Shown here piece after piece: positions 1 through 64,000 of a stretch of 64,000 bases of DNA. The stretch comes from Henricia sp. BOLD:AAB3569 (taxonomy: Eukaryota; Echinodermata; Asteroidea; Spinulosida; Echinasteridae): assembly GCA_037783545.1 (NCBI GenBank), contig JBBELK010000298.1, forward strand, positions 4,960,001-5,024,000, in the 5' to 3' direction. The notes beneath the pieces are model-generated. The model was not told the origin of the DNA. It did not search any database and saw nothing but the letters and a program-made list of their open reading frames with translations. Both the position numbers and the translations under genes were made by a program. Each line of letters starts with the position of its first letter. Position 1 is the first letter of the stretch.

Positions 1-739
1 GTGTTTAATTGTTTTAAAAAAAACACAACAGGGTTACATAAAGGAAAAAAATCAAGGCCGAAATTATATTTTAATCCTATTTTTTATGAGCAGTGGATTT
101 GGTACATGTATTGTAATTATTTTTGCATTGATTTTGTTGGGGTCAAATATTTTATTGTACCGGTAATTATAATAAAAATGGTTAATTATAATACTTTTAT
201 TGGCTTTAATTGCCTTGCCTAGTTGGATATTTTTTATAAATTTTAAACATGAAAAACTTTATTAAAATTGAAAGCAAATGATCTAAAAGCTAAATTCTCA
301 AAGGTCATTATGCTTCCAGAAATGCTAAAAGTATCGGTGAACTGGTCAAAATTATCAGAACACATAATTTGCCAAAGGAAAGAAAACGACAAAACAAAAA
401 ACGTGTGCATCTGCATTATGAAGTTTTGATCAATTGTCGATTGATCGGAATGGTTTGATTACAGACTCCCTCTAGTGGCAAGGCATACATTTGCATTGTC
501 AAAATGGCGCTTCAATTCAGTAGCCCTAAATTTAAAGTTTCCTAGACAAAATTATATTCACACCCAAAATTTCACCCTCTCTTGGTGTTCTGCCATACAG
601 CATGTATTGTGGTTGAACACGCATACATGTACCTTTTGATCATAATGTTTTCTGGTATATTGGAAACCGGTAAATGTTATTGGTTGTTTTTAGTGAAAGT
701 TGGATCGTTTATTCTGTTTTTTATTTTTGTAATTTTTAG
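1..739 (+). other. Intronic DNA upstream of the first visible GGT exon
   Basis: This stretch is AT-rich and no conserved exon could be recognised in it. The first visible GGT exon begins with the last base of a codon, so at least one coding exon lies further upstream, and I did not find it here. The stretch is best read as the 3' part of an intron. It ends in a T-rich tract and an AG acceptor at 738-739. Confidence 0.6.
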
Positions 740-963
740 GGATATGTTAAAGGAAGGCGGGTCAGCCGCAGACGCGGCCATTTCGGCTCTGCTGTGCGTT
801 GGCTTACATAATGCCCACAGCGCAGGTATAGGAGGCGGGTTCTTTATGCTACACTACAATGCCAGGACTCGAACCGTGGACATGCTAGATGCAAGGGAAG
901 TTGCACCACAGGCTGCTCATGAAAGAATGTACGAGAACGAAACAGAAGGTGCCTCTACCAAAG
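740..963 (+). CDS. GGT: GGT exon a (N-terminal core)
   Basis: The acceptor is TTTTTAG at 738-739 and the donor is AAAG|GTGCAG. The exon encodes [17 protein letters not shown], the glycine-rich GIGGGFF and DAREVAP, the region that lines the gamma-glutamyl site in this family. It ends one base into a Gly codon, which matches the next exon. The open frame runs on past 963 into repeat DNA, which is not coding. Confidence 0.93.
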
Positions 964-3900
964 GTGCAGAATTTTATAAATTATGCAAATTTGTGCCACG
1001 AAATATGCAGCTCTGTGCCTTTGCAATGGAGCTGCGTATTTCGTGGCACGAATTTGGCGCACGCGCATTGCTGCCTTTAAACAAATAGTTTAAAACCGGC
1101 TAGGGGCCTGGATGCTGATAATGGACCGAGCCACCAGGCTCGGTTTGCCCTAACACTCGGGCCAAACAAAATAAATGGTGCGTTTACGGTAACGGCCTAA
1201 AAAAAATCCAGGTAGGTAGGTAGGAAAATAATTTTATTTTGTCTTTTTTTTTTACATTTCAGTTCATGCATTTGCGTGTTGTTTTGCAATGTTTGAAACT
1301 CACTATTAACACTCTATTAACCATGTTCATGTACAAGTGCAGAAAATGTTATGTTCGTTGGAAATTATTGCAAATAGTGCTCATTTAAAATTATCAACTT
1401 GAAAATTGGCAATAAAACGTTTGAGGTCGGTAATTTGGCCTAAAAGATTCCAGGTAGGTTGGGTTACCGTAAACACACCATTTATTTTGTTTGGCCTCAT
1501 GCAAATGCCGTAAAAACCCTGTGTACCAGGGGCACATTTTTTACCATGTCAAAAAATCAAAAGGTACATGGTACACCTGTGCCTTATACTTGTGTATAGG
1601 CCTATGGTACAAAATGTGCCAGCCGTCTACCTCCGGATTGCGCCTTATAATAATAATAATAGGCAGTTTTTAAACAACGCTGAATGCCGCAATAGGGCGA
1701 CATTTCGGGAAGACTCTCACCGGGGACCACCGAAATTTCGGCAAGAGTGACTCAAAATGACACCTTATTTTTTTACCCAAAGCTTCCAAAAATGGTTGCA
1801 GACCGAAGAGAGACAGCTCCAGTCCCAATAAAAATGGTTCTCGACCTAAAAAAAATGGTTTTTGACCTAAAAAAATGATTTTTTAACTCAAAAATATTAG
1901 GGCGACACTAAAATGTCGCCCTATTGAGCAGGTCGCCCTAATATAGCTTTTTTACACACGATTTGTCGCCCTATTCTAGCATTGATAGTAATTTTATATA
2001 GCACATTTCAGATCCAATGGATCCATCAATGCACTTTCTGCATTATTACCCCTGGTCATTGGGCTCAGTAGTATCATTCCTTAATCCTTCTCAGCTCCCT
2101 GGGGAGTATACAGCCCCAGCTGCCTTAGGCGCTCAATGGCTAATCAAACACATCAACTTTCGCTGCCCTCTCAGGTACCCATTTACATGTAGCTAGCTCC
2201 TGGGTGGAGAGAATCAATGCGTGACAAAGTACCTTGCTCAAGGGTACATGCACCATGGAAGGGCCGGGCCGGGATTCGAACCCACTATCTTTAGAACTAA
2301 CCCAGGTTTTTAGTACGATCCACTAGACCGTTCCGCCATAGCACATCATGGGTGCGCATTATACACGGGCCGGTGCACAAGATTATACGGTTGTATAACC
2401 CATAATTCCAATTATCATTGTTTGTTTTGCAGGTGGCTTAGCCGTCGCTGTTCCCGGGGAGATAGCGGGATACTGGATGGCTCATCAACGCTACGGCATT
2501 CTTCCTTGGAGGGCTTTATTCCAACCGTCTATCACATTAGCCGAAGATGGCTTCGTGGTCCAGAGGGCTCTGGCTCGGGTCATCAAACTGAAAGAAAAAG
2601 ACATCAGAAGCGATTTAAGCATGAGGTACATGTAACTACATTCGGCGGGTTTGTTTTAATATTTTTAAAAATCATTTATACATGTATTTAAAGTGTGTGA
2701 ATTAGTGATTATTTTTAGGGATTATGACCCAGGGGGCCAACGGGCCTTGAATAAATTTGATACAAATGTGGACAAATCTGGATGTGGGAAATCTAGATGC
2801 AGTGAAAATAAACTTGGCTCCACCGGGTTTCGAACGGCGGACCTTCTTCCTCACTGATTGGGTTTGGCTATCAAGTGAGCTTAGCAAGCCCTACAAAGGG
2901 ATAACCACGTACTTCAATGAGATGACCACTTCAACGAGATGACCACTTCAACGAGATGACCTAAGATGTGCCCCAAACCCCTGCCCGGCTTGCCCCAAGT
3001 GTGTGAATAAGTGATTATTTTTAGGGATTATGACCCATGTACCTTCAATGTCCTTATCTCCCAGATATGAGATTTAACCAAGTGTATTTAAACCTACACA
3101 ATTAAATTTATCAATGCAGAAACACTTAATAATACAACTGTATGCAACCAAGTGGTAAAACTGGTGTGCTTATACAGTACACCATTTTTGTAATGGTCTT
3201 TACTAAATTCTTGATTTTGTGGAATTCCTTACACGCATGTAATACTTAAATCATACCTTGTACACCTTGCAATGGTTCGGGTAGTCCTGTTTACCTTCAA
3301 AAGTGTACGTGCGCACTCGGATGTATGTAGTGTAATTTCGTTACACAACGCCATTGGTCCATGTACTTGTACTTGTACATGTACAGTGTTCATGAGTGTT
3401 TACAATACGCACAATTCAACGTACATTGCGTGGCGCGTCTTCATTTAATTTCGCCTAATTCCATTTTTCCCAGGGAAGTTTTTGTAAACTCTACTGGGGG
3501 ACTGTATCGGGAAGGAGACACGATAAGAAGGCTCAGATTGGCTGCAACTTACAGGAAAATAGCCAATGAGGGAGCAGACACATTCTACAAGGGGAGTCTT
3601 GCGGATGACATTATTGCTGATATAACCGACAAAGGTACTGTTAGTTTTAGTCAAATTTATAAAATTTGGATTTGAATCTTCTGCCATTAATCATCTAGAA
3701 TGCTGTCTATCATGGAATGGCCTGCCCAGTCACCTGGGGCCAATTTCATGGCACTACTAGAATTTCCTTGCTTCGTAATGAGTGTTGCCAGCCAAAAGTG
3801 TATGTCAAATTCTGTTTTTAGAAACAGTAGAAGAATATTTGTGGAGACGTGGTGGTCTAGTGGATAGCGTGTCTGACTTTCGGTCGAGAGGTCCATGGTT

Positions 3901-6900
3901 CGAAACCTGGCCAGTGCACCGCGTTGTGTCCTTGGACAAGACACTTCACTCCATGTTGTCTCTCTCCACCCAGGTATATAAATGGGTACCAGCAAATACG
4001 GTTGGAGAAACCCAACTAGTTGCTGGGGGTAGACCTGCGATGGACTGGCATCCCATCCAGGAGGAGTACATGTAGCATTGCTCCTAGTCACTCCATGCCA
4101 CGGAAACCGGGGATGAGTACCGGCCGGAATGAGCCAATTGGCTCGTAAAACACTTACAGAACTGAAGAATATTAGTAAAAACAAGTATGATTTGTGCTGG
4201 CAACCAATTTTTGCAATATAAAGCAAATATATGCTGTGATAAGTAATGTTTTTGCGTGCTTAGCTGCAGCACCATAGCAGAAAGCATCCCAGGACTTTTT
4301 CTACCCTACGACGAACTGCATGTAAACCTGTTTGTCTTTGTATAAAAGCAGGAGCCAAAGGCCGGGGTCACTCGAGAAAATCCTCGTAATTACTCGATTG
4401 TGATACGATTGTAATAATTCCATCATTGACCGGGGTCAGACGACAAACTTATTATAATCGGATTGTAATCGTATTACAATAAAGTGGGTTCACACGAGCA
4501 ACACAATCTCGTCATCGTATTATAATCCATTCCATAGTTGGTGGCTTTCACCGTGTTGCGTGTGCGAGTTTGCTACCTGCAGTGTGCTGCACGCACCTAG
4601 CGTCCTGTGAAAAATAAGCCAGACGTGAACGACGGATGATGTAAAAATAGCCTCTCAAAACGGAAGCTCTGATCTTCACACGTACAACATGCATGTTCAT
4701 GTGTACACTGCCGCTACCCGGGGGGCTGCTAAAACATATACCTGAACACATTCATTCAGCTGGTAGTATTCATGCAATTTCAAAATGGTAAAATTTGCGC
4801 GCTTTGGCATGACATTTATAGCTCACAAGCAGCAAGAATCTCAACCCAGGGCGAACTCAACCCTAGCTGCTTGTTTCACACTACCGTTTTCAACCCGGGG
4901 CAAAATATTTCAACCCTGGTTCCGAGCAGGGTTGAGTTCAACCCTGGTTCCGAGCAGGGTTGATTTTAACCCAGGTTGAAACCACTCCCAGGGTTGACAT
5001 TTCGCTGTGTGAAAAGTCGGTTTTTTTTCAACCCTGCGTCAACCCTAAGATTTTTCAAGTGTTTAAAGGCCTATTTATATTCATTCTCCCTGACGGAAGC
5101 TAAATCACATTCTCATATCTGTTAGACATGTCTTAATATGATAGTTTTGCTAATGTTTAAAAAATCTTTTTTAGCAATTATCTAAAGGGGAACACCAAGG
5201 TATTTTACTCATGGTAACTGCCTCTTAAAGAACTTTAAGCCCCAAAATAAGATGCTTATGGTCCTCTTTCAATGTCCTTTTCAATAAAACGAAAACATAT
5301 GTTGTCACAGTCTACCATACTCAGCATCTGTATCACACTGTTTTGTTTGACCTTTGAACTCATTTACCCGTTGGATGGACTATCCCACCAGGTGGAATCA
5401 TTACTAAAAAGGACTTGGGACGTTACCAGGTGAGACGCAAGACGCCACTTAGGATCAAACTGAAAGGATGGGATGTTTATTCCAACCCTCCTCCTGGAAG
5501 TGGTGCCGTCTACTCGCTTATTATGAACATCCTTGAAGGTGGGTGCTGCATCAAGACATTTGATTGAGCATACTCCAGGACGTGCCAAATTCTGAAAGGG
5601 GTATCAAGACCTACTATCAATTCTTTCAGTGCCAATTTTTTCAACAATTTTTCAACAAATTTTCTCGACCTTTCAAGTTTTTTGTAATTCTTTGAAATTC
5701 TGTAAAAAAATAAATAAATAAGTTGTACTCACGAAACTTATTGCATATTGTTCTTCAATAGATTCTAGAATCTATTGAGTGGTAAATACCAATCTTTTTA
5801 ACTATCCGAATCCGAAAAATACTAAAAAACTTCCTCTGCGGAGAAGCGAGTACATTCTACTATGGGCGTCACCATCTTGGCTGCTCAGAACTGCTCAGAC
5901 TTTGCGCCCTCTCGTGGCACTCCGACGTCGTACCCAGATGATATTGCATATTATGATAGATCAATGTGCCCTCTAGCGATATTTTTAGGCCGTACAATAC
6001 ATGTACGGCGGTTGGCGTTTTTGAAGAAATAAATGTTAAAAACGAGATCGTATAATGTACGACATTGGCACTTTCAGAGTATATATGATAAATCGTACTT
6101 GTACGGCCTTGGCACTAAAAGTTGTGAGTCAAGTTGTGGTATTTCTGGTACAAAAATGTTTTTGGTGAGGAAGAATGTGGCAAACCAAAGTTCAACATGG
6201 CAAACCATTCAGCCGCGGTACGCCTTGAAAATAAAACATCTAAGGCCAAGAAAACCAAACTATGTTTAGCGTTAGTTGAAGTCTCCCAAAATGATGCGGT
6301 GACGCTGCTTTTTTTCGGTTTTTTGTGGGGGAGGGTGGTAAGTGGATTCCAAGCACTAAAGTCAAGTTGACATGAAGCTAACACTAACGGGCCTGTTTTT
6401 TATTGAAACAACAACAAAACATTTGACGTTCAGGGTTGAAAGTGACTCGTGCGCTAACGATATATATTGTTTGGGGTTTTTTTGGGGGGGGGGGGGAAAC
6501 AAAACGCATTGATGCGCAGGGTTGAATGCGCACTAATGCTAAACATACTATTCTTTTTTTTGGCCTAATGTGTTTATCCCCATCCCAGCGTCTTTTTTTT
6601 TCACTCTTTACTTTGGGGTCTGACGGTCCTAGTGGCTACCCGACAAAGAAAATGTTGGATACCAGTACACATTGTACATCTTCATTATTTTTGCATTGTC
6701 TTAAAGAGTATGGCTTGGGGCCTGACAGCCTAGCCACCCCAGAGGCTGAGATTCTAGCCACTCATCGCATCGTAGAGGCCTTCAAGTTTGCCTATGCAGG
6801 CCGGTCGTTCCTTGGTGATGAAGACTTCCTAGATATAGAAGAGGTACAGTAACCCTTTAATAGACTGATACATTAAGCTCCGCCCATTTAGCAATTGCCT

Positions 6901-9900
6901 AGCAATATGCCACACATACGAGACACGTGGGCAGTGGAGTCGCCTGGCAACGTAACATTTTGTTTACTGCTTTTCAGCGCGTATGGAACACGCACACATA
7001 AACTACACGCTGGAAATCAAGATGTGCACTGTGATGTGACAAGTATCCGGTCATGTGCATGCGCTTACAACTAGCTTTACGCGTAACGCACGTGATTACG
7101 GTAAACAAAAACAACTTCAACGATGCACATCTAGAACGCTGTGCATCTGCATCTGTTGAGTACTGTGCAACCTCCCTCAAGGGATATCCCGCACAGGGAG
7201 GAAAGTGTGTAGAAAAGTGAATGCAAAATATGGCAAAATGACAAGCTAATTTTGGTTAGTTTTACCGATTTGAACAAAAAAAGTATTTTTGAATGGATTA
7301 AAAGTAGGTTTGGCCAATCTTAAACAATCCGTTGAAAACTGGCTAGGGTCCTGAGCGCTAATAAAAATGATGTTTATTGTGTTTTTGCATCACTTGTGCT
7401 GCAGTTTGCCATATCTCTGTGCACACAATTTTGAGGACTCAGGTAACCAAAATGGAGATCCACTTTTTGGTTACATCCACCAGAGGCTGTGATCAATGGT
7501 CAATTCCAAAATGGGCGGAGCTTACTGGTCGGTCTATTGCTGTAGAGCTCAAAAAGCCCACCTTGCCTGAGTGACTCTTACGGTGGCTGGTGCATGTAGT
7601 TGGCCTTGCCACACTAGATGGTCATACACATTTACTGACTGGTATACATGTATCTCTCAGCATCCTTAATAATTTGAAATGCATCAGTGATCTGGTGGTT
7701 ATTTTTATTGTAAGATTGTGGAGATGTTTTTAATGCGTCAATTATGTTCACCTTGCCATGGACCTAGGTGGTTTGCTCTGCTTCTAAGTCCCTGGCCTGG
7801 GTTTTGATGTAGCATCTTCATTTTGTTGATGTTCAGAGTAATATACAAATGAATGTCTATAGAGGGCAAAAATAATAATAATTTCATGCGGTGACAGATT
7901 GAGTGTTTTAGTACAACAGATGGAGCTGGTTGAAATTAAGTCTGTCACATAGTGGAATTATTTGTTGTATTGCACGGATTTTAAACCTGCATCCTTTTAT
8001 AAATTTCTGTCATCTGAACTTGGGTCTTTTCACAGTAAAAGGGTCATTTTGGCAACACAGACCATATTTTCGAGGAAATACCTTTGTCTGGTCTCAAAAT
8101 AAAAGAAATAAGTTTCAGTTGTTCTGAGGAGATAACTTAGGCCCTGTGACAGACAAAGGTATTTTCTGGAAAATATGGTCTGTGTTGCCAAAATACCCCT
8201 TTACCGTTGAAAACTCACTTACAAATGAGCATCATATTGTGTGCCATATTGCAGTGAGTAGGTCGCGATGACCGTGTATTATTTAAGAGTATTACCCATG
8301 GCAGCCAACCATGTGTCAGTACAGCTATTCCTATTTTTCATGGGTGACATGTACAGTAGTTTGCATGGTGCATGCAGCCTATACCGATTAATTTAATTAC
8401 ATGTGACTGACAACACAAATAATGGGGATTTATTCTGGGTTTCATAATAACGATTATGGACTACATCTCCAGCTTGTAGCCAACATGACATCCAAATCTT
8501 ACGCTGCCACCCTACGGGCAGCCATCAGCGACACCTCCTCACACGCACCCTCCTACTACAAGGCCTATTACAACCAGCCTGACAGCGGGACGTCACACAT
8601 GGCTGCTGTGGACCAGCAGGGAAATGCAGTCTCGGTCACCAGCACCATTAACCTCTAGTAAGCTGTCTAAGACTTTGTCCACTTCAGGGAAATGGCTTTA
8701 ATTTGTTAGACAAAGATTAATTAATCATTATTAGTTAATAAAATGTGCGTTCACGTCTCATTCATAGATCTAATGAATAGCGCTATTCACATCAAACAAC
8801 CGCTAATGGTGATGATTGAATTAAGCTGTGTGATGCCACAATTACAATGGCCTGGGGTTGATTTTGTAACTTGAGATGCAACAACGCCGTGGTGTGCGTG
8901 GAATAAAAATTTGAATGGTGCTATACCGTGTACAAATTTTCAATATACGCTCGTAACTGGGACGGACAGTTGTGTTACATTTTAGGCCGTCCCTGTTACG
9001 AGCGTATATTGGAAATTTGTACACGTTTTTTTTTAGAAAAGCATGCTGTCACACTATTTGTAACCCTTTTTGGGCCTAAGTTATCTCTTTAAAACAACTG
9101 AAACTTAATTCTTTTATTTTTGACAAAGGTATTTTCTGGAAAATATGGTCTGTGTTGCCAAAATGCCCCCTTACTGTGAAAAGACTCAGGAATGACCCAT
9201 TTTGTCTTTAACATTATGAAAAGACCCACATAAACCAAGCCTACCATTGTGTAACTACTGCAAATCGTTTGTCAGTCTTAACTGCAAAAGGGAAGAGCTT
9301 AGAAGATTTTTTTTAGCCTACAATTTATCATTTGATTTTCCCCACCGATTTTCCCCAGTTTAGGCGCCAAACTCCTTGGCAACCGCACCGGTATACTCTT
9401 CAACAACGAGATGGATGACTTCTCCAAGCCCGGCGAGCCCAACGCATTCAACATAACACCGTCTGTCAGTAATTTCATCCGGCCTGGCAAGCGCCCTATG
9501 TCATCCATGACGCCTGTCATTGCCGTAGACGCCGAGGGCCAAGTCAGGCTGGCAGTGGGAGCAGCTGGGGGGTCGCGGATTACCACGGGAGTGGCACAGG
9601 TATAGATATGCTCTCCCTTAAAAAGAAATATAATTTACTAAAGCCCCATTACATCATGGTGTACTGTGGCGGAGCGGTCTAGTCGATCGTATTCAAAACC
9701 TGGGTTAGTTCCAAAGGTAGTGGGTTCGAATCCCGGTCCGGCCCATCCATGGTGCGTGTAGCCTTAAGCTGCCTTAAGGAATGTACTTTGCCACGCATTG
9801 CTTCTCTCCACCCAGGAGCAAAATGGGTACCTGAGAGGGCAGCGAAAGTTGATGTGTTTGATTAGCCATTGAGCGCCTAAGGCAGTCGGCCGGGGCTGTA

Positions 9901-11578
9901 TACTCCCTAGGGAGCTGAGATGGTATGTGGAGTGATTTTAATGGAGCCCTATAATCAGGGTGATGATAATGTAGGCGCCTTGATCGGGATTCCCCAGATA
10001 AGTGCGCGGTATAAATCCTTATCATTATCATTGCAGTTACCCAAAATTTTACTTCACAAGCTGACAAGAAAAACGTGTTTAAAATGGTATCCTAGTGTGA
10101 GAAATTGCCAAGTGAAGGTTGGCAAACGTTCGCAAAATATTTGTTAACCATTCATTCAACACAAAAAACCCTGCCAGGTTTTATGAAGTATTACTGCATA
10201 TTTGTGGCTGAAAATTCTACAGGGCAGTTTATCATTGTTCTTTATAGTTATTTGATGCTGTTGTTCCTGTTCTTAAAAGTTTTCCAATCAAGTAATCTGT
10301 GTGCACAAGCTACATGGGACTGCATATCCCCCTGGTGGTTCAGAGAAGCACCGTGTTTACACTCGAACTGGCAAAGGTGGATAAAGAGCCAGCATTTTTA
10401 TTGCGACCGCAAAACTCAACATTTGCCGCGTTTAATACACTACACCTCAATTCGGCTTCAACTCGCCTACAGAAACCGCAAAAGTCACCACTAATTGGAA
10501 CTGCAGTGCATGAGTGAGATGTTAGGTTTTGCGGCACTAGTGCCAGATTGGTCAATTAAATCTACTACATGGCGGGCACCGCCCCAAGGACACTCAAATT
10601 GCTGAATCTGTATTCGGGTAGCGTTTACACTACAAGCGACCTTGACAATTGCAGGATTCAACCCTACCCAAAGGTGACTTTGGCGAATCGGACCTAGGTC
10701 TGATCCGCCTTTTTCAATTCACCTCTGCATTTACATTTAGCACCCACCCGGCTTCAACTCCCCTTTTCGGAAATTGCGGAGTTCGATTCGGCAAATGTTA
10801 ATCTAGAGTAAACGGGCCTAAGGATAAAGGATTAATATTACTGAGCGCAATGACCAGGGGTGGTAATATAAAGCACATTGCGACTGTGTGTAAAATGTGC
10901 TATATAAGAATTGGACATTATTATTATGTTGTCTGCTTCCAGGTGTCCATAGGAACCATGTGGTATGGACTGAGTATTAAGGATGCAATTCAGCGCAGAC
11001 GTATTCACCATCAGCTACAGCCAAATGTGGTCACATACGAGCCAGGTTATAATCAGGTAAGCACGGGCTACCTGGGACCAATTTCATTAAGCTGTTTAGC
11101 ATTTGTTTGCTTCATAAAAATGGGTTTTCAGCAAAATCTGATGTAATGTATATTACAATTGACTAGTGTTCTGCTATTCTTGCTAAAAACATAAGTTGAT
11201 ATACAATTTTGACGATTAACCCATTTTTATAAAGCAAACAAATTTTGGATTAAGCAAATTTTTTTGCTAAACGGCTTTATGAAATTGGTCCCAGCTAAGA
11301 GCAAGTACGATTGGCCACTAGACTTGACCACTAGTTAGACGTCATTCTGGCAACACACATGCGCACTAACGTTCAAGTGCGAACAAAAACTTGCACGGTT
11401 TATACAATTTAATTGTCTTTTTCTTTTGAAGGTAATCATCAATGGTCTTAAAGCAAAAGGAAACCACCCCAAGGAGTCTACCAGTGGCTGCGTCGTCGTG
11501 GGTATACTACGGGATGCAGAGGGATACCTGAATGCGTATTCTGATGACCGGAAAGGAGGCTATCCTGCTGGGATTTGA
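740..11578 (+). CDS. GGT: Gamma-glutamyltransferase (GGT1/GGT5 type), 3' nine exons, 5' partial
   Basis: The spliced exons are 740-963, 2433-2625, 3474-3634, 5392-5538, 6707-6843, 8473-8657, 9359-9599, 10943-11056 and 11432-11578. They join with matching phases into about 515 residues plus a stop. The family enzyme cleaves the gamma-glutamyl bond of glutathione outside the cell and is normally a type II membrane protein that cuts itself into two subunits. Visible signatures are [21 protein letters not shown], the substrate-binding DAREVAP, NNEMDDF, the serine pair in MSSM, and GAAGG. The nucleophilic Thr of the self-processing site lies in SGTSHM at 8590-8592. Human GGT1 is about 569 residues, so only the N-terminal anchor region (roughly 50-60 residues) is missing, off the left edge. 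No frameshift or internal stop was seen. The exact paralogue is uncertain. Confidence 0.95.
993..1085. repeat. Palindromic MITE remnant (TTAA-type family) in GGT intron a
   Basis: A hairpin pairs TGCCACGAAATATGCAGCTC with GAGCTGCGTATTTCGTGGCA. The same words recur at 49022-49093 and in a complete palindromic copy at 57582-57713. This copy begins about 30 bases after a GGT splice donor and has lost its ends. Confidence 0.65.
1160..1496. mobile_element. Harbinger-like MITE, copy 1
   Basis: A non-coding element of 337 bp with terminal inverted repeats of about 33 bases starting GGCCAAACAAAATAAATGGT and ending in the complement. The flanks are TCG and TCA, a decayed 3-bp duplication; the other two copies show TTA/TTA. 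The 3-bp TWA-type duplication and GGCC ends suggest PIF/Harbinger. Confidence 0.75.
1690..1976. repeat. Foldback repeat with GTCGCCCTAT words
   Basis: The word AGGGCGACA and its complement TGTCGCCCT alternate at the two ends and in the middle of this intronic stretch. I see no coding potential and could not name the family. Confidence 0.45.
1995..2345 (-). mobile_element. tRNA-derived SINE, minus strand
   Basis: Read on the minus strand, it has a tRNA-like head (GGCGGAACGGTCTAGTGG as A box and GGGTTCGAATCCC as B box), a body of GTACCTGAGAGGGCAGCG, and a tail ending in a GCGC/TATATAA-type sequence. The same family lies at 9663-10033 on the plus strand, and tails occur at 10815-10925 and 25815-25940. 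Confidence 0.8.
2433..2625 (+). CDS. GGT: GGT exon b
   Basis: The acceptor is TTTTGCAG and the donor is ATGAG|GTACAT. It completes the Gly codon and continues [14 protein letters not shown], the conserved VPGE segment of GGT, then a helical stretch ending in [11 protein letters not shown]. It ends two bases into an Arg codon, completed by the next exon. Confidence 0.93.
2691..3037. repeat. tRNA-like insertion flanked by 37-bp direct repeats
   Basis: Near-identical copies of GTGATTATTTTTAGGGATTA with shared flanks occur at about 2691-2727 and 2999-3035. Between them, on the minus strand, lies a tRNA-like segment with a B-box-like GTTCGAAACCC, and three tandem copies of ACTTCAACGAGATGACC (2912-2961). 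This may be a retroposed SINE with an unusually long target duplication or a segmental duplication. Confidence 0.5.
3474..3634 (+). CDS. GGT: GGT exon c
   Basis: The acceptor is TTTTCCCAG and the donor is AAAG|GTACTG. It encodes [19 protein letters not shown] followed by the conserved [17 protein letters not shown] block, which corresponds to the FY.G.(I/L)A..I motif of GGTs. It ends in phase 1. Confidence 0.93.
3840..4163 (+). mobile_element. tRNA-derived SINE with 10-bp target duplication
   Basis: The head has an A box (TGGTCTAGTGGATAGCG) and a B box (GGTTCGAAACC). The body shares the motif CTCTCCACCCAGGTA with other SINEs here. The flanks GAAGAATATT at 3830-3839 and 4164-4173 are a perfect 10-bp duplication. 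It lies within a foldback repeat related to 42400-42500, in GGT intron c. Confidence 0.85.
4850..5045. repeat. Foldback/minisatellite repeat with CAACCCTGG words
   Basis: CAACCCTGGTTCCGAGCAGG occurs twice in tandem (4912-4962), surrounded by GGGTTGA and TCAACCC words in both orientations. It ends in TTTCACAC and GTGTGAAA, consistent with an imperfect inverted-repeat MITE. The plausible ends are the inverted TTTCACAC/GTGTGAAA words. Confidence 0.5.
5392..5538 (+). CDS. GGT: GGT exon d
   Basis: The acceptor is CCCACCAG and the donor is GAAG|GTGGGT. It encodes [13 protein letters not shown] and then [16 protein letters not shown], the family's (P)xSGxxL-type substrate-pocket loop. The phases fit exon c and exon e directly, so no exon is missing from the 1.75-kb intron before it. 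Confidence 0.93.
5539..6706 (+). other. GGT: GGT intron d
   Basis: An AT-rich intron. Around 5995-6110 it holds inverted words CCGTAC/GTACGG (a palindrome centred on ACATGT). It has a G run at 6484-6495. No exon, RNA gene or clear complete transposon was recognised. Confidence 0.6.
6707..6843 (+). CDS. GGT: GGT exon e
   Basis: The acceptor is GTCTTAAAG|AG and the donor is GAG|GTACAG. It encodes [19 protein letters not shown] and then [19 protein letters not shown], matching the H.(I/L)VEAF.FAYA.R..LGD block of GGTs. The upstream open frame from 6526 is intron read-through and is excluded. The exon ends in phase 0. Confidence 0.92.
6844..8024 (+). other. GGT: GGT intron e, 5' part
   Basis: This stretch contains no recognised exon. 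The phase match between exons e and f shows that none is needed. There are weak inverted sequences near 6870-7510 (CTCCGCCCATTT against AAATGGGCGGAG), suggesting a degenerate foldback element about 640 bases long. Confidence 0.45.
8025..8216. repeat. Inverted-repeat MITE
   Basis: The arms carry GGCAACACAGACCATATTTT and the complement AAAATATGGTCTGTGTTGCC, separated by about 60 bases. Part of the same family recurs at 9071-9195 in the next intron, including the inner GGCCTAAGTTATCTC segment. Confidence 0.7.
8473..8657 (+). CDS. GGT: GGT exon f with the catalytic threonine
   Basis: The acceptor is ATCTCCAG and the donor is CTCTA|GTAAGC. It encodes the end of the large subunit and the start of the small subunit. 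PDSGTSHM holds the conserved Thr at which the precursor is cleaved and which then acts as nucleophile. SVTSTINLY follows, corresponding to the family's S.TSTIN. The exon is intact. Confidence 0.94.
8928..9025. repeat. 98-bp hairpin repeat in GGT intron f
   Basis: CGTGTACAAATTTTCAATAT at the left is complementary, with few mismatches, to the right end, and continues through ACGCTCGTAAC/GTTACGAGCGT. The loop is around GGACAGTTGTGTTACATTTTA. It is likely a short MITE, with no coding content. Confidence 0.65.
9071..9195. repeat. Partial MITE related to 8025-8216
   Basis: It shares GGTATTTTCTGGAAAATATG and GGCCTAAGTTATCTC with the complete copy 1 kb upstream. Only one arm and the centre remain. 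Confidence 0.6.
9359..9599 (+). CDS. GGT: GGT exon g (small subunit)
   Basis: The acceptor is TTTCCCCAG and the donor is GCACAG|GTATAG. It encodes [24 protein letters not shown] and [10 protein letters not shown]. In the family, the Asp of NNEMDDF, the Ser pair and the Gly pair bind the substrate amino acid group or form the oxyanion hole. All are present. Confidence 0.94.
9663..10033 (+). mobile_element. tRNA-derived SINE, plus strand
   Basis: The head is tRNA-Leu-like: GGCGGAGCGGTCTAGTCG as A box and GTGGGTTCGAATCCCGG as B box. The body includes CTCTCCACCCAGGAGC and GTACCTGAGAGGGCAGCG. The tail is GCGCGGTATAAATCC followed by TTATCA repeats. It is the same family as the minus-strand copy in intron a. 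Confidence 0.85.
10034..10814 (+). other. GGT: GGT intron g, middle part
   Basis: No exon was recognised here. There are imperfect inverted words around 10620-10800 (TGCAGGATTCAACCC, GGCGAATCGG, GATCCGCC), suggesting an old foldback element. Nothing else was identified. Confidence 0.4.
10815..10925 (+). repeat. SINE tail fragment
   Basis: GGATTAATATTACTGAGCGC, CAATGACCAGGGGTGGTAAT and GTGCTATATAAGAATTGG match the 3' part of the SINE family seen at 1995-2345 and 25815-25940. The tRNA-like head is absent. It ends just before the acceptor of GGT exon h. Confidence 0.65.
10943..11056 (+). CDS. GGT: GGT exon h
   Basis: The acceptor is TGCTTCCAG and the donor is AATCAG|GTAAGC. It encodes 38 codons in phase 0: [17 protein letters not shown], then [16 protein letters not shown], the conserved A(I/V)..PR.H.QL.PN..(T/)E block. 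Confidence 0.92.
11072..11294. repeat. Foldback MITE in the last GGT intron
   Basis: The ends are CTGGGACCAATTTCATTAAG and a complementary GAAATTGGTCCCAG, with further pairing of AAAATGGGTT/AACCCATTTTTA inside. Related, more decayed sequences occur at 3735-4290 and 42400-42500. Confidence 0.7.
11432..11578 (+). CDS. GGT: GGT terminal coding exon
   Basis: The acceptor is CTTTTGAAG at 11430-11431. It encodes the C-terminus: [10 protein letters not shown], then [13 protein letters not shown] and TGA at 11576-11578, matching the family ending D.RKGG.PAG. No clear polyadenylation signal was assigned. An AATAAA at 12307 lies inside a repeat element. Confidence 0.93.
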   Translation, partial: VIINGLKAKGNHPKESTSGCVVVGILRDAEGYLNAYSDDRKGGYPAGI

Positions 11579-11725
11579 AATTACGGAGAGACAAAGATCA
11601 CAGTCACGTTTCATCAGTTACTCTATGGGTGAGGTCACAATTCTGTGTGTTACATTTTGGTGACATCAATTCTGCACGACTTCTAACACTAACATGGAAT
11701 TATGACCTGCGGTTTGTGTTGCACT

Positions 11726-12479
11726 AAGGGGCTGTGTCACCGTTTGCGCATGTGTATAAAAACTTGACTTTCGAGAATTGCACATCAGATTCAATCTTGG
11801 CCATCCCCTAAAATAGGCTTTAGTAATTGTGGCTGTGGTGTACTTTTCAACTGTCAAGTTGTCCTGAAAGTATTATTTTTTATTTAATCTGGCGCTGTTT
11901 GTCATATTTTTAAGCCGTTAAACATCAGTATCACTGGGCGGCCGTCGTTCAAAAGAGTATTTTCATCCCATCAAGAAAAAAGGTAAAACTTGGCAGAAAC
12001 GTCGTCTGATAATTTAGTTGGATACAGCAGTTTATTCAACTTTGATTTCCATCAAATTGGCATGCAGATTTGATTCTGATCACGGTGGGTTCATCTTTGT
12101 GTTGTTCCCCATAGTATGTGTATGGCACGATTAATGCGTCCGCGCTACCGCAGAGAATTACTATCCACGCTCTTTTAATCGCGTAACGCCTGTGCCATTG
12201 TGATGCACACAATGAACAATTTCAAAACGGGACCAAACAAAAAATTTTGAAAGCCACGCTTTGGTTACGTTCATTTTAATCTGAAAAGGGAAGATGGCCG
12301 CAACGTAATAAAGGTCTATTGTAAACACTCGGGAACACTGTCTAAGTACAGGAACGTATTTATATTGAAGCACAATAAGCAATGATGTTGTTTACCAAAA
12401 CACTACATACTTCTAAGTGGGCACGTATGTTAAAAATCGGAATGATTTGGCACATGCGCAAAACATGACACAGCCCCTT
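11726..12479. mobile_element. Inverted-repeat element of about 750 bp
   Basis: The ends are AAGGGGCTGTGTCA and its complement TGACACAGCCCCTT, followed inside by TTTGCGCATGTG/CACATGCGCAAA. No transposase frame was seen. Superfamily unknown. Confidence 0.55.
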
Positions 12480-13710
12480 GAACCACTAATTGTGTGTGGC
12501 GAATCCAAGACTTAACACATTATGTTATAACTTGTATTGATAACTTAACTTGCTGATAATCCTAAAATTTCTGAACTAATTAAAGTTAACACCATCTCCT
12601 TTGTTCAGTTTTAGTTAACAGATCTGTTACACTAACAAGACCTGTTTGCGGATAGCTGTTGATCTAACATGAGATGTCACACTAACATGTCCTGAACAAT
12701 GTTAACCGCATTAACACTCTGTTTTGTCTGAGGTCATAATTCCCATTCATATAAAAAATCTGTTTACAGATCTGTTACATCAACATTTACTCTAACACAC
12801 ACAGAATTGTGACCTCATTCATTGTTGGGCATGAGTGCTTTTGTATTGACACGGTAGGTCCTGGGGCCGGTATTCAATTCAATTTTTAAAGAATTTTACT
12901 TAGTTTTTGGCTAAAGCAAAATTCTTAGCCAAAATCGGTATTCAATTCATGTTTTTATTTCAATAAAATACTTAACGGTAAGTATATTTGGTATGCATAT
13001 GGTTCTTTTGGCAAAGTATTTTAGTTAACTTTGAGAAGGCAGGGAAGCACTTTTAAAGGAAGGGACAACACTTGCAAAGAGTTGCCTAACTCTGTACGTT
13101 TCACGTAAGTCGCCATCTTTTGCAGTTCGGCACTCGGACTTGAGAGATTTTTACATACATGTACTTACATACAAACAAGCCATCGATCTTGACGTCATCC
13201 ATGCAATCGTTGCATGGTTGACGTCATCATCCCTTCCAAAATTTCAAATATGGCGCAACACATAGTTGCATTAGTAAGTAAAATTCTAAGATAATATTGT
13301 GATGTCACAAAATTTACTCAACAGCCAATCAAATACTGCATAGGACGTGCGCAACCCGTGCCTTCTGATGGGCACATTTCTTACGCAAAACGCGCTACAC
13401 AAGCACACAACGAAACTGGTCAAATCTGGTTACAGTGTGCATGTGATGTTTGAAGTTATCGACAAATTTAATCAAAAATATTACCGATGTATTGCCCGGT
13501 GCATAAACCTTCATGAGAATCAGAGAATCTTGTTTTCAACGCCAGCAACCGAATTAATTTTGATGATAAACTCCGCAACTATTAGGAGACATCACATTTG
13601 AGTACGAGATAGGTCATTTTCTTAGTGAAGCTAAATACTCAATACTGAATATCGCCCCGGCTCCTATAGGAAACTGCTGATATAAGCAAAGAGTTACGTC
13701 ATTATGTCAT

Positions 13711-14060
13711 AGACCCCGTTCTCACTAGAGAATCGCTTCATTCGACCATGATTCGACAAAGAGATTTCCTAATGTAAACGCACATCTCTTTATTCGACGA
13801 TATGAAATTTGTAATGTGAACGGCTCCCTTGGTTCGAAGAAGCGATTCGGCGGGCCTGTTTCACAAGTGCGTTGTGCATCGAGCGCCTAGCAAGAGTTGT
13901 TTTTGACGTGCTGCTGGAAAACCATGCGACGCACATGCACGACCTCCCACGGCTTCATTCTATCTTTGTAGCGGTCACTCTTCGTTCGATCTTCGTTAAG
14001 TGATATATGAACGTACGTTTTATTAACTAACGATGATTTTTCTAGTAAGAACGGGGTCAT
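13711..14060. mobile_element. Inverted-repeat MITE with GACCCCGTTCT ends
   Basis: The left end AGACCCCGTTCTCACTAGA pairs with the right end TCTAGTAAGAACGGGGTCAT. A related end, AGTAAGAACGGGGTCATAGA, occurs at 31600-31620 inside the P element. Non-coding. Confidence 0.6.
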
Positions 14061-14462
14061 AATCTATTGGTACTTGTACTCCCGATTCCTTGCTACTTTC
14101 AAAAGTGCCCTGACCAAAGTGGAAATACTCCACTTAGGTAAGGATTTTCAGGCAAAATGGTCGATTACTTTTTTTTGTTTCGTTTTACTTAAGTACATTC
14201 TGGTTGTTTTCGCACCAACTGTCCTGCAGAAAACTGCCCTGCATTTCTTCTATTTTCAAAAAGTAAAGCTTGTACCAGTTGAAATAATTCGTACATTACA
14301 TAAACAAATGCAAACAACACACGAAGTCGATCAGTTATCACAAGCGAAAACAAACTATTACTGAATTATATTTTTATATAAAAATGTATAGATGAGAAGT
14401 CCTTACAGGATCTGAAGGACATCCAGAAATAAAAGGTATAATTTTACGTTCAATTTCCCATA

Positions 14463-14585
14463 GGGTCCGAGTTGACTTGGGACCGAGTTGACTTAATTAG
14501 GTCCGAGTTGACTTGGGACCGAGTTGACCTGGGTCCGAGTTGACTTGGGACCGAGTTGACTTGGGACCGAGTTGACTCGAAACCC
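14463..14585. repeat. Minisatellite, unit about 18 bp (GGGACCGAGTTGACTT)
   Basis: About seven tandem units alternate between GGGTCCGAGTTGACTTGG and GGGACCGAGTTGACTTGG. A spacer TTAATTA interrupts the second unit. Confidence 0.85.
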
Positions 14586-15952
14586 AGTGGTATACTCCCT
14601 CAGGTTTCCCCCAAGAACTCAACATTGCTCTAAGCGGGTTCCGAGGGGTAATATTTGTGGAGATTACCACTACAGAGACGAAAGGTTCAACTTAAAGCAA
14701 ATTCCTATGCACTTTGGCTGAGTAAGTTCAATAAAGTATGAAATAATGTGGCTGCTGATGTCTAGTAGCCTAAGTTGTGGTTTTAAAGTGAAAATTTAAT
14801 TGAAACCATGCATAATATAGACGAATCCTAAATTGGCCCGTTCTGCACACTTCCGCATTGAAACCGAGGGTCTTGGTGTCAAGGTGGCAGTACGTACGCA
14901 TGCGCTACAGGTACAGTATTGTAGAGTGACTGAGTGTGTACGTGTGCTGTTCTGCATGGCATGCAGGACTTATTGTGCATTCACGTGCGTACATTAGTTT
15001 ACTTGCGGGTTTGATAAAGAGGCTCTTCGTGTTAAAGGCAGTATACATGATTGGTATCTCGAAAATCAGAAATGTTCACAGATTTACGCCTAACTTACAC
15101 AATATAAACATGATGACCGTAGAAAACTTCCCCTTAAAATGTTTTATCTGAAGTGCTATAATCTTTGAGAAATGAGTAAAACAATTAACGGTAGTTTTCG
15201 TCTCATGAGACGAAAATTCAAATCGCCAAAGTGCCTTTTCCCCCTAAATCACTTCGTCCAAACACTACATCGCCCACAACGGTTTAGGGCGAAGTGGTTT
15301 TGGGGCGAAATGACTGCAAACCCTTTTTTGACTGTTTTCTCAACAGTTAGACGAAGTACGGAGCTGGTTTTTGCCCAGGTTGGTTTTAATCATGCATATC
15401 TTCAATCACACAGGGGGATAAAACTATCTGTAACAGTTTACCAATCATGTATACTATCTTTCACCAACGCAAGTGCGCAGAGCGGTCTCAAATTGGTTAA
15501 TTTGGGATTCGTCTATTACAATACAAATATTTTTTACATAATACAACTTCATATACATGTATATGTACTCAATATTATATAGTACATGTATTATATACAT
15601 TTTCGTCTTTCTGGTCTCTTTAACCATTGAGATCAGGATTAAATGCGATTAATTTTATCGTAAATTAATTACTATACAGGTATTGTTCAATCTTGTTAAT
15701 TGTTATATATGTACAAAAGATGATGTCCAAAATATGAAAATTGTAATAAAAAGACGTCTATTATTATTAACTAATATTCGATCAAGCTATTGGGTCGTTT
15801 GTTGCAGTTTTATATTTTTTGAGATGGTCCAAAGTTTTCGCGGTTCTACAAAGCCTGGGAGGGGGAGGGGCGGGGGTCGAGGGGACGTACCAATTCTGAC
15901 GGGCCAGTTGGCGCAAAACATCGAATTGGTAGAGGCGCAGCTGGATGCCAAC

Positions 15953-16048
15953 CCAGAGCATCTAGAATCCATCTGGAAGCCATTAGGGCTTCGCGCTACG
16001 GGCTCGCTATTTCATTGTCATCAGCATTTCATGCTTAACAATTTCACG

Positions 16049-16085
<37 letters not shown>

Positions 16086-16112
16086 TTTTTAAAATCCTGG
16101 ATCCGCCCCTGA
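15953..16112. repeat. Dispersed repeat fragment with GATCCGCCCCTG end and a 37-base C run
   Basis: The segment from AGAGCATCTAGAATCCATCT through a C run (16049-16085) to TCCTGGATCCGCCCCTG recurs in inverted orientation at 20446-20577. The end word AGGGGCGGATCCAGG resembles a transposon terminus. The C run is long enough to be unstable in replication and assembly. Confidence 0.6.
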
Positions 16113-16606
16113 CATCGGCTGCTAGTATGCTACAGGCGGAATTACCCCAACAAGACAGTAATTTTTATCAGATGGTCGTCGACCACTAGTTGCAGGCAGA
16201 TGTGCGATTCGGCAACGAAGGTGGATTTTCTCTCGATAGAAAAGTCAAATCAAGCAATGTGGGGAAAAAACGCAGTCAACATCACCTCCACGAAAAGTTG
16301 CCTATCACGACCAAGGAACAGCTAGGGACCTATACTACCTAGTCGCACCTCGCACCTCAATAGACTGTATCGTGCTACACCGGCCACTCGTGCCGCACCA
16401 CTTCTTGATCAACAATACCATGCCACCCGGAGGATCTAATGGCGGCAAACGAGAAGGCTGTTCATGTGCAAAAGTCTAGCCGACCATTTGAAACAGAGAT
16501 GATGGACACGAAAGAAGAAGATAGTAACGTGCATGGCTGTTGCAACAAGCGATCCACCGAAACCCAAAGAATAGTCTTGATTCCAGACCGAAAGCATGAT
16601 TCGTTG

Positions 16607-18516
16607 TAGACTTGAGGTCAAGTCTCTAGACAGTCGTATTTGGTCCGTCTGACGCCTATAATCCCCACACGCAACAGTCGTTGTTATGAATAGTACCTGT
16701 CTAGAGACTTGAGAAACCTGTTTTCGCGCCAATATTAATGCTTCATGGCGCGTAATATATAATCACGCTGTTGCCATAGAACCAGCCAATAACATTTCGG
16801 CCATCGTGCCGTGGTAACGTCCACTTCTACCAGAGGGGATGTAATGTTATCTGATTCGGTTAATGCGTGTTTTAAAACTTCAATATTGTTATTTAGAGAA
16901 ACTGTGTTAAGCGTTTAGTGAAATGTAGTATGTTAAGTTACAGTCAAGAGCATTTATGATGTACAAATAAATGTACAACAATATTCATTAAAAAGATCTC
17001 CCCTATAATGATTATGGGAGATCTTGTATCAGCTTCTTTTGATGAATGTGTTCTAACAGTATCATATTCAAGTATTAACTCGGTATCAGTCCCTTTAGAT
17101 GTGATTGCGCCAATTACTTGTGTCACGTCAAGGGCTAAATACATCGATAAATTAAACTGCACAGCCCTTTACCACGTCGCAGAAAACAAATGAAGCTGAG
17201 CAGAATGTATTAAAACTATGTTTACCTTCTGTTGCTTTATCGTTTTCCAACTGTTGTGGCACTGTGCACAGTCCAGTTAACGCACCACAGACTAAGATGC
17301 GCTTTATGTAAAATTGAAAGGGATCGAGCGCACTGCCAACTTTCCAAACTCGAGCTAGTGGGTCAGTAATTTTGCCCGGTGTTTTTTTTTTTTTTTAATA
17401 CAAATTGGATTTTGGTTTTTGTTTGTAACATTCTTCTTCGACTAGTTGATTTTCAAAACGTGTTGCTGGTGTAGCTAAGATAATCTCAGCTCTTGTTTTA
17501 TCATTTTTCATTGGGATGTGGTCTAAAAAGACCACATCCCAATGAAAAATGATAAAACAAGAGCTGAGATTATCTTAGCTATTGCTGGTGGCTAAAATGG
17601 TCGGCATAATACCTACAAGTGGCGTGCGTGCTTAGTTTGTAACACAACTTTACTAGCTATCCTGCAAGAAATATTACAGTCTTGATAAATCAGATCTTCG
17701 CTCCAGATTAGAAAAAGTTCTGCAAACAAATCTTTCCTCACCATCGAAGATCTGCGTCCTTTCATACAAAACTGGCAAATGTTAAGAAGGTGACATATTT
17801 GACCGAAAGCTTGAAAAGCACATTAAAACTGCCCATTTGCTTATGAGACTTTGAAAAAAATCCAAAATTTCTATTTTGAGTTTTCACACAACATTTTCAC
17901 ACAACAAACCATTTTCACACAACAGACAATTAAGTTGCAACATATATCAAAAATAGTGTCACGACTGTGTGGCTGACGATGTCACAGATTTCCAAATCCC
18001 TAGCTTCGGTTTCAACGAGGCCGACAACCCCATTCTTTAGCGCCCATGCTTGACAGCACTGTTCAAAATTTCAGCTCTATCTTTCTCCAAAACCACGATC
18101 TGCAATCATGCAATCATCAGCGTTTGCGATTATATTTTAAACAAAAACCATCGATAATCCCAAATTCGCATAAACTGATCAAGTCGAATAGGCTTACATG
18201 TACGTAGCTAGTAAAAAAAATTGCACTTCAAGCTTGCTGCATGCGTTATTACGATGGAGATGAAACCCTATTCAAAATTCACAAAAACACATCCATTTAA
18301 AGGAGTACCATGAATATTAATGTAGCCCCGCGTTTCGACCAATCAGCTCTCTACGTCCAATTCTGGTAGCAATCTCCATAGACCGTGTACAAAACGGAAA
18401 CAGGTTTCTCAAGTCTGTAACTAGAGGTCGATTAGACTTGTTTCCAGTCCATTCGCGACTACGATGCTGCCGTTTACGAAACAGCCGGTCTAGTTACAGA
18501 CTTGACATCAAGTCTA
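16607..18516. mobile_element. Non-autonomous MULE-like transposon, copy 1 (uninterrupted, 1910 bp)
   Basis: The ends are TAGACTTGAGGTCAAGTCT and AGACTTGACATCAAGTCTA, with a perfect 9-bp target duplication GATTCGTTG at 16598-16606 and 18517-18525. Each end is itself a small palindrome (8-2-8). Subterminal inverted words pair as GACTTGAGAAACCTGTTTT near 16705 with AAACAGGTTTCTCAAGTC near 18398. The longest internal frame is 72 codons, so it encodes no transposase. A 9-bp duplication is typical of Mutator-like elements; the assignment rests on this and is inference. Copy 2 starts at 22270 and is identical wherever I compared it. Confidence 0.9.
17472..17581. repeat. Perfect 110-bp palindrome inside MULE-like copy 1
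   Basis: Two 53-base arms with no mismatch flank a 4-base AAAA loop. The arm starts TAGCTAAGATAATCTCAGCT. It is also present without change in copy 2 (23135-23244). It may be an inserted short foldback element or a functional hairpin of the transposon. Confidence 0.95.
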
Positions 18517-18541
18517 GATTCGTTGCAACACGTATACACTA

Positions 18542-19951
18542 CAGGGTGTATCAAAAACAGTATTAGTAGGACTATACACTCAGAAAAATGTCCATGATAT
18601 TTTTAAATTAATATTGGCAAACTTGGCTTGCGCACAAACTTGCAGGGTTTTAAACACAGTAAAAGGTTATCACAGTCAAAAGCAGCACGCGCTCTTCTTT
18701 CTGACCAAAAACTTATGTCGATGGTTAACCCCGGGCTTTTTTTTCGCAATCTGTTGTATCAGTTGCAGCACCCGTTAGGCCCTACGGCCTGCAACCGGTT
18801 AGTCTGTTGTCAAGACGTCTATGGGGAGATATGCTGCAAGGTTTGAAACTGAATGACTTAATAATAATTTGTTCTTATATAGCGCATTACATCATCAAAA
18901 ATAATCTCAATGCGCTTTACAAAGATGATCACTACAACTAGATATCATTAAAATACAGTTCAAACAACAAAAAACCTAAGCACATCAAACGCTAATTAGA
19001 GTCGACCATTAAATAAAATACATTTAATAACTAATGCAATATAAACATATTTACCCTTAATCTTGGCTATCAACACAGGGCCAGACCTAAATTACTTAAA
19101 AACCTGACGGAAATAATGCGTTTTTAGGGCCGACATAAAATATGAAAAAGATGGTGCATTCCAGATAAAATAAGGAAGTTTATTCCATAAACTGGGTGCT
19201 GAGACAGAAAGGCACGCCTGCCATAGTGATCTTGCTTAAAACGAGGCTGAAGTAAGCGTGTTTCAGTAGAGGAACGAGTAGCAATAGAACACTTCCCCTG
19301 CCGCCCCATACCTCAAATACACTCTTCCCTTGTTGTTGTTGAAATGTACAACTCCCCCTAACACATGAGAGGAAATTCCTCGGATGTTTAACACACAATG
19401 GGGGAAAATGGAAAGAAGAGTCTCCCGGTCTCATGTACCTAACCGTCTTGCTAGTGCTTTAGAAAAGACTAGCAGAAAATCCTCAACATGCATGGACACC
19501 ATTTCTTCGGATGCAGACGTCTGCCCTGTGTGTGCATTACGACGTTAGTTGATGCGCACTATACACAAAGCATTGAAATCAACTATATTTTGCGATATTC
19601 CGCGGCAAGCATCAACGCAAGCCGAAACGGACGGATTGCAAAAACATGGAATGTGGCGAGTTAACATCGACATAAATTTACAGTTTTGGGTCAGAAAGAA
19701 GATTGTGTGCTGCTTTTGTCTGTGATAATCTTTAAATGTGTTAAAAACCCTGCAAGTTTGTGCGCAAGCCAAGTTTGCCAACATTAATTTTAAAATAACT
19801 TGATCGGTCATACGTAAAGTTTTTCAAATGGCCATGGTCACATTTAATGCTTGAAATGTCTGCTTACCAATATTGATAGAGAGGAATTCTAAAACTTATA
19901 CAGTTTATTTTTTTGACATTTTTCCCGAGTATATCCTTTTTATACACCCTG
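18542..19951. mobile_element. Mariner-like foldback element with CAGGGTGTAT ends (1410 bp, non-autonomous)
   Basis: The left end TACAGGGTGTATCAAAA and right end TTTTTATACACCCTGTA give a TA target duplication (18540-18541, 19952-19953). Inner arms of about 145 bases (about 18605-18745 and 19660-19800) are inverted copies, sharing AAACTTGGCTTGCGCACAAA and its complement. No transposase frame remains. A SINE-type tail (TATATAGCGCATT, AATGCGCTTTACAAAG) at 18865-18920 is nested inside. Confidence 0.75.
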
Positions 19952-20105
19952 TAGTGCGGGGATCGCGAACTCCAACAGTAAATTCGGGCTGACCAAGTTG
20001 TGTTTTATCAAAATTGCATGTTTCAGTTGACCGTATGATTCGTTGCAAACCATCTCTTGTGGCAAGGCTGCCGACTGCACAAACCTCCGTAAGAGATGCT
20101 AAAGT

Positions 20106-20393
20106 AGGGTGGTTGTTGTTAATTTTGTGGCATATTCGGCAACTGGGTCCCTTTATGCCCTTAACTATACGGTTTTAGCTTTAACTATACTTTATTGTCA
20201 ACTTGAGATGACGAAGAAGGAGTTGCAGTTTTTAGAAGTGGGAGGAAAACCCCCCAGAGAAATACCCATGGGAAAACCCACGCGGTCAAGTAGGGACTGC
20301 AAACCCAATTCACACACACGCCCCGGATTCGAACCCGGGACGTCAGAGGTGAAAGGCGAGGAAAGAACCACTACGCCAACCCGTCCGCCCTCT
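20106..20393 (-). mobile_element. tRNA-derived SINE, minus strand (first of a pair)
   Basis: Read on the minus strand, the head has GGGTTGGCGTAGTGG as A box and CCGGGTTCGAATCCGGG as B box. The body is TTTGCAGTCCCTACTTGACC then AACTGCAACTCCTTCTTCG, and the tail ends in AACAACAACC. A second copy in the same orientation follows at 20581-20851. Confidence 0.85.
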
Positions 20394-20445
20394 GAAGTAG
20401 GGTGTGCCACTCCATGAGTTATATACCCAGCCACTATATGTGACA

Positions 20446-20577
20446 AACGGGGCGGATGCAGGATTTTGAAAAGGGGGTTTGAGGGGCGTGACATTTTTAA
20501 ACATGAATGCCGATGACAATGAAAATGCGAGCGCGTAGCGCGAAGCCCTAACGGCTTCTAGATGGATTCTAGATGCT
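20446..20577. repeat. Inverted copy of the 15953-16112 repeat
   Basis: It carries GGGGCGGATGCAGGATTTTG, GCGCGTAGCGCGAAGCCCTA and AGATGGATTCTAGATGCTCT, complementary to the segment at 15953-16112. It lies between the two SINEs. Confidence 0.6.
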
Positions 20578-20580
20578 CTG

Positions 20581-20851
20581 TGGTTGTTGTTGTTGTTGTA
20601 TGGCATCTTCGGCAACTAAGGCCCTTTATGCCATCAACTATACAGTTTTAGCTTTAACTATACTATATTATCAACTTGAGATGACGAAGAAGGAGTTGCA
20701 GTTTTAGAAGTGGGAGGAAAACCCCCAGAGAAATGCCCCAGGGGAAAACCCACGCGGTCAAGTAGGGACTGCAAACCCAATCCACATACACGCCCCGGAT
20801 TCGAACCCGGGACGCCAGAGGTGAAAGGCGAGGAAAGAACCCGACCGCCCT
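20581..20851 (-). mobile_element. tRNA-derived SINE, minus strand (second of a pair)
   Basis: It has the same head (B box CCGGGTTCGAATCCGGG), body and (CAA)n tail as the copy at 20106-20393. The A-box region is shortened. The two copies differ by a few bases, so they are probably separate insertions of one family. Confidence 0.82.
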
Positions 20852-21272
20852 GCTCTGTGGTGCGATCTGGGGCAATATTTAACCACTTTAAGCAGGAAAA
20901 GTGTGCAGAAAAAGTAGATTTTTGTTTAATGTTTTTAATGTTTTTTTTTTTAAAGGGGGGTGGCGTGCGCCCCCTACGCCCCCTGGATCCGCCCCTGGCA
21001 AAGGGACTACGCCCCCCCACCCCCTAACGCCCCTATACCTCAACACACTCTTCCCCTTTGTTAACGCACCAACACCCCTCCCCCTAAAAACTGAAAGGAA
21101 TTCCTTGGATGTTTGGACACAATGGGGGAACAATGGTAGGGGAGAGATATCCTCTGCCACATATCGTGCTGCATATGACGAGTTAACACGCGGCACCAGG
21201 TGTTTGAGCAGGTGTGTTTTACAGGTATGAGTGCATGTAAACCCTGCATCACCACGAGTCCGGCATTACTCC

Positions 21273-21420
21273 CAGGCCCGTAACCAGGGGGGGATCGGGT
21301 GGATCGGACGATCCCCCCCCGCGGAACAGGGAGTTCCGCTCTACAAAATAAAAATTCAATAATTCAAATAATTAAATTGTTCGTCGCACAATATAGCCAG
21401 TTGGATATTGAGAATAAAAA
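21273..21420 (+). mobile_element. hAT transposon 5' end
   Basis: It starts CAGGCCCGTAACCAGGGGGG, and the following GATCGGGTGGATCGGACGAT is shared with the MITE at 47372-47690. A hAT transposase fragment follows directly. Together they look like one internally deleted hAT element. Confidence 0.7.
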
Positions 21421-21460
21421 TATCCAAATATCTGAAAAAAAGTTAGTACCGCTAAGTTAG

Positions 21461-22006
21461 TACTACAAGCGAAACCTGTTGATTCCGCTCACAGACCATA
21501 TTGTTACGGAACTTGAGGCTCAGTTTTCCGGGCTGCAGACAACCGCCAGTAAATCGCTGGGTCTCGTTCCTACTCTGCTGGGGGAAAACATCGACATCTC
21601 GGAGGTTGTGGACATGATGATGATTTGCCGGCGCATCATCTTGTGTCCACTGAACTGGATCGCTGGAAGCATAAGTTTACTAATGTGGCAGACAAACCGA
21701 ACTCCCTTGCACACTGCAGGCTCTGAAAATCTGTGATGAAACGATGTTTCCCAACATCTTCGTTCTACCGAAGATAGGATGTACGTTGCCTGTGACTTCA
21801 TGCGAGTGTGAGCGAAGTTTCAGCAAGATACGCCGCTTACACACATACTTACGTGCACCAATGGGGCAGGAACGCCTCTCGAATTTGGCGCTAAGGCTAA
21901 TGAAACTCGATGTTATGTTTCCCGTAACCCGCCCGCGTTTGGATTTTCCGGCCGCGTTTGAGATGCCAAAATCCTTAAACAATTCATTATTTTGTATTTT
22001 CCCTTA
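21461..22006 (+). pseudogene. Broken hAT transposase, C-terminal part with dimerisation domain
   Basis: Three frames carry parts of one protein. The first has NLLIPLTDHIVTELEAQFSG and ASKSLGLVPTLL up to about 21610. The second has LDRWKHKFTNVADKPNSLA up to about 21715. The third runs from ALKICDETMFPN to the stop near 22007 and holds the hAT dimerisation signature LPVTSCECERSFSKIRR followed by TYLRAPMGQERLSNLAL. Two frameshifts separate them, and the N-terminal BED and catalytic parts are missing. It is a dead fragment of a family with many copies in marine invertebrates. Confidence 0.85.
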
Positions 22007-23134
22007 AAAGCAGCGCTCGAATTTCACAATTTAGGCGTGGTGCTCAAAAAAATTTTAACGTAATTTTCTTTCTCCATAAAACAAAATACCCCAGAAGCAG
22101 AGTATCGGCGCGGCTGGCCGGCGGTATATACGTGAACGTTTGTAACAGTGATTTACAATAAATTCCTGGAGAAGACATTGCGCTGCCATTTCTGTGATGC
22201 ATGTACCCGGTGTGCAAAACCGTACACGTGCAAGTCCGGCGCGCTGATGTACAAACACATAGGGACCGTTAGACTTGAGGTCAAGTCTCTAGACAGTCGT
22301 ATTTGGTCCGTCTGACGCCTATAATCCCCACACGCAACAGTCGTTGTTATGAATAGTACCTGTCTAGAGACTTGAGAAACCTGTTTTCGCGCCAATATTA
22401 ATGCTTCATGGCGCGTAATATATAATCACGCTGTTGCCATAGAACCAGCCAATAACATTTCGGCCATCGTGCCGTGGTAACGTCCACTTCTACCAGAGGG
22501 GATGTAATGTTATCTGATTCGGTTAATGCGTGTTTTAAAACTTCAATATTGTTATTTAGAGAAACTGTGTTAAGCGTTTAGTGAAATGTAGTATGTTAAG
22601 TTACAGTCAAGAGCATTTATGATGTACAAATAAATGTACAACAATATTCATTAAAAAGATCTCCCCTATAATGATTATGGGAGATCTTGTATCAGCTTCT
22701 TTTGATGAATGTGTTCTAACAGTATCATATTCAAGTATTAACTCGGTATCAGTCCCTTTAGATGTGATTGCGCCAATTACTTGTGTCACGTCAAGGGCTA
22801 AATACATCGATAAATTAAACTGCACAGCCCTTTACCACGTCGCAGAAAACAAATGAAGCTGAGCAGAATGTATTAAAACTATGTTTACCTTCTGTTGCTT
22901 TATCGTTTTCCAACTGTTGTGGCACTGTGCACAGTCCAGTTAACGCACCACAGACTAAGATGCGCTTTATGTAAAATTGAAAGGGATCGAGCGCACTGCC
23001 AACTTTCCAAACTCGAGCTAGTGGGTCAGTAATTTTGCCCGGTGTTTTTTTTTTTTTTTAATACAAATTGGATTTTGGTTTTTGTTTGTAACATTCTTCT
23101 TCGACTAGTTGATTTTCAAAACGTGTTGCTGGTG

Positions 23135-23244
23135 TAGCTAAGATAATCTCAGCTCTTGTTTTATCATTTTTCATTGGGATGTGGTCTAAAAAGACCACAT
23201 CCCAATGAAAAATGATAAAACAAGAGCTGAGATTATCTTAGCTA
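23135..23244. repeat. Perfect 110-bp palindrome inside MULE-like copy 2
   Basis: It is identical to 17472-17581, with 53-base arms and an AAAA loop. Preservation in both copies indicates that it was part of the element before the copies separated. Confidence 0.93.
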
Positions 23245-23906
23245 TTGCTGGTGGCTAAAATGGTCGGCATAATACCTACAAGTGGCGTGCGTGCTTAGTT
23301 TGTAACACAACTTTACTAGCTATCCTGCAAGAAATATTACAGTCTTGATAAATCAGATCTTCGCTCCAGATTAGAAAAAGTTCTGCAAACAAATCTTTCC
23401 TCACCATCGAAGATCTGCGTCCTTTCATACAAAACTGGCAAATGTTAAGAAGGTGACATATTTGACCGAAAGCTTGAAAAGCACATTAAAACTGCCCATT
23501 TGCTTATGAGACTTTGAAAAAAATCCAAAATTTCTATTTTGAGTTTTCACACAACATTTTCACACAACAAACCATTTTCACACAACAGACAATTAAGTTG
23601 CAACATATATCAAAAATAGTGTCACGACTGTGTGGCTGACGATGTCACAGATTTCCAAATCCCTAGCTTCGGTTTCAACGAGGCCGACAACCCCATTCTT
23701 TAGCGCCCATGCTTGACAGCACTGTTCAAAATTTCAGCTCTATCTTTCTCCAAAACCACGATCTGCAATCATGCAATCATCAGCGTTTGCGATTATATTT
23801 TAAACAAAAACCATCGATAATCCCAAATTCGCATAAACTGATCAAGTCGAATAGGCTTACATGTACGTAGCTAGTAAAAAAAATTGCACTTCAAGCTTGC
23901 TGCATG

Positions 23907-23941
23907 CACGGACGTATATATAATTTCTGGACTCGCAATGT
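23907..23941 (+). repeat. P element left terminal inverted repeat (35 bp)
   Basis: It starts CACGGACGTATATATAATTT and ends CTCGCAATGT. It is perfectly complementary to 34794-34828. The next bases (AGGCACG) no longer match. Confidence 0.96.
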
Positions 23942-23975
23942 AGGCACGTTACTATGGTCGTGCATGAGGCTACGT

Positions 23976-23993
23976 CGGCCATTTTACATTGCC
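23976..23993 (+). promoter_or_regulatory. P element subterminal inverted repeat, left
   Basis: CGGCCATTTTACATTGCC lies 69 bases inside the left end. It pairs imperfectly (15 of 18) with GGCACAGTAAAATGGCGG at 34741-34758, 70 bases inside the right end. Drosophila P elements have internal inverted repeats that aid transposition, so this may be a comparable transposase site. That role is inference. Confidence 0.55.
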
Positions 23994-24524
23994 CATAGAA
24001 ACGTGTGTAAACACCGCGATATGCGTGAATTGCCTATCTTGCTGCAGTACGTGCGTGGTGATGTGTGGAGGCGCACTACTGTTACTAACGAAATGTAAAC
24101 ACCGCGAAATTTAAATGCTCAGTTTCCTTCGGTTAGCGCAATATTATAGGTGAGGAGTTTACGGAAATTGTTGTCGGTAAGAACTCGGACGTAGAGCTAT
24201 TTTGTTTTCCTTTAAATGACTTATTAAGCATACGTGCAAGCATACGTACAAAATTTGGAGGGGGAAAATATTAAGATTTTAACTAGTATTTAGAAAAAAA
24301 GGCCAACTTTGAATTTTTCTGAGTTTTCCCAGAGGTTTACTAAGGTTTAGTCAAGAGCATAGAGCTCTATGGGTTTAGTGTAGCTATGTTGGACTTGTAA
24401 ATGTTTTCCCTTGCTGAAGTGGAGACAGCTTTTCTCAGTTGTAATTTTATCAGTGAAAAGCGACATTTGGCTTTATTATTTTTTACAGGCATATTAGGCC
24501 TACATACGCGGCGAATTTGTGAAG

Positions 24525-24592
24525 ATGCCACGCTGTGTAGCGTATAACTGCACACATCGTTCCGGGACGGCTTCGAATGTGACATTCCACCG
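24525..24592 (+). CDS. THAP9-like: P transposase exon 1 (first half of THAP finger)
   Basis: The ATG at 24525 is the only start that gives the canonical THAP opening MPRCVAYNC. The exon ends CACCG|GTACGG, and joining to exon 2 restores the THAP word FHRFP. A downstream GT at 24598 would break this motif and is rejected. Confidence 0.9.
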
Positions 24593-27500
24593 GTACGGTA
24601 TGAGTTTTAGTATACGGGTTTTGTTTAAAATTGCCATGCACGGACACCCAAGGAATTTCCTTGTTATAGGCCTAGCTTGTAGACCCTACCATGTTAAACA
24701 TTTACTTTTAAGTTTGATGATAAAACACAAAATTAGGATGAAACTTGAAAGTGTCATGAATTTACAGCCCCACATGACCAATTGTTAAATCTGTAGGGCT
24801 AGGGGTTAGCTTTAGCACAATTGTCCGCGTTAATAAAATTTAAAAGGTCTATATATACCCATGGCCTAGATTTTGTTACAAAATCTACTCTTGGACTAGA
24901 CAAATTTAGTAATGATTACAGGACATGTGTTTTCCCTTGGCAAACTCTTTAGGCCTAGGCCTATTTCCATTTGGTTGCATTTCCACTCAGTTTAAATTCT
25001 AGATTTGCATTAATTTAGGCCATAGGCCCTATGGTAAAAAGCCCCGACATGATAAGCCCTAGCACATAAACTAGAGTTTCTTGAATTAAAGTTGAATAAA
25101 ATATCATTAAATAATTTAGACAAGAGATAATGAAGGATTGCTAAAACACTGTCTGACACAGCGGTGTCCACACAAAACATGTACATGTATCTGGCTAGCA
25201 TTTGCCCGTTAATAATAGGCCTATATATAGATCGAGTACTACTAAAATAATGAGGCCTACATTAAATTTTCGTTCCAGCTGAATACCAATATGGTCTTGG
25301 TCCCACTATTTAAAAAAAAATCACACCCCATCTTAAAATTGAATGCATTACTTTTCTTCATGCCGGACAGATTTCCCAAAAATAAAGACCGGTGTTCCAG
25401 ATGGACCGCAGCACTTCGAAGAGAAAACTTCACCCCAACACCTGGAACCACCATGCTATGCAGTGCTCACTTTTTGCAGAGTGATTTCGACAGAACCGGA
25501 CAAACAGTCCGATTGAGAGAAAATACAGTACCTAGTATTTTCAACTTTCCCAAACATCTGATCAAGGTTGGTATTAAATTACATTTTGGCAAAACAACCA
25601 CATTTTTCAGAAATTTGTTACATGAATGTGTTCATTTAAAGCCCCTCAGGTCATTTGCAGTGACCTAAAATGTTAAATTACTTGACAAGAACCCAGCTTA
25701 AACCATTCATTCAACACAAAAACCAAAATATTTTTTTAAAAGGTTTTCTGAAGTACATGTACACTGTAGCTATGTGGCTAAATTATCACAAAGCAGTTTA
25801 TCAACATTCATTACTCCCCAGGGAGCTGAGAAGGATTAAGGAATGATATTACTGAGCCCAATGACTAGGGGTAATAATGCAGAGAGCTTATTGAGAGATC
25901 CGTCGGATCTGTAATGCGCTATATAAGAACTGCCCATTATTATTTTAAGTAAGGTTTTTGGGTCATTGCAAATGATACAGTGGGCCTTTAAACCCAAAAT
26001 GGCATTTTACCATGTATTTTGGTATTGTCGGACAAATGTTCTGAATGTCCACAAAGATATGACTGCAGGTAAAGTTATCCTGCAACAAAGTTGCCTCCTA
26101 CAAACTCACCTTGGTCGAAAATTTATTTAAATGAGCGTGACCAGAGTTTCTGGAAAATAGTTTTCAATGTAACTTACCAATATTATCAAGTAACTCCCAT
26201 ACACACCTCCCATGTCCCCAAAACCCAAAAACATTCGCAATTTCCAGTAAAAAATTGAACAAAACTATCGAGTATGCTTTCAGCGGATAAACGTTGATAC
26301 TGGAAAATTAGTTTACAAATAATCGGTGGATTTTCGACGATATCCTCGGAAATATGCGGCCTAGAAGCGCGGGAGTTTCAGTTTCGTAATCAGAAAAATA
26401 TAACGGATGTTATGATATAAAAATCTCATGACCCATAAGTCCCGGGGAGTTATGGGTAAAAAAAAGTGATCTGGTCACACTCCTTTAAAATCTACATTTA
26501 ATAAGAAAATTTAGAGAGATTTGTTAGGAGGCGACTTTATTAGGGACGGCTTTGCCACACTACAAAATATGCATGTATATACAAACATTCTTGGGCCAAG
26601 GAAAAAACTGTTTCCTATTACATACAAAAACAATAATTGGAGTCCGTCACAATCTTTTATTTTTAGCTTGTAGCAGTTAACACATACATTAATACCACAT
26701 TCCAGCACTGCACAAGTGTTTTAAAATTGTAGGTACAAACACAAAAAATCATTTTTGGGGGGAGGGGAAGGTAATACGAAAATGTTTTTATTGATTAGAA
26801 GAGAACAATTGGATTCTGCCATATTTGTTAGGTTTGGGTGAGTAACAGGAAACAAAGCTATTTTTTTCCTTGACCTTATATCTATTGTTTGGTTTTTCTT
26901 GTTCGAGTAACTCTTTCTAACCTTTTGTTGCATGGATAGCCATACTACTTATGTATATAGGAATGCATGGTTTTGCATGTACAGTACATGGTGAATCTGC
27001 CTAGTCCCACCAGTATTATGTATCAGGTATGTTTCTTTTTTTAAAAATTGCCCGATCTGTTGGCAGAATGTTTAAACAAAATTCTTTGATACTGTTTGCC
27101 TTGGTGTTGAGTTTTCAAACTAAATACTTGTTATTTTAACTAAAAAGTGTCATTTCTTTACTAACTTGCCGAGGATTATAGTGCAACTGTGGAAGTGTGG
27201 GTTCAAATCCCACCCTGTTTCTAACAAAGCAGGTAGTTCAAGGAAGAGCACCACAATGGACACTCATTCACAGCAAGATGAAATTTTATAAACCAAATCA
27301 AACAGACCAATATACCGGTATTTTAATGAATAGCAAAGTACTTTTGCAGTGATTATGAAGGATTAACATATCAAGTTTGACAATCAGTAATTGATTTGAC
27401 AATAAAATTTTTTTTTTTTCAATCAATGCTGCAAACGACATTTAATAATAAATCAGATTTAGCAACACAATGTACATGATTTATAATATTAGTTATCCCA

Positions 27501-30295
27501 CTTGCGCTCGTGGAATACAGCATGATGTAGTGTGTCTGCATCCCATATCCCACTCGGCCTCGTGGGATATGGGATGCAGACACGCTACATCATACGACAT
27601 AAAATAGGATGCATAGGATAATGTCACACTGTTGTTGCCATGGATCCACCAATCAGAACCATGTATGCCTCAAGGCTTTTAATCAAGAATATACACTACA
27701 GTATAGATGTGCATATTGATTATGTCACCACTGTTTAAACGTATGTATACATGTACGAGTTATGCCAATTTTAATTTCAAATAACATGAGCACAATGTAA
27801 ATTCTACGTTTTCATTTTTTTAAACCTAGGAACCCCCAAGGAAACCCCCAGCAATAAGGCTATCACCTTGCAACAACACTGAAGGTGAGAGTTGGCCAGA
27901 ACCAGTCCAAAATTCTGATTCTGGGCCTACATGTACAACATCTGACCCTACATGTACAACATCTGACCACACCTATGCAATGCCATCAAACCCAGTCGTA
28001 CTCAAGCGGAAGCTAAATGAATCAAATTCACTGCTGCAGTCCTGTAGAAAAAAATTAAAGGTCCACCAACAGAAGAGTCGGCGGCTAAAGAAAAGGGTAG
28101 ATACACTTCAGTCAGTTGTTTCTGAGCTTAAAGAAAAAGGCTTCGTTTCCGACAACTGCGCTAAAATTCTTGAGTCCACTTTAAATGGAGTTCCCAAAGA
28201 AGTAATGAGCCGGCTCCTTAGAAATAACAACAGTGGTACGCACACAAAACAGGAATACGACCCTCAGCTCAAGGCATTTGCCTTGACACTCCATTTCTAT
28301 TCGGCCAAGGGATATGAGTACGTACGGGAGACCTTCGGGCTTGCTCTGCCGAGTTCCTCAACCATTAGAAAGTGGTATAGTGCAGTAGATGGGTCCCCTG
28401 GATTCAGCGAGGTTGTATTCAGAGCTCTGGAAGCCAGATTTCAAAAAGAGCGACAAGAGGGCAAGACCACACTCTGTGCTCTGATGTTGGATGAGATGTC
28501 AATAATGAAATCAGTTGAAATGTCAGGAGAGAAGGTTCTGGGCTACGTGGACTTCGGCAATGGAGTGCAGGATGATGCTGTTCCACTGGCTACTAGTGTC
28601 CTAGTGTTCCTGTTGGTTGCAGTAAATGGCAGTTGGAAGGTCCCTCTGGCACACTTCATGGTTACTAGTCTGACAGGCAAGGAACAGGCAAATCTTGTCA
28701 GCCAGTGCCTCATCAAATTGCACGAAATAGGAGTGCAGGTTATTTCACTCACTTGTGACGGGCCATCAGCACATGTTGCTATGCTTAATGAGCTTGGAGC
28801 AAACATGAGTCGGGCAGACATGAATCCATCCTTTCCACACCCTGCAGATCCACATCAGAAGATCTGGGCAATGCTGGATGCCTGTCACATGCTGAAGCTG
28901 GCCAGGAATTGCTTAGGCACCCTGAAAGTATTAAGAGATCGAAATGGTCAATTCATCGAGTGGAAATACATTCAAGCTCTATATGACCTGCAGAAAAGAG
29001 AGGGGCTACGACTGGGTAATAAACTTAGCCGGAAACACATAGAGTGGAAATCCAATGTCATGAAGGTCGACGCTGCAGCACAAACCCTGAGTGCTAGTGT
29101 GGCAGATGCTATAAAATTCTGCCGAGAGAATCTCAAAATGGCCAGCTTTCAAGGGAGTGAAGGGACCTGCACCTACATTGAAACACTGGATCATCTTTTT
29201 GATGTACTTAACTCTCGAAACCCACTGGCACGAAATTACAAGGCACCACTGAAGGCATCTCGTGAAGGGTTGTTTTTGCCGTTCTTAGACGACGCCTACG
29301 GCTATCTTGCCACTCTCAAAAATTTCTTAGGTGAAATTCTGTCCAAAACTCGGAACAAAACAGCATTCATCGGATTCATGGCATGCATCAGGAGTGTACT
29401 AAATCTGTACCAGATCTACGTAAAAGAAGCAGAGTCCCCACTCAAGTACCTGCTAACGTACAAGTTCAGCCAGGATCACATTGAGCTGTTCTTCGGTGCA
29501 GTTCGCCTGTCATGTGGTTCCAACAACAACCCGACTGTGAGGCAATTCATCTCGGCCTACAAGCGTCTCCTGATGCGACATGATATCAAAGTTAACAAGG
29601 GAAGCTGTTCGGCTCAGGATGCCACCAGGATTCTCGATGCAGCTTCTTTCAGCAATATAGTGAAGCAGGCTGTTCCTGATGAGAGTCAAGACATGCTGGT
29701 TGCAAGACGCTATGACCTGGAACTCCGATCACCATCGCAGGATGAGCATGACTATGCTGACATTCCTAACTTTGCTCAACTCTCCATCTTCACTGAGTCC
29801 TGTGTGGGGTACATAGCAGGATATGTGATCAGAATGGTAAGACGGACATTAAAGTGTTCAGAATGCTTAGGGGCATTGACCAACAGTGCTGAAAATGATG
29901 TGGCTTCAAGTGCATATTCCTTGATCACAGTAAAAAACCGAGGTGGGCTTACCATTCCATCAAGAAGCGTTGTACAGGTCTGCAAAGCAACTGAACGCTG
30001 CATCAAGAGGCTTCTGGCGGTAACAGACGGAAAAATGCCTCAGCAAAGAGGAATCAAGAAAGCCATCTCAGGTTCTGTTCTAGCAGAAGTTGGTTCCACA
30101 ACATTTGGAAGTCTCAACAACCACATGCTGGACACTGAAGCAGAGAATAATCACATATTCAGTCTAATAAGATGCATATCAGAATGCTACTGCAAGGTAC
30201 GCCTACACCATGTAGTCAGACTATGGAAGGATGAACTTCGGCCAACCTCGATCAGAAAGAAGCTGAGCAAACTGATCCTTTTCTCGGGTCAGTAG
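24525..30295 (+). CDS. THAP9-like: THAP-domain P-element transposase (THAP9-like), intact, 909 aa
   Basis: The exons are 24525-24592, 25371-25566 and 27830-30295, joined in frame at GT-AG sites. It is a nuclear DNA-binding enzyme that cuts and joins P-element ends. Residues 1-88 form a THAP zinc finger with C4, C9 and a C-x2-H pair, the FHRFP word across the first junction, and TVPSIF near its end. Residues 146-193 are a Lys/Leu-rich coiled coil. Next comes the P-element HTH region ([20 protein letters not shown]). The RNase-H-like catalytic core shows Asp309 (LMLDEMS), Asp398 (TCDGPS), the [12 protein letters not shown] motif at 436-447 and Glu640 in [12 protein letters not shown]. Length and order match human THAP9 (903 aa). 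No stop or frameshift was found, so it may be active. Confidence 0.95.
24593..25370 (+). other. P transposase intron 1
   Basis: 778 bases with GT and AG ends, splitting the THAP domain after the Arg of FHR. AT-rich, with no nested element recognised. Confidence 0.8.
25371..25566 (+). CDS. THAP9-like: P transposase exon 2 (second half of THAP finger)
   Basis: The acceptor is GCCGGACAG and the donor is ATCAAG|GTTGGT. It encodes [11 protein letters not shown], then the ligand pair in CSAHF and the closing TVPSIFNF of the THAP domain. It ends in phase 0, matching exon 3. Confidence 0.92.
25815..25940 (+). repeat. SINE tail fragment within the P element
   Basis: It begins CCCCAGGGAGCTGAGAAGGA, continues ATTACTGAGCCCAATGACTA and ends GCGCTATATAAGAACTGCCC. 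This is the 3' half of the SINE family in the GGT introns. Confidence 0.75.
27523..27592. repeat. 70-bp hairpin in P transposase intron 2
   Basis: TGATGTAGTGTGTCTGCATC pairs with the complementary right arm with one mismatch. The stem continues through CCATATCCCAC/GTGGGATATGG. The loop is short (TCGGCCTC). Confidence 0.85.
27830..30295 (+). CDS. THAP9-like: P transposase exon 3 (coiled coil and catalytic domains)
   Basis: The acceptor is TTTTAAACCTAG. The frame is open for 821 codons to TAG at 30293-30295. The first 50 codons form a Pro/Ser/Thr-rich linker with a duplicated PTCTTSD. The open frame with an ATG at 27980 is a sub-part. Besides the catalytic residues, it holds the [11 protein letters not shown] motif after the Glu and a Cys pair in CSECL near the C-terminus, both usual for P-type transposases. 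Confidence 0.95.
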   Translation, partial: EPPRKPPAIRLSPCNNTEGESWPEPVQNSDSGPTCTTSDPTCTTSDHTYAMPSNPVVLKRKLNESNSLLQSCRKKLKVHQQKSRRLKKRVDTLQSVVSELKEKGFVSDNCAKILESTLNGVPKEVMSRLLRNNNSGTHTKQEYDPQLKAFALTLHFYSAKGYEYVRETFGLALPSSSTIRKWYSAVDGSPGFSEVVFRALEARFQKERQEGKTTLCALMLDEMSIMKSVEMSGEKVLGYVDFGNGVQDDAVPLATSVLVFLLVAVNGSWKVPLAHFMVTSLTGKEQANLVSQCLIKLHEIGVQVISLTCDGPSAHVAMLNELGANMSRADMNPSFPHPADPHQKIWAMLDACHMLKLARNCLGTLKVLRDRNGQFIEWKYIQALYDLQKREGLRLGNKLSRKHIEWKSNVMKVDAAAQTLSASVADAIKFCRENLKMASFQGSEGTCTYIETLDHLFDVLNSRNPLARNYKAPLKASREGLFLPFLDDAYGYLATLKNFLGEILSKTRNKTAFIGFMACIRSVLNLYQIYVKEAESPLKYLLTYKFSQDHIELFFGAVRLSCGSNNNPTVRQFISAYKRLLMRHDIKVNKGSCSAQDATRILDAASFSNIVKQAVPDESQDMLVARRYDLELRSPSQDEHDYADIPNFAQLSIFTESCVGYIAGYVIRMVRRTLKCSECLGALTNSAENDVASSAYSLITVKNRGGLTIPSRSVVQVCKATERCIKRLLAVTDGKMPQQRGIKKAISGSVLAEVGSTTFGSLNNHMLDTEAENNHIFSLIRCISECYCKVRLHHVVRLWKDELRPTSIRKKLSKLILFSGQ

Positions 30296-31102
30296 ATCTT
30301 GCACACACGACAACCAAATTAACACATCGAGCAGGAGTGCATTGTGGCCACATACTATTATATATACACTGGACAGGACGTTCCCTGTGTATTTGTGCAG
30401 CAGCGCGTCAGAATGCATAAATATGCACGTGTAGGGTTTACATGCACCGTACACATGCGTGTGGTAACACGGTTTGAAATTTTTTAAAAACAAGGTGGCA
30501 TACAAGGGAAATCACATATCACAGATCATTGCAATTTTTTGCATTGTTGCAAACTTTTTAGCAAAATTATACATTAGTTTGCAAAAATATTTGCCCTATC
30601 TGAAATATTTGCAAAGATCGATAGTGTTCTGCAATGTCCTTTGTATGCCATCACAAACCCTTTAGACCATTCTCATCACCATGGAAACTGTCCCTGTATG
30701 TGCGCCATAGCTGGAATACGGTCAGTGCATAAACTACATGTGTTATGTAATGATGCTCATTTTGTCGTATGTAATGATGCTAAATTTGCGCGTTTGTTGT
30801 GGATTACATAGAGCCTTTTCGCACACTTTAAGAAAAAGTGATGGAGAGGGAATTTTGAGTAAAACGATGCACTGAAAAATCACTGAATTATGAAAACACT
30901 TTACATCCAACATGTCCAGGCTAATTCTGTGGTTTTTGGTGCGTTGTTACACCTTAAATTCCTTCCACAGCTTGGACGGAAAGCGCGCATGGCAATCATG
31001 GGCAAAGAGGCTCAGTGTGAATTTGCGTGTGCGAAGAGCATGTGTAATGGTTCCCAGTGGATGTCCATTTCCCTTTGTTCAATGTATACGGAAAACAAAT
31101 TA

Positions 31103-31503
31103 GGCCAAACAAAATAAATGGTGTGTTTACGGTAACGGCCTAAAATAAATCCAGGTAGGTAGGTAGAAAAATAATCTTATTTTGTAATTTGTTTTTACAC
31201 TATTAGTTAATTTGGTTAACTAGTTAATTTGGTTATGGAAATAAAGTGAACTGAACTGAACATTTCAGTTCATGCATTTGCCAGTCGTTTTGCAATGTTT
31301 GAAAATCACTATCAACACTATTAACCATGTTCATGTACAAATACATGTACCATGTATACAAAATGTTATGTTCGTTTGATAGTACGTGCTCATTTAAAAT
31401 TAGCAACTTGAAAATAGGCAATAAAAAGTTTGAGGTCGGCAATTTGGCCTCAAATTCAAGGTAGGTCGAGTTACCGTAAACACACCATTTCTTTTGTTTG
31501 GCC
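31103..31503. mobile_element. Harbinger-like MITE, copy 2 (nested in the P element)
   Basis: The ends are GGCCAAACAAAATAAATGGT and its complement, with target duplication TTA at 31100-31102 and 31504-31506. At 401 bp it is longer than the other copies because of extra AT-rich sequence around 31190-31260. Confidence 0.8.
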
Positions 31504-31760
31504 TTACCCTAAATGCTTCCAACCAGTACTCACTAGGGAAATCGCTTCCTTTCACGAAGAGTCGGCGAAGAGATTTCCTGATGTGAAGCGCTTTCTGTAG
31601 TAAGAACGGGGTCATAGAGCAAACTTACTGCAAGGGGAGAACCGGCTGCAGGTACAACATTGCAGTGAGCAGCCTTTGAATTCTTGATCTTGTGTGATGT
31701 GACTTCAGGAAAAGTCGACCCAACTGAAAATAGTCCATGTACATATATAATTAAAAAGTA

Positions 31761-32180
31761 AAATCATAAACTAATCGGATGTATTTTATGTGTATTTAAC
31801 AGGATGTATTTTTAATATGTATATATATCTATCGTGATTCTTTTAGTCCATGTTAGCTACTTGGAAATCTGTGACGTCATCAGCCGCGCAGTCGTGACAC
31901 TATGGTCCATTCCGTAACCGAAGTGTTTTCCGGTATTTAGTATGCTTTCCTGTAAATAGTACTACTGGCTGCCCAAGAAAAATCATAAACTAACCAGATG
32001 TATTTTATGTATTTTATGTATATTTAACAGGATGTATTTTATGTATTTTATGTATATTTAACAGGATGTATTTTATGTATATATATCTATTGTGATTTTT
32101 TATTCCGTGTTAGCAACTTTGAAATCTGTGACGTCATCAGCCACGCAGTTGTGACACTATGGTCAAATTTGTAACTGAAG
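31761..32180. repeat. Imperfect direct duplication of about 220-255 bp
   Basis: AAATCATAAACTAA at 31761 recurs at 31980, and AATCTGTGACGTCATCAGCC at 31867 recurs at 32124. The second unit has an expanded inner repeat of GTATTTTATGTATATTTAAC (three rounds). Confidence 0.75.
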
Positions 32181-32404
32181 TACTCTGCCTAAGACTGTTT
32201 AATGTCGGTTGATGGTGCCTTTTTTAGTTTGCTCTTGAAGGACAAGATAAATGTATAACGCTTGAATTTAAGACTAATCAAGAAAAAATAACGTGCTTCA
32301 TGTCAAAGAGGGCGCTAGAGCTTTGCATCACATCACAATTTTTAAAGTTGCCGTCTATTCATTTTTATTGACGATTCTGCACGTAAATTTGACACATTTT
32401 TAAA

Positions 32405-32578
32405 AAAAGGAAAGAAGGGGCATACCTGCCTACGGGCGCTCATCTTCCGGGGCTGATGCTGGTGGCGATGTACAGCTAAATTTTTCGGACCAATGGGAAA
32501 TCCTGCGACCACTTCGAGGTTCGAACCCACGACCCTCCGATTGCAAGCCCGACGCTTTACCGCTGCGCCACAGTGCTG
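32405..32578 (-). mobile_element. tRNA-derived SINE, minus strand (nested in the P element)
   Basis: Read on the minus strand, the head is GTGGCGCAGCGGTAAAGCG (A box) and GTGGGTTCGAACC (B box). It is followed by GCCACCAGCATCAGCCCCGG. It could be mistaken for a tRNA gene, but the anticodon arm and acceptor stem do not close and a SINE body follows. Confidence 0.7.
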
Positions 32579-32825
32579 AATTAAGTCACTATCCATGTAC
32601 ATGTACATATAAAATTAAAAAGAAATAATTATATACACAGTACCGGAATATATTGTTTTTTTCTATTATATTTTGAGTTAAACTGCTTAATTTTATATGT
32701 ATTTATTCTTAATGTATTTATTCAAAGCTCACCTAGTATTAATATTCAATATTGTACCCGTCTGCTTCCTGGCCTTTATATTTTTTTAGATATGCATAAC
32801 TCCAACGGGTATTGATAGACGAATT

Positions 32826-32894
32826 ACTTGCATCTTCAATTCCACTTTCTCAATCAAACACGTTTATTGAGAAAGTGGAATTTGAGATGCAAGT
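32826..32894. repeat. 69-bp hairpin
   Basis: ACTTGCATCTTCAATTCCAC and the complementary right arm form a nearly perfect stem continuing through TTTCTCAAT/ATTGAGAAA. Confidence 0.85.
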
Positions 32895-33141
32895 ACATCA
32901 GCTATCAACGATCGTTGGATTTACGCCCATCTCAAAAATATAACCGTGCTAGTACATGTAGGAGGCAGACAGGCTCTGTGTACATTTTTAAATGCCGTTC
33001 ATGTATTCTTCCTCCATGGTTGTACCAATGGCTGTAATGTGCCATGCTGTGCAGATTACATTTTTAAAGTTTGTTCCTTCTGTGATTAAATTTTGCGTAA
33101 AATTTAAAGGAATATTTTAAGAGTAAATTACGGAAACAGGT

Positions 33142-33334
33142 CATCTCGTACATGTACGCGAACCAACTCGTACGCGTGCCAACTCGTACACGTGGCAACT
33201 TGTACACCTGCCAACTCGTACACGCTCCAACTACCGGTAAGTTAGGTCGGTGCACGAGTTGGTCGGTGTACGAGTTGGCCTGCATACGAATTGGCTGCGT
33301 ATGAGTTGGCATGCGTACTACGAGTTGACCAGCA
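33142..33334. repeat. Mirrored array of CCAACTCGTACACG units
   Basis: Four units of the type CCAACTCGTAC read left to right, followed by about five units in the reverse complement (GTACGAGTTGG), meeting near 33238. Spacers vary, so the units are 15-20 bases long. Confidence 0.85.
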
Positions 33335-33638
33335 TTCTAACAGTACATTCCCATTTATCCCAAGCCCAAGGCTTATTTTGAAAATAATGGTATTTGTTCG
33401 TATACATTGAATAAAGATTTGAAGGAAATTACCTCCTGGAATCAACAGATAATATAATTTTAATAGGCCTACTTCCCACTTGCACTTTTGTTGCAAATGT
33501 TGCTTTTCTGTAGAAAAACATTTTCTCCCTCAAAAATTGCCTTCAGTTAGTGCAAAAGATAACCATTCACGCGCGTGCGCAGCGCCCTCTAGTGCTGTAA
33601 TTTTATAGTTTATTTATCTCAGAAATGCAACATTTCCG

Positions 33639-34001
33639 ACCGGTGTGAAGTTGGTTACTTATTCGACGTTTGACGTTCAATATTCAACAAGGAGCTGTTA
33701 CTTATTCAACATTCAATAAGGAGCTGTTACTTATTCGACATACAAATGCACAGAAAATTTTATTTCAAAGGGTCAAATGCCCCACCCTGGGGCATGAAAA
33801 ACGTGACCAAACCCCCACCTAGGATGGAGCAGCGCGAGTGGTGGGGGTTAAGTAACAGCTCCTTATTGAATGTCAAATAAGTAACAGCTCCTTATTGAAT
33901 GTCGAATAAGTAACAGCTCCTTATTGAATGTTGAATAAGTAACAGCTCCTTATTGAATATTGAACGTCAAACGTCGAATAGGTAACCAACTTCACACCGG
34001 T
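33639..34001. mobile_element. Non-autonomous foldback element with 9-bp target duplication
   Basis: The ends are ACCGGTGTGAAGTTGGTTAC and its complement. Target duplication ACATTTCCG lies at 33630-33638 and 34002-34010. The arms contain tandem units of about 29-31 bases with AATAAGGAGCTGTTACTTAT. The left arm has two units and the right arm four. The centre is unique. The duplication length suggests a Mutator-like origin. Confidence 0.85.
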
Positions 34002-34309
34002 ACATTTCCGACAGAAGTGCAAGTGGGAATTTAAAAAAGTAGGCCTATAATCTTCAATTGGATTATCTGTTGATTCCAGGAGGTCATTTCATTCAAACTT
34101 TTGTTCAATGTATACGAAACAAATACCAAAATAATAAACTCATAACAAAAAATGGGCTGTATTATTTTATACAGGGCCTACATTACCAGATTACATCTAC
34201 ATGTACCTTTTGACATGGCAGTGCCAGTGGTTTGATCCTTGGACAACTCGACTTGTCTTGGGGACAACTTGATATTTGTAGGCCTACCTACCTGCAGTGG
34301 CACTACATG

Positions 34310-34404
34310 CACTATGACTGAGCAACTAACATTGGAAATTGGGCACACACCATTGTTTATAACGATGGTGTGTGCACAATTTCCATTGTTAGTTGCTCAT
34401 AGTG
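34310..34404. repeat. 95-bp hairpin
   Basis: CACTATGACTGAGCAACTAA with ACATTGGAAATTGGGCACAC pairs almost perfectly with the right arm; the loop is TTTATAA. It is probably a short MITE. Confidence 0.88.
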
Positions 34405-34740
34405 TACCCACCTGGACATTATTTTTTAGTTGACCCACCCTATTTAAACCGTGGGCATGCATGGTGGGCGGTACGTCACCTCCGCACATGTATATGCGCT
34501 GCAGAGCGAATCGAATCGGTCGGTCACGCTAAAGACATGAAAGAAACACTCATCAAACTTCACTTTCATAAAAGCCCAACACACCGATTTCTTTATTAAT
34601 TAATTTTTTTCAATAGTCCCAACAAGGCAATTGGCCTGAAAACTGTTTTGAAAGATCGGCAAGTAGGTCAAAATTAGTGAAAACATGCCGCCAAATACGA
34701 CATTTCCCATGCCTTTACGTGTGTTTATTCAGCAAACGGA

Positions 34741-34758
34741 GGCACAGTAAAATGGCGG
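34741..34758 (-). promoter_or_regulatory. P element subterminal inverted repeat, right
   Basis: GGCACAGTAAAATGGCGG is the partner of 23976-23993. It is placed nearly symmetrically, 70 bases from the right end. Confidence 0.55.
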
Positions 34759-34793
34759 TAGTCTGGTTCGGGTTTTACTTCGACGATTCGGGC

Positions 34794-34828
34794 ACATTGC
34801 GAGTCCAGAAATTATATATACGTCCGTG
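34794..34828 (-). repeat. P element right terminal inverted repeat (35 bp)
   Basis: It starts ACATTGCGAG and ends ATATACGTCCGTG, an exact reverse complement of the left end. The second copy of the GCTGCATG duplication follows directly. Confidence 0.96.
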
Positions 34829-35139
34829 GCTGCATGCGTTATTACGATGGAGATGAAACCCTATTCAAAATTCACAAAAACACATCCATTTAAAGGAGTA
34901 CCATGAATATTAATGTAGCCCCGCGTTTCGACCAATCAGCTCTCTACGTCCAATTCTGGTAGCAATCTCCATAGACCGTGTACAAAACGGAAACAGGTTT
35001 CTCAAGTCTGTAACTAGAGGTCGATTAGACTTGTTTCCAGTCCATTCGCGACTACGATGCTGCCGTTTACGAAACAGCCGGTCTAGTTACAGACTTGACA
35101 TCAAGTCTAAGGGACCGTCCGCTCCATCGTAGTTGTTAA

Positions 35140-35949
35140 AGGAACACGTTGCCTTCGGGTTGCGCTTTATTGGGCGTTTTTGGGCTATTACAAGCGTTTG
35201 AAGTATAATGAGCACGATCTGAAAGATGTTTAAAAAGTAGAATATAATGATCCACACGAACGTGCCTTAGAAATGCTTCAATTTTGCGTAATTTCTCGAA
35301 GCAGCACGCTCCGCCATTTATGGGAGTCAACATTTTGACTCCCATAAATGGCGGAGAAATTATATTAGTCTTATTTCCAGCCTGGAGAAAGAAATTATTT
35401 TTGCTTCCTCCGTTGCGTGTGATGTGCCTGTTTTTTTTAATTCGTGTCTACAATAACCATTGGGTATAAATCATCCAAGTCCTTTCTATCGGTTTGTCCC
35501 ATGACAATATTCTTACCCTGATTGGCGAGGTTTTCGTTTTTTCTTTTTTGACTCGTCTGTTGTGTTCTCTTGACGATCCATTTTTTGACAGCCAGTCGGT
35601 GTGTGTGTGTAAGTGTGTTTACATTTCACACATGTCTCGGGAGGCGGAGAATGGTATGGTACCTTGCGTTCATCTGATAAGTTTACCTGACCACTGGCTA
35701 CGGCGCCAGCCTAACTCCTGTTCGTCGCTGCATCTTGCCCACTACCCGGACGATCGTATTGACGGCTTGAAATACGTATACATTTCGCGGGACATGTAGT
35801 GGGGGTCAGAGGTCAGTGTTTGTTTTTTTTAATTACCATTCACTAATTATAACACATTAAATGTGTTTTATTGCAAGAACAACTCCTAATAAGTATAAGG
35901 AACACCCTCAAACGTAAGATTTCGTGAAATCTGAAGGCAACGTGTTCCT
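35140..35949. mobile_element. TTAA-type non-autonomous transposon (810 bp)
   Basis: The ends are AGGAACACGTTGCCTTC and its complement GAAGGCAACGTGTTCCT, flanked by TTAA at 35136-35139 and 35950-35953. TTAA duplications occur in piggyBac and Kolobok elements; the AGGAAC start does not fit the usual CCC start of piggyBac. A short hairpin (CCGCCATTTATGGGAGTCAA) lies at about 35311-35357. A 101-codon frame at 35494 has no recognised homology. Confidence 0.8.
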
Positions 35950-35953
35950 TTAA

Positions 35954-38900
35954 ATCCGTGGTTTGTGGCTGTAAAGGCGGATTCACACTATTGCGGAAAA
36001 ATTAGACTGTGCCATTGGTTTGTACACAAACTGGTTTGCCGCTTGTGCGCGGCCTATCGCGACGCGCACAACGTTTTGAGCTGGGTCAAAGTTCAAATTT
36101 GTTGAACTTTGACCGCGGTGCGCTGACCTTTCCAACGCGCAGCCAATGAGGTATCAGAGAAGCCCCAAGTTACCAGAGTGGAATTTTCTATTTTGGAATA
36201 ATCGGCATTTTACTTTTTCAAAACTAGTCCCTGACGGCACTATTCGATCCCCCCCGCAAAACTCGCTGGTTACGGGCCTGACTCCTGATCCTGAAGACGA
36301 ACAGAGCACGCTGTTCGAAACGTTGAGTTAACACAGTCACTCACCGGTTCTTTTTAGAACCACACATACACAAAAGAGATTCACATGGTGCTACCGTAAA
36401 CCCATACACACGTAAACCTGCTGTGTCGCCATGTCAGATTATCTGACAGATTCCGTTCATTTTGTGCGCGATACGAGACCGAGCAAACCGCCTTCCATTG
36501 TTCCTTCATCATTCCAAGGAATGTGTGTAAACAAAAGGGAAGAGTGTGTTAGGTATAGATGTGACAAAGGAGTCCCTTTGTCACATATCGTGCTGGTACA
36601 CTTACAAAGTAAAGACAATAATTCAGGACACAAAACGTTCACAGATATATCCGAGCATAACACACCTTTAATTCTCAACTCGAATACCGTTCAAATATTT
36701 GTATAAATCAACCCAAACAAGAGAACTACTTGACTGCGAGCGCCACCCCTAGGTGAATGGAATCGTCCCCTGAGAGGTATCGAATTATTTCGGAGCGCCA
36801 AACCAAGTGTCATGCCAATTTGCACGAAAGCGTGCACACTCATCGTACAGGTTATTTTGGAACGAGCATTATCGTAATCAGCTGGTTGAAAACATTGGAA
36901 AACGTTAACGTAAACTGCAGCGCTTTGAGAATTTGCTACATGGAGCACTTCTGAAGGTAAGGGTGTTAAAATAGCGTGTCCTTTGCACGCTGTTCATGCT
37001 GCTGAGAGTACAGTGAGAGTCGGGGAAAATGTACATCACCTAGCGGTTTCTTCATGATAGATGTTCCGACGCACAAACCAACCATGACCCAAATTAATTG
37101 ATTATGAAGCTTATTTACATAATTCGTCTGGCCTGGTACACCTCATTTAATATATTTAGCTCGTATGAATCGTGGTTGTGCACCAAGACTGAATTTTCTT
37201 GTCAAAATAAATTGTGTATGCACTTGATTCGGAATTTTTGTTTGTGCACACGGGTTAGAGCCACGCAAGTAGATCGTGGTGTTGTCAGTGTGGTTGTAAA
37301 ATTGCCCAATAATAATTATTATTTTCCAATTCCACGTGAAATGCTAATTTTCTGTTGTCGTTGGCTTACCACACGAGATTGAAATATGCTGCGGTTACGA
37401 TTCAGTGATTTCGTGAATAGCAACTGTGTATAAGATCGTGGTGACAAAATGGCGACTAAAGTGTGGTAGTCAATGTATTTCTGTATTCATTATCACGAAA
37501 TCATGCAGTAGGCCTACCCGTGTAAAATATTATAAAAGGCATTGAAATACCACTGTTGTGTGTGTGGCCTTTCAACCATTGATTGTTGCCAAATACATAA
37601 GATCTTAGATTATGTGGCGTGGGCGCTTGAGCATTGTCATGCACCCTATACCTTGTGGTAGAATAAATTTATGTGACACTGCAAAGCATGCAGCGTGACC
37701 AGATCACTTTTTTTAAACCCACCATTTTTCCCATGGGCGTTGCGAGGTATAAATACCGTACACCCCGCCACTACTTCACCCTAATATGACATGATAATGT
37801 CCCAGAAAGTGTAAATTTGGTTAGGAAACATGATTTTAGCAATGAGAAAATATTAAGTTTTTCTTTGAAAACACTTGGGCTTTTGATGTCATGCTCCATA
37901 GACTTAGTGCATGGAGCCTCAAGTGGCGATGGTGTATGGTAGTTTTTCCAGTTTCAGCCACATGCAGATGCATCAATGCCTGGTATATAAAGCCTTTAAA
38001 ATCCATGCATGGTGTGTTTGTGTTAAATGAATGGGGGAAAATGTTGTTACAGAAAGTTGTTACAGAAAATACCATCTCTGACAGAAAAAAAAAATACATG
38101 TGGTTTTTATTACCATTTATACTAACACTTTGAGCAAGGCTTTGAGCAAGGTGTTTCTTGTCAATAATTTTCGGTATGATGATTGATGTACGTAGGTCTT
38201 TGAAGGCCTTGTATACAAAACACACAAGACTGGCTCATGTTCTAAAAGGAAGAACATCACACCTATTATGTTGCCAGATATATGAGATCTAGTGACTCCC
38301 CCGGCCCTCATTCCCAGCTAACTAAATAACGTCCCCCGAACGTTAGCGGCACGTTCAGGGGACGTGTCAATTGTACTTAAGACAATTTTATTATGACGCA
38401 ATTGTGATGTAATCAATGACGTACTGTAATCGGAATACATGTATTTTTAATGCGTAATTACAATTAATTATTGCGTAATCAACTAATCGCTTATCTTCCA
38501 GCTATATGGCTCTTGATACCAGTCACTTCCTCTACTCTGTTAGTGTTAGTCTGTAAGGACGCTTGATAAATATATGCTCCTTGAATTTCCTTCGTATGTA
38601 GTCACGGTTGGCGGTCATTGGAAACCACATTTTCCTGTTATTTCTTCCAAATATTACCTTTTTAGACTATAGATGGGTTTTATATACAAAATTACATACA
38701 TTTGAAATCAGGCAGTGCGTGCATGGTTACGACGTAAAGCTTAAAACTCTTAATTTCTTGTTTCTATCACCAAGCATGGAGGAAGGAAAACCAATAACTC
38801 ATTAACCATGCGCGATAAAGTGTTATGTTAATTGTTACACCGTCATTGTACACCCAAATGCCCCTTTGCTATAACTGTTTTGCCCATTTTCCTCGTAAAT

Positions 38901-39955
38901 TACTGCGAGTGTAAACGTCAAATGCAGTGAATTTTCGTTTTAGGTGCAAGTTGGAAAATGTCTTGTCTGAAGCCGGGTTCACGTCACAGCGAAGTTTTCA
39001 CCAGTCCGTAAGATTATGGAAATCGGTCCTTAGGTAAACCGAGCAAATTCTGAAAACATTGTCCGTAAAAAAAAACACCATTTAATTAGCAGGGTATAAT
39101 GACACAAATTATTCGTCTTTGTTTACCGTCGTGCCATGCATTTTCGTTGGTTCTCTTTTCAGAACGGACACGATGAACACATTTGCCGATATCACTGACG
39201 TCACTCGTACTGACGACGAACCGTAAGTTTGCAAAATTAAGAATGCATTCATGTATTACTATGTCGACATGGAATGAAATCCATAACTTTCGTTGACAGA
39301 AACACATGGCTAATTTCTGGAACAGCAGTATCATGGTATATCCTGAAAAAGAATGCTCAGTCACACCAGATCGTACGATTTTTGGATCGTGTGATTGGTG
39401 GCGATTTGCTCCAATATCCATTTGCAGTCACATACTATACGGTTTGTGGTACGCGTGCATCGTGCGATCACCAACGATTGGAGAAGATCGATCGCAAGAT
39501 CAATCGTGATCAATTGGTGGCGATCCGTGACCGATCGTACGATCAGTCGTGGCGACGTGCGACCGCTCACACGACAAGCGGCACCACCAATCGTCAGTCG
39601 ATTTGGAATCGCAGGTCAGAACATGTCCCTCGGCCTTGCTGGGACTGAATTTGCTCCGGCGATCACCCGCGACCTCTGCGACCTGCAGTCACGCGCTCTT
39701 TCTACAGTTTGCCCGCGATTCCAAATTTTTTTTCGGTTACAGCTCGGTCGTTAAACCTGGTCGCAGGTTAGGGCTGCGTTCCACATACGCGAACGTTCGC
39801 CAACGTTTGTTTTGTAAGCGATGTTCGTGAGTCATTTCAAAATGGCGCACGCGACATGAAAGATGACACGGACAATATAGTTTCCAGTTTTGAAAATAAC
39901 AAATAGGCCTACATCGCACCTTTCGTGGTTTTTTCTCTTGTCGCTGGCGAGACAC
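35954..39955. other. Gene-free intergenic stretch
   Basis: No conserved coding exon was seen. It contains a hAT 3'-end fragment at 36203-36281, a repeat starting near 37690 (GCGTGACCAGATCAC) shared with the P element intron, and at 39365-39760 a stretch dense in CGATC/GATCG words in both orientations that looks like a decayed foldback element. The right part ends in TAGGGCTGCGTTCCACATAC, a terminal word also found at 53400. Confidence 0.5.
36203..36281 (+). repeat. hAT transposon 3'-end fragment
   Basis: AAAACTAGTCCCTGACGGCA, CTATTCGATCCCCCCCGCAA and CTGGTTACGGGCCTG match the right end of the MITE at 47372-47690. CTGGTTACGGGCCTG is the exact complement of the CAGGCCCGTAACCAG left end. Confidence 0.75.
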
Positions 39956-40048
39956 TAGACCGATTAGATTTGTTCCCGGTCCATTCACGACTACGCTGCT
40001 GCCGTTTACAAGACAACCGGTCTAGTTACAGACTTGACATCAAGTCTA
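39956..40048. mobile_element. 93-bp derivative of the MULE-like family with 9-bp target duplication
   Basis: It starts TAGACCGATTAGATTTGTTC and ends AGACTTGACATCAAGTCTA. It matches the last 95 bases (18422-18516) of the 1910-bp element with a few changes. The flanks GCGAGACAC at 39947-39955 and 40049-40057 are a perfect 9-bp duplication, so this short piece was moved as a unit. Confidence 0.88.
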
Positions 40049-40219
40049 GCGAGACACAAGCAAAGGCAACGTGTCACATTTCATCAAACAATTAGTAGGC
40101 AACAATGAGCCACATACAACGTCGCTGGGACTGTGGGCGCCGCCATCTTGGCAACGTAGTTTGGAAAACAATCCTTTCCACATTATTTCAGCAAAACGTT
40201 GGCGCCAACGGAACGAACA

Positions 40220-40544
40220 GAACAGGAATGCAACAAAGGAGTGTGGGGTCAGAATGAAAAACACAAAAAACAACGATGTCAACTTTATTGCACTCAAGCA
40301 AGGGGAGTTACAGTTCAGTATTTTGCTTCCACCATACCTAATGCAATGGCACGATTCAGATTGGACAATTTAACCATTTTGATTTGGATGTTTTTGACAA
40401 GACATTGATAAATCCAAACTCACTTAAAAATTTCCTAATTGCCCACACACAAATTGCCCACACACAAATTGCCCAAATCACAAGTTGCATTGTTCTTTGG
40501 TGTTTTTCATTCTGACCCCACACTCCTTTGTTGCATTCCTGTTC
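40220..40544. mobile_element. MITE with inverted repeats of about 45 bp
   Basis: The left arm GAACAGGAATGCAACAAAGG continues AGTGTGGGGTCAGAATGAAA; the right arm is the complement. The centre has a triplicated word GCCCACACACAAATT near 40440-40475. Non-coding. Confidence 0.82.
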
Positions 40545-40910
40545 AGTGAAGATTGCCATCATGATCTCTCTTGAGCTCTATTCCTTTGAGGGATATGTTC
40601 AGCTAAAATTTGATATATTAATTTCCTACATTAAATCCAATTTAATATAATAAATATCTATAAATGTTTTGCTGGTTACAGAACTTTTTTGGTCGAGTGT
40701 ACATCTGCAAGTTCCAGAAATATCGTTCCTCCATTGCCATTTAAAAAACATGGCGTGCTGAAATGCATTGGGCCCTTGCGTAGCGCGCCCAAAAAAAGTT
40801 CGGTCGCTGGGGGCGGTTTACCGCTCTGACCGTTATGTGCGACGGCCAGAGGCAATTGGGCTAAGTCCACATGCGCCTCAAATGAGCGGCGACGAAAACA
40901 AAAAGTAAAG

Positions 40911-41884
40911 AGCCTGTCCAACTTAAACGATTTAGGCGACTGCCGACGAATGTCATAGTCGTAGCAGGTCGCCAAAAAGTCGGCGACTGGACCCCCTACG
41001 AACAATGTCTACAAGCTACAACAACCTATATACCACCTTGTCGGCGGCAAGCTGCCGACAACCGGCGACCCAATCGTTGCGACTTACGACAACCTACGAC
41101 AGCTGAAGTCAACCTATATGACAACCGAAGTCGGTCTACGTCCACATATGTGACCGGCTCCAGCAAAACCCAACACTTGTGATGAAAATTCAAAATTTAA
41201 GTTTTGGTATCGGCTTAGTGTGCATACGAAAAACATGTTTGAGGAATTTCTGAAAATTTTTGGCGAAGTTATGACTAATTAAAGTATGACAGATCAGAAA
41301 AAGTGAAATGGAGCTATTGGTCTTTAAAGTTTGACAAACTAGTTGATTATTTAATTTTGTCAATAATATGAGGAATTTTGAGACAGTTCATATGCAAACA
41401 ACAAAACAAATCTTGAATGTATCCCGATGTTGATTCTGCCAAATTTTCAAGTTGGTCCCAGAGGCAATGTTTTAAGGTTGTGGGCCCACATCACGTAATG
41501 GGAAATGCCGAGAAGCGTCGGGTTTTGCCAGAGTCGGTCACATATACGACCATGTCGGAGACAGCTGAAGACAATTCACATCAGTCGTAGTACCTGTCGC
41601 TACTCGACTTTTCTTGACGCTAGTATGTAGCAGGTTGACGTAGGTGGTCGCCAAAGAAATCACACGAAGTCGGCACCGGCGACAACCAACGAGAAGTCAA
41701 GCTACGCTAATTGGAATCAACCCAAAAAAACTGTCGCCGAAAGATTGTTGAACAAAATCCAGCGGCGACTAGAAAGACGCTAGGCCCTATGGCTCTTTGG
41801 GCGACTGAGGAAACTACTCACGACCGTACAGGCGACGCCGTGGCGACAGCCCAGTCACCTGTTGTCGCCTAAGTGGGACAGGCC
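40911..41884. mobile_element. Non-autonomous element with CCTGTCC(C)ACTTA ends (about 970 bp)
   Basis: The left end AGCCTGTCCAACTTAAACG and right end TAAGTGGGACAGGCC are inverted, followed inside by TTAGGCGAC/GTCGCCTAA. Inside are many CGAC and GTCG words in both orientations (GTCGGCGAC, CAACCTACGACAGCTGAAG). No coding frame. Superfamily unknown. Confidence 0.65.
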
Positions 41885-42678
41885 TATGTTATCATGTCAC
41901 GAAACCAAAAATCTTGTGATTATCGCCGAACAAGCGACATTTTCGGCATTAAATAAGCATGCTCGTGTTACCAACGGTTTGATGAGCCGATAGCGCTCAA
42001 CTCAGTGAAGATATCGATTGGGAACATGTTGCAAGAGTTAGATATTTAATGGGCATCTGTTGATTTTTGGAGCGCCAACTGTGCCTATATAATATTCGTC
42101 GCAACTATGCACCCAGATTAAATTGTCGACGATTGTAACTCCAAAACAGTTGGGTCTGGCCTGAAAAGTCGGCCTTCTGTTAAGAAATTTCAAATTATCA
42201 GCAAAAACGATGGTCTAAAGTGCTTTCTTTTGTGATAGAATTTGCAAATGAAAAGACGTATGACGTAATACAATGGCTCGGCATCTGAAACGAGGCTCAG
42301 CATCTGAAACGAGGCTGTCCGTCGGTGCTAATTTGAAATTTGTCAATACTGTGTCATCTCGAGGTAGTCCCGAGGGCGCGCGACGCCCTTTCAATACACA
42401 TCACTTACGATTTTGGCTGGCAATCCATTTTTGCAAAATAAAACAAACAAATCCTGTGCTAAGCAAATTGTTGTGCTTAGTAGCGCCATGAAATTGGCCC
42501 CTGAATCTGGTTCTGAAAAATCACGTGACCTTATTTTTTTGAACATTACTCAAAAACGGCAAAATTCCGTGCGCGTATGCGACGTTCAGTTTATTTCGGA
42601 AGGGCATTCAGAATCTTGTACGGGTCCATTTCGAGCCCAAAATAGCCCAACAAAGCCGGTGTGTACCTTTGAGTAATT

Positions 42679-42786
42679 TACGAAGGACCATTAGCGCCAA
42701 TGCAAGAATGTTATTAATTCGTAATTACGAATTAGTAATTAGTAATAAATAACGTATACTTGCAGTGGCGCTAATGGTCATTCGTA
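42679..42786. mobile_element. 108-bp MITE
   Basis: TACGAAGGACCATTAGCGCC at the left pairs with GGCGCTAATGGTCATTCGTA at the right, with one mismatch. The centre is AT-rich (ATTACGAATTAGTAATTAG). Confidence 0.82.
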
Positions 42787-42849
42787 GTAATTTGCTTTTT
42801 CTCCGTAAAATTTAAACACCGCCCTCTTGAACGTGGCCAACGACTGTTG

Positions 42850-43046
42850 ACTGTTTTACGATCGATATCGTTAACAGGTTATTAAACTGCCGTCTGTCTA
42901 TGTAATTTTACGCATGATCGATCGTCGACGGCCGTCGCGTTTCGCGCGGTGTGGGAAGTTTTATCTTATTTTGTTGGGTTTTACAATATGATTCTAAAGC
43001 CTGTTTTTTGTAAAAGTTAGCTAATGCACTAGCTAAAGTCAAAACC
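42850..43046 (+). promoter_or_regulatory. Probable promoter and 5' untranslated region of the SVOP-like gene
   Basis: It lies directly upstream of the start codon. It contains a CpG-dense block (GATCGTCGACGGCCGTCGCG) unlike the surrounding AT-rich DNA. No TATA box is obvious and the transcription start cannot be read from the sequence. Confidence 0.35.
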
Positions 43047-43260
43047 ATGGATTTCCTGCGCAGGGTGGTTAAATTCCGGCGAGGCCCGCAAGCCGAAGGC
43101 GCAGATCGAGAAAGCTACGAAGATGTTGATTTGGGGACGGCGGTGGACGGTGACACCGCGGGACGATTGCGCCGTAACACGGCCGAGTTGGCCGAAGCTT
43201 TCGGCAGCATTGTGGGTGGAGTTGGCGAAGTTGATGTCGATGCGTTGGGTGTATGTGAAG
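43047..43260 (+). CDS. SVOP: SVOP-like exon 1 (N-terminal cytoplasmic tail)
   Basis: The start AAAACCATGG is a strong Kozak context. The exon encodes 71 codons with an acidic stretch ([14 protein letters not shown]) and a donor GTGAAG|GTAGGT. The frame fits exon 2. No homology to named domains is visible, as expected for this variable tail. Confidence 0.85.
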
Positions 43261-46200
43261 GTAGGTGGTCAATTTTTTCCCTCCTTATTCACAAGATTAA
43301 ATTTGCGGGAAGAGGGCAGGGTTTTAATTTTTTTTGAATTCAGTGAAGTCGGAATGTCCAGCAAAAGGTTAAACCTTCGACAAAAATTAACATGTCCTTT
43401 CTGCTCATTGCGGCAAAGAAGGTAATTTGTGATTGCCTTTGAAGCAAAGTTGTCAGTTAGCAGACTGTGTACCTTTAATTTTGATTGGGTGTTTTTATCA
43501 GGAAATGTCACTAAAATTTGTGCAAGCATACGATGTTAAGCCAACAAAACATCTCACAAAAATCACTTTCCTCTCAAGATTTATCATCCAAAGTAGCAAA
43601 ACTATATGTAGGTTGTAGGAATAAAGATGAGTGTACATTAATAGTCGTCACAAAAGTAATTTTGATTGCGGACCTTTTTTCTGTAAAATGTACAAAAGAG
43701 GTGTCTACAGTAATTTACAAATGGAATGGCCAGCTAAGTTCTTTTCAAAAGCTGTTAGCCTTTTGTACATGAATATAGCTTAATTCTGATGCACTAGCTT
43801 ACATACTTCCCTTCACATGCACACCACACTAAATTTTTGTTGCTATGTGGTGCACACAGCGGTTAGCCTTTTGCCTATTATGTAAGATACATGTACCATG
43901 GCCGATTGGCTTGGGTCACTGACTCGCAATCAAAAGTGAAAACTTGGGGTTGCGGGTTTGAAACTTGCCCCGGCTGGGGTACCTGTGCCCTTGAGCAAAG
44001 CACTTAATCACACTTGCTCTATCCTTCGGAAGGGATGTAAAGCCGTTGGTCCAGTGTGTTAGGTATCGGTAACGCACTTTAAAGATTCCAGAGCATTCGT
44101 TTGTGAAGAGCATGGGGATTTCCTGGTGTCTCTTGCAGTTTCTAATTCATCATGGGTTTCCTTACACTTGCGAGCAAAAGTGCAATGGGCACTTTTGAGG
44201 AATCCTTGTTTTCAGTACCAGAAAGAAGTAATAATAATTAGTATTACACATGAATACAGCTTAATTCTGATGCACTGACATACTTCCCTTAACATGCACA
44301 CCAGACTAATTTGTTGTTGCTATGGGGTGAACGCAGCGAGTACAGGATCTACATGTAGACTGTGTTCACTGTCGGAGAGAATGGCACAAAGCAGCCAGAC
44401 TGTAGGTTGCTTCGCATTGACTTGCACACATGTACATGTAGCTACAAAAGCACAAAATGTTGACTTAATTTCTACATGTACACCTCCATTTAAAAGTTAA
44501 GAATTCAAGGCACCAGCCTGTAGTGCAATTAAGGTTGTACATACAGCACTCCCAACTCCCCCGAATCCCCTTTTTATCTTGCTGTCCGTCCCCTCCAGTA
44601 TTTATCCCAACTAGATCCTTCCTCATTCAAATTGTTCCTTGTTTTGCCCTAGTGTAATTGCTTTAATTTTACCTTGCTTATTTTAATTTTTATATACTGT
44701 CTTTGTATTTGTTCATTCATGGCTGAATAAATAATTATAATAAATTTATGTGAAAGTACATGAGAATTGCCTCTGACCATGACCTCATGCTCTGCTGAGT
44801 TGCATGGGCCTACATATGTATACTCTCACAATACAGTTTGTGACACCTCATTGCACTTTTAATAACTTTTTGTGCAATAATGCTCAAGTGGAAAAGTGCT
44901 TTTTTGTATATTGTGTACTTTGTCTGTGACCTTGCCAGTGCAGTCTACTGGTACTGTACAATGAACCAATTTGCGTTTTAAATTTTACTAATAATTACAG
45001 CATATGTAACTCGATCTGGCATTCACACAGCTCATTAATTGCGTATTATGTATCCCATCAAAAGAAATTTCTCCAAAATTACAATTTAAAATCATATAGA
45101 GCATATGATTAAAGGAGTATGTCCGGATCACATTTTTTTACACCCCCTCCCCCCATTTTTCCCACTGGTGTTGAGATTTTGATACCATATCATTTGTCAT
45201 ATTTCAATTGTTCTTTCAATCAGTATATTTTCAAGGATATCGTCGAAAAACCACTGATGTTTTGTAAACTAATTTGTTAGTTACTATCGCAGTGTAGTGA
45301 TTACACCAACATTTTTGCTTCCATGCACATCCAAATTAGAGATTGCAAATTTACTTTTCCCATGGATAGTATTTTGGAGAGGTGTGGTATATGATTGATA
45401 GGTTAGAACAAAATCAATTTTCTGGAAAAATCTTGACAAGCTTCTTTAAAGGTACAGAGTATACAGGATTGGTATCTCGAAGAAACGGAAATATTCACAG
45501 ATTTACACAACTTGCACGATACAAACATGACGGCATAAAACGTCCCCTGAAATGGTTTTGTCTGAAGTGCTACATGTATAGTCTTTGAAGAAATGAGCAA
45601 AACCTTTAATTGAGACCTTTAATTCGCCCTGGACCACTTCATCCTGACATGCCTGAACCATTTCGCCCAAGTGCCATTTCGCCCCCAAACCACTTCGTCC
45701 AAACATTACTTCGCCCAAAAGCCAGTTCACCCCAAATCAAATTTTTGCACCATTCAGTCTTCCAACAATTTTTGCTCCTAAAAAAAGTTCAGAAAATCAA
45801 GTTTGACTGATTTCTCTCTTGTTGCAAAATAAATGTCCTTGAATTTTGTGTCATTTGTTATGATAAGCAATCCGGGGATTTGCAGCACAGCTGAATACAG
45901 GGGCAGACCTGTAAAGTGAAATGTCACCAAATGCATTGCTATTGTCAAAAAGTGCATCGACACATTCCCATCCTCCAAGCAAAAGAGGAATGCACTGCAT
46001 GACAAAAGCAGTGAATTTTGTGACATTTCACTTTCCACCCACCCCTGTATTCCCCTATACTGCACATCCCCCAATTGATTAATCATAACAAATGACACAT
46101 AACTCTAAAGAGGAATAACAGGGCTTTCTAATTATACCAAATTCAAGGGAAATGATTTAGTAACAAGAGATAAATTGTCAGTCAAACTTGACTTTCCGAA

Positions 46201-49200
46201 CTTGTTTTTAGGAGTTTACGTGTACGTGCATACAAACGTTTGTTGTGTATTTGTACCTCCACCCTCCGGTAGAGTACAAGCGAACTCTGGGTTTTGCGCC
46301 GTGTGGAAGCACTTATACCCTCGAGGGAATGCATTATACCGTCATCGTGGACAGAACTGGGGGGTTGGGAGGGGGGTGGGGGAGGGGGGTGGGGGAGGGG
46401 TGGGTATACATTTTATACATGTAATTTATAAATACATTTTTCTAAGCCGAGACTCGGTAACCCTTTGAGGGGTTGTGACCGTCTGAACACGTCTTCTGTC
46501 TTTCTTTCGTCAGATGAATTCACCGTAGAGCAGGCAGTGGAGGCTATTGGGTTCGGATGGTTTCAAGTCAAGATATCAGTCCTTGTTGGATTCTGCTGGG
46601 TTAGTAAAACTTTTGTATTGTTTAGGAATAAATTAGGAATTTTTCCCAGCTACAACCACGTTAACATTAAACGAGTTTGAGTTAACGAAGATTTAATACA
46701 TAAAAGCCAGGTTGAACCTGACCATTTACATTTTTTTATGAAACTTGCAGGGGTCGAAATTAACCTGAATTTCATGCTGGTCAGAAGGACTAGTAGATTA
46801 GAGAACTTTACTGGTCCTGCTGAAAATTTTGTGGTCCACCGGTGCTCATTAAAATGGCACCAAGATACTGAAATACTTTCTGGTTTAAGGTCATTGAGTG
46901 CAGGATGGATGGGATTGCTTTTTGATCCAACACTAGGACATGTCTGGAGAGATCGGAGAAAGAAATGTAGTTATCTGAGAATGTCTAAAGCGATCAGGAA
47001 TTGTGTCTTTTGACAGATCTAGTGGTTCTTTCTGATTTTTTTTTTTACTGGTCTCGGACCACGGGACCAGTGTTAATTTTAACCCCTGAACTTAATTGCT
47101 ACAATTGTTGATTAGGATTTTAAAAAACCTGGCTCGTTTCCCACGGTTACGAATTACCCGGGTTAAGTGGCCAAAAAATGCCACTTAACCCGGGTAACCT
47201 CTAGCCCTGCTCGGGAGGTCGGTTAACACATTAATCTTGGGGTTAACGGTGGCCTTGAGACGATTCTCCGGGTTAATGTTTGCCGTGGGAAACGACGACA
47301 CTTTCCGACCCGGGTTGGGGAGCAAAGCGGTGACTTGTGAACTATGTGGGGGCCATTGTTGTTACAACAAGCAGGCCCGTAACCAGGGGGGGATCTGGTG
47401 GATCGGACGATCCCCCCCCCCCCGCGGAACGGGGAGTTCCGCTCTACAAAATAAAAATTCAATAATTCGAATAATTCAATTTTTCGTCGCACAATATAGC
47501 CAGTTGATATTGTATTATGTTGTTGTACATGTATATCACACAGTGATCATATCTGAAAAGGGGTCATCTACTTATCCATGCACTCTTCGTTATGTATGCA
47601 ATGTTATGTATAGCCGGCATTTTACTGTTTCAAAACTAGTGCCTGACGGCACTATTCGATCCCCCCCGCAAAACTCGCTGGTTACAGGCCGGACAAGATC
47701 ACCTATTGCAATGGAAGCTGTTCCAACCACCCAAAAGCTCTCAACTCCCTCTAAATAGAAAACATTGAGGGCATACAAATTATTCATGCATGAGCTCGCG
47801 CATCGATTTCTGCCTATTTAGTGAGGCACACCCAGAAGGTTGTTGTTCCAATGGACAAGTTTTCCCAATGCGACATTTCCCAATAACTCACTGTGACAGG
47901 TTGACAATAAAGAAACATGCAGTAGCCATTTCGTTCCGGTTGCGTGAATGCATGGTTGTATTGTGAATGTATCCTTGCATTAACGGCTTTTTGAAATTGT
48001 CGACTTCAAAGTGCAAGTCACCTAACCGTGAAGTCACGCAAACCAAAGTTATTCAGAAAATAACCCCTGATGTAAATTATACATGTATTTATACTCCAGC
48101 CAAAACGTCTTTGAAAAAGCCATGCAAGGTGACATTTTCCGATCAAGCTCATTACGCCGTAGTTTGATGACTTGATGTTTTTGATATAGTGGAAGCCTAG
48201 CCCAATTTACCCCACCCAGATATCTTGTACCACTCTCAAATGGCAAGGCAAAATCTGTTTGACCAATAGGAAACGAAGTCAAAAGTCAAGGCATATGCGC
48301 ACCTTAAAGATCCCCTGCACCACTTTCAACCGTGTTGGAACAGCCAAAAATTAAATTGGAATCTGAACGAAAACAAAGGCTGGACCGGTCGTGACCGGAG
48401 CAGCCAAAACAATCTGAACAAAAACAAAGGCTGCTTTATCGCCAGCGATGTCTTCATGTCGACTGCTATGTTCAAGTTGTTATAATGCATGATCAGTAGA
48501 TCGATTTTCACAAGCAACTGTACTTTTGTTACGCGAATTTGACGACGAATAAATCGGAAACGTGTCGTCAGTACTTCGTAATTGATTTCGTTTATTGTCG
48601 TAACGATTTGTAAGAAGAGTTCAACCAATGATCACTTTTCTTCCGTTTTGGTTGCTGACGGACTGAAGCTGATCGTTGAATCAGTAATCGTGTCAGAAAT
48701 ACGTTTCTTGATGGTCGCAAACCAAGCCCTTGGTTGCCCGGGTATACATGTGTGAGTGCAGTGGGAAAAGGGTCGCTGATGACCCGTGTAAGAGACGACC
48801 CGGGTAAGTGTTTCTCGGGGTTAACAATTCCGGTGTGAAACGAAACTCCGGGTTAAATTTAACCCGGGTTATTTGCAGCTACCCAGGTAGAAAGTTACCC
48901 GGTTCGGAAGTGGGTAGTGTGAAAAGGCCTATACTAATGCTGTAACCACAGATTTCTATTAACAACAAGAAGAGAAACCAGTGTGTTTCAAACGCGTACG
49001 CATGGTAATATTAAACATTTATTATGGAGCTGCGTATTTCGTGGCACGAATTTGGTGCGCGCGCACTGCTGACGAGCCTGTGCCTTTTAAAGGAGTCTCT
49101 GCAAATATATGCCAAATAAAAGTGAAAATTACAAGAAAACTCATCAGTGTTGTACAAACTATGAACAATCAGATTGGCAAAGGAAGAATTAACGCACGAA

Positions 49201-52200
49201 AACTCTGCTGGCGGTCTGTACAATTAATGACTACAAAAAACACGGGTCATACATTATAAAATGGGCAAAGGCCTGGGAAAACGGTAGACACTATAAAACC
49301 ATATACACAAGGGGAGGGACTCCTATTAGTAATGAGACATGAACAATAATTTCAATAAAATTACATTTACCCCACTACATGCGCGCAAATCATGTCTGCT
49401 GATCGGATTTTTCACGTCTCCGGTGTTCGAACACGGACATACATTTGTAGGAGACAAAAACGCTGCCGTGCCACGCCTTGAAACAAAAGGCAAAAAACAC
49501 CCCCTAACCCGCAAAATTTGGAACACACGTGGGTTCATACCGGCATACAGAGTGACCCCCTGGGTATTTTCTGCGCACAAATTATGCCAATCGGTTTTTC
49601 CGCGACTACATGTACATGTACCATCTCCGAAGGACATGGGAGACAAAAACACCGTTTGTGTTGGATATTTGTCGGCGGGCGGCAGGTTTTTAAAACGGGA
49701 CGCGATATTTCAAAAACGGGAGCTGCATGTACTTTTGTGGAAAATATAACGAGGCGGTACATATACCACCCTGTTTATATCGGCCTGGCGAGAACACTGG
49801 GCTCCCGACGCCCTAAACCGCGAACGTGAGAACCACACATCACATCCGTGGCCGAACACACCAGTTTTACCATGGTTTAAGACCGTACAAAATCGAGGCC
49901 CAACCGTGAAAGTGAGAACTACGGTAGGCTTTATTGATCTCACTTCCTTCAGATTGCCATGTGTATCAGGATCTTGGGCGTACATTTTTGTGACGTGCAT
50001 CAGCTGCGCCATATTTCAAAAACAAAATGAGCAACATGCGCTCTAGTTTGGAACATTTTCTCGATATGCGTACACGTGCCTGATGGCGTGTAATACGCAA
50101 CTTTGTATTTTTCCTACAAAGATGTCTGTGAGAGTGTTCAATACTGCATGGGGAAAAGGCTGGACTTGTCCCTACCCATTTGATGTATGCCAGAGCTGAA
50201 AATGCACCTGCCCCATTCTCACTTGATAAATTTGCTTCCCGACTACAGATGGCGGATGCCATTGAGATGATGCTACTGAGCATCATCTCACCGGAGCTAC
50301 GCTGCTTATGGAACCTGGAGAGATGGCAGGAAGCACTAATCACTACGGTGGTGTTTGTTGGGATGTTTACTAGCTCTACGATGTGGGGAAAGATGTGTGA
50401 TAAGCATGGTCGGCGAACGGTGAGTAGGAAATGCGTTGTGGGTTCCACTTTCCCCTGATGCCCTCCCCCCACCAAGCGCTCCCCCCCCCCCCCCTCCCCT
50501 ACACGACCCGCCCCCAAGCGCCCTCTCCCCAAGCGCACCCTCCCCCCAAGCGCCCCTTCCCCAGTGGGAAAAAGTCTTATATCAGACTTTTGAAATATTT
50601 TCCTCCCTAAAAATTCACAATGCAATTGCCTCATGAGACAGAACTTGTTTTGTTGTGAAGTAAAGTTCAATCATTTTGTAAATGTGTCATTTTTATAGTA
50701 CGCGCTCACGCGCTGTATATTGCTCGGACGGTGAATTGCATGTAGCCGAAACGTATACGAAGGAAGTGTTTAGAAAACGCCCACACTCGCGTCTACGCAC
50801 ACAGCGGCATATATCGGTACATTATTGGCAATGCTGTGCTGGCGCTGGATGATCGATCATGCGATGCGTGCACAATTAATGGAAAAAATCGGATGCGCGC
50901 GGTGACAAGTTGGTCTACATGGTTGGTTCAACATGGGGGAAATATACCAGGTACGTAATTACCGGGTAGGCCTAAAAAAAAAAAGTGCACGGCGTGCAAG
51001 TAAATACAAATCCTTACATGCACAGATAAAAAAGTACATGCACATGTAGTCGTGAACCCACCTCCCACTGTGGACGTCCCGTTGTACCTCTTTTGTTTGG
51101 ACTTAGTTTTTTTGGCGACTGCTAATTTGTTTTGTACACGATTCTAAATCTCGGACACGTGTCCTTGGCAATCGCGGATCCTATTGTAAATTGTCCCCCA
51201 TTTGATTACAGAAACTCGCGCACCAGTGCATGTGTGCACCCGTTTAAATCGACCACTGTATGTTGTCAATTTTTGATTTATGTTACTGTTTTCACCTATT
51301 CCTGTGACAAGGTGTGTCTGTCATACAGATAAAATTGTCTCATTAATCCTATACAAAATCATTCAAGCAGAATGCATACCCTCAAAAAAAATCTGCGTAC
51401 ACATATGATGATTCACCTAAAAAATTAAATATTAAAATTTCTCTGGTAAAACAAGTTTCTGTCAAGTTTTTTTGGACCACCCTGTACGTGTATGTTGGTA
51501 ACCCACCCATTTTACGCCCAGCTGTATGCATACTATACATGTACATGTATTGTAGAGCCTGTGTCCCCCACTATTACAGTTTGGTTCAAAATAAACAATC
51601 AATTAATACATGGATGCATAGTCACATCTTTTGTGTGTGTATTGGATATCCCCAGCTGTCATGCAAATCAGAACCATCATTTGTGTAGTGTAAATAGTGA
51701 CAATCCAAACAGATGAGTGAGAAGGTTGCCATAGTGACGGGCCAGAAGTAGAGAGTTGATACTCTTGTGGGAAATGTCGCATGCACATCAAGTGCAACAG
51801 ACGTTTGAACCGCTGTGCAAATATGGATTAAAAAGTAGTCATTAATATTATAATTCAAAAATGCAGTAATTGATAAAAAATAATGAATAAAATTAAGACG
51901 TAATTATTTAAGTACCGTAATTTTCGGAATATAAGCCGCGGCTTATACGTTGATTTTGCCAAAAAAAACGTTCCCGGCGGCTTATAAACCGGGCGGCTTA
52001 TACGCCGAGCTCTAAAGATAAAAATCATTATATGCTCATGTACATTATGTAATGTGGTTCCTGAAATAATTCTATCAATCTTTTATGGGAATTTTTTTTG
52101 GTAAAAAAACGATGTTGAAGGCCGTCGCACGCGCACGAAAAGGTGTGCAATTTTCCCAGGTGCAGAGTGTACCGATCTTCGTTGTGACCCATACATCGAT

Positions 52201-55200
52201 GTGACACTGCACAAGAAAGTGCAGGCAACCAGTTCGCCATCGGACCATGCCATCGGTCGTGAGTACTCGTCCAACGCCAAACAAATCGTTTGGTGCGTCT
52301 GTTCCTTCCGTGTTTTCTTCAATTCTTTACTTTTAGTCGGCGTTGTTTTAAAATCCAAAGAGTTCTGTGTTTGTCATTGTCTGTGGAAATGTGTGTTTTA
52401 GATGGAAAATCATTACAAGTAATTTTAATTAACGATGTTTTTCCAACAATGTACAGTCACTTTGCCCAACTTGAGCCCCTTCGCCCAAAAGCCATTTCGC
52501 CCAAGCGGCATACGTGTACGTACGTCCGCAGGCTAGGCAAAGGCAGGCAAACGGTCCCCTATTTTAATAAGCCTTTTCGGTATCTCGCGCGCGGTGCATG
52601 CACGTGGCGAGGTCAAAGGTAAATTCGGAACACGACGCCGCCATAGTTCATTCACCGCCATTGATACAATGGGGGTGAATGAACTATAGCGGCGTCGTGC
52701 ACAAAAATATGGGGCGGACGCAAATGCGAGAAATCATCGGGAATACCCGGTACCAAGCAAAAGACGATATATCTATGTAGCATTCTTTTTCCGCTGAATT
52801 ACAAATATTAATATCAATCACCCAATCCCCATGAAGCCCCTTTATGTCGGTTGCAATCAACATAGAATGATCTATTGAGATAACCGAATTCGGAATAAAG
52901 AAGGCATAGCGTTTGCACAGCCTTGGTATACTCCGCTCAAGACGCCCATTGATGACCATCGGCTTCAGTTTTTTGCCGCTGGCCGTGCAGGCAAGAACCA
53001 CCGTGAAGCTGGTTTTCTTATTTATAAACTCTTTTTGCAAAAATGGAGATGCCCCATGAACCGTCCAATTATTGCTGCAGTTTCGGTCTAAACCCCCGTC
53101 CATCTGGTCCAGTACAATGTCTAATTCTTTGTCACTGTCCTTTGCGTTTTTAGTTTAATCGTGATGGACCCAAACGCATGACAAATGCAATGTAGTGGCA
53201 GTACAATACGAAAGCAATCAAACATAAAACGTTTGGCATATTTTATTTTGGCCGGTGAGATCAAAATCGCCAAGTCACCATGTGCATTAAAAATAACCAA
53301 TCGCGGTGCGCGTAATGGAGAGACTCGGCCGGCTATTATCGTACACTGCATAGCATATGCGTCGGGCCCGGGCGAAAGCAGTGTACAATTTGTACACGTG
53401 GGCTGCGTTCCACTCATGCGAACGTTGGCAACGTTCGCCTCAGGTTACAGTGCTCTTTGATCTTGTGCATATGCCTACAAGCTGGGTATTTGGCGAACGT
53501 TGCAAACGTTTAACAATGCCTGCGCGTATTTGGAACGAAGCCCTGCTTTCACTTACCGTGTTTGTGCATGGCCTACCAGCCTGGTGCATGCACTGCATGC
53601 CGTGCGGCCGCCGTCGGAGAATCCAGCGAATATCTTGATGGCTTGTGGCCTTCGTGATCGATGTCTTCTATATACTCTCCTTTATTTTTTGGAGATTTCT
53701 CATTATGCACATTCCAAGGCATTTTAAAAATATGTCAAGTTACATGTACTTTATCTATTTACAAAACAAACTGAAACAAGATTAGCCTACTTTCAGTGCA
53801 TTGCACCTTGCTATAACTTATTATAAACATGTAACGCCTTTTCCGATAAAGCCACTTCTTGATTTCAATAAGGTACGTTTCTCTTGAGTGTGCTGTCATC
53901 AAAACAACCTGGACCACAAAGCTCTCTCTGTCGCGCCGACAGAGAGTGTGACAACTGCAGTGCGTGGTCGCACGCACGTGGCCCGCGGTGAGGCACTTAC
54001 GGCGGCAGTTCTTTGTGATCGATCTGTGGCCGACAAAATGGTGCGGCTAATAAGCCGGGCGGCTTATACGCCGACGGTGAATCTTGTTTCTGGAATTTTC
54101 GGGCGTCGCGGCTTATACCCCGGGCGGCTTATATTCCGAAAATTACGGTACTGGCGTGAATTTACATTTTCAGAAATATCTAGATTTTGTACACGTGGTA
54201 AACTCATTTTAGTGTCGAGAGATTGAATTTAGGCATTTACCGTAGCCTTATCTAGCGAATACAGTACAATTAATGCATAAGACGGACGTCGTGAGGTCGT
54301 GGGTTCGAGTCCCACCCGAGCACGCTATGAAGTTTTTCATAGTGTCTCGGGAAAGCACTGAGTATACAGTGTTAATAATTACGTCGGGTAAGGGCAAAAA
54401 CAACCTTACTTAGCATACGGGTCTGTTCACGAAAAGGGGTCACCAATGCATTTCCAATGCATTTCCCGGATCCTTCATTTTGGGATGGTGCACCTGTGAT
54501 TGTGAGCATGTTGTGTCATTAGGTATTGACCAAATGCTAGCTGTGAATTTGTGAGTACCGGTACATGTATTTGTATTTATATATTTTTTGTTTCTTCTCG
54601 TTTTAAATTTATATATTTTAAATTTAAATAACATTTTAAATATATGTTTATAAAATGACCAATATTCAGCCTTTGGCTGCCATGCGTCATTACAATGGAT
54701 ATGAAAATAAACCAGTTATAATAATATGCTACAGACAAAACTGCGGGATTTCGATCGAAGGATTTTAATTTTTTAAATGAATTTTTAAAGACAGGACTCC
54801 AAGACCCCCAATTTTGTGACATGGCCCACCTCAAAAGTTTCTTCAAATAGGTACAATAAATATGAGCATTATGCCAGTTAAATATAGTGTTGTAATGCCT
54901 GTATTCTGAAGATAATCATGCCTTTTAAATTTTATCGTAATCATCTGTTAGGCCTGCCGTACATAAGACGAGGCCAAAAAAGTGGTGGTGAATGTAACCG
55001 TGGTGTCCTTGCATTATACGTTTAAAACCTCGTTTTCAGACTCGCTAATAAAGGAGTCAAATTTGTTTTGTATGACTTACCTCAAAGATTCACATTTTTC
55101 AATCATACAAAAAATCCAGCATGACACAATTAAGTTATCTCCCAAAGTATTTTTTTTTTGTAATCTTAAATACCGCACTGGATGATTTATTTCAGTATGT

Positions 55201-58200
55201 GCTAACACTTCAGAAATCAATCCCCATGTCACAATTTGGTGACCCTTTATATGCAAAATACTAGAACTGCCTGGACTTACAAAATTATTTTGAACACCCT
55301 GGGTGTTGAAACTAATACTTGTGGTGTTAAAACTTAATACCCGGCTTGGTACATGTATCTGTAAAAGACAACACCACTGGTGTTAATTTAACACCACAGT
55401 TTTCGCAGTGCAGGAACAGCATTACATAACTAAAGAATAATATTAATAAACTGCTTTGTGCATTCTACATGTACAGTACTTTAGAAACACTGAAAAATCC
55501 ATTAATGTTTTTGTGTTTGTAAATGGCATGTAAATGGTAAAAGGAAAAATCGTTTACAAAGGATTTTGTTTTATCAGTTGGCAATTTCTCCTTCAATAGT
55601 ACCATTTTACACAGGGAAAAAATCATAGTGGAGTTTGTGTCCATTGCTATTAACACTTAGTCGGGTTTTTGTTGTCAACTCGAAGTACAATTTGTGGGCC
55701 ACTGCAAGTGATGTAAATTAAACACACGATCAAGAGGTTATCGGGACCAAATGTTCATTTCTGAAACGCTGGTCTAGTCTAAAGAGTACTTATTTTTGTA
55801 TCTAAAAAAATATTTGAGGGATCAATAAAGATATAACGCCACAGGATTTTATTTTTTACTGGTGCCCCATTTGCCATGTTTTATGTGTCATATACACGTA
55901 CTTGTAATTCATTATGCTGTCATATATAGGATACATGTACATCATTCTTACAAATCCAAGAAATTGTTTTAAAACAATTCATAAAATTCATAGACCTCTA
56001 CCCAAAATGTGATTTCTCCTACCTCCATTACATTTCACAAATTAATTGGCATACCCGTATATTTGCATGCCCTAGGCTAGGTAATCCGTCGGTCACACAT
56101 CATAAATTTATTACTGTAAAGGCCTGTAGGCATTGGATTTTTTGGGGGGAAAACTTACCGAGACGATGGGTACTTTTCCCATTTTAAGTCCAATGCGGAC
56201 AGCCTAGGATGTTTTCCTCTCCGTAACTTTTCCCGAGTCTAGCGGTTACTTTTCCTGGCCAACTTCTGCCCAGGAAAATTGACCAGGGAACTTTTCCCGA
56301 GACGAAACGTCCAATGTGGACACAGCGAGTACCGGTAGGTAAAAGTGCTCTGGAAGCGACGAATATTTTACAATTTATACACCAACATTTTGAGGCCAGT
56401 ACATATTTATGTGCTGCAAACTCCCGTAACACCTAAAAGGAATTCTTGATAGAATGGTAAAATTTGATGGAACCAAATAGTGCTTTACAGGGTCGAAATT
56501 AGCACTACTGGTAGTCCGCTAGTCCGAGACTATAAGACTGTTAGCTGCATTGTGCTGGTAGTCCGAAGGGCTAGTGGGCCAATACATGTATAGCGCTACA
56601 TCATAATAACTGCCTTTCATTCAAGAAATAAAAATGTTCCCTGTTGATAATAAACTATTGATTGCTTTCCGGTGACGTCACCCCTTCCATCCACCATTTT
56701 GGTGGGCATTTTTCGTGACCCACGTGACTCGAGTAATAACCAGCAAACGGAGCAAGAAAAGCGCATTGGTTGCACTTACGTTTGTTGCTTAACCTTGCTT
56801 TATGTTGTTGCGCCATGGCTGTTGTATCGATAAAGATACGTATTTCTTAAGGCTAAAAATCGCGATCAAGTAGAAGCACTTTTGTGTTTACAAGCTGACT
56901 GCATGCTCAATATTTTGAACGTAACGTATCGCAACGCGCGTGTGTGGCATCTTCAAATGAAAATACGCTGGTGAGTATTTTTTACGCGTGTTCATGTGCG
57001 TCTATTGGCGCGCGCGTGACTGTTGCCCACCACACATTCCCGGATGTTCTACATGTACGTCATCGAAAGCAATCAATAGTAATGTAAACTCCTCAAAAAA
57101 AGTTCGGAAAGTCAAGTTTGACTGACGATTTCTTTCTTGTTGCAAAATAATTTTCCTTGAATTTTATATAATTGGAAAGCCCTGTTATTCCTCTTTATGA
57201 TGATGTGTCATTTGTTATGATTAAGCATTTGGGGGATGTGCAGCACAGCTGAATACGGGGGCGGGTGTAAAGTGAAATGTCACAAAATGCATTGCTACAT
57301 GTATTGTCAAAAAGTGCATTGACACATTCCCATCCTCCAAGCAAAAGGGGAATGCACTGCATGACAATAGCAGTGAATTTTGTGACCTTTCACTTTCCAC
57401 CCACCTCTGTATTCCGGTATACTGCACATCCCCCAATTGATTAATCATAACAAATGACACATCACTGTGAAGACGAATAACGGGGGTAAAACATCTTTTG
57501 TACACGTGTGGCTGTGTTTAAATACATTGTACATGTACCCGGTAGTATGAATTCATGCTTACATTTGGTTTTTGCCGTTAAAGGCACAGGCTCGTCAGCA
57601 ATGCGCGCCTGCCAAATTCGTGCTCGAAACACGCAGCTCCATGCCTTTGCTATGGAGCTGCGTATTGCGTGGCACACATTTGGCGGGCGCGCATTGCTGA
57701 CGAGCCTGTGCCTTTAACGTCATGAAAATAACAGAATTTTAAAAGCATTTTAAAACTCCCATACACATTTTGGAAACTGCTATGCAATTTTCAATAAAAC
57801 ACCAAAAGCAATTTCTGTGACATTAGTCCCTGATTAGTTTTTCTAAAATCTTAATTTTTACAAATTTGTAGATTTCACTATTCGTATAGAGCTCTATACA
57901 AAAACTACTCCTGACATGTACATGTATATATACTCCTCCAAATTTAAGAATCGCTGATATTTTCATAAATAATGTTATTAAAAGAATTAATAATTAAGAA
58001 TCTAATAAGGCAAACAAATTGTGTAAGAAAACTAGGGCCAATGATTTTCTTTGATTCCGGAAAACTGATGGAGTTCACGGAATTTGACTCCTGAAACAGA
58101 ATCCAGTATTTGACACAGAATGAGTTATCTTCTCATTTGTTTGTCACAAAAACATTGTTTTCTCTTTCTTTTCAGAACAGTATATAATTCAAATAAAGAT

Positions 58201-61200
58201 GATGAAATAGCCTTGCATTTACTGCCAACAAATAAAATGCAAAATCGTTTCAGCGATTGTAAGCATACACGCTGCATTAGGCCTGTTCAATGCCTTTGTT
58301 TTCATTATAAAAAAAACATGAAACGGAATTCATCACCCGAAACGAAATTTGGGATATTTGAAATGAAATTTTCATTTTTCTGAAACGGAAAATCAAAATT
58401 TGAGTAACTTTTATTGAAATGTTAATAAATCAAACCTCAAGTTAATGGGCCGAGATTTAAAAAAAATTATTCAGTACACAAAAATCACACTTGTAATACA
58501 TGTAAGAGGATTTTCAAGATGACTGATTTGTGACGTATTGCGATTTTTGCTGTAATTCAGTGTCCATTTTGATAGTGAACGGGACAAGACCCTCAGTTTC
58601 ACCTGTGCATTCATATTGATGAAATACTTAATGCGTGGCGACACTTCTCCCAAATTAAGAAAATTGCTTCCATATGGACGTACCAGTAATAGTGTCTGAA
58701 GCTACCTTACATTGGGAAGGCACGTTTGTCCATGCACTATATGCTTCAAAATTGAACAGCCATATGGTCGTTTACAGAAGCACGGGAAGTCCATTAGGTG
58801 TGTGCAGAAGACTGTATGGGATGCCAAGACTTCTAAATCACTGCCTCGCATCAGTGCAGATGTGACACATGCTACATGTAATTATATGAGCATACTCAAA
58901 TAATATATGCTCTGCTCATGCAGGAGATTTCTGCCAGAAAATGCAAGCAATATATGCCACGTGTGACATTGTCAAAAAAACAATATATTATTATTTATTA
59001 TTCATGGTTTATTAACTTCAAACATTGCAGCCCTGAGGCTGAATTACGTTCGAATAACATACAAATACAAATTTCACACGAGCAAAAAAAACAAAAACCG
59101 CATTATACTTACATGTACAACAATACTCTTAAAAGTACAAAGACAATAAAAATACATGTACACAAAAAGGATTAGACAAACATCGATAAAAATACAATTA
59201 CAACGTGCTGAAGTGAAATCGTCACCATGAGGGCCTCTATATGCTACCGGATCCACTAGAAGACATCAACCTCAAAATCTATTGCACATATTGATTTAAA
59301 GTATCAACCAAGTATGGAATAGGCCTGTCTTTATAACGCTTTGTCTTACACCTTACACTGGTTGGTTTATTGCAATTCCTAAGAGAATATTGCACCTGTT
59401 CACTTCTGGGCTGAGGTAACCACTCGCAGAATTTCTCAATTTCAGTGCAAACTCTATAGTTTTATGGAATTCTAATCAAAGATAACACTTGTGTCATGTG
59501 TCTTTATGCAGAGATATTTCACAAGAAAGATTGATGTGATTTAAAGACAGATCACGTGATTGGAAAACTTAAAAACGGGAACAGCATTTACATAAATATG
59601 TTGATAAACTACCTTGTAGAAATTCCAGCAATATAGATTCAGTAATACTTCAAAAAAAACTTAAAAACCAGAATAAAATTGCAAATGATTTTGTTAAAAA
59701 GCCTTAGCAATTTTTTTCCCACAAAGGTACAAATCATGTTATGTTTGTTACAATTGCTGTCAACACTTTTAGTAGGGTGTTTCTTGTCAACTCACGATTT
59801 TGGGTAACTACTGGGGCATTCAAGATGCTTACATCGTGTTACACGATGTTTAAACCGGACGAAGCCTCCAGAAGACACAAAAGGAACGACACAGGGTTTC
59901 GCTTTGAATTCTGGAAACACAGGTCAAAGGTTGTTGCCGGGCGGGGCTTTATAAAGGCTGTTATCGTTTGACTCGCGATGAAAAATAAAGCCGGCACCAC
60001 GCAAAAATAGTTGTCCTATAAAAGTACAACAATAAACTTTGTCAATGCCCACAGACATCTACTGATTAAGAAAACTGCCAAAATTACAACTACATCAATG
60101 GCAAATTCCAATAAGTAGAACAGTTTTTTGTGAGATATACACAATTTGCCGATCTATTTGACAGATATATATATAGGACCACCAAGCAAGAATGCACTGA
60201 CGCCATTATCTCAATCTTTTTGGATATGGCATTTTGTATTTTGCGATGAAACTCTTCATATAGTTTGTGTTTTTACTATTTCAGGGGTTAATTTTCTGCA
60301 CAACCTGGCTTTTCTACTACGGTTTACTGAGCAGTTTTGCACCAACCTATATCTGGATTCTCGTCCTAAGAGGACTAGTCGGATTCGGAATTGGCGGTGT
60401 TCCACAGTCGTAAGTTGGCCGTTGACAAAACTTTGATACGATTTGAATAGAAAGGTCTATATTTTGTGCTTTTGTCATTTCCCCCTAATTTAATCGGCCT
60501 CTATATTTTTCTGGCCTTGGTTTAGTAAAATTATCTTTGGTCAAGTAAATCTTTTGAGTCACAAGACCAGTGATCTAGTAGATTTTACCCAAAATTCAAT
60601 CCCTGATGACTTGTAAATTTTAGAGGCATTTCTCAAAATTCAAACAAATATAATTGGTATACTAGTAATTGGTGTATATACGTATTTAGGCCAAACAAAA
60701 TAAATGGTGCGTTTACGGTGACGGCCTGAAAAAAATCGAGGTAGGTAGGTAGGTAGGAAAATTTTATTTTGCCATTTGTTTTTATTTCAGTTCATGCATT
60801 TGCGTGTTTTGCAATGTTTGAAACTCACTATTAACACTATTAACAGCTTCAAGTGTAATGTAGAGAATGTTGGAAATTATTGCAAATAGTGCTCAATTTA
60901 TTTAAAATTATCAACTTAAAATTGGCAATAAAAAGTTTGAGGTCGGCAATTTGGCCCCAAAAATTCTAGGTCGGGCGGGTTACCGTAAACACACCATTTA
61001 TTTTGTTTGGCCTTATAAGTTTATTACTCGTCATATATGCCTTATATCACTTGGGGGCCATCCGGAATTATCAACATTTTCACGGTTCTTCAGAGCGTGT
61101 AGTATTTTCAAAGGCCCCTCCCTCCCCCAGAAATACTAATCAACATTTGTTGTCACTACCGTGAAATGTCAACATTTTACAGTAATGTCGTGCCCTGCCC

Positions 61201-63774
61201 TCGATCCCCTCCCTCTTCCTACTCTTTGTAGAACCATGAAAATGTTGACAACTTTGGACGGCCCCTTACTGTATAAACCCGATAAATTTTGGAAAGAATT
61301 CCATACTCGGACATCACAATTTTTTCCTTAAAATGGCTTATTAAGCATCAACAAGTGCAAATCTAATGGCAAAAAAAACCAAAATTTGGAAGGAAAACAT
61401 TTGAAGATTTTACTAGGAAAAACTTAAGTTGCCTTATAGGTTTAGCGCAGGAGGGTTTGTGACATCTGAATTGTAAATTATTTCCTACATTTTTTAAAAG
61501 CAGTTTATGCACATTACTTATGCGTGTGTATGATGGCAAATCAACCTGCAAATAACCTTTGTACTTTTTATACTAGAATAACGTTGTATACAGAGTTCTT
61601 GCCATCCAAAATGAGAGGAATATGTGTGGTATTCACAGCAGTAAGTATTTATTAATTTTTCTGTTCATATATGGGAGATATAATTAACACTTTTCTGGTG
61701 GTATGGTATAAAAGTGTTTCTTTACTTGTTAGTGTAATTTTTTCAATGTTTTTAAAAAGGATATCTGGTTAATAAATGTTTAATCCAAATACGTGTACTT
61801 CTCAATCCTCCAAAATCAATATGATTTTTTTGTTTTTTTACACATCCTTAAGGTTAAATATTAAACATCTTTAACTTTTAATAGCCATATTGACCAGCAT
61901 TTGTATACTGTATGATATACGACATGTACAACTTCATGCCCAAAAACCTGCCATGAAAATGCCATATCACAGATTACCATCGAGAATATATTTATATCCA
62001 TAGAAAAAACATACATACTGATACATACATGACTAAATTTAGGAGTGCTCAGTGATCGAGATGTTGAGTGCAGCGTGTGTTATTTAAAAATTTCAAGGGT
62101 GTTGGCCACACTTGGCCACTGTTGGCATTAGGCTTCAGGCTGCTTGTGGCAAATATGGTCATTAAATTAGGGTTAAATTCAGTGAGAACAGCTCATAAAA
62201 CCATCCTTGATAGGTACTTTTGGTTTAGTGGTTCTGCCTTCTGGCCATAAAAATTGACTCAATTTAATTCTTGGGTGAAAAAAAAGATAGAAAATGCAAG
62301 TACATTTAAACTTTTCTGTCCAATATTTAATCACAAAAACACTTTCCACTTGAGTTGATTCTGTGGTTTTCAGTGTCATTTTAATTTGAAATTCCACACC
62401 GTTTTTTTTTTCCGAAGTGAATCTAGCTTTATAGTGTCCATTTGCTCCTTAATTATTTACCGTACATCTAAACTGCCCTGTATTGAAAAATGGTCTTTAT
62501 GTGCATGCATCTCCTTTTGCACAAATTTGGTTTTGTAATGATGCCAAAAGTCACCTAATTCAAATAGTATTTGACGTCCGACCCCATGCCTATGATGAGT
62601 GTGCATAATATGTAAACCTTTATCACGGTGTGGCCATCATTCATTCTCCCATATTAACGTTACTACAGAAAGGCTTGCGGGAAAAATAGTTTGGTCCCAT
62701 GTTGAAATTGTCGTGTGTGCATAACAATGGCATTGCGTAGCATGACCAAGCAAGCAACGGGAGATAAAGCACACTAACGCACTAGCATGCAGATGCATAG
62801 AACAAGACGAAGATGGGCATACCATGATAAAGCTCTCTGCCAGGCATGTTTTGGTTTGGTGTGATGTAAGACGGCGCATTAAGCCCGCCGCACACGTGAG
62901 GTTGTTTGCTGAGCAAACGACCTCACGTGTGCGGTGAAATTTTGCTGCGTTTTTTGCCTCTCTATTACATGTTTGATTTCTTTTGCCTCGCGTGGCCAAA
63001 ATCTCACCGTGTGCGGGGGTGCTGAGCCAAGTGCTGAGCTAAAATGAATGTAGCTGGCCAATTAAAACCGTCCTCTATTCACGAGCGCGGGCACTGCACA
63101 GGTCATTAAACTTTTGCTAAAGTGTGGTGACCTTGGCGGGGTTCGCGCGCACGCTCGCTGTTTTCGAATCGCGCGCGTGATTTTAATTGGCCAGCTACAT
63201 TCATTTTAGCTCATCACCCCCGCACACGGTGAGATTTTGGCCACGCGAGGCAAAAGAAATCAAACATGTTAGATTTTTGTCTCACGGCCTCGTGAGGCAA
63301 AAAATGCAGCAAAATTTATCTGCACACGTGAGCCAAGTGCTGAGCAAACGGCCACGAATGACCGTTTGCTCAGCAAATGACCTCACGTGTGCAGCGGGCT
63401 TTACAGAGATGCCAACAATTGTTTCAGCCAATTTCGATCAGTATATAATGCATAGCTTCAAATGTGGGGTTTAAATAGGGCTTGGGTTTAATTTATACAA
63501 TTGTGTCCAAAGCGAGTGCCCCGTGGCAAATTACTCTTTTTCAAATTGCAATGTTGGCATCTCTGACATTTAAAGTAGTGCTAATGTGACAGGATCTTAC
63601 TGTCATCTGTGCTTGAATTATTCATGTCATTTTGCTTTCCACCTGTAGGTATTCTGGGCCATGGGTACAGTGATCGAGGTGGTTCTTGCACTCATCGTTA
63701 TGCCCAGGCTAGGCTGGCATTACCTACTGTTGTTCTCTGCTTTCCCAGTCTTAGTCTTCGTTATTTCTTGTAAG
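43047..63774 (+). CDS. SVOP: SVOP-like major facilitator transporter, first six coding exons, 3' partial
   Basis: The exons are 43047-43260, 46514-46599, 50249-50419, 60285-60409, 61577-61640 and 63649-63774, all phase-matched. They encode about 262 residues of a roughly 550-residue family. SVOP (synaptic vesicle 2-related protein) belongs to the SV2 branch of the major facilitator superfamily, with 12 membrane spans and a cytoplasmic N-terminus; its substrate is unsettled. Visible signatures are the family word [20 protein letters not shown] in the first span, [11 protein letters not shown] (loop 2-3 MFS motif), [11 protein letters not shown] in span 4, [10 protein letters not shown] and VFWAMG. 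The N-terminal 70 residues are acidic and unlike other species. The rest lies past the right edge. SVOPL is a possible alternative name. Confidence 0.93.
43768..44340. repeat. 95-bp direct duplication around a SINE
   Basis: AGCTTAATTCTGATGCACT with following ACATACTTCCCTTMACATGC-type sequence occurs at 43776-43866 and again at 44258-44340. The SINE at 43900-44238 and about 30 bases of spacer lie between. It is too long for a normal target duplication, so it may be a tandem duplication that was later interrupted. Confidence 0.7.
43900..44238 (+). mobile_element. tRNA-derived SINE in SVOP-like intron 1
   Basis: The head has GGCCGATTGGCTTGGGTCAC (A-box region) and GTTGCGGGTTTGAAAC (B box). The body has GCCCTTGAGCAAAGCACTTA, a common SINE word, and the tail ends in AATAATAATTAG. 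Confidence 0.75.
44341..45773. other. SVOP-like intron 1, middle part
   Basis: No exon was recognised. A segment ending CATTCATGGCTGAATAAATA at about 44740 resembles the 3' end of a retroposon. A repeat at 45111-45440 (TTAAAGGAGTATGTCCGGAT) is shared with the P element intron 2. A patch at 45620-45740 repeats the words CATTTCGCCC and CACTTCGTCC seen at 15230 and 52480. Confidence 0.45.
45774..46215. mobile_element. Foldback element with CTCCTAAAAAAAGTTC ends, copy 1
   Basis: The left end CTCCTAAAAAAAGTTCAG and right end CGAACTTGTTTTTAGGAG are inverted, with arms of about 150 bases (AAGTTTGACTGA, TGTCATTTGTTATGAT). The centre has GTGCATTCCTC/GAGGAATGCAC pairing. A second, 3'-truncated copy lies at 57092-57482. 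Confidence 0.75.
46350..46406 (+). repeat. G-rich tract before SVOP-like exon 2
   Basis: Runs of G (GGGGAGGGGGGTGGGGGAGG) over about 50 bases could form a G-quadruplex in RNA or DNA. It lies about 110 bases before the exon 2 acceptor. Confidence 0.8.
46514..46599 (+). CDS. SVOP: SVOP-like exon 2
   Basis: The acceptor is TCTTTCGTCAG and the donor is TGCTGG|GTTAGT. It encodes [17 protein letters not shown], the family hallmark just before span 1, and the first half of span 1 (ISVLVGFCW). Confidence 0.92.
47140..47371. repeat. Foldback repeat with ACCCGGGTTAA words
   Basis: TTACCCGGGTTAAGTGGC pairs with GCCACTTAACCCGGGTAA at 47154-47202. Related words (ACCCGGGTAAG, GGGTTAAATTTAACCCGGG) occur at 48780-48900, possibly the other end of a larger element that includes 47140-48930. 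Confidence 0.5.
47372..47690. mobile_element. hAT-type MITE
   Basis: The left end CAGGCCCGTAACCAGGGGGG and right end GCAAAACTCGCTGGTTACAG are inverted. The internal GCGGAACGGGGAGTTCCGCT matches the hAT remnant at 21273-21420. It has no transposase. Confidence 0.72.
47691..50248. other. SVOP-like intron 2, 3' part
   Basis: No exon was seen. It holds a fragment of the palindromic TTAA-family MITE at 49022-49093 (GGAGCTGCGTATTTCGTGGC) and two copies of AAAACAAAGGCTG at 48369 and 48420. Frames on either strand here, including the 234-codon minus-strand one at 49966-50670, show no homology. Confidence 0.5.
50249..50419 (+). CDS. SVOP: SVOP-like exon 3
   Basis: The acceptor is CCGACTACAG and the donor is CGAACG|GTGAGT. 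It encodes the second half of span 1 ([13 protein letters not shown]), the extracellular loop with LERW, span 2 ([16 protein letters not shown]) and the MFS loop DKHGRRT. A very C-rich tract begins 40 bases after its donor. Confidence 0.94.
50459..50566 (+). repeat. C-rich tract after the SVOP-like exon 3 donor
   Basis: About 108 bases with roughly 70 percent C, including a run of 14 C and about four units of CCCCAAGCGC. It starts 40 bases inside intron 3. The complementary strand could form G-quadruplexes. Confidence 0.85.
50567..51914. other. SVOP-like intron 3, 5' part
   Basis: No exon, RNA gene or complete transposon was recognised. It contains simple ACATGTAC words and a short CpG-rich patch near 50700-50900. 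Confidence 0.45.
52684..53103 (-). pseudogene. Transposase fragment, pogo/Tigger DDE type
   Basis: 139 codons on the minus strand. [20 protein letters not shown] matches the conserved FTVVLA..A.G.KLPPMVI segment that follows the first catalytic Asp in jerky/pogo transposases. The sequence before it continues in another frame (53104-53160) and the C-terminal half is not recognisable, so it is broken. Confidence 0.8.
53400..53543. mobile_element. 144-bp MITE nested in the Tigger-like element
   Basis: The left end GGGCTGCGTTCCACTCATGC pairs with the right end GCGTATTTGGAACGAAGCCC imperfectly. Inside, CGAACGTTGGCAACGTTCGC is palindromic. Its left end resembles 39772-39800. Confidence 0.65.
54260..54420 (+). 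repeat. SINE remnant with tRNA-like B box
   Basis: GACGTCGTGAGGTCGTGGGT followed by TCGAGTCCCACCCGAGCAC looks like the 3' half of a tRNA-derived head. It is followed by a SINE-like body. The A-box half is not recognisable, so I do not call a tRNA gene. Confidence 0.5.
54421..57091. other. SVOP-like intron 3, middle part
   Basis: AT-rich DNA without a recognised exon. Around 56145-56300 there are inverted words (ACTTACCGAGACGA, AACTTTTCCCGAGACGAA) hinting at a foldback element. The GCACTACTGGTAGTCC segment at 56505 is also repeat-like. Confidence 0.4.
57092..57482. mobile_element. Foldback element with CTCC-AAAAAAAGTTC end, copy 2 (right end lost)
   Basis: It starts CTCCTCAAAAAAAGTTCGGA and shares AAGTCAAGTTTGACTGACGA, TGGAAAGCCCTGTTATTCCT and the GTGCATTCCC/GGGAATGCAC core with copy 1 at 45774-46215. 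The right arm stops after ATCACTGTGAAGACGAATAA. Confidence 0.7.
57582..57713. mobile_element. Complete palindromic MITE with TTAA target duplication (132 bp)
   Basis: The ends are AGGCACAGGCTCGTCAGCAA and its exact complement. TTAA flanks lie at 57578-57581 and 57714-57717. Almost the whole element folds back (GCGCGCCTGCCAAATTCGTG against CACACATTTGGCGGGCGCGC). Partial copies lie at 993-1085 and 49022-49093. Confidence 0.88.
57718..60284. other. SVOP-like intron 3, 3' part
   Basis: AT-rich, with simple repeats and short ACATGTA words. A segment at 58990-59170 reads on the minus strand like the 3' end of a retroposon (TTTTTGTGTACATGTATTTT). No exon or RNA gene was recognised. Confidence 0.4.
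60285..60409 (+). CDS. SVOP: SVOP-like exon 4
   Basis: The acceptor is TACTATTTCAG and the donor is CAGTC|GTAAGT. It encodes span 3 ([16 protein letters not shown]) and span 4 with [16 protein letters not shown], a strongly conserved family segment. The preceding intron is 9.9 kb. Confidence 0.94.
60689..61012. mobile_element. Harbinger-like MITE, copy 3
   Basis: The ends are GGCCAAACAAAATAAATGGT and its complement, with TTA target duplication at 60686-60688 and 61013-61015. It is 324 bp and shares AGGTAGGTAGGTAGGAAAAT with copies 1 and 2. Confidence 0.82.
61577..61640 (+). CDS. SVOP: SVOP-like exon 5
   Basis: The acceptor is TTTATACTAG and the donor is ACAGCA|GTAAGT. It encodes [19 protein letters not shown], the conserved TEF.P...R motif after span 4, and the start of span 5. 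Confidence 0.92.
61641..62881. other. SVOP-like intron 5, 5' part
   Basis: AT-rich. No exon, RNA gene or complete repeat element was recognised. Confidence 0.45.
62882..63400. mobile_element. Long foldback element with TTA target duplication (519 bp)
   Basis: The ends are AGCCCGCCGCACACGTGAGG and its near-complement, flanked by TTA at 62879-62881 and 63401-63403. The arms extend over 200 bases (GGCCAAAATCTCACCGTGTG and AATGAATGTAGCTGGCCAAT with complements). Short frames appear because the arms are GC-rich, not because they code. Confidence 0.85.
63649..63774 (+). CDS. SVOP: SVOP-like exon 6
   Basis: The acceptor is TCCACCTGTAG and the donor is TGTAAG|GTAAGA. It encodes [19 protein letters not shown], then [20 protein letters not shown], spanning the end of span 5 and span 6. 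The next exon lies off the right edge. Confidence 0.92.
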
Positions 63775-64000
63775 GTAAGAGAAGTCGTCGTTAGGACTTG
63801 GCCAGTTCGAATCCCATTAGATCATTTGCAAATGTTTTTTTGACTGATTACAATGAATAGCATCTAGTGTATACTGACGTACTTCCTGATCAACAATTTT
63901 TCCCTCTGTTGGCCGCGTGAGGGCACTGTTCAAAACAGATGCATGCAACTGTCACGGCCATTATCGGCTGCGGATTTGGTCGCCAAAGCGATAGAGGTGG

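Follow-up and report, generated by a model that had tools for sequence, protein, structure and literature searches.

A probably young, apparently autonomous P element nested in another repeat of a probable echinoderm genome

Structure of the element and its insertion site

The window, i.e. the whole stretch of 64,000 bp of DNA that was analysed, carries at positions 23907..34828 of the plus strand a P element of 10,922 bp, hereafter F1. It terminates in perfectly matching terminal inverted repeats or TIRs (left, 23907..23941, plus strand; right, 34794..34828, minus strand), whose identity spans exactly 35 bp, and it is bordered by two identical 8-bp target site duplications or TSDs, GCTGCATG, at 23899..23906 and 34829..34836. 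A preliminary description of the locus, made from its letters, had announced the 35-base perfect ends and the exact duplication, and both were recovered. The 35-bp end, allowing up to 3 mismatches, has 2 matches in the window and 0 in 100 dinucleotide shuffles. Within the TIR, the best direct repeats of its tip heptamer agree at 4-5 of 7 letters, and such a repeat is not claimed. A literature search with two strings of the TIR found no matching paper. The 3' non-coding part of F1 contains a small nested repeat (31099..31506) with relatives at 1160-1497 and 60686-61015. It is also present in the second copy of F1 described below, the largest indel between the two copies being 34 bp.

F1 is inserted in another repeat, as had been proposed. 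This host repeat of 1,910 bp is found twice in the window: as an uninterrupted sister at 16607..18516 (copy A) and as a copy at 22270..35109 (copy B) that F1 splits into 22270-23906 and 34829-35109 and whose ends read TAGACTTGA(G/T)GTCAAGTCT. Once F1 and one TSD are removed in silico, the remaining 1,910 letters match window positions 16607-18516 without a single difference, and the empty site foreseen in the sister copy can be read there letter for letter at 18236-18243. Copy A is flanked by the 9-bp duplication gattcgttg (16598..16606 and 18517-18525) and copy B by agggaccgt (22261..22269 and 35110-35118). Elements of the MULE superfamily duplicate 9-11 bp of target, and the 9-bp duplication at both window copies agrees with the label 'MULE-like' for the host repeat, in which no open reading frame of at least 150 residues (ATG, GTG or TTG start) was found. 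Empty sites also occur elsewhere in the genome: all 40 scored matches, drawn from 238 first-look candidates and including copy A of the window itself, cross 200 bp at the site with 94-100% identity, a count that covers empty sites only since interrupted host copies could not rank among the 40.

The transposase gene

The transposase gene of F1 was modelled on the plus strand as three exons with GT-AG introns and predicted splicing. Exon 1 (24525..24592) holds the start codon and the first part of a THAP domain, exon 2 (25371..25566, with an end at 25566 or 25570) the remainder of that domain, and exon 3 (27830..30295, with a start at 27830 or 27852) a P-type helix-turn-helix (HTH), an RNase H domain with a D/D/E triad, a GTP-binding insertion and a THAP9-type C-terminus. 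The reading frame is open across the three predicted exons and codes for about 909 residues. The preliminary description of the gene as intact holds at the level of sequence in so far as the frame is open, but the single open reading frame is incomplete, as two predicted upstream exons carry the THAP domain.

Given the predicted splice between exons 1 and 2, the THAP domain matches Pfam PF05485 with an E-value of 1.4e-17 and its C2CH zinc-finger pattern starts at residue 4 of the model. In exon 3, the two halves of the RNase H domain (N half, 3.9e-44; C half, 1.1e-19) are separated by the GTP-binding insertion (PF21788, E 4.4e-46), and further Pfam matches are the P HTH (7.8e-23) and THAP9_C (2.4e-9). 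Comparison with the Drosophila P transposase 6p5a by phmmer gave an E-value of 2.8e-26, the catalytic triad D309/D398/E640 of the 909-residue model being aligned to D230, D303 and E531 of 6p5a. The P-type RNase H, its triad and the GTP-binding insertion confirm the assignment to P elements. F1 carries the traits of the P superfamily as read from its predicted protein and its termini: the RNase H triad, the GTP-binding insertion, the THAP domain, the 8-bp TSD and a TIR whose 35 bp fall within the range of about 30-50 bp given for the superfamily (PMC3688188).

Copies and short relatives in the genome

A second full copy of F1 lies on another contig (C666:597767-608628; 10,862 bp) and has its own TSD. 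The two copies differ by 15 substitutions and 8 indels. The coding sequence, at 25% of the length, contains none of the 15 substitutions (chance 0.013) and a single indel, of 3 bp. Only two of the 21 genome matches to the transposase are the F1 transposase. The F1 tip had no match in the sequences of the transposase loci L005-L016, a negative that carries no weight, since even those of the two F1 copies (L005 and L006) stop short of the element ends.

The genome search with the terminal repeat that had been suggested found the ends together elsewhere: the 35-bp F1 end has 78 matches in the 740.7-Mb genome (control, 0), which form 22 convergent pairs, while 34 of the 78 have no partner within the tolerance of the pattern and 20 kb. 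The mitochondrial code in this genome agrees with that of an echinoderm. Nineteen F1-type elements were read with both ends. Exact 8-bp TSDs flank 17 of them and the other two are without an exact one; 12 shifted offsets used as a control gave 0 or 1 of 19 each. In size, 17 of the 19 are shorter than F1 (1.7-5.2 kb), and these short relatives carry the 35-bp F1 end, none of their ends showing more than one change. Three of them (L019, L020 and L026) are 99.74-99.88% identical, yet they sit at different sites with three different TSDs. Among nine short relatives that were compared with F1, the 5' end is 83-85% identical over 123-127 bp and the last 94 bp are 98-99% identical in six. The inner sequence in common consists of an inserted repeat of ~365 bp in four of the nine and of matches of 33-37 bp.

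Alignment of the target sites gave no clear palindromic preference, 4-7 of 16 sites agreeing per position. On 21 of the 32 site-sides a G stands two bases outside the duplication (p 3.8e-8), and on 17 of 32 the first base of the duplication is a G (p 4.3e-5), both positions having been picked after looking and the background being the base composition of the window.

Other P families and the subterminal box

The genome contains further P families, F2 and F3, with long inverted ends and with 8-bp TSDs in all four elements scored. The F2 TIR is of 40 bp in C1280, and in C882 of 25 bp followed by a one-base insertion; the F3 TIRs are of 47 and 53 bp. The end sequences of F2 and F3 differ from the F1 end. 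Their transposases share only 35-37% identity with that of F1, and are about 72% identical to each other at the DNA level. A fourth family, F4 (L009, C175), has a long open frame in L009; no convincing ends were found in 10.7 kb, where seven candidate pairs with an exact 8-bp TSD agree at only 11-12 of 20 tip bases.

Inside the F1 ends lie two subterminal boxes, GCCATTTTACATTGCC (23978..23993, plus strand) and GCCATTTTACTGTGCC (34741..34756, minus strand), starting at bp 72 and bp 73 from the respective tip and regarded as candidate THAP-binding sites. The box GCCAT[GT]TT starts 71-94 bp from the tip at all six sampled ends, namely both ends of F1, of one F2 copy and of one F3 copy, F4 being left out of the count. 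Its start is unequal between the two ends in F2 (73/87) and F3 (94/71), whereas in F1, with 72 and 73, the asymmetric 9/21-bp spacing of Drosophila P was not seen. Tentatively, and against the odds as we judge them, the three coexisting families might have kept a common predicted THAP-binding box as a shared docking site, with the long tips, which differ between F1 and F2/F3, acting as a specificity code. The closeness of F2 and F3 makes them not fully independent witnesses and lowers the odds of this proposal. If it were true, F1, F2 and F3 could be rivals for non-autonomous partners or have them in common, and a divergence of only about 0.12-0.14% between copies would mean a recent or ongoing process.

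Proposed mechanism and alternative explanations

Very probably, F1 is a DNA transposon of the P superfamily, of the cut-and-paste type, that is young and apparently autonomous in its host, a probable echinoderm. The sequence shows its matching ends and target duplications, the empty sites, the conserved catalytic residues, a second full copy and near-identical copies at different sites; its present activity and its mobilisation of other elements in trans are suggested on sequence grounds. Spliced as predicted, the three-exon gene would encode a P transposase of the THAP type, about 909 residues long. If F1 works like Drosophila P, this protein would recognise the subterminal box, ~70 bp from each tip, through its THAP domain; its RNase H core, dependent on GTP, would bring the two 35-bp ends together and cleave them, and insertion with an 8-bp stagger would generate the 8-bp duplication. 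This transposase would most likely also move the larger set of shorter elements in trans, these having mainly the ends in common with F1.

That the transposase gene is instead a THAP9-like gene domesticated by the host, beside which transposon ends happen to lie, is highly improbable. Human THAP9 is described without transposon hallmarks in the cited section (PMC7776569), the F1 protein matches THAP9_C, and at F4 in the same genome the 10.7 kb that were read contain a long open frame but no convincing ends. Nevertheless, perfect ends and a TSD enclose the whole F1 unit, empty sites exist, and rather than a single copy devoid of transposon ends there are two F1 copies at different sites, both bounded by 35-bp ends and by TSDs that differ between them. 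Just as improbable is an artefact of assembly or haplotype that set an insertion-bearing allele beside an empty one. Host copies A and B, with 3.75 kb between them, do agree at every position of their 1,910 bp, but they differ in their outer flanks and in their 9-bp duplications, which points to separate loci and separate insertions of a dispersed repeat and makes an assembly join at the F1 junctions unlikely; an F1 unit with another TSD is moreover present on another contig.

Two other explanations leave F1 a genuine transposon and deserve more weight. F1 could be complete but now inactive, i.e. fixed, silenced or endowed with an inactive protein, a possibility considered unlikely though serious. 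The presence of only two copies of its transposase among the 21 matches is in keeping with inactivity, against which stand the open frame, the conserved triad, the lack of coding substitutions between the copies and the near-identity of short relatives at three sites. It is also rather doubtful, if conceivable, that the short relatives owe their spread to a different P transposase, that of F2, F3 or an unsampled master. Their modest 5' identity to F1, which leaves room for a true master that is lost or was missed in sampling, and the little inner sequence common to them and F1 speak for such a source; yet all 17 carry the F1 end, from which the F2 and F3 ends differ, and among the contigs with transposase matches this end is found only on C298 and C666, the sites of the two F1 copies.

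Comparison with known P elements

According to the sections cited here, the P element of Drosophila melanogaster shares with F1 a transposase with THAP, RNase H (D/D/E) and GTP-binding domains and the 8-bp TSD; its perfect TIRs are of 31 bp, against 35 in F1, and an internal transposase site lies near each TIR (PMC7776569), at positions 53-63 and 41-51 (PMC3688188). F1 differs by its three predicted exons, by a box starting at bp 72/73 and by short relatives that are not simple internal deletions. It is also longer, 10.9 vs 2.9 kb as initially stressed, but this length is not special to the window copy: the second copy is of similar size and four F2/F3 copies measure about 7.6-9.9 kb. In Galileo, a Drosophila member of the P superfamily, the THAP footprint extends from +63 to +80 from the end, near the F1 box at ~72-88, whereas the TIRs of 0.5-1.2 kb are unlike those of F1 (PMC3688188).

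Intact P elements outside flies were initially presented as rarely documented, which is too strong in view of comparable cases in Anopheles and zebrafish (PMC1562414; PMC10983969). Several P families with 8-bp TSDs and TIRs (27-31 bp) reside together in Anopheles gambiae, as here, and its P-MITEs have the same ends as a master element but unrelated interiors; that host is an insect and the MITEs measure 205-2,450 bp, compared with 1.7-5.2 kb for the 17 shorter elements described above (PMC1562414). The zebrafish Pdre2 or zfTHAP9 is, like F1, a THAP9-type P element with TIRs and an 8-bp TSD, and has multiple internally deleted copies. Its TIRs are of 13 bp, with distant 12-bp subterminal repeats, and it was excised in cells by its own transposase, an activity predicted for F1 (PMC10983969). 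Full-length F1 is a candidate for trial as a transposition tool in deuterostomes, and the co-resident families with defined ends offer a ready comparison of the end sequences needed by THAP-type P transposases. Overall, F1 adds a seemingly complete and recent P system, with a master, a second copy, short relatives and empty sites, in a probable echinoderm, which stands beside the published cases of fly, mosquito and zebrafish.

The P element of the window and its empty site

The preliminary description had proposed a complete P element with perfect ends, an 8-bp target site duplication (TSD) and a readable empty site in a sister repeat, and all of these were borne out. The element (23907-34828) is 10,922 bp long. 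Its bases 1-35 are the reverse complement of the final 35, with divergence beyond, and GCTGCATG flanks these perfect terminal inverted repeats (TIRs) at both ends. The element interrupts one of two window copies of a 1,910-bp host repeat called MULE-like (copy B, 22270-35109). Removal of the P element with one GCTGCATG leaves 1,910 letters, the same as those of the uninterrupted copy A (16607-18516). All 40 scored genome matches to 200 bp across the insertion site (238 candidates) were uninterrupted at 94-100% identity, a count that includes copy A and in which interrupted copies were unable to rank.

The termini of the host repeat, 19 bp long with one mismatch, read TAGACTTGA(G/T)GTCAAGTCT. 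The 9-bp duplications of the two window copies are unlike (gattcgttg and agggaccgt), which indicates two separate insertions. With bases 1-200 of the repeat as query, 40 matches out of 677 first-look candidates were scored, both window copies among them. All 40 were 100% identical after rounding, with 361 bits in 35 and 357 in five; the repeat is more variable around the P site (94-100%). The window copies agree at all 1,910 positions, and the next match at the insertion site is more distant from them (99%). These genome matches argue that the P element inserted into a member of an abundant, young repeat family.

Elsewhere in the window, a histone 3' UTR stem-loop was detected at 36341-36386 on the + strand (RF00032, 36.2 bits); none of the six ORFs of at least 60 aa in 35110-36600 appeared histone-like by eye. 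An open stretch at 546-1085 (+ strand) matches gamma-glutamyltranspeptidase (PF01019, E 6.8e-24). Outside the window, COX1 lies on a contig of 16,221 bp and is free of stops under genetic codes 5, 9 and 13; its AAA codons coincide with Asn in the top-scoring solved chain, a mammalian one, in 8 of 8 cases, which favours code 9. Given the score of 840 bits against that chain, an echinoderm source is more probable than a flatworm one; it is possibly a sea star, although a hemichordate is formally conceivable.

The transposase gene

A start-codon ORF search of 16000-44000 returned a single long frame, 27980-30295. For the upstream exons, GT/AG sites were scanned near places chosen by eye, giving four open joins. 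The exon 1 donor at 24592 was chosen because the THAP domain is then free of insertion, and the alternative exon 2/3 junctions, 25566/27830 or 25570/27852, would yield a predicted product of 909 or 903 aa. A Pfam search of the first 200 residues of the model placed THAP at residues 4-80; the long frame contains the P HTH, both RNase H parts, the GTP-binding insertion and THAP9_C. Among solved structures the top match was the P transposase 6p5a (E 2.8e-26), whose catalytic residues D230, D303 and E531 (PMC7776569) correspond in the alignment to D309, D398 and E640 of the model.

Copies and ends across the genome

A genome search with the transposase of this family (F1; 771-aa query) gave 21 matches, two of them full and 100% identical: the window copy and one on contig C666. 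The latter element is 10,862 bp long, with perfect 35-bp ends and a TSD unlike that of the window copy. Between the two copies there are 15 substitutions and 8 indels; the coding sequence, 25% of the length, holds none of the substitutions (chance 0.013) and a sole indel, of 3 bp.

The 35-bp end was found 78 times with up to three mismatches (reversed control, 0); 22 convergent pairs closer than 20 kb are possible and 34 hits are unpaired. Among the 31 sources read (29 stretches besides the window and the C666 locus), both ends were present in 19 and not in 12, including at least two (C757, C899) where the sequence read ended before the partner end. An exact 8-bp TSD flanks 17 of the 19 two-ended elements, the exceptions being L027 (one mismatch) and L035 (five). 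With the comparison shifted to 12 offsets, 0 or 1 of 19 agreed per offset, and in none of the 19 did the TSD extend to 9 bp. One pair of F1 ends (G000:C899:283563-293160), of which the first part was read (L032), spans 9,598 bp and encloses no transposase match. A variant of the 35-bp end with three fixed differences occurs at 16 genome places (e.g. G000:C60:798718-798752) and probably represents a further sub-family.

Short relatives

The majority of the two-ended elements (17/19) are shorter, at 1.7-5.2 kb. In nine compared with the full-length element, the 5' end is 83-85% identical over 123-127 bp, and over the last 94 bp identity is 98-99% for six, 91% for L027 and 85% for L021 and L022. 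The 3' end of these last two is without 11 bp, about one helix turn, between the TIR and a subterminal motif (the box). In the interiors of the nine, a ~365-bp inserted repeat is common to four, and matches of 33-37 bp occur in some. In the 14 of these 17 elements that were scanned, stop-to-stop frames reach 202 codons at most, and the genome transposase search gave no match at the positions of the short relatives. L019, L020 and L026 are 99.74-99.88% identical at three distinct TSDs, which points to recent movement.

Contig C142 carries one short relative twice, ~6 kb apart in opposite orientation (L021 1685-3432, L022 1733-3484). The TSDs and 4-base flanks of the two are reverse complements, and they are probably one insertion within an inverted duplication; L022 was therefore dropped, leaving 16 independent exact TSD sites.

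Other P families and a shared subterminal box

Two other P families, F2 (C1280, C882) and F3 (C331, C258), encode transposases 35-37% identical to that of F1 and share ~72% DNA identity with each other. Their copies span ~7.6-9.9 kb and have exact 8-bp duplications in four of four; the ends start with CATAGAG, and the perfect ends measure 40 bp in F2 (25 in C882, with one inserted base) and 47-53 bp in F3. A further P-type transposase lies at C175:1161347-1163305 (L009), and its open frame of 1,131 codons includes a repetitive linker. No convincing transposon ends were seen within 10.7 kb; L009 is possibly a domesticated THAP9-like gene.

In one copy each of F1, F2 and F3, a GCCAT[GT]TT box is located internal to the TIRs at all six ends, once per end and in uniform orientation, starting at 72/73, 73/87 and 94/71 bp, respectively. 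The top shared 8-mer cost 2 mismatches in total; 60 shuffles averaged 8.1 and never fell below 6 (k = 10, 6 against a minimum of 11; k = 12, 11 against 17), although the shuffles assume six independent ends and F2 and F3 are related, so common descent may explain part of the sharing. We infer that the box is a THAP-binding site. The Galileo THAP footprint covers +63 to +80 (section 2.6 of PMC3688188) and the P sites are at 53-63 and 41-51 (PMC3688188). An end motif common to P families gives a testable prediction.

Comparison with known P elements

Repbase includes sea urchin P families. Among the matches listed in a literature search, with Repbase outside its scope, no publication was found that describes a complete P element, ends included, from an echinoderm. 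A sea cucumber is reported to have THAP9-like genes that carry a P transposase domain (PMC13228809). Complete P elements beyond Drosophila are already published: zebrafish Pdre2 is one (PMC10983969), and Anopheles has nine P subfamilies, whose TIRs are 27-31 bp long and whose TSDs are 8 bp, along with P-MITEs (PMC1562414).
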